A stretch of DNA of 32,089 bases, taken from Luteitalea sp. Lineage in GTDB: Bacteria > Acidobacteriota > Vicinamibacteria > Vicinamibacterales > Vicinamibacteraceae. The position numbers and the translations under genes are program-made. Below, one piece after another: positions 1 through 32,089 of this stretch. The first letter of the stretch is position 1, and each line of letters begins with the position of its first letter. The notes beneath the pieces were generated by a model, which had not been told where the DNA came from, did no database searches, and saw only the letters and a program-made list of their open reading frames with translations. The stretch lies in contig WHTT01000076.1 in the NCBI GenBank assembly GCA_009377605.1, forward strand, positions 1-32,089, given 5' to 3'.

Positions 1-45
1 CGCCGAAGCTTTAGCGAAGGCGGGAGCGCGGAGCGCGAAGGCGTG
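1..45. repeat. REP-like imperfect palindrome at left edge
   Basis: The first 22 bases pair CGCC with GGCG and GCT with AGC, separated by opposing GAA/GAA steps that could form sheared G-A pairs. A second GCG-rich arm (gagcgcgaaggcg) follows directly. This has the look of a repetitive extragenic palindrome sitting just upstream of an operon. No second copy was found in the window, so calling it a dispersed repeat is inference. It may continue to the left of the window. Confidence 0.4.
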
Positions 46-83
46 AACGCGCCGTGCACGGGTTTGGCTTTTGGAATAGCAGA

Positions 84-1145
84 GTGTACCGAGATTTCTT
101 CGGCCTATCGGAGCGCCCGTTCGATCTCACGACGAACCCGCGGTTCCTGTTCCTCTCGAGCGGGCACCGCGAAGCCTTGAGCGTCCTGCACTACGGCATG
201 GCGGGCGACAAGGGCATCACGGTGCTCGTTGGTGAGGCCGGAACTGGAAAGACGACGCTCGCTCGCGCGGCCCTGGCCCACTACCAGAGCTCGGAGGTGC
301 TCGGCCTTTACTTGAACAACCCCACGCTGACGCGGCAGGAGTTCTTCGAGTTCGTTGCCCACGGCGTGGGACTCAGTCCGAAGGTGGCTCGGTCCAAGGC
401 CACGTTCCTGCGCGAGCTGGACGCGCTGCTCGGAGAGCGGCGTCGTTCCGGCAAGCTGACGGCGCTGATCGTCGACGAAGCGCAAGCGATACCTACCGAG
501 ATCCTCGAAGAGATTCGCATGCTGGCGAACCTCGAGTCCCCGACGAGCAAGCATTTGTCGATCCTGCTCGCGGGACAACCCGAGCTCGCGACGCGGCTGA
601 ACGAGCCGGCGTTACTTCCGCTCAAACAGCGAGTGGCCTTGCGCACCACGCTGACGCCATTTCGCCTGCTGGAAACCGCCTGCTATCTCGCCATGAGGAT
701 CCGTGTCGCGGGTGGCGACCCAGCCGCGATCTTTTACCGGTCGGCGGTGGAGCGCATTCATCAGGTGTCGAGGGGCGTTCCCCGGACGATCAACGTCGTC
801 TCCGACAACGCGCTGCTGACGGCCTTCGCCCTCAAGGCGAAGCCGGTCTCCACCGACATCATCGCCGAGGTGTGCAGGGATCTCGATGTGAACATGGGCG
901 GCAACGAGCCCGTCGTGGCGGAAGCACAGGCGGGGTCGTCGCAGGAGCCGGGCGCCGTCCCAGGTGGCGAGCGGCGGCAGCTGGCCCCAGACAGGGGGCC
1001 AGGGGATCTGCTCGGCACGCCACGGCCGCCCGCTGCCGTGCATCGACCGGAAGGTAACGACGATCACGCGAGAAAAGAGCCGTCGGCCTCCCGCTCGAAC
1101 GAGACGGCGATGGCGCGACGTGCAGTGATCTTATCTGTCGACTGA
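84..1145 (+). CDS. ExeA/MshM-like AAA ATPase, exosortase (XrtA)-locus type
   Basis: Cytoplasmic P-loop ATPase of the general-secretion ExeA-like family; members near PEP-CTERM/exosortase EPS loci are annotated as putative secretion ATPases. The GTG at 84 gives the family-typical N-terminus MYRDFFGLSERPF; an in-frame GTG at 54 would add ten atypical residues. Walker A GEAGTGKT is at residues 50-57, Walker B LIVDEA at about 128-133, and a sensor-like LAGQPEL follows near residue 160. The AAA core ends around residue 270. The last 80 or so residues are a low-complexity tail rich in Gly, Pro, Glu and Arg with no recognisable domain. The tyrosine kinase starts 8 nt after the stop, so the two are probably co-transcribed. 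Its exact role in EPS export is not established. Length is about 353 aa. Confidence 0.85.
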   Translation: MYRDFFGLSERPFDLTTNPRFLFLSSGHREALSVLHYGMAGDKGITVLVGEAGTGKTTLARAALAHYQSSEVLGLYLNNPTLTRQEFFEFVAHGVGLSPKVARSKATFLRELDALLGERRRSGKLTALIVDEAQAIPTEILEEIRMLANLESPTSKHLSILLAGQPELATRLNEPALLPLKQRVALRTTLTPFRLLETACYLAMRIRVAGGDPAAIFYRSAVERIHQVSRGVPRTINVVSDNALLTAFALKAKPVSTDIIAEVCRDLDVNMGGNEPVVAEAQAGSSQEPGAVPGGERRQLAPDRGPGDLLGTPRPPAAVHRPEGNDDHARKEPSASRSNETAMARRAVILSVD

Positions 1146-1153
1146 GGGTGAAC

Positions 1154-2086
1154 ATGAGCCGGATTGGTGATGCCATACTGCGGGTGAGCGAAGCCGCACG
1201 GGAACGCGGTGAGCCGGTGCCTCCGGACGTGGCCAGAGTGGGGGCCCTCCGACTCATTCAGGAGGATCCCCCCTACGAGTCGCCATGGACGTTCGACGAA
1301 GCGGCTCCTCCCCCCGCATCCATGCGGCCCCTTGTCGCGGTGCCGAAGACGAACCGGCCCACCCCGACGCCGCGTCCTCCCGGGTCGGCGCTGAGCCGCG
1401 ACGAGCCGCCGGCCGTGTTCCGCCGAGTCAACCCGCGGCTCGAAGAGCGGATCATCGTCTCGGGCAAGGTATCGGCTGAAGGTGTCGAGCAGTATCGCCA
1501 ATTGGCCGGAACGCTGCACCAGGCACAGCTCGATCGCGGGCTGCGTGTGGTCATGGTCACCAGCGCCGTGCTGGCCGAGGGCAAGTCGCTGACGTCGACG
1601 AATCTGGCCCTCACGTTGAGCGAGTCCTACCGACGTAGGGTCTTGCTCATCGATGCCGATCTCCGCCGCCCCACGCTTCACGACATTTTTCAAGTCGGAA
1701 ACGGGAGCGGACTCTCTGACGGCCTCCGGCGGGAAAGCCCAGCCACCTTCCCCACGCTCGCGATCTCGGATGCCCTGGCGCTTCTGCCGGCAGGAGCGCC
1801 CGACCCCGACCCGATGGCCGGCCTGACCTCCGCGCGGATGCGGCAATTGATCGACGAAGCCCGAAGCAAGTTCGACTGGGTCGTGATCGACACGCCGCCT
1901 GTGACGATGATGCCGGACGCAAACCTGCTGACCGCGACCGCCGACGGTGTCGTGCTGGTGGTGGCGGCAGCCCACGCGCCGTTCGACATCGTCAGGCAGG
2001 CTGCGAAGACAATCGGGCGCAAGAAGATTCTCGGCGTCGTCCTCAACCGCGCTGAGGCCGAGTCGATCCCGTATTCATCGTACTGA
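1154..2086 (+). CDS. CpsD/CapB-family tyrosine kinase (BY-kinase), EPS locus type
   Basis: Bacterial tyrosine autokinase that normally works with a membrane co-polymerase to control EPS chain length; here it is a stand-alone cytoplasmic kinase with no transmembrane segment. ATG at 1154 is preferred because GAGGG lies six bases upstream; an in-frame GTG at 1148 adds two residues. Residues 1-95 are a Pro-rich variable region. The kinase core has the Walker A equivalent SAVLAEGKS (137-145), Walker A' VLLIDADLR (163-171) and Walker B VVIDTP (243-248). The usual P-G before EGK is L-A here. The C-terminal tyrosine cluster is very short: only Tyr307 and Tyr310, the last residue. The partner co-polymerase is not in the window. 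Length 310 aa. Confidence 0.88.
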   Translation: MSRIGDAILRVSEAARERGEPVPPDVARVGALRLIQEDPPYESPWTFDEAAPPPASMRPLVAVPKTNRPTPTPRPPGSALSRDEPPAVFRRVNPRLEERIIVSGKVSAEGVEQYRQLAGTLHQAQLDRGLRVVMVTSAVLAEGKSLTSTNLALTLSESYRRRVLLIDADLRRPTLHDIFQVGNGSGLSDGLRRESPATFPTLAISDALALLPAGAPDPDPMAGLTSARMRQLIDEARSKFDWVVIDTPPVTMMPDANLLTATADGVVLVVAAAHAPFDIVRQAAKTIGRKKILGVVLNRAEAESIPYSSY

Positions 2087-2097
2087 ATACAAATTCA

Positions 2098-2123
2098 GCC
2101 GCGATGCGGACTTTAATCGCGGC
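2098..2123 (+). terminator. Hairpin downstream of the kinase gene
   Basis: GCCGCGAT (2098-2105) and ATCGCGGC (2116-2123) form a perfect 8-bp stem with a 10-nt loop, starting 12 nt after the kinase stop codon. No T-run follows, so it is either a rho-independent-like terminator lacking the U tract, an mRNA 3' stabiliser, or a protein-binding dyad upstream of the sigma-54 site at 2182. Confidence 0.45.
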
Positions 2124-2144
2124 AGCGACGATGTGATGCGATTC

Positions 2145-2163
2145 GGGCCGGCCAAATCGGCCC
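2145..2163 (+). promoter_or_regulatory. Inverted repeat upstream of sigma-54 site
   Basis: GGGCCG (2145-2150) and CGGCCC (2158-2163) are 6-bp inverted arms around a 7-nt spacer, followed by AAAAG. It lies about 20 nt upstream of the -24 element at 2182. It could be a second terminator hairpin or an activator/modulator site; sequence alone does not decide. Confidence 0.3.
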
Positions 2164-2181
2164 AAAAGCAGTAGCGAGCTC

Positions 2182-2197
2182 TGGCGTTCGATTTGCA
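2182..2197 (+). promoter_or_regulatory. Sigma-54 (-24/-12) promoter
   Basis: TGGCGTTCGATTTGCA matches the RpoN consensus TGGCACG-N4-TTGCW at all eight core TGGC/TTGC positions, with the invariant GG and GC dinucleotides at the required spacing. Predicted transcription start is about 2208, 38 nt before the ATG at 2246. It lies in the 159-bp gap between the kinase and the next gene, in the correct orientation. Confidence 0.72.
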
Positions 2198-2245
2198 GCT
2201 CAGCTTCACACCTCCCCCCCTGAAGCTACCTGCGCACAACTGGAT

Positions 2246-2665
2246 ATGTCAGCGCACCGGACCGATCGAAGGCACGAGGTGTACGACGAGGACAGCTTTC
2301 GGCACTTCCTGGCGATAGAGCGAAGGCGCGCCGAGCGCTCGGGACGATCACTGCTCTTGCTGCTGGTGGATATCACGCCCGACAGCGAGGGGGACGGCTC
2401 GATTGATGCCGCAGAGGCCGACGCGTTGTTCGCTGCCCTCGCGACCTGCGTTCGAGAGATCGAGGTCATCGGCTGGTATCGGACTGGCCGATCAGCGGGT
2501 GCCGTGCTGACGCAAGGCGCCAACGGACCGCCGCCTGACGTCTCGCGTCGGATCGGCGAGCGCGTCGCTGGCGCGCTGAGCCAACGCTTGCCCGCGCGTG
2601 TGCGGGCGCGCCTCGAAGTGCGTGTGTTGCAACTGCAGACTAGGCCAAAGAACCGCTATGCATGA
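2246..2665 (+). CDS. Small degenerate GGDEF-like domain protein
   Basis: Soluble 139-residue protein with no signal peptide or membrane segment. Residues 17-45 (FRHFLAIERRRAER followed by a hydrophobic strand and VDI) look like the beginning of a GGDEF/nucleotidyl cyclase fold. Where GGDEF would be expected the sequence reads WYRTGRSAGAVL (77-88), so catalytic activity is unlikely. The same fold, with matching ERRRA, GW and VILT-type segments, makes up residues 77-190 of the next gene product, so the two are paralogous. The stop overlaps the start of the sugar transferase by 8 nt (ATGCATGA), implying translational coupling. A regulatory or scaffold role for the transferase is inference. It is the first gene after a sigma-54 promoter. 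Confidence 0.7.
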   Translation: MSAHRTDRRHEVYDEDSFRHFLAIERRRAERSGRSLLLLLVDITPDSEGDGSIDAAEADALFAALATCVREIEVIGWYRTGRSAGAVLTQGANGPPPDVSRRIGERVAGALSQRLPARVRARLEVRVLQLQTRPKNRYA

Positions 2666-3935
2666 CTGGATGACGACGTTCCACTGGAGTGAGGGGACGC
2701 CGATCGCGAGCGTGAGGCCCGTGCGATCACGCGCGCGTTCGCCACGGCGGGCCAACGGTTTGACGGTCGGGCACGCTCGCAACGGCAGCGTGGCCGGAAG
2801 TCTGTCCATTGCGTCGATGGTTGAAAGCCACGCCATCGAGCAGACGATGGGGCGACCGACTGCGGGGGCCGAGGCGCGCACCACCCAGCGCTTCCTCAAC
2901 GAGCGGCTGTTCAAGAGCGCGCTGATTCGCGAGCGGCGGCGAGCGGATCGCCTCGACGAGCTGTTCGCCCTCATCACGATCAAGGTGGATCCGCCCCTTC
3001 TCCCGGCGGTGCGTGCTGCGGTGGCGGCAACCGCCAGTGACATCGACATGACGGGATGGATGGAGCAGGGCACTACTGTCGGTGTGATCCTGACCGAGCT
3101 CACCAGGCCTGGCGATGCCGACGTTCGCCAGTTCGAAGCGTGCGTGCTGCACGAGCTGATGCGCCGTCTCGACACCGCAGCCATCGAGCGGCTCGAGATA
3201 CGGTGTTACGTGCATCGCGGCCCCGTGGCCGGAAGCGCCCCTGAGCTCCCCGAGGGTGACCCCCTACTCGACGAGCTCCGCGCCATGCACACGCGCCTGC
3301 CGCTTTGGAGCACAGCGAAGCGAACGCTCGACATCATTGGAAGCGCTACGCTCCTCGTGCTGATGTCCCCCATCCTCTTGCTCGCGGCCCTGTTCGTCAA
3401 GCTGACCTCGCCTGGCCCCATCCTCTTCCGGCAGGAGCGCATCGGCTACATGGCCACGCCGTTCACGATGCTCAAGTTTCGCACCATGCAGGTGAACAAC
3501 GATCCCGCGCTACATCGGCAGTACGTGACGGACTTCATCAAGTTCGCCAACCACGCGAGGGCGAGCAACGACGCGGCACCGTTCAAGATCGACAACGACC
3601 CACGAACAACGGCGATTGGCCGCCTGCTCCGCAGGACCAGCATGGACGAGCTGCCACAGCTCTGGAACGTCCTGAGGGGTGACATGTCGCTCGTGGGCCC
3701 TCGTCCACCGATCGCCTACGAGCTCGAGCACTATCAGCCCTGGCACTGGAGGCGCGTGCTCGAGGCCAAGCCAGGCCTCACGGGCTTGTGGCAGGTCACC
3801 GGTCGAAGCCGTACGACGTTCGACGAGATGGTCCGCCTCGACCTCCGCTACGCCAGGGCCAAGTCCCTCTGGTTGGACCTCAAGATTCTCCTTGCGACGC
3901 CACGGGCCGTTATTACGGGCCGCGGCGCGCGTTGA
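2658..3935 (+). CDS. Initiating undecaprenyl-phosphate sugar phosphotransferase with N-terminal GGDEF-like domain
   Basis: Membrane-associated polyprenyl-phosphate hexose-1-phosphate transferase (bacterial sugar transferase family, WcaJ/PglC-like C-terminal catalytic part) that starts repeat-unit assembly. ATG at 2658 overlaps the previous stop; an in-frame ATG at 2817 (residue 54) is possible, and neither has a strong ribosome site. Residues 1-76 are basic and variable. Residues 77-190 are a degenerate cyclase-like domain paralogous to the preceding protein. The catalytic part (about 221-425) begins with KRTLDIIGS and a membrane hairpin (about 226-250), then KFRTM (273-277), a DNDPRTT-type segment, SMDELPQLWNVL, SLVGPRP and the PGLTGLWQ motif. 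Unlike WcaJ it lacks four N-terminal transmembrane helices; the cyclase-like domain takes their place. The aminotransferase starts 21 nt later. Confidence 0.87.
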   Translation: MHDWMTTFHWSEGTPIASVRPVRSRARSPRRANGLTVGHARNGSVAGSLSIASMVESHAIEQTMGRPTAGAEARTTQRFLNERLFKSALIRERRRADRLDELFALITIKVDPPLLPAVRAAVAATASDIDMTGWMEQGTTVGVILTELTRPGDADVRQFEACVLHELMRRLDTAAIERLEIRCYVHRGPVAGSAPELPEGDPLLDELRAMHTRLPLWSTAKRTLDIIGSATLLVLMSPILLLAALFVKLTSPGPILFRQERIGYMATPFTMLKFRTMQVNNDPALHRQYVTDFIKFANHARASNDAAPFKIDNDPRTTAIGRLLRRTSMDELPQLWNVLRGDMSLVGPRPPIAYELEHYQPWHWRRVLEAKPGLTGLWQVTGRSRTTFDEMVRLDLRYARAKSLWLDLKILLATPRAVITGRGAR

Positions 3936-3956
3936 TGCCCAGACGAGCCACACACT

Positions 3957-5144
3957 ATGACTCCACCCATTCCATTCTTGGATCTGATCACGCCCCACCG
4001 GGAGCTCGAGGAGGAGCTCGTCGCGGCCTTTCGTGACGCCGTCCGATCGGCCGCCTTCATCGGCGGACCGGAAGTCGAGGCGTTCGAGCGAGAGTTTGCC
4101 GCCTACTGCGGCACGAAGTATTGCGTCGGTGTCGCCAGTGGCACCGACGCCGTGCGGTTTGCCTTGATGGCAGCTGGCGTCGGCCTTGGTGACGCGGTCG
4201 TCACGGTGTCGCACACCTTCATCGCCACGGTCGAAGCCATCAGCCAGGCGGGCGCGGACACGGAGCTCGTCGACATCGACGAGCGCACGTACTGCATGAG
4301 TCCTGACAGGCTGCTGGAATACCTCGAAGCCTGCCAAAAGGATCAACATACCGGCCGGCCGCTTGGCCAGCGCTCAGGGAGGCCAATCAGGGCGGTGGTT
4401 CCCGTGCACCTCTACGGCCAGGTGGCGGAGATGGACTCAATCCTGGACATCGCCAGCCACTACGACCTCTTCGTCGTTGAAGACGCGTGCCAGGCGCAGG
4501 GTGCCGAGTACTACTCCGCGGAAGGCGGCTGGCGGCGCGCCGGCTCCTTCGGCAAGGCGGGCGCGTTCAGCTTCTATCCCGGCAAGAACCTCGGAGCCTG
4601 CGGTGAAGCGGGCGCCGTGACCACCGACGACGAACAGGTGGCGCAGAAGATCCGGATGCTGCGTGAGCACGGGCAGGCACAGAAGTACTACCACGACCTC
4701 GAGGGCTACAACGGCCGGCTGGATGCGATTCAGGCGGCATTCCTCAGGATCAAGCTTCGCCACCTGGATCGCTGGAACGAGCAACGAAAGTCGGCCGCGG
4801 CTCGTTACGCCGAGCTGCTGTCCGGCGCACCTGACATCACGCCCCCGTTCGAGCCGGAGACGAGCAGAGCCGTCTATCATCTCTACGTCGTCAGAACGAA
4901 GGACCGAGATGCGCTCGCCGCGCACCTGAAGGCGGAGAGCATCTCTGCCGGATTGCACTATCCGCTGCCGGTTCATCTGCAGAAGTGCTACCGCGATTGG
5001 GGCTATGACGTCGGCGACCTGCCGGTTACCGAGCGCGCCGCCTCCGAGGTTCTGTCCCTTCCAATGTTCCCCGGGCTGACGAAAGCGCATCAAGAACGGG
5101 TTGCGAGTGGGATCGAGACATTCGCCAGCGTCATCCCTGGTTGA
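3957..5144 (+). CDS. DegT/DnrJ/EryC1/StrS sugar aminotransferase (WbpE/FdtB-like)
   Basis: PLP-dependent aminotransferase that adds an amino group to a nucleotide-linked keto-sugar. Visible family features are IPFLDL near the N-terminus, SGTDA (61-65, phosphate binding), EDACQAQGA (175-183, cofactor ring contact) and the PLP lysine in FYPGKNLGACGE (Lys210). The C-terminal HYPLPVHLQ and SLPMFP segments are typical of 3-amino-sugar aminotransferases. Length 395 aa matches the family. It could pair with the dehydrogenase and acetyltransferase encoded at 22023-23575, or supply another amino sugar. The exact substrate cannot be read from sequence. Confidence 0.88.
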   Translation: MTPPIPFLDLITPHRELEEELVAAFRDAVRSAAFIGGPEVEAFEREFAAYCGTKYCVGVASGTDAVRFALMAAGVGLGDAVVTVSHTFIATVEAISQAGADTELVDIDERTYCMSPDRLLEYLEACQKDQHTGRPLGQRSGRPIRAVVPVHLYGQVAEMDSILDIASHYDLFVVEDACQAQGAEYYSAEGGWRRAGSFGKAGAFSFYPGKNLGACGEAGAVTTDDEQVAQKIRMLREHGQAQKYYHDLEGYNGRLDAIQAAFLRIKLRHLDRWNEQRKSAAARYAELLSGAPDITPPFEPETSRAVYHLYVVRTKDRDALAAHLKAESISAGLHYPLPVHLQKCYRDWGYDVGDLPVTERAASEVLSLPMFPGLTKAHQERVASGIETFASVIPG

Positions 5145-5210
5145 TGTAAACCCTGTCCTGACAAGTAACGTGCTCTCATCAACCGGACAGCTCCCAGAAG
5201 GACCCATGCC

Positions 5211-6641
5211 GTGAGCGTTGGCGGCGTCGCATTCACGGTCATCGCCGGGTTGCTCCTCGTCGTGCTGCCGCGGCGGCTCGCGGTGATTCCGCTGCTGCTT
5301 GCCGCCGCATACACGACCCGACTGCCTGTTGTCGAGCTCGGACCCGCCAGCCTGAGTGCGCTCCGCATCCTTGTGGTAGTCGGCATCGTGCGTGTTCTCG
5401 TGCGCGGCGAACGGGTCGCCAATGGCGTGAACGTGATCGACGCACTGCTGTTCGCCTGGGCGCTGCTCCTGGTCGGCTCGAGTGCGTTTCATACGCCAGA
5501 CGCGTGGACGGTTCGCTCGGGCATGGTGTTGGGTGAAGTGGGCGTGTACGTCCTCTGCCGGATCTTCATCCAGGACGCTGAAGACGTTCGCCGGATATTC
5601 GCAGTCTTGTGCGTGGTGCTCTTGCCGCTCGCCATCCTGATGTTGCTCGAGAAGCACACAGCGCACAACTTCTTCTCGATCATGGGAGGAACTGGCGAGA
5701 TCAACATCCGCGAAGGACACGTCCGGGCATATGGGCCGTTCGCGCATTCGATCTTGGCAGGGACGGTCGGTGCGACCTGCATGGCAATGGCCGTCGCCAT
5801 CTGGAGAATGCATCGCGTAAGCGCGCTCCTTGGACTGGCTGCCGGGGCGGGTATCGTCTTCGCCAGCACGTCGAGCGGGCCGATCATGATGGTCGCCTTT
5901 ACCTCGTTCGCGTTGCTGCTCTGGAAGCTGCGGAGCGTGCTGAGTCTGGTTCGCTGGGCGACGCTTGCCGGCATCGTCGCGCTCGACATCGTGATGGACG
6001 CCCCGGTGTACTTCCTCATGGGGCGCATCGATATTACCGGCGGCAGCGCTGGCTGGCACCGCGCGCAGCTGATCCGCTCGTCGCTCGAGCACCTGAGCGA
6101 ATGGTGGGCCGTCGGTACGGATTACACGAGGCATTGGATGGCTACCGGCGTACCGGCGAATTCGATCCACACGGACATCACCAATCACTTCCTGGCGATG
6201 GGGGTGCTGGGCGGTCTGCCGCTGTTGATCCTGTTCGCGCTCATGCTGGGTGTCGCGTTTCGAGCGGTGGGACGAGCAGTGCGGGACAATGAGCGCCGAT
6301 CACCCACGCAGGCCTTTCTCGTCTGGACCCTGGGAGCGATGCTGTTCGGGCAGGTGATGAACTTCTGGTCGATCTCGCTGTTCGACCAGTCGATCTCGTT
6401 CTTCTATCTGATCGTCGCGGCGATTACCGCGATCCAGCACCCGGCCGTGTCGGTGGCCAAGGCGGGCGTGTCTGCCCGTACTCGGCGTCGAAAGCGCAAA
6501 GGCCGGGGCGTTCGCGTGCCGGCAGCAGTAGGAATGAACGATGAGCGACGAGACTTTCACGATAACAGTATCGGTCAACCACGAGGAGGTGCTTCAGCAG
6601 AACCTCCTCTTGTCTCCTGGCCTGCTGAATGGAGGACGTAA
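5211..6641 (+). CDS. O-antigen polymerase/ligase-like membrane protein (Wzy-like)
   Basis: Polytopic inner-membrane protein with about ten or more hydrophobic segments between residues 1 and 405, including the family-like RAYGPFAHSILAGT segment in its middle. It would polymerise lipid-linked repeat units in the periplasm. GTG at 5211 is supported by AGAAGGA at 5196-5202; the ATG at 5206 is out of frame and stops after two codons. After the last membrane helix there is a strongly basic stretch (RTRRRKRKGRG) and a hydrophilic tail that overlaps the next gene by 101 nt, which is unusually long. Wzy proteins are poorly conserved, so the assignment rests on topology, length (476 aa) and operon position. 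Confidence 0.8.
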   Translation: MSVGGVAFTVIAGLLLVVLPRRLAVIPLLLAAAYTTRLPVVELGPASLSALRILVVVGIVRVLVRGERVANGVNVIDALLFAWALLLVGSSAFHTPDAWTVRSGMVLGEVGVYVLCRIFIQDAEDVRRIFAVLCVVLLPLAILMLLEKHTAHNFFSIMGGTGEINIREGHVRAYGPFAHSILAGTVGATCMAMAVAIWRMHRVSALLGLAAGAGIVFASTSSGPIMMVAFTSFALLLWKLRSVLSLVRWATLAGIVALDIVMDAPVYFLMGRIDITGGSAGWHRAQLIRSSLEHLSEWWAVGTDYTRHWMATGVPANSIHTDITNHFLAMGVLGGLPLLILFALMLGVAFRAVGRAVRDNERRSPTQAFLVWTLGAMLFGQVMNFWSISLFDQSISFFYLIVAAITAIQHPAVSVAKAGVSARTRRRKRKGRGVRVPAAVGMNDERRDFHDNSIGQPRGGASAEPPLVSWPAEWRT

Positions 6642-7317
6642 TCAGCTGGTCATCAAACGGCGCTTTCCCTCGGCGTCCCTCGCTTACAACAGCGCGATCG
6701 AGGAAGCCGAGAACGACATCGTCATCTTCGTTCACCAGGACGTCTATCTGCCGGATACGTGGTTTGCATGCTTGAAGAGTTGTTTGGCATTTCTCGAGGA
6801 GACACAAGTGAGCTGGGGGGTTCTCGGCTGTTTTGGATCCAGGAAAGGCGCCGAAGGCGGGCTCGGACGTGTGTACACGAGCGGCTTGGGATGGCACGGA
6901 CGACTCGTTACCCGGCCGGAGCCGGTCGAGACACTCGACGAAATCCTGCTCGTCATCCGTAAGTCGTCGGGCCTGCGTTTCGATCCTCGCCTTCCCCACT
7001 TTCATTTGTACGGGACCGACATCTGCATGAAGGCGAGGGAGCGAGGCCTCGCGAACTATGCGTTTCAGGGGCTTTGTGTCCACAACACGAACCAGCTACT
7101 GAGCCTGCCGAGAGAGTTCTACACGTGCTATCGCTACATTCGAAGCAAGTGGTCCCGGTACCTGCCAATTTATGCCTCCTGTATGAAGATCTCATTCCTG
7201 AACGGAGAGCTCTGCCGGAAGTGGATCGTCGAGGCTGGACACCAGCTGCTTGGGACGCGACGCCAAGCGAAAACCAGGGTCGAGGATCCGCGAGTGTTCT
7301 GCTATGAGCGCCACTGA
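6541..7317 (+). CDS. Glycosyltransferase, GT2-like (Glyco_tranf_2_5 type)
   Basis: Cytoplasmic GT-A-type transferase. Diagnostic segments are SASLAYNSAIEEAENDIVIFVHQDVYLP (residues about 42-70, shown here joined from two stretches: the YN...A segment and the HQDVYLP nucleotide/metal-binding segment), WGVLGCFGS, and HFHLYGTDICMKARERG toward the C-terminus. ATG at 6541 is preceded by TAGGAA with seven-base spacing. The start lies inside the 3' end of the polymerase gene in another frame. Length 258 aa. Donor and acceptor are unknown. Confidence 0.82.
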   Translation: MSDETFTITVSVNHEEVLQQNLLLSPGLLNGGRNQLVIKRRFPSASLAYNSAIEEAENDIVIFVHQDVYLPDTWFACLKSCLAFLEETQVSWGVLGCFGSRKGAEGGLGRVYTSGLGWHGRLVTRPEPVETLDEILLVIRKSSGLRFDPRLPHFHLYGTDICMKARERGLANYAFQGLCVHNTNQLLSLPREFYTCYRYIRSKWSRYLPIYASCMKISFLNGELCRKWIVEAGHQLLGTRRQAKTRVEDPRVFCYERH

Positions 7318-7345
7318 CGCGGACGCGAAGAGGGAGTCAGACCTG

Positions 7346-8221
7346 ATGGCAACGCGGAGATACATCATTGTCTCACCTGTACGAGACGAGGCGCCGCATA
7401 TCGACAAAACGATTGAAGCCGTGAGATCGCAGACTCTCCTGCCTGCGCGCTGGATCGTCGTCGATGACGGCTCGACCGATGGAACGGGCGAGATCCTAGA
7501 TAAACGTGCATCGCAGGCGAGCTGGATGCGCGTTGTCCATCGGCCGAACCGGGGCCGCCGGGTCAACGGCTCGGGTGTCATGGAGGCGTTCTACGCCGGC
7601 TACGCGTTGCTGGACCACGACGGGTGGGACTACCTCGTCAAGCTCGACGGCGATCTGTCGTTCGCACCGGACTACTTCGAGCGCTGTCTGGCGATGTTCG
7701 CGGCAGACCCGAGGCTCGGAATCGGCGGCGGGACCGTGTGTCAGCTCGAGCAGGGAAACGAGAAGGTGGACTCCAAGAGCGACCCGACATTTCATGTGCG
7801 GGGCGCTACGAAGATCTATCGACGTGAATGCTGGGATCAGATTGCACCGTTGGTGCCGGCGCCTGGTTGGGACACCGTCGACGAGGTGAAGGCCAACATG
7901 TTGGGTTGGGCCACGCGCACGTTCCCAGAGTTGCGCCTGATTCAGCACAAGGAGACAGGGGCGGCAGATGGCGCATGGCGGAATGCATTCAAGAACGGTC
8001 GAGCAAACTACGTAACGGGATATGACCCCATGTTCATGCTGGCGAAGTGTGTCAAGCGCGGGTTGACGAAGCCGCTCTTCGTGGAGGGCCTCGCCATGGC
8101 GCTCGGCTTCTGCTCGGGCTACGTCGCAAGGTCGCCACGCGTCCCTGATCCAGGCGTGATCGACTACTTGCGGCGGCAGCAACGCCGGCGCCTGTTGCTC
8201 CGCGCGAGTATTTATGGATAA
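7346..8221 (+). CDS. Glycosyltransferase family 2
   Basis: GT-A fold transferase with the family N-terminus YIIVSPVRDEAPHI, the nucleotide-binding VVDDGSTDGT (about residues 36-45) and the DxD-like metal site KLDGDL. ATG at 7346 is preferred because AGGGAG lies at 7331-7336; an in-frame ATG at 7304 would add 14 residues and overlap the preceding stop. No transmembrane segment is evident apart from a weak hydrophobic patch near the C-terminus. Its last 8 nt (ATGGATAA) overlap the next start. Length 291 aa. Sugar specificity cannot be inferred. Confidence 0.87.
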   Translation: MATRRYIIVSPVRDEAPHIDKTIEAVRSQTLLPARWIVVDDGSTDGTGEILDKRASQASWMRVVHRPNRGRRVNGSGVMEAFYAGYALLDHDGWDYLVKLDGDLSFAPDYFERCLAMFAADPRLGIGGGTVCQLEQGNEKVDSKSDPTFHVRGATKIYRRECWDQIAPLVPAPGWDTVDEVKANMLGWATRTFPELRLIQHKETGAADGAWRNAFKNGRANYVTGYDPMFMLAKCVKRGLTKPLFVEGLAMALGFCSGYVARSPRVPDPGVIDYLRRQQRRRLLLRASIYG

Positions 8222-9230
8222 ACGGGGCCCGATGTCTGAGGTTGATCTTTCGGTTGTGATCGTGAATTGGAACTCGGCCGAGTACGTACTGGCGTGCGTT
8301 CGATCCATCGTGGCCGGGACCACGGCGACCGCCTACGAGATCATCGTGGTCGACAACGCATCCTTCGATGGTTGTGAGCAGCAGCTGGCCCAGGAGTTTC
8401 CCGGCGTGTTGTTCCTTCAAAGCAGTAAGAACCTCGGTTTCGGAGCCGCCAACAACCTTGGCGTCGCACGATCACGCGGCGGTGTCCTGCTCTTCCTGAA
8501 TCCTGACACGGAGGTGCGCAAGGGTGCGATCGATCGGCTGTACGCAGGGATCGCTAAGCTCTCAGATGCGGGCGTGGTTGGTTGCCGGCTATTGAATACG
8601 GATGGGACGCTGCAGACGAGCTGCGTCCAGGCATTGCCGACCGTCTTGAACCAGATCCTGAACGCAGACCTGCTGCGCCGCTGCGCCCCCCGAGCCTGGC
8701 TGTGGGGTACTCGTGCCTTGTTCAGCACCTCGACGGCTCCGGTCGAGGTCGAGGCGGTCTCGGGCGCATGCATGATGGTGCGGCGGCAGGTGTTCGAGCG
8801 TGTCGGCGGGTTCAGTCCCGCATTCTTCCTGTACGGGGAAGACCTGGACTTCTGCGCGAGGGTTGGCCGCGCCGGTTTCAGAAACGCCTACGTTGGTAAC
8901 TGCGAAGTGGTTCATCACGGCGGCGGTAGCGCTCGCAACGTGCACAGTACGTTCTCGGTGGTCATGATGTGCGAGTCCGTGGCGCTGCTACTTCGAAGGC
9001 TGCGTGGACCGCTGGCGAGCACCAGCTATCGTGTGGCGCTGATAATCTCCGCCTGCCTCCGTCTCACGATCCTTGCGGTCACCTCGCCAGCCTGGCTGAT
9101 GGCAAGCGGCGCGACGTCCTGGAGCAATGCGTGTCGGAAATGGCTGGCGATTCTCCGTTGGGGGCTGGGATTGCACCGCCCGGCCCTACCCCACCTCCAA
9201 CGGAGCCCGGACGTGGGAGGAGCCCGTTAA
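8214..9230 (+). CDS. Glycosyltransferase family 2, rhamnosyltransferase (WbbL)-like
   Basis: GT2 enzyme resembling the WbbL/RfbF rhamnosyltransferase group: LSVVIVNWNSAEYV near the N-terminus, VVDNASFDG, GFGAANNLG, LFLNPDTEV (metal-binding region), the acceptor loop GACMMVRRQVFERVGGF, and FFLYGEDLDFCARV. The C-terminal 80 residues contain two hydrophobic stretches that may attach it to the membrane. The start at 8214 overlaps the upstream stop; an in-frame ATG at 8232 is an equally good start and removes six residues. The stop is directly followed by the ATG of the amidotransferase. Length 338 aa. Confidence 0.87.
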   Translation: MDKRGPMSEVDLSVVIVNWNSAEYVLACVRSIVAGTTATAYEIIVVDNASFDGCEQQLAQEFPGVLFLQSSKNLGFGAANNLGVARSRGGVLLFLNPDTEVRKGAIDRLYAGIAKLSDAGVVGCRLLNTDGTLQTSCVQALPTVLNQILNADLLRRCAPRAWLWGTRALFSTSTAPVEVEAVSGACMMVRRQVFERVGGFSPAFFLYGEDLDFCARVGRAGFRNAYVGNCEVVHHGGGSARNVHSTFSVVMMCESVALLLRRLRGPLASTSYRVALIISACLRLTILAVTSPAWLMASGATSWSNACRKWLAILRWGLGLHRPALPHLQRSPDVGGAR

Positions 9231-11210
9231 ATGTGTGGGATCGCCGGCATCCTCAACTTCGACTGGGCGGCGCCGGTCAATGCTCGCTTGTTGCGAGATA
9301 TGACCGACGCAATTGCCCATCGGGGACCCGACGGCCGTGGGGAGTACGTTTCGGGCTGCGTCGGCCTCGGACATCGGCGCTTGAGCATCATCGACTTGAG
9401 CCGCGGCGGCCAGCCCATGTGCAATGAGGACGCCAGTGTCTGGGTGACCTACAACGGCGAGATCTACAACTTCGCCGACGTGCGCTCCGACCTGGAGTCG
9501 CGTGGCCACATGTTCAAGTCGGCCAGCGATACGGAGGTCATCGTCCATGCCTATGAGGAGTGGGGCGAGCAGGCAGTCCAGCGGCTGCGCGGCATGTTCG
9601 CGTTTGCTCTATGGGACGACCGCAAACAGCAGTTGTTGCTCGCACGTGATCGTGTCGGTATCAAGCCTCTCTACTACACGAACACGGGCAAGGCATTCCT
9701 GTTTGCGTCCGAGCTGAAGTCGCTGCTGGTCCATCCGGCCGTGTCTCGTCGGCTGAGCGCACGGGCAATCGATCGGTTTCTCACGTATTACTACCTGCCC
9801 GGCGCGGAGACCGCGTTCGCAGACATCTACAAGCTGGAACCGGGACATTGCTTGATAGTGAAGGACGGGCGCGTTCGCAAGGAGCAGTACTGGGATCTCT
9901 GCTTTGATGAGCCGCACCGCTGGCGGAGCTTCTCAGAGGCGGTGGAGGCCCTTCAGGACTTGTTGCGCCAGACCGTCAAAGACCACATGACCAGCGACGT
10001 TCCGGTAGGTGTGCTGCTGAGCGGCGGCGTCGACTCGACGGGCGTCCTGCGCTATGCCGCCGAAGAAGCTGGCGATGCCGTCCACTCCTTCACGGTAGGG
10101 TTCGCCGGCGAAGGATTCGCTGACGAACGCCCGTACGCGCGGCTGGCCGCGCAGCGCTACGGAACGCGTCATTACGACATCCCGCTGACGCCGTATGAGT
10201 TCCTGGAGTTCCTCCCGCAGTATGTGTGGCACATGGAGGAGCCCGTCTGTGAGCCTCCAGCCGTCGCGCTCTACTACGTTTCCCGGCTGGCACGCGAGAC
10301 CGGCGTCAAGGTGCTGCTGTCGGGCGAGGGCGGAGACGAGGCGTTCGCCGGCTACCAGAACTATCGCAATCTGCTCTTCCTCGAGCGGGCCAAGTCTGCC
10401 CTCGGCTCGGCCAAGCCGCTCCTTCGCTCGACGCTCCACGCGTTTGCGCGGCTCGGCTGGAATCGCGTCGAACCCTACAGCAAGCTGATTGACCTGCCTC
10501 TCTCGAGCTACTATCTGAGCCGAACTGCCACACCCGAGACGCCATTCAATCGACTGAAAAGTGCGCTCTACCGTGCAGAGCTCAACGAGGCGCTGCGAGA
10601 CCGCGAGTCGAACGAGGCGACGCGCGGTCTGTTCGAGCGGGTCCGAGAGCAGCCGCTGTTGGACCGGATGCTCTACGTCGACACGAAGACGTGGTTGCCA
10701 GACGACTTGCTCGTCAAGGCAGACAAGATGACGATGGCCACGTCGGTGGAGTTGCGGGTGCCCTTGCTCGACTTCCGCGTGCTCGAGTTCGCCGCGTCGC
10801 TGCCACAGAGCTTCAAGCTACGCGGATGGTCCGGCAAGCGCATCTTAAAGGCCGCACTGAAGGGCTCCGTTCCACGAGAGATCCTCGAGCGGCCGAAATC
10901 TGGGTTCCCGGTGCCCTATGAGCGATGGCTGCGAGCCGACCTGAAGGAGTTCGTCGGCGACACCCTGCTGACGCCAACGGCGGCGCTGACGAAGTACTTC
11001 CGAACTAGCGCCCTTGACACCATCGTCGAAGGATTCTTTCGCGATGGCAAAGGTGGCAAGGAAGTCTTCTCCCTCCTCGTGCTGGAGCTGTGGCTTCAAC
11101 AGTTCGGGACTGCAGAGACACAGCACGGCAGTCCGATGCTGGCGAAGCCGCCGAGCGCACGGCAGGAAGAGTACCTCGAAGCTTTCTTGGTCAATCGAAC
11201 CGGAACGTAG
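9231..11210 (+). CDS. asnB: Asparagine synthase (glutamine-hydrolysing)-like amidotransferase
   Basis: Two-domain amidotransferase. The N-terminal class II glutaminase starts with MCGIAG, so Cys2 becomes the catalytic nucleophile, and includes RGPDG, RLSIID and YNGEIYN. The C-terminal ATP-pyrophosphatase domain carries SGGVDS at residues 264-269 and GEGGDEAFAGY further on. Family members either make asparagine or, in EPS loci, are thought to amidate sugar carboxyl groups; the latter would fit a polymer containing uronates, but this is inference. GGAGG just upstream and a start immediately after the previous stop support translational coupling. Length 659 aa, within the family range. A 216-bp gap with no recognised site follows. 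Confidence 0.9.
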   Translation: MCGIAGILNFDWAAPVNARLLRDMTDAIAHRGPDGRGEYVSGCVGLGHRRLSIIDLSRGGQPMCNEDASVWVTYNGEIYNFADVRSDLESRGHMFKSASDTEVIVHAYEEWGEQAVQRLRGMFAFALWDDRKQQLLLARDRVGIKPLYYTNTGKAFLFASELKSLLVHPAVSRRLSARAIDRFLTYYYLPGAETAFADIYKLEPGHCLIVKDGRVRKEQYWDLCFDEPHRWRSFSEAVEALQDLLRQTVKDHMTSDVPVGVLLSGGVDSTGVLRYAAEEAGDAVHSFTVGFAGEGFADERPYARLAAQRYGTRHYDIPLTPYEFLEFLPQYVWHMEEPVCEPPAVALYYVSRLARETGVKVLLSGEGGDEAFAGYQNYRNLLFLERAKSALGSAKPLLRSTLHAFARLGWNRVEPYSKLIDLPLSSYYLSRTATPETPFNRLKSALYRAELNEALRDRESNEATRGLFERVREQPLLDRMLYVDTKTWLPDDLLVKADKMTMATSVELRVPLLDFRVLEFAASLPQSFKLRGWSGKRILKAALKGSVPREILERPKSGFPVPYERWLRADLKEFVGDTLLTPTAALTKYFRTSALDTIVEGFFRDGKGGKEVFSLLVLELWLQQFGTAETQHGSPMLAKPPSARQEEYLEAFLVNRTGT

Positions 11211-11426
11211 CGCTACGGCATGACGAGAGGAATCTGCGCGCGCTCATTCTCGCCCGGCAGCAAGGCGAGGTCCGAGACCTTGAGCGAAGCTCTCGACGGG
11301 TCCTTGGCGAAAGCGCGCGATTTAGCGTTTCCGTCGATTCACCGTATCGCCCACAGGAGAGGATCGCGTCGTCTGGCATAAGAAGTCTCGGGATGTGACA
11401 TAAGTGTTCTCCAGTGATGCTACGAA

Positions 11427-12641
11427 ATGACCTCCTTGCCGGCTCGAGTACTGTTGCTCGTCGAGAACAATCCGTATCCCATGGACTTCAGGGTGCGTCG
11501 TGAAGCGCACACGCTTCGCGATGCCGGCTGCCAAGTGACCGTGATCGCCCCAAGAGCTGCGACGCAGGCATGGACGGAAGACGTTGCTGGCGTCCGCGTG
11601 TATCGCTTTCCTGCCCCGCCTGGCGGGAGTGGGCTGTTGAGCTATGCGCTCGAATTCGGATACGCCACGCTCGCCATCCTCCTTTTGACGGTGTGCGTGT
11701 GGCTCCGCAGGGGCGTGGACGTCATCCACGCAGCGAATCCACCCGATACGCTGTTCGTGATTGCTGCGATCTTCAAGGTGCTCGGCAAGCGATTTGTGTT
11801 CGACCAGCACGACCTTGCCCCAGAGACGTATCTGTCTCGATTCGGGCAGCCTCGTCAGAACCTCGTCTACAGAGCATTGGGCCTGCTCGAACGCTGTTCG
11901 TATGCGGTAGCGGATGTGGTCATCGCGACCAACGAGTCGTATAAGCTGCTGGCGCTGACGCGAGGGCGTAAGCGCGCCGACACCGTTTTCGTTGTGAGAA
12001 ATGGGCCGCCTCTCTCGTATCAGATGGCAGAGCCTGACCCGTGCGTGACGCAGCGGGCGACGTATCTCATCGGCTACGTCGGGACCATTGGCCCACAGGA
12101 CGGTGTGGACTACTGGATTCGGGCAGTTCACGAGCTCGTGTTCAGATTCGAGCGGCGCGACTTTTTGGCCATCGTCATTGGCGATGGCGATGCACTTGCG
12201 AGTGTGCAGGCCCTAACACGCCAGCTCGAGGTCGACCCTTACGTGTGGTTCACCGGGCGGCTCTCGGAACTCGAGGTTCGCAAGTGTCTGTCCGCGGTTC
12301 ACGTCTGTGTGCAGCCCGATCCACTGAGTCCGTTGAACGATAAGTCGACCATGAACAAGCTCATGGAGTACATGGCACTTGGAAAGCCAACTGTCGCCTT
12401 TGATCTGACCGAGACTCGATATTCGGCGCAGGAGGCGGCCCTGTATGTTCGACCGAATGACGAGGTTGAGTTCGCACGACAGGTGAGCTGGCTCCTGGAC
12501 AATCGTGCTGAGCGGGAAAGGATGGGTATTGTCGGGCAGCGAAGAGTCCGCGAAGGGCTAGCGTGGGAGCACTCGGCGGGGAGCCTTCTTCGAGCGTACA
12601 GCAAGGCCCTGCGTGTTGTTGAGATGGTTCGCTCGAGCTGA
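11427..12641 (+). CDS. Glycosyltransferase family 4 (WbuB-like)
   Basis: GT-B retaining glycosyltransferase. The N-terminal half has VLLLVENNPYPMDFRVRREA, typical of the WbuB-like subgroup, and an internal hydrophobic segment (about residues 71-93) that may dip into the membrane, followed by DVIHAANPPDTLF. The C-terminal nucleotide-sugar domain has GYVGTIGPQDGVDY, VIGDG, and MNKLMEYMALGKPTVAFDL with the expected E-x7-E arrangement near the end (about residues 310-332). Length 404 aa. The start codon has no strong Shine-Dalgarno sequence, but the conserved N-terminus leaves little choice. Confidence 0.88.
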   Translation: MTSLPARVLLLVENNPYPMDFRVRREAHTLRDAGCQVTVIAPRAATQAWTEDVAGVRVYRFPAPPGGSGLLSYALEFGYATLAILLLTVCVWLRRGVDVIHAANPPDTLFVIAAIFKVLGKRFVFDQHDLAPETYLSRFGQPRQNLVYRALGLLERCSYAVADVVIATNESYKLLALTRGRKRADTVFVVRNGPPLSYQMAEPDPCVTQRATYLIGYVGTIGPQDGVDYWIRAVHELVFRFERRDFLAIVIGDGDALASVQALTRQLEVDPYVWFTGRLSELEVRKCLSAVHVCVQPDPLSPLNDKSTMNKLMEYMALGKPTVAFDLTETRYSAQEAALYVRPNDEVEFARQVSWLLDNRAERERMGIVGQRRVREGLAWEHSAGSLLRAYSKALRVVEMVRSS

Positions 12642-12660
12642 TGCGCTCCGTAACAGTGGA

Positions 12661-12676
12661 CTTACACATTCGTAAG
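12661..12676. promoter_or_regulatory. Dyad CTTAC-N6-GTAAG, possible activator site
   Basis: Perfect 5-bp inverted arms with a 6-nt spacer, centred about 190 nt upstream of the transcription start predicted from the sigma-54 site at 12836. Position and geometry suit an enhancer-binding-protein site, and a dyad with the same 5-6-5 geometry but other bases lies upstream of the sigma-54 site at 29850. Function is speculative. Confidence 0.25.
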
Positions 12677-12835
12677 AGTTGGATCAAGGGCGTTATCCTA
12701 CAGGCTGAAGGCAAATCCAGCGGTAGTGACCCGGCAACAGTGAAAGCGGGTGTCGTCGGTGCAACTCCGCCTGCGCGTTACGGTAACAAATGGACCTGTG
12801 CGCGTGTACGGGACGCCCCCATTAGAACGACCGTT

Positions 12836-12851
12836 TGGCGCGTGTTTTGCC
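12836..12851 (+). promoter_or_regulatory. Sigma-54 (-24/-12) promoter
   Basis: TGGCGCGTGTTTTGCC matches TGGCACG-N4-TTGC at 14 of 15 positions (only A5 is G). The GG/GC spacing is exact. Predicted start of transcription is about 12862, giving an 88-nt leader to the ATG at 12950. It drives the beta-helix exoprotein and possibly the two glycosyltransferase genes behind it. Confidence 0.78.
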
Positions 12852-12937
12852 CTTGTGGCGTGCTGCTGGAATACATCCAAGGAAGGTCTCGACCTACCAT
12901 GAGGCACGCCGCCGACGAACTAGGCACTTACGCTTCC

Positions 12938-12943
12938 AAGGGG
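12938..12943 (+). promoter_or_regulatory. Ribosome binding site deciding the start of the beta-helix gene
   Basis: AAGGGG lies six bases before the ATG at 12950. Together with the signal peptide that begins there, it rejects the much longer in-frame extension back to 12641. Confidence 0.75.
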
Positions 12944-12949
12944 AATACG

Positions 12950-14302
12950 ATGACAATGCGCTTCCGCTCCAAGGTGATCTTTCTGGTTTGCTCCGGATTT
13001 CTTCTTGGAGCCGCGCAAACCTCTCTTGCACAGTGCGACCAGACGCTTGGCCCGGGCGACAATGTCGCGTCGGCCGCGTCGAATGCAGGGACCGGCGCCA
13101 CCATCTGCCTGAGCAGCGGCGATTATGGCTCGGTGGACTTCTCGGATATCCGCCGTTCAGGCTTCGTGACGCTCAGGTCTGCGAAGGGTGTAGAGGCCCG
13201 GATGAGTCCGAAGGTCAGCGGCTCGCGCTTCATCCGGTTCCAGAGCATGACGATTGCCGGTTCGACGGTGAACAATTGCAGTCTGAACATTGAATTCCTG
13301 AATACTCCCTTTGTGGCCAATGCCAGTGGCCTTCTCTTCGACGCCTCATCGTGTCCGACGAGCACGCATAACTACCTCGTCGATGGCGCCACGTTCGATG
13401 AGGTTGGCCAGGCCCTCTACAACGGTCGCTTGAATTGCCGTGATTGCAATGGTGCAATTGTCCGCAACAGCACCTTCAGCGGCATCAGTGGTAGATCTAA
13501 TGCCGACGGCATTCAGACCCAGGGGAATACTCAAAACTTCACGATTGGTCCAGGGAACCGCTTTACCAACATCCTACAGGCTGAGTGCCCGAACAGTCAT
13601 TGCGATTCTATTCAGCTCCAGTGGGGCGGTACCACACTCATCACAGGCAACATGTTCGACAACAGCGATGTGTTCATCATGTCGCCTGACGGGTGCAACG
13701 ATGTTACCGTGGAGAACAACGTATTCAACGGGACCGGCCTTGGCTACGAGTTCAAGCTGCAGTTCGGCTCTTGTGCAAGTCCTACAATCCGACACAACAC
13801 ATTCGTCGATGCTGGTGTTGCCATCGACAGCAAGCCTGATCGCCGTGCGAGCTCCAACGCAATAGCCGAGAACAACGTCCTCATCGGATTCAGCAACTTC
13901 AAGACTAGCGGTGGCGAGGGCTGCACGAACTGCAAGTTCCAGTCCAACCTCTTCGATGATTCCAGTGATGGCCGCGGGACGTACGTGACGGGCACACCGA
14001 CATTCGTGGGCGGGTCGTTGCCCACGACCTGGGCGGGCTGGCGGCTCGCCAGCGGCTCGGTCGGGGTAAAGGCGGCCAGCGACGGAAAGGACATGGGGAC
14101 CAACTACTACGGCTCCGGCGAACCTGCACCGTCCGAGCCGCCACCAGCGCCCACGCCGACCCCCACGCCCACGCCGGACCCGACCCCCACGCCGGACCCG
14201 CCCCCGACGCCGGACCCGCCCCCGACCCCGGACCCGCCCCCGACCCCGACGCCCACGCCAACGGCGCCGGCGCCGCCAACGGGTCTACGCGTGATACGGT
14301 GA
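12950..14302 (+). CDS. Exported right-handed parallel beta-helix protein with Pro/Thr tail
   Basis: Secreted protein of 450 residues. Residues 1-28 form a signal peptide (basic start, hydrophobic core LVCSGFLLGA, AQTSLAQ cleavage region). Residues about 100-345 show a ladder of short beta-helix turns of the type N-x-x-F/L: RNSTFSG, GNMFDNS, ENNVFNG, RHNTFVD, ENNVLIG and SNLFDD, as in the right-handed beta-helix/pectate-lyase-like fold. Several Cys residues (CRDCNG, CTNC) may form disulfides. Residues about 394-440 are a DPPPTP-type repeat tail ending in PPTGLRVIR, with no PEP-CTERM, LPXTG or membrane anchor. Such folds often bind or cleave polysaccharides, so it may act on the EPS, but no catalytic triad can be named. 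By eye its GC content is lower than its neighbours. It has its own sigma-54 promoter. Confidence 0.83.
   Translation: MTMRFRSKVIFLVCSGFLLGAAQTSLAQCDQTLGPGDNVASAASNAGTGATICLSSGDYGSVDFSDIRRSGFVTLRSAKGVEARMSPKVSGSRFIRFQSMTIAGSTVNNCSLNIEFLNTPFVANASGLLFDASSCPTSTHNYLVDGATFDEVGQALYNGRLNCRDCNGAIVRNSTFSGISGRSNADGIQTQGNTQNFTIGPGNRFTNILQAECPNSHCDSIQLQWGGTTLITGNMFDNSDVFIMSPDGCNDVTVENNVFNGTGLGYEFKLQFGSCASPTIRHNTFVDAGVAIDSKPDRRASSNAIAENNVLIGFSNFKTSGGEGCTNCKFQSNLFDDSSDGRGTYVTGTPTFVGGSLPTTWAGWRLASGSVGVKAASDGKDMGTNYYGSGEPAPSEPPPAPTPTPTPTPDPTPTPDPPPTPDPPPTPDPPPTPTPTPTAPAPPTGLRVIR
14147..14264 (+). repeat. Short tandem repeats encoding Pro/Thr/Asp tail
   Basis: C-rich 6- to 18-nt repeats (ccggacccgcccccgacg and variants) encode PTPTPDP and DPPPTP units at the end of the beta-helix protein. 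Such arrays change length easily by slippage and usually encode extended linkers. Confidence 0.8.
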
Positions 14303-14341
14303 GACTGGCCGACGTCGACGGCGAGCACGCGCCAACGTGGA

Positions 14342-15532
14342 ATGCACGAGCATTTCCGAGTCCTCTATAGCTTCCCGCACAAGCTTGGCGCAGACAGAAT
14401 CTGCACAACTGCCTGGTATCAGGTCCACGGCCTGATCCAGGCAGGTGCAGATGTTGTCGTCTTTCCGGGAGCTCTCAGCAGGCCTCTTCTGCACGAAGCG
14501 ACCGTGCGGCCCACTCTAGCGAAGGGACGCCTCCGCATCCCCTACCGGGCCCTCGGGAGCATGCGCGCCTTCGCGCTGCACGATTACATCGTCGCTCGCC
14601 GGCTCGAGCGATTGCGTGGCAAGATCGATATCGTGCATACCTGGCCGCTTGGAGCGCTGCGCACACTGCAAACTGCCGCGCGGCTCGGGATCGCCACCGT
14701 GCTCGAGCGACCAAACGCGCACACTCGATTCGCGTACGAGGTCGTGCGGAAAGAATGCGAGCGCTTGGCCCTGACCCTCCCCGCGAACCATGAGCATGCA
14801 TACAACGAGCAGGTGCTCGCCAAGGAAGAGGCTGAATACCAGCTCGCCACTCGCTTGCTGTGCCCATCGGACTTCGTCGCGCGAACCTTCCTGGAGCTAG
14901 GATTTCCCGAGGAGAAGCTCGCGCGACACCAGTACGGCTTCGACGAGCGCGTCTACTATCCCTCTCACGACCGCGCTCGTGACAAGACCGGTCTGACAAT
15001 GCTCTTCGTTGGCGGGTGCGCCCCGCGCAAGGGACTTCACTACGCCCTCGAGGCGTGGGTGGGCTCGACGGCGTCACGCGAGGGAGAATTCCTCATTGCC
15101 GGGGCATTCGTCCCAGGATATGCGGAAAAACTCGCAACGATGCTCTCCCACCCAAGCGTTCAGGTCTTGGGCCATCGCACCGATGTTCCCGAGCTCATGA
15201 GGAAGAGCGACATTCTCGTCCTCCCCACCGCGGAGGAAGGCAGCGCATTGGTCACTTCCGAGGCTCGCGGCAGCGGCTGCGTCTTGTTGGTGTCGGAGGC
15301 AGCAGGGGCGATTTGTCAACATATGGAGAACGCCCTCGTGCACAGGGTTGGCGACGTTGCGGCACTGACCGATCACATCAAGCTGTTGGACGCCAATCGC
15401 CCACTGCTGCAGGAGCTGCGAGCGGCCAGCCTTCGCACCGTTCCCGAGATCACATGGACCGCAGCGGCACAACACTTGCTGCGGGCGTATCGGGAAGCCG
15501 TCGTCTCACACGCGGACAGGGCACCCGTATGA
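14342..15532 (+). CDS. Glycosyltransferase family 4
   Basis: GT-B glycosyltransferase of 396 residues. The N-terminal domain opens with FRVLYSFPHKLGADRI and includes DIVHTWPLGAL. The C-terminal domain has LLCPSDFVARTFLELG, then LFVGGCAPRKGLHYALEAW (nucleotide-sugar binding), DILVLPTAEEGSALVTSEARGSGC and the terminal helix. The glutamates in the last segment fit the E-x7-E retaining motif loosely. It begins 39 nt after the beta-helix stop without a strong ribosome site and ends in a 4-nt ATGA overlap with the next glycosyltransferase, so the two are translationally coupled. Confidence 0.85.
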   Translation: MHEHFRVLYSFPHKLGADRICTTAWYQVHGLIQAGADVVVFPGALSRPLLHEATVRPTLAKGRLRIPYRALGSMRAFALHDYIVARRLERLRGKIDIVHTWPLGALRTLQTAARLGIATVLERPNAHTRFAYEVVRKECERLALTLPANHEHAYNEQVLAKEEAEYQLATRLLCPSDFVARTFLELGFPEEKLARHQYGFDERVYYPSHDRARDKTGLTMLFVGGCAPRKGLHYALEAWVGSTASREGEFLIAGAFVPGYAEKLATMLSHPSVQVLGHRTDVPELMRKSDILVLPTAEEGSALVTSEARGSGCVLLVSEAAGAICQHMENALVHRVGDVAALTDHIKLLDANRPLLQELRAASLRTVPEITWTAAAQHLLRAYREAVVSHADRAPV

Positions 15533-16701
15533 AGGGCCGCCCGCGAATCCTCTTTCTCAGTCATTCTGCCTCCAGGAACGGCGCTTCGCTACTGCTACTA
15601 CAGTTTCTCCAATGGCTCCGTGGGAAAGTGGACTGGGATATCACCGTTCTCGTGGCTGGACGGGGCCCACTCGTAGCCGACTTCCGATCGGTCGGCAAGA
15701 CACATGTCCTCAGAAACACTGACTCGCTATTGGCCGGGTTGCCAAAAGGATGGAGAGTCGCACTTGAACCGCGTCTCAAGGCTTGGTATACGAAAGCGCT
15801 ATTGGCTGGCCGTCGCTTCGATCTCATCTACGCGAACACCGTCTCCGCATGGCCGCATGTTCGTGCGCTGAAAGGGCAGGCGCCTGCTCTCCTCTGGCAT
15901 GTCCACGAGCTCGGTTATGCACTGAGCATCGAGATTCCGGCCCAGCGGGCGCGCGAGCTCTTCCGTGAGGCCACGGCGTTCGTCGCCGTCTCCCAACCGG
16001 TACGAGACACCTTGACGCGCGACTACGACGTGCCTCCCCAGAAGGTAAACCTTGTCCACGAGTTCGTCCCGCTGCCTGACCTCACGTCAGAACAGAGGGC
16101 CACCAGAGGCAGGCGTGTCCACGAGGCGTTGGGCTGGCCCCCCGGCACGTTCGTCGTGGGTGGTTGCGGTAGCATGGGGTGGAGAAAAGGCACAGACCTC
16201 TTTCTCCAGATTGCAAAGCGCGTAGCCGCGGCTGGCGGTTACGATCGCGTGCGCTTCTTGTGGGTCGGAGGCAGCTCCGGCGGCAAGGACACACTTGAAT
16301 TCGACCATGATCGCCGCGCGTTGGGACTCGACGGGCGCTGCGCTCGCGTGGCGGCTGCGACCGATGTTCTCGACTACTACTGCGCGATGGATGTCTTTGC
16401 TCTGACTTCTCGCGAGGATCCTTTTCCGTTGGTCATGCTGGAGGCTGGCGCCAATGGTGTGCCCGTTGTGTGCTTTGCCGGCTCGGGCGGAGGCCCAGAG
16501 TTCGTCGAATCCGACTCGGGTCTGGTCGCGCCCTGCCAGGACGTAGCCGCGTTTGCCAATCATCTATGCAAGCTGCACGACGAGCCGGACCTGCGTGAAG
16601 CGTTGGGCGCACGCGCTCTGAGCAAGGTTCGAGCGAATTACAGCACAGAGGTCCAAGCGCCCAAACTGACGCAGACCATCGAACGCTATCTCAACGAATG
16701 A
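15529..16701 (+). CDS. Glycosyltransferase family 4
   Basis: GT-B glycosyltransferase of 390 residues. ATG at 15529 sits in the ATGA overlap with the previous stop and gives the expected first strand PRILFLSHSASRNGA; an open frame continues upstream to 15016 but is only overlap with the preceding gene. The C-terminal domain contains VVGGCGSMGWRKGTDLFLQIA, RFLWVGG, and the retaining motif DVFALTSREDPFPLVMLEAGANGVPVV with its E-x7-E-like region. It is the last gene of the plus-strand block and overlaps by 11 nt with the convergent minus-strand glycosyltransferase. Confidence 0.87.
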   Translation: MKGRPRILFLSHSASRNGASLLLLQFLQWLRGKVDWDITVLVAGRGPLVADFRSVGKTHVLRNTDSLLAGLPKGWRVALEPRLKAWYTKALLAGRRFDLIYANTVSAWPHVRALKGQAPALLWHVHELGYALSIEIPAQRARELFREATAFVAVSQPVRDTLTRDYDVPPQKVNLVHEFVPLPDLTSEQRATRGRRVHEALGWPPGTFVVGGCGSMGWRKGTDLFLQIAKRVAAAGGYDRVRFLWVGGSSGGKDTLEFDHDRRALGLDGRCARVAAATDVLDYYCAMDVFALTSREDPFPLVMLEAGANGVPVVCFAGSGGGPEFVESDSGLVAPCQDVAAFANHLCKLHDEPDLREALGARALSKVRANYSTEVQAPKLTQTIERYLNE

Positions 16702-18394
16702 TCTTGCGAATGTGCCGGGCGACCGGACCAAGAACGGTCAGGGCCAGAAGCCGCCATGGTGCACGCCGGGACGGATGCTGTCGCACGGCACACCAGGCCA
16801 ACCGCCGAGCGCCTGCATAGTTACCGACTTCCTTTGCGACGAACGCGCTGTGACAAAGCAACGCGTGACGGTCATCATCCGAGCTCGGGGGGCTGTACGT
16901 CTTTCCGTCGCCGACGACGTGCCACATGCTCAAGCCGACGTCAGCGGCCGTCGTTCTGGAGGAAGACACGGGGATCGCCTGCGGCTGATGTGTCCCGTGA
17001 TCGGTCTGGCGGTAGACCTGAGCCAACCGCGCCTGCCAACCTTCCCCGATGTGCTCCGCTAGAAGACACGCTCGCAGCCGATCGCCCAGCTCCAACCGTC
17101 TGTCTGCGCTTCGCACCAGCTCGTCGACACGGTCGATGTACTCCTCCTCGCTGCCTGGATTCTTCACCTGTTCTTGCACCGCGTCGTCATTGGCCACGAG
17201 AAGGGGGAACAACGGCGCGTAGGCCCGTACGACAGGGAGCGCGCTGAGGGCCGCCTCCAGCAGCGCCGTTTGCGAACCGAACGGAAAGCTCTCCAGATAG
17301 ACGTCAGCGGCTGCCCGGTACGTCGAGGGATCTTCGACGCTTCCGACGAAGTGGAGACGCTCGTGCACAGCACAACGCAGGCGAGGAGTGATTCCTGCAA
17401 GTGATTCGCCCACCACGTACAAATGCGCGCGCGGCGCCCGCTCGAGGATCCGCCCTGCTGTCGCAACGAAGTCGTGCGCGCCACAGGGCCAGTACTTCTC
17501 TGCGCGACCAACGCTCAAGAGCACAACCTGGTCTTCCGGGATCCCCAGGACGCACCGCGCATGGCGTCGTGTGATCCGCCGGGCCGGTTCGGAGAGGGGA
17601 ACCGGAAGGACGACGTTCGACGCCACGAATCGGCGGCTCGAGGCATGCTCGGCACCGGCCGTCCGGAGACTGATCACGACGTCCGACACGGAGCCCCCCA
17701 ACCAGAAGAGATGATCAGCATGATTGACCAGCGCTACCGGCGGCCCCTCGCATCGAGCGAACGCCACGATTGGCACCACGTCGAACGGATCGTGGTGCAG
17801 GACCACGACGTCCGCAGCGCGTTTCGCTCCCTCTCTCAGCCACGCTGCTTTCTGTCGGATACGCCATGCATCCGGGAAGGCCGTTACGTTACCGCCGTTG
17901 TCTCGAACCGCGTCGGCCAGCCAATGCGGGATCGGACCACCCTGCTGATTGGTCACCGCAACCGAATGGCAGGAGCTCTGATCATGCCTTACCCAGTGGT
18001 GAAGCATTCGTGTGTGTCCGCCGAGCGTGTTGACGTGGGATGCCACATGGAGCACGCGGCGTCGCCCCTCGCTGCGGAGGGCCGGAAGCGGCAGCCCCCC
18101 ATCCGAAACGCACTCACCCAGCTCGGTCCCGATGGCGAACGCCACATTCTCGATTGCGCCATCGGCAAACCGCCCCGGGTGAAACATCACCGCAAACCGC
18201 GCGGCAGAGGCGACCGCCTGCAGCACGCCGTCGGCGTCCCCCTGCCGGCTCGGAGCCTGGAGTCTCTTGGCAAGCCATTCATAGGCGTCACCATTGGCCG
18301 CCAGAAACCCGGACCGCCCCTCGAGAGCGCTCGTCTCGGTCCGCTCCTCAACCGTCGCCCGTGAGCCCACATGTAACGAGGGACTCGCTTCCAT
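16691..18394 (-). CDS. Glycosyltransferase family 4, long form
   Basis: 567-residue GT-B protein, last gene of the minus-strand block. The first 110 residues are a poorly conserved region. Residues about 112-145 (RRVLHVASHVNTLGGHTRMLHHW) begin the N-terminal Rossmann domain, with VVVLHHDPFDVV further on. The C-terminal domain has VVLLSVGRAEKYWPCGAHDF, HLYVVGES and VYLESFPFGSQTALLEAALSALPVV. The last 40 residues (NYAGARRLAWCAVRQHPSRRAPW) resemble a tail helix pair seen in several glycosyltransferases. GAGGTG just upstream overlaps the flippase stop, one base before the ATG, indicating coupling. Donor and acceptor are unknown. Confidence 0.8.
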   Translation of the reverse strand: MEASPSLHVGSRATVEERTETSALEGRSGFLAANGDAYEWLAKRLQAPSRQGDADGVLQAVASAARFAVMFHPGRFADGAIENVAFAIGTELGECVSDGGLPLPALRSEGRRRVLHVASHVNTLGGHTRMLHHWVRHDQSSCHSVAVTNQQGGPIPHWLADAVRDNGGNVTAFPDAWRIRQKAAWLREGAKRAADVVVLHHDPFDVVPIVAFARCEGPPVALVNHADHLFWLGGSVSDVVISLRTAGAEHASSRRFVASNVVLPVPLSEPARRITRRHARCVLGIPEDQVVLLSVGRAEKYWPCGAHDFVATAGRILERAPRAHLYVVGESLAGITPRLRCAVHERLHFVGSVEDPSTYRAAADVYLESFPFGSQTALLEAALSALPVVRAYAPLFPLLVANDDAVQEQVKNPGSEEEYIDRVDELVRSADRRLELGDRLRACLLAEHIGEGWQARLAQVYRQTDHGTHQPQAIPVSSSRTTAADVGLSMWHVVGDGKTYSPPSSDDDRHALLCHSAFVAKEVGNYAGARRLAWCAVRQHPSRRAPWRLLALTVLGPVARHIRKIIR

Positions 18395-18395
18395 A

Positions 18396-19991
18396 TCACC
18401 TCACACGTGGAGAATCCGCCGGCACGAAGCCGACAGCGACGAGCAGCCGCGCTATCGGCTTCGGGATCTGATCCCAGGCAACGAGCGTCAGCAGCGCACG
18501 CAGGGACAGCACGCCACTGAGAACCGCTGCGACAATTCCAATGCCGCCCGCCAGGACGAGAGGTAGCACGAAGAAACCGCAGAATACCGCCGCCGTAACG
18601 GACAGGAACATCAGGCCGGTTCGCAGGTTCTCAGGCGACCATCGGAACCCGCTGAGCGTCCGCACGACCGAATAGATGAGCAACCCGTGAAAGACATACG
18701 AGGCAAAGAACGCGATCCCAGCGCCACTCAAGCCAAACCAGCCCACACACACCCACGTCAATCCTACGTTGACGATCGACCAGGCGAGCTCGCTCCAAAA
18801 GAAGATGTTCTGCCGGCCCTTGGCCAGTACGATGAATCCCATCGGCCAGCTGATCACCCGGAGCGCCACGCCGAGGCAGATCCAGCGCAGAACCTCCACG
18901 GCCCCGCTGAACTCGCTCGAGTAGAACAGGGCGAGAACCACCGGCGCCAGCGTGAGCGTGGCTAGCGCCCCCGGCCCGCCGAGCAACATGCCCACCCGCG
19001 CCTGTTCGTTGACCAGACGATTGCACGCGGCGTTGTCCCCAGCGCAGGCGGTCAGGCGCGGGTAGAAGTCTGCACCCATCGCCTGCAGGATGAATCCAAC
19101 GTAGAGACCGCCAATCGCCCAGGCAGATTGATACAGGCCGGTTGCTTCGAACCCTATCCTGTGGAGGACAATGATGCGGACCGCGTAAGCGCTGCCCATC
19201 ATCATCATGCCACTCGCCATGAATGCCGCGCCCAGTTTGAACAGTGCCGCGGCCTCCTGCACCACCTGCCCGAATGTCATTCGAGGCACATCGATACGGA
19301 CACTCCGGCTATACCGCCAGGAGATCAACGCAGAAAGAGCAGCGACCGCCAGCAGCGACGGCACTATCCCCCGCTCTCGGAAGAAGTAAACCAGCAGAAT
19401 GCTGCTCAACGTGCCGAGCAGGGCTCCCACCACCGTCATCGCCGCGAGATCCTTCACGCGGCGCATGCCTTGTATCAGGGCGCCCTGTCCCACCGATACC
19501 AGACGGAAGAACACGGCCACCGACAACAGCGCCAAGCCGAGAGCCTGCTGATCGCTGCCGAAGGTTACCTGTGAGATAGGCTTGGCAAACGCCACGAGCA
19601 GGCCCGCACCCAGGATCCCCAAGAGGATCGACGCTCGCCTGAGCACGACCACCGTGCGAGCAATCCGCTCTTGGTCGCCAGAGCCGACGGCCTCCGCGAT
19701 CTGCCTGACGCCGCTGCTCTGCACGCCCATGCCAGCGACGCTCTGGGTCAAGTCGGCAACGGCGTTGTAAAGGCCCAACAAGCCGACGCCCGTCGGCCCG
19801 AGAAGGAGCGCCATGGCTTTCGCGCGCACGATGCGGAAGGCAAGGTTCACGGCAGTCGATCCCCCGATGAGAGCCGTCGACCGGAGGATCTGCCCATAGG
19901 TGTGCGTCTGAGAGGTACGCACCTCCGCCGCGTGCTGCGGAAGCGCCATGTTCGCAGCCGAGGCTGGCGTTGGGGACGATGATGAGACCAT
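18396..19991 (-). CDS. Wzx-type polysaccharide flippase
   Basis: Polytopic membrane protein of the MATE/MOP superfamily (polysaccharide biosynthesis, O-antigen translocase branch) that flips lipid-linked repeat units across the inner membrane. About 12 hydrophobic helices are visible, beginning with STALIGGSTAVNLAFRIVRAK and LLGPTGVGLLGLYNAV, typical for this family. ATG at 19991 is chosen (531 aa); a TTG at 20036 would add 15 residues, and no candidate has a good ribosome site. It is 103 nt from the upstream aminotransferase and one base from the downstream glycosyltransferase. This is the only flippase in the window. Confidence 0.87.
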   Translation of the reverse strand: MVSSSSPTPASAANMALPQHAAEVRTSQTHTYGQILRSTALIGGSTAVNLAFRIVRAKAMALLLGPTGVGLLGLYNAVADLTQSVAGMGVQSSGVRQIAEAVGSGDQERIARTVVVLRRASILLGILGAGLLVAFAKPISQVTFGSDQQALGLALLSVAVFFRLVSVGQGALIQGMRRVKDLAAMTVVGALLGTLSSILLVYFFRERGIVPSLLAVAALSALISWRYSRSVRIDVPRMTFGQVVQEAAALFKLGAAFMASGMMMMGSAYAVRIIVLHRIGFEATGLYQSAWAIGGLYVGFILQAMGADFYPRLTACAGDNAACNRLVNEQARVGMLLGGPGALATLTLAPVVLALFYSSEFSGAVEVLRWICLGVALRVISWPMGFIVLAKGRQNIFFWSELAWSIVNVGLTWVCVGWFGLSGAGIAFFASYVFHGLLIYSVVRTLSGFRWSPENLRTGLMFLSVTAAVFCGFFVLPLVLAGGIGIVAAVLSGVLSLRALLTLVAWDQIPKPIARLLVAVGFVPADSPRVR

Positions 19992-20094
19992 CTGCGACTG
20001 TATTGACTTCAGCGAAGAACTGTATCGGGATCGCAAGGCGATGCGACCGACTCCGTCGGGACCGTCAGGGCGTAGGGCCGGGCACTAGTGTGGG

Positions 20095-21279
20095 CTAGCG
20101 CTGGGCCGTGGCGTGCGCCACCGTCGGTTCCACCGCGGCCGCCAGGCCGTCGCAGATCTCCCGCAACTGCGGCGAGGTCATCCACGGCACCATCGGGAGG
20201 ATGACGCCGCGCTGCTGCGCCCGTTCGCTGCGCGAGAGAACGGCTCGTGTCACCGCCGACTTGTAAGGCGGCTCCAGATGCGTGTTCATCACGCCGCGCC
20301 GCGTCGAGATGCCGTGGTCGAGCATCCGCTGCATCACTGTTCGCTGGTCGCACCATTCCGGGAGCTCGATGCAGTAGCTCTGCCAGTTCGTTCGCGCCCA
20401 CGTGGGCTCCCGCGGCACGCCAATACCCTCAATTGTCGCCAGGCGCCCAGAGTACTCCTCCGCGATGCGCCGCCGATCCGCGACAATCGACGGTAGCCGC
20501 GTGAGCTGCACGCGTCCGACGGCAGCCTGCATGTCCGTCATCCGGAAGTTGAAGCCGACCTCCGGGTAGCTCTCGAAGATCACTTCGTTGGCGCCATGCC
20601 GCACCGTGTCCGGCACGCTCATCGAGTGTTGCCGCCACAGACGGCACTTTCGATCGATCTCCGGGTCGGCGGTCGTGATCATTCCACCATCACCGGTGGT
20701 GATCACCTTCCGCGGGTGAAAGGAGAAGCAGGCGACGTCACCGTGAGGCCTGCCGATCTTCTCCCATCGGCCTGCCCAGAAGATCTCGCTGCCGATGGCG
20801 CACGCCGCGTCTTCGATGACGGGGATCCCCCAACGACGGCCAATCTCGACGATGCGCGAGAGATCGCACGGCATGCCGAGCTGATGCACACAGAGAATGG
20901 CCTTCGTCCGCGAGCCGAGCACCGGCTCGACGAGCGCTGGATCCATGTTGTACCCGCCCGCCTCGATGTCCACGAAGACCGGCGTCGCGCCGCAGTGCCG
21001 GATGGCATTCGCCGTGGCGACAAACGAATGGCTGACCGTCACCACCTCGTCGCCAGCACCCACACCAACTGCCATGAGCGCCAAGTGCAGCGCGGTGGTA
21101 CAGCTGGACACCGCACACGCATACGGCGCCCCCACGTGCTCGGCGAACTCGCGCTCGAACGCTGCCACCTCCGGTCCTTGTGTCACCCAGCCGGAGAGGA
21201 TCACCCGCCGGAGCGCCTCCACTTCCAACGTATCGAGAACCGGCTTCGCCACCGGAATCCGCTGTATCGTTTGCTGCAC
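20095..21279 (-). CDS. DegT/DnrJ/EryC1/StrS sugar aminotransferase (perosamine synthase-like)
   Basis: PLP-dependent sugar aminotransferase of 394 residues. It starts with RIPVAKPVLD, then SGWVTQGPEVAAFEREFA, the cofactor-contacting EDAACAIGSE and the PLP lysine in FSFHPRKVITTGDGGM (about residue 194). The HPRK-x-ITTG form of the lysine motif resembles perosamine-synthase-type 4-aminotransferases more than the plus-strand paralogue at 3957. GTG start with AAGGG about five bases upstream. Only two bases separate it from the upstream acetyltransferase stop. It probably makes an amino sugar that a neighbouring hexapeptide transferase acetylates. Confidence 0.87.
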   Translation of the reverse strand: MQQTIQRIPVAKPVLDTLEVEALRRVILSGWVTQGPEVAAFEREFAEHVGAPYACAVSSCTTALHLALMAVGVGAGDEVVTVSHSFVATANAIRHCGATPVFVDIEAGGYNMDPALVEPVLGSRTKAILCVHQLGMPCDLSRIVEIGRRWGIPVIEDAACAIGSEIFWAGRWEKIGRPHGDVACFSFHPRKVITTGDGGMITTADPEIDRKCRLWRQHSMSVPDTVRHGANEVIFESYPEVGFNFRMTDMQAAVGRVQLTRLPSIVADRRRIAEEYSGRLATIEGIGVPREPTWARTNWQSYCIELPEWCDQRTVMQRMLDHGISTRRGVMNTHLEPPYKSAVTRAVLSRSERAQQRGVILPMVPWMTSPQLREICDGLAAAVEPTVAHATAQR

Positions 21280-21281
21280 GG

Positions 21282-22007
21282 CTACCCTTGTCCTGTCTTC
21301 ATATTCTGCGGGAGCGCGGACGTCACGTCAGGCGTTCCTTCTCTCCACCGCATGAACCGCGCCGGCACACCGGCGACGATGGCAAACGGGTCCACATCGC
21401 GCGACACCACGGCGCCGGCACCAACGATGGCGCCGCGACCGATGGTGACGCCCGGAAGAACCGTCGCGTTGGTGCCGATGTCGGCCCAGGCGCCGATCCG
21501 CACCGGTTTGACCTCCAGATCCGTCTGGACGATGGGAACGTCCGCGGGAAGGCCGGTATGTGCGGAGCCGAGCACCTTGGCACCGGGACCCCAGCCCACA
21601 TAGTCTTCAATCACGAGATCGCGCGCGTCGAAATACGCCTGGGGCCCGATCCAGACATGGCTGCCGATCACGGTCGTGCCGTCGAAGCGGCCCTGGATGT
21701 ACGCCTGCGCGCCAACGAACACGCCGTCGCCGAGCTCGAACGTCTCGAGGTGCTTGAAACCGACGCCGCTCGCCACCTGCAGCCCGTGGCCGCAGCGCCG
21801 GGCTGCGGCCCGCCAGATGCAGCGCCGCATCAGGAGATCCACCGGCCCCTCGCCCATCGCGAAGCGCCCGTAGAGCTCTACCAGGCCAGCCACGTCATAT
21901 GACGACTTCAGCGACTCGGACAGGCCGATCTCGAACGGCGGATCCGGCCGGGTCTGGCGAAGACCATGTACCGCTCGAACGATCCGGCTGGAACGAGGTT
22001 CACTCAA
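21282..22007 (-). CDS. Hexapeptide-repeat acyltransferase (WbbJ/LacA-like)
   Basis: Left-handed beta-helix acyltransferase of 241 residues. After a 70-residue helical N-terminus, hexapeptide turns run from about residue 75 to 215: LGDGVFVGAQAYI, IGSHVWIGPQAYF, and the terminal coil IGTNATVLPGVTIGRGAIVGAGAVV, which ends at the typical IVAGVPARFMRW. A catalytic His candidate is in GSAHTG. TTG start at 22007 with AGGAG eight bases upstream; the ATG in this leader is out of frame. It may O- or N-acetylate a sugar of the repeat unit. Confidence 0.85.
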   Translation of the reverse strand: MSEPRSSRIVRAVHGLRQTRPDPPFEIGLSESLKSSYDVAGLVELYGRFAMGEGPVDLLMRRCIWRAAARRCGHGLQVASGVGFKHLETFELGDGVFVGAQAYIQGRFDGTTVIGSHVWIGPQAYFDARDLVIEDYVGWGPGAKVLGSAHTGLPADVPIVQTDLEVKPVRIGAWADIGTNATVLPGVTIGRGAIVGAGAVVSRDVDPFAIVAGVPARFMRWREGTPDVTSALPQNMKTGQG

Positions 22008-22022
22008 GAGTCATTCTCCTGC

Positions 22023-23060
22023 TCACGCCACGCATTGTCTGGACTCGAGCGGGATGACGCGCCCACTGCGTGCGAGCGACTCGGTGGCCGCCTCGAGAAT
22101 CTGCACCACGCGAAGCCCGGCGCGCCCGTCGGCAATTGGCGTCTGGCGCTGATCGATGCACGCGACGAACTCGCGCAGCTCGATGCCGAGCGCCTCCGAC
22201 ATGTCGAGCTTCGGCGCCCACATATCGCCCGTCCGGTACCCCACACGCATCTGGTAGATCTTCTCGCCGTTCTGTTCCGGGTTGCCGTTGAGCGTAATGC
22301 CCTTGTCGTATACCTTGATCTTCTCGCTCGGTTCCAGGTCGTCGTAGACCACCATCTTGCGGCTGCCTCCCACGAGTGTCCGCCGCACCTTCACCGGCGC
22401 CAGCCAGTTCACGTGGATGTGCGCGATGAGATTGTTCGCGAACTGAAGGCTCAAGTAGGCGATGTTCTCCGGCTCCCCCTCCACGTGGCTGACGCCAGTG
22501 GCCGAGACCGCGACCGGCTTGGCAGGCAGGATGTAGTCCATGATCGATAAATCGTGAACGGCGAGGTCCCAGAGCACGCTCACGTCGTGCTGAAAGAGCC
22601 CCAGGTTCACGCGAACCGAATCGTAGTAGTAGATATCACCCAGCCCATCGTCCACCAGCTCGCGCATCTTGCGTACCGCACCGGTGTGCACGAACGTGTG
22701 ATCGACCGCGAGGACCAGCCCCTGGCGGTCGGCCTCGTCGACCAGCATCAACGCTTCCTCGGTTGTCGGAGCGAGGGGCTTTTCGACGAACACGTGCCTC
22801 CTGGCCCGCAGCGCACGCATCGCAAGCTCGAAATGACTCGACACCGGCGTGGCAATCACGACGGCATCGACGCGCGCGTCACCCAGCACCGCGCTGAAAT
22901 CCGCGGTGGTCTCCACGGCGGGATAGCGCTTTTGGACCTCGACCAACCGCTCGCTCCTGAGGTCGCACACCGAGATCAGCCGGACCCCCGGCGCGTCCCA
23001 CAGGTTTCGAACGAGATTCGGGCCCCAGTAGCCGTACCCGACGACAGCAACACCAATCAT
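22023..23060 (-). CDS. Gfo/Idh/MocA-family nucleotide-sugar 3-dehydrogenase (WlbA/WbpB-like)
   Basis: NAD(P)-dependent oxidoreductase of 345 residues. The Rossmann motif VVGYGYWGPNLVRN is at the N-terminus, the EKPL signature follows at about residue 95, and the C-terminal domain has the family segment DLAVHDLSIMDY with a candidate catalytic His. In WlbA/WbpB this enzyme oxidises C3 of UDP-GlcNAc uronate before transamination. The 4-nt ATGA overlap with the acetyltransferase gene upstream matches the wlbA-wlbB type gene pair. No UDP-GlcNAc 6-dehydrogenase (WbpA) gene is in the window. Confidence 0.86.
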   Translation of the reverse strand: MIGVAVVGYGYWGPNLVRNLWDAPGVRLISVCDLRSERLVEVQKRYPAVETTADFSAVLGDARVDAVVIATPVSSHFELAMRALRARRHVFVEKPLAPTTEEALMLVDEADRQGLVLAVDHTFVHTGAVRKMRELVDDGLGDIYYYDSVRVNLGLFQHDVSVLWDLAVHDLSIMDYILPAKPVAVSATGVSHVEGEPENIAYLSLQFANNLIAHIHVNWLAPVKVRRTLVGGSRKMVVYDDLEPSEKIKVYDKGITLNGNPEQNGEKIYQMRVGYRTGDMWAPKLDMSEALGIELREFVACIDQRQTPIADGRAGLRVVQILEAATESLARSGRVIPLESRQCVA

Positions 23061-23575
23061 TTCGTGCTCCCTGAAGAGGCCGGAACGAGCTCATCCATCG
23101 CCGGCGCGTCCTTTGCGCGGCCGACGACTTTGCCCGGCACACCGATAACGACTGCGTAATCTGGAACGTCCCGCGTGACCACGGCACCGGCGCCGACGAG
23201 CGCGCCTTCGCCAATGGTCACACCGGCGAGAATCGTCGCGTTGCTGCCGATGGACGCACGACGCTTCACGCGCGTGTCCACGACAGTCCAATCCGCATCT
23301 GTTTGCAAGCTGCCGTCCTCGCTCACGGCACGTGGATGGAGGTCATTGGTGAACATCACGCCGTGTCCGATGAACACGCCCTCCTCGAGGGTCACCCCCT
23401 CGCAGATGAAGCTGTGGCTCGAAATCTTGCAGCTCCTGCCGATGACCGCATTTCGCTGGATCTCGACGAACGTGCCGATGCGCGAATGAGCGCCGATCCG
23501 GCAACCGTAAAGGTTGACCAGATCGGGATGATGAATGACGACGTTTTCCTCGAGCGTGACACTGGACGCGATCAT
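23057..23575 (-). CDS. Hexapeptide N-acetyltransferase (WlbB/WbpD-like)
   Basis: Left-handed beta-helix acetyltransferase of 172 residues made almost entirely of hexapeptide turns: IGAHSRIGTFVEI, IGRSCKISSHSFI, LEEGVFIGHGVMFTN with DLHPRAV (active-site loop), then IGSNATILAGVTIGEGALVGAGAVVTRDVPDYAVVIGVPGKVVG, quoted here as consecutive short turns. Length and the FTNDLHPRA loop agree with WbpD/WlbB, which N-acetylates UDP-2-acetamido-3-amino-2,3-dideoxyglucuronate. First gene of the minus-strand sugar block. Its GAGGA ribosome site is rather distant (11 nt), and no promoter motif was found in the 55-bp gap before it. Confidence 0.87.
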   Translation of the reverse strand: MIASSVTLEENVVIHHPDLVNLYGCRIGAHSRIGTFVEIQRNAVIGRSCKISSHSFICEGVTLEEGVFIGHGVMFTNDLHPRAVSEDGSLQTDADWTVVDTRVKRRASIGSNATILAGVTIGEGALVGAGAVVTRDVPDYAVVIGVPGKVVGRAKDAPAMDELVPASSGSTK

Positions 23576-23630
23576 TGATGCGATGGTCCTCTTGTCTTGG
23601 CGTTATCCGTCCGTCCCGTCGCGCAGGCCA

Positions 23631-26600
23631 TCAAGGCGTTGCCTCGACGAACACCACGTCGACCCAGTAATTGGAGCTATTGAACGTCTGTGTCGGAAAC
23701 GTGCTCGGGCCGTACTGATAGACGCCGTTTCCACCGGACACGCCGTTCGCAAGCGCCTCGAGCGCTTCGCTCCCGGCCCCAGACGAGGCGAAGTATCCGA
23801 CGTCGACGGCATACCGACCATTGGGAGCGTGGTACGACGCCAGGTACACCGTGTTGGCGGTGACCGGCACCGGCGTGTCGAACATCATCTGCTGCCAGCC
23901 GCTACTCGTCTCGTCCGTGAACGTCACGGTCGCCAGCGGAACACCGCTCGCGCTCCACAGGGTTCCGATGTGGACGCCGGTATTCAGCGGCCCCTTGTAG
24001 AAGCGAATGCCCGTGATGACACCGTCGACGGTGGTCCGGAACTTGACGCCGAGCTCCACGGCGTCCGTGTCGGGGTCTGAAGCCGTTCCCGGAACGGTGG
24101 ACTCCGGCCAGATCGTGCACGGGCAGTCCAGCGACGGCGGCGCAGTCGTCGTGAAGCTCGCCGGCGTGGACGGCGCCGAGCTCGGGTTGTTCGCGGCATC
24201 CACGGAGGTCACACGGAAGTAGTACGTGACGCCGCTCGAGAGGCCCGTCAGCGTCACCTCGTGCGATGAGGTCAGGCCCGGTGTGGATGCCGACAAGCTC
24301 AGATCGCCTGGCGACGTGCCGTAGTCGACTCGTGATGTGGCCAGTTCGTTGGTGGCCCAGGTGATCGTCGCGGTGGTATTCGTCGGGCTGGCGGCAATCC
24401 CGCTAATCACCGGCGGCGTGCTATCCGTTCCGTAGCTGGCCTGATAGTTCCCCTGCAGCGCAGCGAACATCGCATACGCGACGCCCTTGATCGTCTCGAC
24501 GCGATAGGTCACCGGCGACCCGTTCCGCGACAGCCCGGTGAGGGACGCCGTACCGAACGTGATCGGCAGCATTGCCTCGATACCGTTTGCACCGCTGCCC
24601 ACGCTGACCGAGAAGCTGAGCGTGCCGCCACTCCAATTGAGGTCCCCAAACGAGGATTCGTTGCGGCCGTCGAGCCAGGTGAGCAACTGCTCCGCCGAGA
24701 TGATTGGCACCGAGCGAGCCAGCGCGGAGGCCACGATTGCGTCCGAGCCGGTGTGCTGCACCGTGTCGGTGTGCATGTTGGTAACGAAGAAGCCGTAGTA
24801 GCCTTGGGGCCCAATGGCTCGATCGAGCAGCGTGTCGATGGTGAACGGCCAGGACTGGTCCGACTCGTCGGTGAGCTGCGTCGCCGCCTGGTACACGTCC
24901 ACCACCGCCCCGTTGGCGCTGGCGAACCGCATTGGCATGCCCGAGCCGGTCATGAACCCCGGGCGATCCTGCACCCAGGACGCAGGCCAGTAGTAATAGT
25001 TCGTGTCGAGCCGTATGCCGTGGTCGAGCGCGACCTGCGGCTGCGTGTCGTAGTCGCTGAACGCGATACAGTGCGTCCGGTTCGTCGTTGGCGCGGGGAG
25101 GCTCGGAAATAGCTGCGAGAACTGTGCGATGTCGTTCGTGTAGTTCGACTGCAGCGACTGAGGCGTGTAGTCGCTGCACCCTGTCGTGATGTGCACCGCA
25201 ATCTCGAACCCGTCAGCCACATAGCTCGCCGCCTGCGCGTTGCTGATGGGCGTGTGCGGGTAGATGTACGACGTGCCCCGCACGCACTCCCAGCGGTCCA
25301 GGTTGCAGCCCGCAGGGCTGTTGTTCTTGTAGATATCGAATCGGCCTGCGGTGCCGTTGTTGGCATGGTCGTCGCCCGTCATCACCACGGCCGCCTTTTC
25401 GCCGCGCGGGAAGTACCAGAACCGCGGCAGCGGCTTCCGGCCGATGTTCATGTGGTTGATCAAGTTGGCCAGCAAGCGCTGCTGCTCATCCGCCTGAGGG
25501 ATGGCGATCTTGTCGAAATCCACCCAATCGGGCTCGGCGCCGCCGAAGTAGAGGTCGTCCGATCGAATGGGCGGAAATCCATCACGCTCCTGGCCGGACC
25601 AGGCCGGGTTGCCCTGACGCGTGTAGATGATCGACTTCGCCAGATCGTAGGTGAAGGCCGCAGCCTCACCGCCGCTCCCACCCGCACTGTTGAGCGTCAC
25701 AGCCGGATGGACGGTCGGCGTGCTCGCATCGGCGTAGAGCGTGGCAATCGTCGACGCACCGCTGACCGTATAGCGGTCCGCCACGCCGTGATATTGCATC
25801 GATGCCGCCGTGATGCCGGCGCCGGGAGGAACATTCGTGTCCACGGCAAGGTAGCCTTCCGGCAGGGTTCCGCCGGAGTCGCTCAGGCCGAGCAGCCCGG
25901 CCAGGCTCTTGGTTGGCCGCATCGCGATGAGATTCCCACCACCGTCCACCCAGTTGGTGAGCATCGTCACCTGGGCGCTAGTGAGCGGCATCTCACCGAG
26001 GATCACCACGTCGTGGGCAGCGAGCACGGTGGCCGACACCTGAGAGATGTCCATGGCCGTGAAAGCGTTGAGGCCTTCGGCGCGGAGAATCTCTGCGTAG
26101 TACCGGCTGAAGGGATTGCCGCTCCACCCAATCGCGAGGATTGGACCGCCCGGGCCTTCAGTCGGCGGTGGCGGCGGTGCGGCGGCCGTCGTGAAGCTCC
26201 ACGTGAAGTCGGCCGCCATGGGATTCCCGGCAAGATCCTGCACACCGCCAACCCCGCCCACGACGCGGGCCGTATACGTGGTCTCGTACGCGAGCGGCGC
26301 GCTCGGTGTCAGCGTTGCCGTGCGAGCGCCTGCCGAATAGCTCACCGTTGCCGGCACGAGGACGTTCGATGCGTTGCGCAGCTCGAAGGTCGACTCGTTG
26401 ACGGACGCCGCGTCCACGTTCTCGCTGAACGTTGCGGTGACCGCGGTCGTGATTGCGACCCCACTGGCGCCACTCGATGGACTGACGTCCGTCACCGCCG
26501 GCGGCGTCGTATCCGGCGCCAGCGAGGTCACGAAGACAACGTCAACCCAGTAGTTCGCGCTCTGAAAGGTCTGATTCGGGAAGCCGCTCGCGCCGTACTT

Positions 26601-29600
26601 GTAAACGCCGTTCGGGCCGTCCTGACCATCCTGCAGCGCATGGAGCGGAGCGTTGTCCACGCCGCCACTGGCGAAGTAGCCAAGGTCGCCCGTGTGGAAG
26701 CCGGAGCTCGTGTGATACGAGACGACGTAGCTGGTATTCGCCGAGATGGCGACCGGCGACGGCAGCGTGGCCTCCTGCCATCCGGATCCGCTCTCACCCG
26801 TGAAGCTCACCGACGCCAGCAGTGTCCCGCCCGCGGCCCAGAGATTGCCGGCGTGAGGACCGACGTTCTCTGGCGCCTTGTAGAAGCGAATCGCGGTGAT
26901 GTACCCATCCTGGTCGGCCCGGAAACGTGTGCCCACCTCCACGGCGTTCGGATCGTTGGCCGCCCCGGACGCCGGCACCACGCTCGGATCCCAGATCGAG
27001 CAGGGGCACGTCGCAGTGGCGGGCTCCTCCGCCGTCGTGAAGCTCCACGTGAAGTCGGCCGCTAACGGGTTCCCCGCAAGATCCTCCACACCACCAGCCC
27101 CACCCACGACGCGGGCCGTGTACGTGGTCTCGTACGCGAGCGGTGCGCTCGGCATGAGCGTCGCCGTGCGGGTGCCTCCCGAATAGCTCACCGTTGCCGG
27201 CACGAGCACGTTCGATGCATCACGCAGCTGGAAGGTCGACCCGTTGACAGACGCCGCGGCGACGTTCTCGCTGAACGTCGCGGTGACGGTCGTGGTGATG
27301 GAGACAGCACTCGCGCCACTCGATGGACTGACGGCTGTCACCGACGGCGGTGTCGTATCCGGCGCGACCGAGGTCACAAAGACAACGTCAGCCCAGTAGC
27401 TCGCGCTCTGAAAGGTCTGATTCGGAAAGCCGCTCGCGCCGTACTTGTAAACCCCGTTGGGCCCGTCCTGACCATTCTGCAGCGCATGGAGCGGAGCGTT
27501 GTCCACGCCGCCACTGGCGAAGTAGCCAAGGTCGCCGTTATAGAAGCCAGAGCTCGTGTGGTACGACACGACGTAGCTGGTGTTCGCCGAGATGGCGACC
27601 GGCGACGCCAGCGTGGCTTCCTGCCACCCGGATCCGCTCTCGCCGGTAAAGCTCACCGATGCCAGCAGTGTCCCGCCCGCGGTCCAGAGATTGCCGATGT
27701 GAGGACCGACGTTCTCTGGGGCCTTGTAGAACCGAATCGCGGTGATGTACCCATTCTGGTCGGCCCGGAAACGTGTGCCCAGCTCCACGGCGTTCGGATC
27801 GTTGGCCGCTCCAGACGCCGGAACCACGCTCGGCGCCCAGATCGAGCAGGGACACGTCGCCGTTCCCGGGTCGGATCCCACCGTCACCGAGATGGGGGCT
27901 GACGGCTGCCCCAGATTGCCGCTGTCATCGACCGCTCGACTGACGATCGAAGCAACGCCAGGGCCTCCTGTCTGCCAGGCGTAGCTCCAGGTCTCCCCGC
28001 CAGTCGCAGCTCGCCAGCTCGCGGCGCCATCGACCGAGACCTCGACACCGCCCACGTTCCCGCCGCCGGAGTCGGCGGCAGTACCGGTGATGGTGACTGT
28101 CGTGTTCGCGGCAACATAGTCGTTGGCTGCCGGTGAGGTCACGGCCGACACGGGAGCGGCACTATCGGATGATGGGACAGCGGGCACCAGGCCGGGCTGC
28201 ATCGTGCCGGGCTGCGCGCCCATGTCGGCGAACAGATTGAGCGTGGCCTGCTGCATCGCCAGGCTCGGTGGCGCGTTCCCCCCGTAGTGCGTGTCGTCCA
28301 GGCCCCAGGACCACTGCACGGTGCCGGCGCCGAAGACGAGCGCACCGCTCGGATGCTTGTAGAGCGTCAGCGCGTGATTGCCGGTGCCGGGGCCATAGGT
28401 GGATCCGTAGTCCTGGAGGTAATCGACGCCGGTGACGGTGGTGTTGGAAAGGCGAATTAGTCCCGGCGGGCGGAAGCCATTGTCACGGTCTTCGTCCCAC
28501 TCGTAGCCGAGGGTGCCATCCGGCATGGTGGCGAACGCGCCGGGCGTCAGCTCCGCCACCGACGTGTTACGCCAGAAGCGGAGCTTGCCGAAGGCGGCCG
28601 GCACGCGGATGCCGGTCGTCCCGGAGTTCACCGCGAAGATCGTGCCGGTCAGAGCGTTCTCCGGATGCCCGCCGTCAGCCGGCGGGCTGAAGCGCGGATC
28701 GCGCCACGTGCCGGTCCAGATGTTGGACACCGGATCGATCTTGGCGTTGGCGTGCGTCTCCTTGTAACAGACCAGCGTGCGATAGGCCCCGGCGCCAGAC
28801 GCAATGCTGTTCTCCCAGCGCGTCTTCCAGAACACCTCGTTGCCGCTGAAGAAGGCGAGGTGCACACCGGCGGCGCGCGCGTTCTCGACGTGCATGCGCT
28901 GCGCCGCCGACCAGTACTCGTCGTGACCCACGGACAGGAAGACCTTGTGCTCGAGGATCTCGGCGCCGCGGCGATCCGAGTCGATGCCCGTCGAGTAGCT
29001 GACGTCGTACCCGTTGGCTTCCAGCCATCGGACCATCGGGTACTCGGCGCCGAAGAGCCAATCTTCTGGCGAGGTACCGCGGGTCGTGAAGGGACGGTTG
29101 TAGCTCACCTTGTACGCGCGGCCGGCCGGGTTGCCGACATACAAGCTGTTGCCGCCGTACTGGTTGTACGCCTGCCACGTGGTGTCGGAGGTCTGGAACA
29201 GGAGATCCGATTGGCCGTCATCGTCACGTACGACGAAGACAATGTGACTACCGCCGCCCCCGCCGAGTCGTGTTGCCTTCGCGATGTAAATGCCCGACAC
29301 GGCCGTCGCTGGCACGGACCATGAGCCCGTCACGCTCCAGTTCCCGCAGTCGACGAGGCCGGTGCTCTGTTCGACCAGGCAGTTCGGTTGGCTCCGGCGC
29401 AGCACTGGTCCGATGGTTGCGACCTTGCGTGCGCCCAAGCCACCGTAGTAGCCCAGTCGATAGATGTCCAGACGGAAGAGGAGAGCAGTCGTCTTGACCT
29501 TGAAACGAATCGTCTGCCCCTGATTGACGCTGATCTGCGTCGCGAACCCCTGAATCGCCGAATCGCCCGCGCCGCTCACATCCCACTCGCTTGCGGGATT

Positions 29601-29753
29601 TCCCGGCTTCGTGTTCTCGCAGAGAATGGGATTCGCGATCGGCGGATCGCAAGGGTCGCCCTGCTGCGCCCTTGGGGCATTCATCTCGCCCGCCCACAAC
29701 ACAGCGAGAGTCAGAGCTATCGCGAAACGCACGACTACATAAGCGCGCGGCAT
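23631..29753 (-). CDS. Giant exported mosaic protein: DMFase-beta-like, DUF4082, Ig-like and deacetylase-like domains
   Basis: 2040-residue secreted protein. ATG at 29753 has GAGGA five bases upstream (an ATG at 29765 adds four residues) and starts a signal peptide (VVVRFAIALTLAVLWAG). Approximate order: 25-518 N,N-dimethylformamidase beta-subunit-like domain (IYRLGYYGG, SVGHDEYWS, WSWGLDD); 522-625 Ig-like; 630-795 DUF4082-like, opening CPCSIW; 799-903 Big_5/Ig-like (SPSSGAS, TVTATFSENV); 915-1078 and 1082-1185 a second DUF4082/Big_5 pair; 1202-1775 a GATase/ThuA-like Rossmann part followed by a polysaccharide-deacetylase-like part with VVMTGDDH; 1779-1868 fibronectin III; 1877-2038 third DUF4082-like copy (CPCTIW). 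No PEP-CTERM or other C-terminal sorting signal is seen. It may bind or deacetylate EPS outside the cell; activity is inferred. A sigma-54 promoter precedes it. Confidence 0.82.
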   Translation of the reverse strand: MPRAYVVVRFAIALTLAVLWAGEMNAPRAQQGDPCDPPIANPILCENTKPGNPASEWDVSGAGDSAIQGFATQISVNQGQTIRFKVKTTALLFRLDIYRLGYYGGLGARKVATIGPVLRRSQPNCLVEQSTGLVDCGNWSVTGSWSVPATAVSGIYIAKATRLGGGGGSHIVFVVRDDDGQSDLLFQTSDTTWQAYNQYGGNSLYVGNPAGRAYKVSYNRPFTTRGTSPEDWLFGAEYPMVRWLEANGYDVSYSTGIDSDRRGAEILEHKVFLSVGHDEYWSAAQRMHVENARAAGVHLAFFSGNEVFWKTRWENSIASGAGAYRTLVCYKETHANAKIDPVSNIWTGTWRDPRFSPPADGGHPENALTGTIFAVNSGTTGIRVPAAFGKLRFWRNTSVAELTPGAFATMPDGTLGYEWDEDRDNGFRPPGLIRLSNTTVTGVDYLQDYGSTYGPGTGNHALTLYKHPSGALVFGAGTVQWSWGLDDTHYGGNAPPSLAMQQATLNLFADMGAQPGTMQPGLVPAVPSSDSAAPVSAVTSPAANDYVAANTTVTITGTAADSGGGNVGGVEVSVDGAASWRAATGGETWSYAWQTGGPGVASIVSRAVDDSGNLGQPSAPISVTVGSDPGTATCPCSIWAPSVVPASGAANDPNAVELGTRFRADQNGYITAIRFYKAPENVGPHIGNLWTAGGTLLASVSFTGESGSGWQEATLASPVAISANTSYVVSYHTSSGFYNGDLGYFASGGVDNAPLHALQNGQDGPNGVYKYGASGFPNQTFQSASYWADVVFVTSVAPDTTPPSVTAVSPSSGASAVSITTTVTATFSENVAAASVNGSTFQLRDASNVLVPATVSYSGGTRTATLMPSAPLAYETTYTARVVGGAGGVEDLAGNPLAADFTWSFTTAEEPATATCPCSIWDPSVVPASGAANDPNAVEVGTRFRADQDGYITAIRFYKAPENVGPHAGNLWAAGGTLLASVSFTGESGSGWQEATLPSPVAISANTSYVVSYHTSSGFHTGDLGYFASGGVDNAPLHALQDGQDGPNGVYKYGASGFPNQTFQSANYWVDVVFVTSLAPDTTPPAVTDVSPSSGASGVAITTAVTATFSENVDAASVNESTFELRNASNVLVPATVSYSAGARTATLTPSAPLAYETTYTARVVGGVGGVQDLAGNPMAADFTWSFTTAAAPPPPPTEGPGGPILAIGWSGNPFSRYYAEILRAEGLNAFTAMDISQVSATVLAAHDVVILGEMPLTSAQVTMLTNWVDGGGNLIAMRPTKSLAGLLGLSDSGGTLPEGYLAVDTNVPPGAGITAASMQYHGVADRYTVSGASTIATLYADASTPTVHPAVTLNSAGGSGGEAAAFTYDLAKSIIYTRQGNPAWSGQERDGFPPIRSDDLYFGGAEPDWVDFDKIAIPQADEQQRLLANLINHMNIGRKPLPRFWYFPRGEKAAVVMTGDDHANNGTAGRFDIYKNNSPAGCNLDRWECVRGTSYIYPHTPISNAQAASYVADGFEIAVHITTGCSDYTPQSLQSNYTNDIAQFSQLFPSLPAPTTNRTHCIAFSDYDTQPQVALDHGIRLDTNYYYWPASWVQDRPGFMTGSGMPMRFASANGAVVDVYQAATQLTDESDQSWPFTIDTLLDRAIGPQGYYGFFVTNMHTDTVQHTGSDAIVASALARSVPIISAEQLLTWLDGRNESSFGDLNWSGGTLSFSVSVGSGANGIEAMLPITFGTASLTGLSRNGSPVTYRVETIKGVAYAMFAALQGNYQASYGTDSTPPVISGIAASPTNTTATITWATNELATSRVDYGTSPGDLSLSASTPGLTSSHEVTLTGLSSGVTYYFRVTSVDAANNPSSAPSTPASFTTTAPPSLDCPCTIWPESTVPGTASDPDTDAVELGVKFRTTVDGVITGIRFYKGPLNTGVHIGTLWSASGVPLATVTFTDETSSGWQQMMFDTPVPVTANTVYLASYHAPNGRYAVDVGYFASSGAGSEALEALANGVSGGNGVYQYGPSTFPTQTFNSSNYWVDVVFVEATP
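26191..27882 (-). repeat. Tandem duplication of an 846-bp DUF4082/Big_5 module
   Basis: The sequence from 26191 reappears at 27037, a period of 846 bp or 282 codons, keeping frame. The two copies are about 85-90 percent identical by eye over the 240 bp compared and share long exact blocks. Each encodes one DUF4082-like plus one Ig-like domain. A third, more diverged DUF4082 copy lies at about 23640-24126. Confidence 0.85.
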
Positions 29754-29849
29754 GTCCGTCCTCATTCGTCGCGGCGTCCGGCCCGTAATACTTCGACTTG
29801 CACCCAGACAGGAACAGGGAGGGGGCGTCTGGAAGACGCAGTGCTATCG

Positions 29850-29865
29850 AGCAAAGTCCTTGCCA
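29850..29865 (-). promoter_or_regulatory. Sigma-54 (-24/-12) promoter
   Basis: On the minus strand TGGCAAGGACTTTGCT matches TGGCACG-N4-TTGCW at every position except one (A for C at position 6). Predicted transcription start is about 29839, an 85-nt leader before the ATG at 29753. It lies in the gap between the insertion sequence and the giant exported protein gene. Confidence 0.78.
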
Positions 29866-29963
29866 GAGCGTGCGCCTACAGCTTTTCCAGCGCATTGGCG
29901 TTTGTTGTTGGGCTTTGTGGCTGAGATGGTGACAATTACCGCCCAGGAGCTGTCAAACATTCC

Positions 29964-29979
29964 CTGTCGGGGCAGACAG
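29964..29979. promoter_or_regulatory. Dyad CTGTC-N6-GACAG, possible activator site
   Basis: Perfect 5-bp arms with a 6-nt spacer, centred about 130 nt upstream of the start predicted from the sigma-54 site at 29850, a usual distance for an enhancer-binding protein. The geometry equals that of the dyad at 12661-12676 but the bases differ. Speculative. Confidence 0.28.
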
Positions 29980-30010
29980 AGGTCTGCGTCGGAAGGTTTT
30001 ACTGAGCGAC

Positions 30011-30045
30011 CGCGGGGCCTAACTGCCTGTGGCTAAAGCCCCGCG
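30011..30045. terminator. Hairpin spanning the transposase stop codon
   Basis: CGCGGGGC (30011-30018) and GCCCCGCG (30038-30045) form a perfect 8-bp GC stem with a 19-nt loop that contains the transposase stop codon (30033-30035) and most of the left terminal repeat. It may terminate transcription leaving the element. There is no T-run. Confidence 0.45.
30018..30032. repeat. Left terminal inverted repeat of the IS
   Basis: CCTAACTGCCTGTGG, directly adjoining the transposase stop codon; perfect inverted match to 31495-31509. Confidence 0.75.
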
Positions 30046-31418
30046 ATTCGCGGCGCGACGGGTAGCCACTCAAAACGATGACGCGCGGCCAACAACGGCG
30101 ATTCATCGACGGAGCGCAGGTCACCGACGCCCCAGATGGCCTCGATGCGCGCCCACACGGCGATGAAGAGGGTCAGCGCGGCCGCGAGCCGGCCCTGCAA
30201 GCGCCGCGGCTTGCCGAGGCCGAGGCACTGACGCATCACGAGCCCCAAGTTGAAGCCGCCGCCATGAATCAGCAGGCGCTTCAAGATGTTGTCGTGTCCG
30301 CGCAGATGCGTGCGTCGCATCCCACCGGTGTCATAGAGATGCGCAAACGATCGTTCGGCGAGTTCCGCCCGTCGCCGCCGCAAACGTCCCGCGCGGGCGC
30401 CCCGCATACGGCGGCGATTCCCATAGACGGGGGCTTGCGCGTTCGGCGCGTCGGACCAATCGCGCCGGCCGCGGTCCGGCTCCGAGATGTACGACCGCAG
30501 GCCCACCGCAGCCAGACCGACCATCGTCTCGTTGCTGTGGTACCCCTTGTCGGCCACGATCTCGTGCAGTCCCTCCGCGTCCTCGGTGGCCGCGTGTGCG
30601 CTCTCGACCTGTTCGGCCGCCGCAATCGTCGTCTCGACCAGCGTCGTTGTGTCGCCCTGGTCTGCGTCCTGCAGGGTCACCGCGACCAGCGCGCCGCTGG
30701 CCAGATCGACCGCATGTTCGGCTTTGTGCGCCAGGTGCGTCCGGCCGTCCTTCATCTTCGCGACCTTCGCGTCGGGATCGGTGGGACTCCTCCAGTCCTT
30801 ATTGGAGGTTTTCTTCTTCCGCTTGCGGTCAAACCGTGCCAGCACGTCTCGCGTCGGCGTCTTGATGCCGGAGGCCGCGGCGAGGCGGATCAGATACGCC
30901 TGATAGTCTTCGCCCGTATCCCGTCGCACGATACTCCGCATGGCCGCATTGGCTTCCAACGTGGTGGCGTCGATCGCGATCGTGCGGCCCTTCAAGAGGC
31001 CGGCGGCCACGAGGCGCTGCTGGACCCACGTAAAGACCGCCCGATGCGTGTCCACATCGATCAGCCGGCGGGTGCGCGAGATCGTCGAATGGTCCGGCGC
31101 AGCCTCCTCGAGTCCGAGTCGCACGAAGCTCCGCACCGCCAGCGAATCCGCCGCGCGCCACGCGATGCCGCGCTCCGAATCGATGCCTTCGAAGTACCCG
31201 ACCAGCAACAGCCGGAAGTAGCGACCCGGCGCCAGACTCGGGCGGCCCAACACCGGCGCGTAAAAGGATCGACAGGCGTCTTCGACAAACGCGTCGAAGC
31301 CGTCGGCATCCAGCAACGCGTTCAATCGCGTGTAGAAGGGATGCCCCGGCGAGACCGGCAGATCAGACGCGGCGATCCACAACGGGGGTTGCTCGGGGTC
31401 GCGGGTGCCCATGGCCAT
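30033..31418 (-). CDS. IS1182-family transposase
   Basis: DDE transposase of 461 residues that appears intact. The N-terminal DUF772-type domain (about 25-125) includes FYAPVLGRPSLAPGRYFRLL and DHSTISRTR. The catalytic core has Asp150 in IAIDATTLEANA, Asp290 in IVADKGYHSNET and Glu355 in AELAERSFAHLYDTGG. The C-terminal RGHDNILKRLLIH segment is typical of IS1182 and relatives. A long open frame on the opposite strand is only a high-GC shadow. The start ATG at 31418 has no ribosome site but lies about one base from a predicted promoter start, so it may be leaderless; ATG at 31412 is an alternative. Confidence 0.9.
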   Translation of the reverse strand: MAMGTRDPEQPPLWIAASDLPVSPGHPFYTRLNALLDADGFDAFVEDACRSFYAPVLGRPSLAPGRYFRLLLVGYFEGIDSERGIAWRAADSLAVRSFVRLGLEEAAPDHSTISRTRRLIDVDTHRAVFTWVQQRLVAAGLLKGRTIAIDATTLEANAAMRSIVRRDTGEDYQAYLIRLAAASGIKTPTRDVLARFDRKRKKKTSNKDWRSPTDPDAKVAKMKDGRTHLAHKAEHAVDLASGALVAVTLQDADQGDTTTLVETTIAAAEQVESAHAATEDAEGLHEIVADKGYHSNETMVGLAAVGLRSYISEPDRGRRDWSDAPNAQAPVYGNRRRMRGARAGRLRRRRAELAERSFAHLYDTGGMRRTHLRGHDNILKRLLIHGGGFNLGLVMRQCLGLGKPRRLQGRLAAALTLFIAVWARIEAIWGVGDLRSVDESPLLAARHRFEWLPVAPRIAGL

Positions 31419-31425
31419 GCGTCAC

Positions 31426-31454
31426 AGTGTAAGGGCCGCGATCGATTGTGTCGA
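31426..31454 (-). promoter_or_regulatory. Candidate sigma-70-type promoter of the transposase
   Basis: On the minus strand TCGACA (31454-31449) and TACACT (31431-31426) are separated by 17 bp. Five of six and four of six bases match the -35 and -10 consensus. The predicted start falls at the transposase ATG. Confidence 0.35.
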
Positions 31455-31494
31455 TCCCTTCGGCGATCAAATGATGGTGGTCGGTCGACTTTCA

Positions 31495-31509
31495 CCACAG
31501 GCAGTTAGG
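31495..31509. repeat. Right terminal inverted repeat of the IS
   Basis: CCACAGGCAGTTAGG, the reverse complement of the left repeat at 30018-30032, 77 bp before the transposase start codon. Confidence 0.75.
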
Positions 31510-31850
31510 GGATACGTCCCTAGCAGACTCCGTAAGCCCGTCGGATTGGTGGCCTGGGGTGCGACGTACATCTGGGAGGCTATCGACATTTTCTGGAAAC
31601 TGACCGACTTGGTCGCGCCGTCGGTCCTTCTTGGCCGCGTTTCTTTGCTTCTTGCCATTGCGACTCTCGACAAGCTCTGCGGCTGTGAGGAGCGGTCGTG
31701 AGGGAAGGCCGGAGGCTGAGGACGCTTTCCACACCATCTCTCTCTGCATGAGACGAACAACGAGAGCACCAGTGCCCGTGAGGATCGTAACGATAAACGC
31801 CGTAGTGTCGACAAGCGGACCTGTCGGCCGAGAAATCGACGCCAACGGCT

Positions 31851-32089
31851 TCACGGCGTCCGCGGTAGCGCCTTCACTCGTGGCCGCTGTCCCCTGGCTC
31901 GCAGGGCGTGCCACAGATCCCACTTCGCCTGGAGCGTCAGCCAGATCTGCGCGTCCCAGCGCGTGAGAGCCTCGAACAGGAGCGCCGTGTCGGCACTCAC
32001 CCCGCGACGCCCCTTGACGATGGCATTGAGGCGCTGAAACGGGATGTTCATTCGCCGCGCCGCTTCAACCTGGGACACACCGAGCGGCT
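31851..32089 (-). CDS. higA: HigA-family XRE antitoxin, partial (5' end beyond window)
   Basis: The frame is open to the right edge and reads PLGVSQVEAARRMNIPFQRLNAIV, the helix-turn-helix of HigA-type antitoxins, followed by GRRGVSADTALLFEALT and WLTLQAKWDLWHA as in the family. An internal GTG at 32078 is not the likely start, because the PLG before it belongs to the conserved N-terminal helix region; about 20 residues should lie outside the window. HigA binds its own promoter and neutralises the HigB ribosome-dependent RNase. A higB gene would be expected upstream, beyond the right edge. The C-terminus carries a basic extension (RARGQRPRVK). Confidence 0.82.
   Translation of the reverse strand, partial: PLGVSQVEAARRMNIPFQRLNAIVKGRRGVSADTALLFEALTRWDAQIWLTLQAKWDLWHALRARGQRPRVKALPRTP

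Follow-up and report, generated by a model that had tools for sequence, protein, structure and literature searches.

The question raised by this locus is whether the DNA between a tyrosine autokinase gene and a small gene at position 2246 carries a working RpoN-dependent promoter, which genes it would serve, and which enhancer-binding protein would activate it. The window, i.e., the whole analyzed stretch of 32,089 bp, is the entire contig C76 of a 6.79-Mb genome (G000) represented by 382 contigs.

The sigma-54 box upstream of gene 2246 and its conservation

The part of the window surrounding the box is organized as follows:

54–1145, plus strand: XrtA/PEP-CTERM-type ATPase (TIGR03015, 220 bits, below the cut-off of 324.5; PF13401)
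1163–2086, plus strand: tyrosine autokinase (TIGR01007, 128 bits, over the cut-off of 108; TIGR03018, 135 bits, below 230.65)
2109–2118, plus strand: GACTTTAATC, candidate site for activator binding, 63 bp upstream of the box, shared with G006, G004, G095, and the activator-gene promoters
2182–2197, plus strand: sigma-54 −24/−12 box TGGCGTTCGATTTGCA, exact TGGC-N7-TTGC[AT], conserved
2246–2665, plus strand: 139-aa protein, GGDEF-like but degenerate, whose gene directly follows the putative promoter (AlphaFold model, PDB match)
2658–3935, plus strand: initiating phosphoglycosyl transferase (PF02397, 215 bits)

The GG and GC elements of TGGCGTTCGATTTGCA are 10 nt apart, which corresponds to the spacing of a −24/−12 promoter, and the box is situated within the 159 bp separating the kinase stop (2086) from the ATG at 2246. 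Both the exact spacing and the length of the gap were confirmed on the sequence as described in the first-pass annotation, and the RpoN-type promoter proposed there is in agreement with the presence of rpoN in the genome (PF04552, 220 bits, contig C18). According to the spacing rule, transcription is predicted to start near position 2208, giving a predicted leader of 38 nt. The window contained three exact TGGC-N7-TTGC[AT] matches on both strands versus 0.41 expected from shuffles, and a further 400 kb from elsewhere in the genome had five, both strands again counted. It should be noted that sequences with no more than one mismatch to TGGC-N7-TTGCA numbered 12 in the window versus 6.7 expected, and consequently the box taken alone is weak evidence. 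No Rfam family reached the gathering score in the window.

Conservation of the box was evaluated in a sample of seven genomes of the family and in a wider search covering 193 genomes from the class. The pair formed by the small gene and the transferase gene was found in five of the seven family genomes (G000, G006, G001, G004, and G005); in G003, the contig ends at the corresponding position. In the class, the small gene was detected in 10 of the 193 genomes, half of these 10 lying outside the family, and the box was present in five of the 10. When only the gaps with the kinase upstream were compared (eight, including the window; in G069, another reading frame lies in between), the exact TGGC-N7-TTGC[AT] sequence occurred at the equivalent place in five, namely, the window, G006 (TGGCGTTGGATTTGCA), G001 (TGGCCTTCCGATTGCT), G004 (TGGCGTTCCGTTTGCT), and G095 (TGGCGCATGCCTTGCT), the last belonging to another family of the same taxonomic order. 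The gaps of G005, L076, and G069 were without it. The G005 gap before the small gene is 43 bp long and contains no box; none was found before the small gene in G039, G068, G069, and G008, all outside the family, and three further relatives (L076–L078) had no good box at that place. After sister genomes had been merged, the box was present in three of six lineages, one of them from another family (P of about 1 × 10−6 for at least three of six, with a background of 12 exact boxes in 531,520 strand-bases that includes the real boxes). In the alignment of the window with G006, 15 of the 16 box positions were identical. The expectation that the box would be kept in orthologous loci was thus borne out, and it is this conservation at the equivalent place in relatives that raises the box above chance.

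Under one alternative, the box is fortuitous and the small gene is reached by read-through from the kinase gene or served by a sigma-70-family promoter. One-mismatch boxes are indeed common in the window, and no terminator-like site was found in the kinase–2246 gap; nevertheless, the retention of the box in three lineages and its near identity between the window and G006, together with the failure to find a sigma-70-like site in the same gap, make this alternative improbable. From the sequence data, the sigma-54 promoter upstream of 2246 is very probably real.

Assembly genes downstream and export genes upstream

The first-pass annotation placed two genes, a sugar transferase gene and a degenerate GGDEF-like gene, under the promoter. 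Both identifications were upheld: the transferase belongs to PF02397, and the small protein has a GGDEF-like fold from which the signature is missing. The 2246 protein had no match over the cut-off in Pfam or NCBIfam, and PelD_GGDEF was weakly matched by one of five of its relatives. Its AlphaFold model (six sequences, pLDDT 78.9) had as its best PDB match the diguanylate cyclase 6khu (E-value = 1.3 × 10−5, TM = 0.55); some IS200-type transposases also scored, more weakly than diguanylate cyclase domains. According to this model, the protein folds like a GGDEF domain. The GG(D/E)EF active-site signature was absent from the aligned rows, the stretch assigned to it by eye in the window being WYRTGRSAGAVL. 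The 2246 protein has a paralogue in the N-terminal domain of the transferase (approximately 2892–3206; 31% identity); a degenerate GGDEF-like domain is thus common to the first two genes. At L077 and L078, a domain of this kind is located within a longer frame.

The restriction of the unit to two genes was not upheld, as genes on the same strand continue to 12641. The following genes, on the grounds of strand and spacing, form the rest of the likely sigma-54 unit (3957–12641, plus strand):

3957–5144, plus strand: aminotransferase
5211–6641, plus strand: protein without a family match
6541–7317, 7250–8221, and 8214–9230, plus strand: glycosyltransferases
9231–11210, plus strand: amidotransferase
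11427–12641, plus strand: glycosyltransferase

No sigma-70-like promoter was found on the plus strand of the unit up to 12641. Co-transcription of 2246–12641 is likely, judging from strand and spacing only.

Other features were observed further along the window. Box TGGCGCGTGTTTTGCC (12836–12851) lies before the gene of a beta-helix-like secreted protein, the likely start of which is at 12950 and not at 12641; among the seven family genomes, no relative of this protein was found outside its own genome. A strong sigma-54-like box, TGGCAAGGACTTTGCT (29850–29865, minus strand), precedes the gene of a 2044-aa secreted-type protein (23631–29765), and an inverted one-mismatch PrsR-like site occupies positions 29987–30003, 121 bp upstream of that box (equal or better sites in 13 of 1500 random stretches). 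The relatives of the 2044-aa protein in the seven family genomes were limited to partial matches of 39% identity, one in its own genome and one in G006. Near the other contig end, a transposase gene (PF05598, PF01609) is located at 30033–31418 (minus strand).

Separate switching of the polysaccharide assembly genes and of the export genes preceding them had also been proposed. In G006, the chain-length, ATPase, kinase, small, and transferase genes follow one another in this order on the same strand, whereas in the assembly containing the window the chain-length gene is on a different contig, C41. Window positions 1–55 recur exactly on C41 after the chain-length gene, which indicates that the contig ends fall in a repeat and that assembly has split the export unit. 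The chain-length gene has a sigma-54 box of its own, conserved in both genomes of the genus (TGGCGGCAACGTTGCA in G000, C41; TGGCGGAAACGTTGCA in G006, C94). Since the export and assembly units both have sigma-54 boxes, separate switching is unsupported, and the claim is doubtful.

These observations also bear on the possibility that the box at 2182–2197 is only an internal promoter and that export and assembly genes form one long transcript started at the chain-length box. Such a transcript would be consistent with the conserved box before the chain-length gene and with the same-strand order in G006; the 185-bp gap that follows the chain-length gene in G006, and the location of this gene on another contig in the assembly of the window, speak against it, and it is considered quite unlikely.

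Candidate operator and candidate activator

The reading preferred here, with a probability of roughly 0.55 for the explanation as a whole, is that of a working sigma-54 promoter activated through positions 2109–2118 by a protein whose gene lies in a further polysaccharide locus of G000:

G000, contig C57, 31510–32598: receiver-less sigma-54 activator, 362 aa (PF00158, 221 bits)

RNA polymerase with RpoN would wait at 2182–2197, an enhancer-binding protein on GACTTTAATC would open the promoter by DNA looping, and the polysaccharide assembly genes, starting with those for the degenerate GGDEF-like protein and the initiating sugar transferase, would make up the transcript. The C57 protein is the most likely candidate for the activator, and we infer its binding to 2109–2118.

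The activator gene heads the second polysaccharide locus of G000, the counterpart of which in G006 is on C2. PF00158 starts at residue 15 of the 362, and the profile matches of the protein include no receiver-domain family. Downstream of the activator gene come ATPase, export, chain-length, kinase, and EpsB_2 genes, the ATPase gene beginning a few bases after it (TIGR03027 polysaccharide export below the cut-off; TIGR03007 chain-length just below it; EpsB_2, 451 bits, over the cut-off of 393). The box of the activator gene is TGGCGACTTTTTTGCA in G000 and TGGCGACCTTTTTGCA in G006, and in both genomes GACTTTAGTC is present 118 bp upstream of it. Since the promoter of the activator thus has the same site as the window and a sigma-54 box, one activator would drive both itself and the two loci. 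G006, G001, G004, and G005 all retain the activator (76–91% identity), and, with G000 included, its gene adjoins EPS genes in four of five genomes (G000, G006, G001, and G004). No GACTTTA[A/G]TC site was found near the activator gene in G001, G004, and G005; a box scoring at least 16.5 before it was lacking in G001 and G004, and G005 had only a weak one (L110:5128). Self-activation may therefore be confined to the genus of G000 and G006.

The site GACTTTAATC is the only one in the window with no more than one mismatch to GACTTTAGTC. The same sequence occurs in G006, 75 bp before the box, and similar sites were identified in G004 (GCCTTTAGTC, 145 bp before the box) and G095 (GACTTTGGTC, 131 bp), while the small-gene promoter of G001 contained only TAATTTAGTC, with two mismatches. 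Only G004 and G095 are independent observations, since it was a comparison between the window and the activator-gene promoter that drew attention to the motif. The two chain-length promoters differed from GACTTTAGTC by two and three mismatches, and the box-less gaps by two (L076), three (G069), and four (G005). In 341,512 bases of loci, a sample enriched for EPS loci, eight sites with no more than one mismatch were found, six of which had a box no more than 220 bp downstream; these six are four small-gene promoters and two activator-gene promoters. In 400 kb taken from elsewhere in G000, one such site was present, with no box accompanying it. Sites with at most one mismatch were present in 20 of 4000 random 200-bp stretches and in 10 of 355 stretches with a GC content below 0.60, taken from a pool that includes the real sites.

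A second putative operator, CGGA-N7-CTGCC, was obtained by gapped-word enumeration in seven EPS promoters, with exact copies in G001, G004, and both chain-length promoters. Genome-wide, in seven genomes, it was found together with a box at nine places versus eight for the reversed control, and since the control was nearly as frequent, it was rejected as a general element. At one of the nine places (L105, G000:C127:10580–10716), a good box, TGGCAGCCCTTTTGCT, precedes a glycosyltransferase-like gene.

A real RpoN-dependent promoter might also be activated by another enhancer-binding protein, as sigma-54 activators are numerous in the genomes searched, G000 having approximately 25 matches that include the activator domain (E-value < 1 × 10−40). 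The imperfect operator in some relatives fits this alternative, as does G005, which retains the C57-type activator though its small gene has no promoter box. The operator and box shared by the gene of the C57 activator itself, at the head of an EPS locus in the same genome, point away from it, and this alternative appears somewhat unlikely. Assignment of the C57 activator to the 2246 promoter is accordingly graded, on sequence comparison, at about even odds or a little better.

A broader proposal, held tentatively and with slightly less than even confidence, is that of a two-locus EPS regulon, in this Luteitalea-like genus, in which the receiver-less activator would drive its own operon via the dyad GACT-TT-AGTC and the window operon in trans. 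At least part of such a regulon would be kept in G095 and in further family members; it would be distinct from the PrsR regulon, which in the relatives concerns VPDGG-CTERM proteins and is absent from both genomes of the genus. A consensus match would thereby become a testable regulon in which box, operator, and candidate activator are specified, and which would link two polysaccharide loci in a family that has received little study.

PrsK/PrsR and comparison with known systems

PrsK/PrsR, brought forward earlier as a regulator linked with exosortase loci, did not fare well. In the genome of the window, no PrsR (TIGR02915) was found over the cut-off (best match 428.8 versus 502.6); this best match scored higher as NtrX, and the adjoining kinase is not PrsK by the cut-off. 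G006 likewise had no PrsR over the cut-off. In G001, G004, and G005, PrsR over the cut-off is encoded beside an exosortase, about 27–45 kb from the EPS locus. Its neighbors in G001 are PrsK (346.8, over the cut-off of 300), a PrsT-like protein and an XrtC-like exosortase, both below the cut-off, and a VPDSG-CTERM-type protein, over the cut-off.

The PrsR-type operator, CGTCGG-N5-TTTACG, was derived here from four VPDGG-type promoters of relatives. Eight exact copies were found in G001, G004, and G005 together, all eight before a VPDGG-CTERM-type gene (loci L079 (G001), L081 (G004), and L080, L039, and L090 (G005)), and a sigma-54-like box follows these sites at 96–123 bp, weaker in two cases in G004. 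The reversed control occurred once in six genomes. Genome-wide, no copy was detected in the genome of the window or in G095, and the one copy in G006 had no box after it. Within 250 bp of the five small-gene boxes, no PrsR-type operator was found (best, four mismatches), nor was one found in the EPS promoters (best, three to four mismatches). Conversely, GACTTTA[A/G]TC was absent from six VPDGG promoters (best, three mismatches). Neither target considered here, the GGDEF-like protein or the sugar transferase, is an exosortase-sorted (PEP-CTERM-type) protein. The presence of PrsR near the exosortase in three relatives, with PrsK identified in G001, would be the argument for PrsK/PrsR switching the 2246 promoter; since PrsR is absent over the cut-off from the genome and its operator from the EPS promoters, PrsR is very unlikely as the regulator here, to the point of being nearly discounted. 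Two easily confused sigma-54 circuits are thus separated, namely, PrsR for exosortase-sorted proteins and another activator for the polysaccharide.

According to Haft (2006), a PrsR-type promoter consists of motif 1 and the sigma-54 motif 2 before PEP-CTERM genes, and in the sample of that study such motifs occurred only in Proteobacteria (PMC1569441); RpoN dependence of a PEP-CTERM gene was demonstrated by others (PMC9850573). The system proposed here resembles the PrsK/PrsR regulon in that a conserved putative activator site precedes the sigma-54 box and in its link to exosortase/EPS loci, but differs from it in the absence of PrsR, in the operator, and in the target, an EPS assembly operon. 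Association of sigma-54 promoters with EPS and surface genes in general was reported in a survey (PMC3162934), in the main text of which the term Acidobacteri is absent. Among the literature matches listed, which mostly did not include subscription papers, no sigma-54 EPS promoter in Acidobacteria was named. Sigma-54 control of EPS is known elsewhere, and therefore the kind of system is not new.

In Myxococcus xanthus, the NtrC-like EpsI/Nla24, encoded in the eps locus, is required for EPS synthesis (PMC4877007). The C57 sigma-54 activator is similarly encoded inside an EPS locus, and the arrangement proposed here would function in the manner of EpsI; however, c-di-GMP binding and a receiver domain are features of EpsI (PMC4877007), whereas the C57 protein is without a receiver and for this reason was not assigned to EpsI. 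Moreover, the promoter of interest here belongs to a second EPS locus, on a contig other than that of the activator. In Burkholderia cenocepacia, RpoN and BerB act on berA, the product of which regulates the Bep EPS genes (PMC5552954). The arrangement proposed here is similar in placing RpoN and an enhancer-binding protein over EPS genes, and it differs in that the box immediately precedes the EPS operon itself.

Follow-up and report, generated by a model that had tools for sequence, protein, structure and literature searches.

A degenerate GGDEF-fold domain beside and fused to the phosphoglycosyl transferase of a polysaccharide locus in Luteitalea

The window analysed here, a 32,089-nucleotide stretch of a Luteitalea sp. 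contig (WHTT01000076.1), encodes a domain of predicted GGDEF fold twice over, once as a small free-standing protein (the solo) and once at the N-terminus of the monotopic phosphoglycosyl transferase (PGT) whose gene follows directly. The computed basis for what follows consists of the GGDEF ancestry and fold of these domains, the loss of their active site, the family-wide retention of the c-di-GMP inhibitory site (I-site), and the linkage of solo and PGT genes in the Vicinamibacteraceae. Together, these observations raise the possibility, to which we assign a probability of about 0.5, that a PelD-like receptor or contact module built from dead GGDEF domains gates the initiating PGT of a Wzx/Wzy exopolysaccharide, through steps of ligand binding, heterodimerisation and gating that we infer.

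The solo gene runs from an ATG at 2246 to a stop codon at 2663-2665, and the PGT gene from an ATG at 2658 to a stop codon ending at 3935. A mechanical ORF finder placed the PGT start at a GTG at 2598; the ATG at 2658 was used instead because a same-genus relative opens with the identical MHDWMTTFHWSE. The 8-nt overlap of the two genes given in the first-pass annotation is borne out, with nucleotides 2658-2665 shared. Both genes belong to a run that also holds the ATPase and tyrosine kinase of Table 1, a DegT aminotransferase, glycosyltransferases and a hydrophobic protein, which we infer to be possibly the polymerase (Wzy) of the run. Downstream of the polysaccharide cluster, the window encodes a 2044-residue protein (23631-29765) with DMFA2_C, bacterial Ig and three DUF4082 domains, and close to the contig end a transposase (DUF772, DDE; 30033-31418).

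Table 1. Features of the window, with coordinates and the evidence or remark attached to each.
Feature	Position	Strand	Evidence or remark
AAA ATPase resembling XrtA/PEP-CTERM-associated ATPase	54..1145	+	TIGR03015, below cut-off; same gene run
BY-type tyrosine kinase of polysaccharide systems	1148..2086	+	TIGR01007 above cut-off; same gene run
Solo degenerate GGDEF-fold protein, 139 aa	2246..2665	+	domain at residues ~15-130
Solo R31, aligned with WspR R198 (Arg completing a neighbour's I-site)	2336..2338	+	alignment
Solo R70-E-I-E73 at I-site; RxxE here, RxxD in 16/17 solos	2453..2464	+	alignment
Solo G76-W77, family signature (W in place of Arg before GGDEF)	2471..2476	+	alignment
Solo RTGR (R79-T-G-R82) where WspR has GGEEF; active site lost	2480..2491	+	alignment
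Solo R106, aligned with WspR K273 / PleD R390 (second I-site Arg)	2561..2563	+	alignment
Solo/PGT gene overlap, 8 nt	2658..2665	+	
Monotopic PGT with N-terminal degenerate GGDEF-fold domain, 425 aa	2658..3935	+	
PGT N-terminal 67 residues, predicted disordered	2658..2858	+	pLDDT under 50
Fused degenerate GGDEF-fold domain, residues ~78-188	2889..3221	+	profile, AlphaFold/Foldseek
Fused R98, aligned with WspR R198	2949..2951	+	alignment
Fused S127-D-I-D130 at I-site; Arg gone, Asp retained	3036..3047	+	alignment
Fused G133-W134 signature	3054..3059	+	alignment
Fused EQGT (E136-Q-G-T139) in place of GGEEF	3063..3074	+	alignment
Fused C162 at second-Arg position	3141..3143	+	alignment
PGT catalytic domain with re-entrant membrane helix, residues ~205-420	3270..3917	+	PF02397 6.4e-64; structures
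Hydrophobic, apparently multi-spanning protein	5211..6641	+	same gene run; no Pfam or NCBIfam match
Flippase, polysaccharide-synthesis family (Wzx type)	18396..20036	-	PF13440

A GGDEF domain normally makes the signal molecule c-di-GMP. The first-pass annotation had described both regions as GGDEF-like, and structure prediction agrees, in that the two folds do not differ and both resemble a cyclase domain. The AlphaFold model of the solo has a pLDDT of 88 and a pTM of 0.81, and that of the PGT a pLDDT of 81 with its first 67 residues disordered. The best 50 Foldseek matches of the solo model are all GGDEF-domain entries, PelD included; VIA-align with the same model likewise gave GGDEF-domain entries throughout, and residues 74-205 of the PGT model match GGDEF domains (6khu, Z 13.7; PelD 4dn0, Z 10.3). 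Searched against the PDB, a profile of the fused domain matches GGDEF/diguanylate cyclase chains only, and the first 17 matches of a joint profile of 64 domains are diguanylate cyclases, the best at 3.3e-6. PF00990 is matched singly by 17 of the 64 members; the window's own two domains have no match to it in the single-sequence Pfam scan. The domain stops after the strand that follows helix 97-114 (solo numbering) and thus lacks the final helix and strand with which a complete GGDEF domain closes. By fold and detectable sequence kinship it belongs to the GGDEF domain superfamily, and both copies are, as modelled, of GGDEF fold and GGDEF ancestry. A relationship to class III nucleotidyl cyclases, considered in the same annotation, appears unlikely: GGDEF domains fill the lists, and no such cyclase is among the best structural or sequence matches.

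Other candidates were rejected. The proteasomal protein RPN11, the best PDB match (0.005) for a profile of the six closest solos, is a chance match, because it is centred on the GWY stretch and is gone with a deeper profile. The zf-HC2 and Ap4A_phos_N matches of the solo in the single-sequence Pfam scan, below cut-off and absent from relatives, are also due to chance.

The two domains of the window are homologous to each other. They share 30% identity over 122 residues (BLASTP E = 2e-5 as a single comparison), and the aligned stretch takes in the ERRRA helix, the GW turn, the AVLT/VILT strand and the LEVR/LEIR strand, all of which had been noticed at the outset. Among some 3,600 ORFs, the window's solo is recovered at 3e-11 when the fused domains supply the profile, and the window's PGT at 8e-9 when the solos do; because separate profiles recover each other's members, the likeness is not a matter of chance. 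The predicted secondary structure of the solo (H15-32, E36-43, H55-66, E74-79, E83-89, H97-114, E123-130) has its counterpart in the fused domain (H82-99, E103-109, H112-125, E131-136, E140-145, H153-170, E180-186), and in the AlphaFold models the order of helices and strands agrees element by element. Identity, reciprocal profile matches and equal secondary-structure order bear out the proposal of a domain duplicated alone and in fusion, and the extent first given for the fused copy, residues 77-190 of the sugar transferase, agrees closely with that in Table 1. In the tree, the 18 solos fall into a single supported clade that takes in both Vicinamibacteraceae and Nitrospira; as read from the sequences, the event that separated solo and fused copies is old.

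The C-terminal part of the fused protein is a monotopic PGT with the PF02397 catalytic domain and its re-entrant helix, and residues 205-421 of the model match WbaP (8t53, Z 20.3) and PglC (8e37, Z 19.1). The N-terminal part is not that of the large monotopic PGTs, WbaP and WcaJ, which carry a four-helix transmembrane (TM) bundle and the PF13727 DUF. Residues 1-212 contain no transmembrane-like stretch (best 19-residue hydropathy 1.23, versus 2.41 for the re-entrant helix), PF13727 gave no match in the PGT at E up to 1, and the GGDEF fold stands at the position of bundle and DUF, much as the first reading had it for WcaJ-type enzymes. This placement suggests an alternative in which no ligand takes part: the GGDEF fold would only pair PGT subunits, or a PGT with a solo, in place of the dimerising TM bundle and DUF of WbaP-type enzymes, and any surviving I-site motif would be a structural relic. 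The domain does occupy the exact place of the dimerising part of large PGTs (PMC10942596), and the evidence on the other side lies in the conservation of the I-site, considered below.

Both domains are almost certainly catalytically dead. The domains were aligned on WspR, the published R198, R242 and D245 falling at the correct numbers in the sequence used, and neither copy possesses the combination of GG(D/E)EF loop and metal-binding Asp that an active diguanylate cyclase has. The GGDEF position had been described as replaced in both, and it is, by RTGR in the solo and EQGT in the PGT. Across the family, the sequence of this loop is variable, the Arg before it has become Trp in 63 of the 64 domains, and most solos have Tyr in place of the metal-binding Asp. 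That one or both domains might still be active nucleotide cyclases with an unusual motif would accord with the retained fold, but with the loop and the preceding Arg lost, as is the metal-binding Asp in most solos, and with no conserved sequence in the loop, we give this reading almost no chance. The former GTP pocket might instead sense another nucleotide (UMP, UDP or a UDP-sugar), as has been proposed for the DUF of WbaP, which is stabilised by UMP, UDP and UTP in an enzyme inhibited by UMP with an IC50 of ~4 uM (PMC10942596), and a nucleotide base could stack against the Trp that is nearly invariant where the active site used to be. However, the residues that hold GTP are gone, the loop varies, and conservation is found at the I-site instead, which makes such sensing improbable.

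The I-site in PelD of P. aeruginosa needs R367, D370 and R402 (PMC8461298); in PelD of B. cereus it comprises R363, D366 and R395, with a KD of ~103 nM and binding abolished by each Ala mutation (PMC7112168); and in WspR, R198 is supplied by a second, neighbouring GGDEF domain, completing the site around intercalated c-di-GMP (PMC2270323). In the solo/fused family, the I-site Arg is present in 17 of 17 solos and 39 of 47 fused domains, the Asp in 16 of 17 and 46 of 47, and the R198-type Arg in 15 of 17 and 48 of 48. The position of the second I-site Arg (that of PelD R402), which we take to be equivalent to PleD R390, is Arg in 15 of 17 solos; most fused domains have Lys or Arg there, half of them Lys, which is also the residue of WspR. 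The spacing between the two Arg is 36 in the family, as against 35 and 32 in the two PelDs. Across the family, therefore, RxxD persists without the catalytic motif, which is the pattern of a PelD-like I-site receptor.

The argument rests on the retention of RxxD after the catalytic site was lost, and part of that retention may be inheritance, because RxxD is also common to related intact GGDEF domains: none of the 21 other GGDEF domains compared lacks it, and intact GGDEFs of the same phylum carry it too. This ubiquity, together with the eroded I-site of the window's own copies, counts in favour of ligand-free pairing. Yet the I-site residues have outlasted their active-site neighbours despite large divergence (mean column identity of the domain alignment, 27%), and in Nitrospira the full set survives in the solos but not in the fused copy, so that a purely structural role appears rather unlikely. 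Since the conserved residues are those of the inhibitory and not the catalytic site, the sequences favour c-di-GMP or a related cyclic dinucleotide over GTP or ATP. The original suggestion of a response to a nucleotide is narrowed to a ligand of the c-di-GMP type, with GTP and ATP less favoured, and we consider it somewhat more probable than an even chance that a cyclic dinucleotide is bound somewhere in the family. Further degenerate GGDEF-like proteins of the same phylum (L034, L040:2-1129, L043:2-1126) keep an RDxD-type motif and have no GGDEF.

The window's own two copies lack RxxD, the solo reading REIE and the fused copy SDID. Each is without at least one I-site residue, but the R198-type Arg survives in both (R31, R98). 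Among the 17 solos compared, the change from Asp to Glu occurs only in the window's species, and RESD is retained in the solo of a same-genus relative. Binding by the window's own solo is a possibility that we place somewhat below even odds.

PGTs with an N-terminal degenerate GGDEF domain occur in Acidobacteriota, Nitrospirota and Desulfobacterota/Geobacter-type genomes. The first-pass annotation knew of no described function for the arrangement, and no description was located in the open-access literature searched. The arrangement is not peculiar to the window but a widespread architecture. Within the Vicinamibacteraceae, the solo adjoins the PGT in five of seven genomes, the sixth case lying at a contig end and one of the seven being without the pair, and G031, another genome of the order, likewise has a linked solo. 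The Nitrospira loci examined have a single oxidoreductase gene between solo and PGT, of the Gfo/Idh/MocA type and resembling UDP-GlcNAc 3-dehydrogenase in the loci read. A divergent form of the linked solo is present in L071/G230; deeper profiles found none in other lineages besides L071, several loci there ending close to the PGT. The L071 locus has three copies of the domain. Its record is titled as a Bordetella parapertussis MAG, but its PGT and solo ORFs agree in length and scores with the ORFs of G230, which belongs to the same phylum as the window, and the organism name looks wrong. Two Nitrospirae MAGs carry the GGDEF-like domain and the PGT in two adjacent ORFs (L118:5841-6994, L119:3464-4648), which are either gene splits or assembly frameshifts.

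The I-site Arg is distributed unevenly between the copies. In the 65 rows without a solo, the fused domain retains it in 63; of the two exceptions, one (L048) lies where a contig begins and the other is a gap in the alignment. For Nitrospira and the window's genus, Ser (in a single case Phe) occupies this position of the fused copy, and the solo has Arg in every case; G002, G003, G005 and G031 keep Arg in both copies. Because the fused copy has lost the Arg while the solo keeps it, these sequences suggest a division of labour between the two in Nitrospira and the window's genus, although in the PGT tree the correspondence between fused-Arg loss and solo presence needs only about two losses, too few independent events for statistics. 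The same pair could be put to another use, with the solo acting as antagonist or decoy: bound to the fused domain, it would keep the PGT inactive until something displaced it, and in the window's genus it would have no ligand of its own. A small protein whose gene overlaps that of the PGT by 8 nt, a partner domain without the I-site Arg, and an Asp changed in this species alone would all suit such a role; the intact RESD of the same-genus relative argues against it, and we regard it as quite improbable.

A gating role by way of a cyclic dinucleotide presupposes a ligand. The host genome (G000) has two intact GGDEF proteins and two PF13487 (HD-GYP-type) matches, with no match to EAL or PilZ, and its c-di-GMP network is sparse. 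Both intact GGDEF proteins have Asp, not Ser, at the base-selecting position, which we take to mark c-di-GMP-type GGDEF enzymes, Ser presumably being the mark of Hypr enzymes. Judged from these proteins and the HD-GYP-type domains, c-di-GMP is probably made in the host. Hypr GGDEF enzymes can make 3',3'-cGAMP, and intact GGDEF proteins with Ser for the usual Asp (GHxxGS) at this position are found in the same order (L008-L011, L031, L036, L038).

In the mechanism that we favour, a cyclic dinucleotide, most likely c-di-GMP, would bind the I-site of a dead GGDEF domain as intercalated dimers, as in PleD, WspR and PelD. The bound ligand would then join two such domains, because the R198-type Arg of a neighbouring domain can complete the site formed by the I-site Arg and Asp. 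Two PGT subunits would be paired in genomes that have only the fused domain, while in Nitrospira and the window's genus the solo would provide the ligand-binding face and the PGT-borne copy, with its R198-type Arg, would serve as docking partner. Binding would set the state of the dimer or assembly and hence the activity of the PGT, in a manner that can be likened to the proposed effect of EpsW~P on EpsZ. Some form of control of the PGT by the solo/fused pair seems to us reasonably likely. The more general proposal is that, in Acidobacteriota, Nitrospirota and Desulfobacterota, the initiating PGT of Wzx/Wzy pathways is gated directly by c-di-GMP or a related cyclic dinucleotide that cross-links degenerate GGDEF domains, the task of binding having passed to a separate solo in some lineages. 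It is tentative and has less than an even chance of being correct.

To our knowledge, the c-di-GMP receptors known on polysaccharide machines are on synthase systems (PelD, BcsE, Alg44 and others). If the enzyme committing the shared undecaprenyl carrier bears a receptor domain, second-messenger control would lie at the first step, in phyla whose polysaccharide control is little known. Most members of the family escape Pfam's GGDEF model, and censuses of c-di-GMP receptors based on that model would therefore miss them. The solo/fused pair also lends itself to a clean test, which would involve just a small soluble protein, an enzyme and a set of named residues. Post-translational control of Wzx/Wzy pathways is incompletely understood (PMC12802240). 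No description of a GGDEF domain with a phosphoglycosyl or sugar transferase was found in the open-access literature searched; a PNAS 2021 network study of monotopic PGTs lay outside that search and might mention the fusion. Degenerate-GGDEF receptors as such are known; what has no description in that literature is their occurrence both as part of and next to the PGT that initiates a Wzx/Wzy pathway.

Among known systems, PelD shares with the family a degenerate GGDEF domain without active site, RxxD with a downstream Arg, and service in an exopolysaccharide system, and it is a structural match at Z 10.3. It differs in its four TM helices, its GAF domain and its synthase-dependent system; the 139-residue solo is a single domain with no GAF match and no TM-like hydrophobic stretch, and the domain of the window is fused to or encoded beside a PGT and stops short of the closing GGDEF helix and strand. 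BcsE of cellulose systems likewise brings a non-catalytic GGDEF fold (degenerate GGDEF, DUF2819) to a polysaccharide machine (PMC8461298), but with other partner domains, in a synthase system, and with no sequence match seen to the window's domains. The large PGTs WbaP and WcaJ have the same catalytic domain (8t53, Z 20.3) and an N-terminal accessory region that is perhaps regulatory, a response to uridine nucleotides being proposed for that of WbaP (PMC10942596), whereas the window's PGT has a degenerate GGDEF domain instead of TM bundle and PF13727 DUF. Finally, in Myxococcus xanthus a small single-domain signalling protein, EpsW, is the proposed activator of a monotopic PGT, EpsZ, whose dimerisation it would promote (PMC12802240). 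EpsW belongs to the phosphorylated receiver domains and EpsZ to the large PGTs, whereas the window's solo is a degenerate GGDEF domain homologous to the PGT's own; with no receiver match in Pfam and a model of GGDEF fold, it is not a response regulator of the EpsW type. By analogy, then, EpsW is the nearest functional precedent for the solo/PGT pair, and PelD the nearest structural one.
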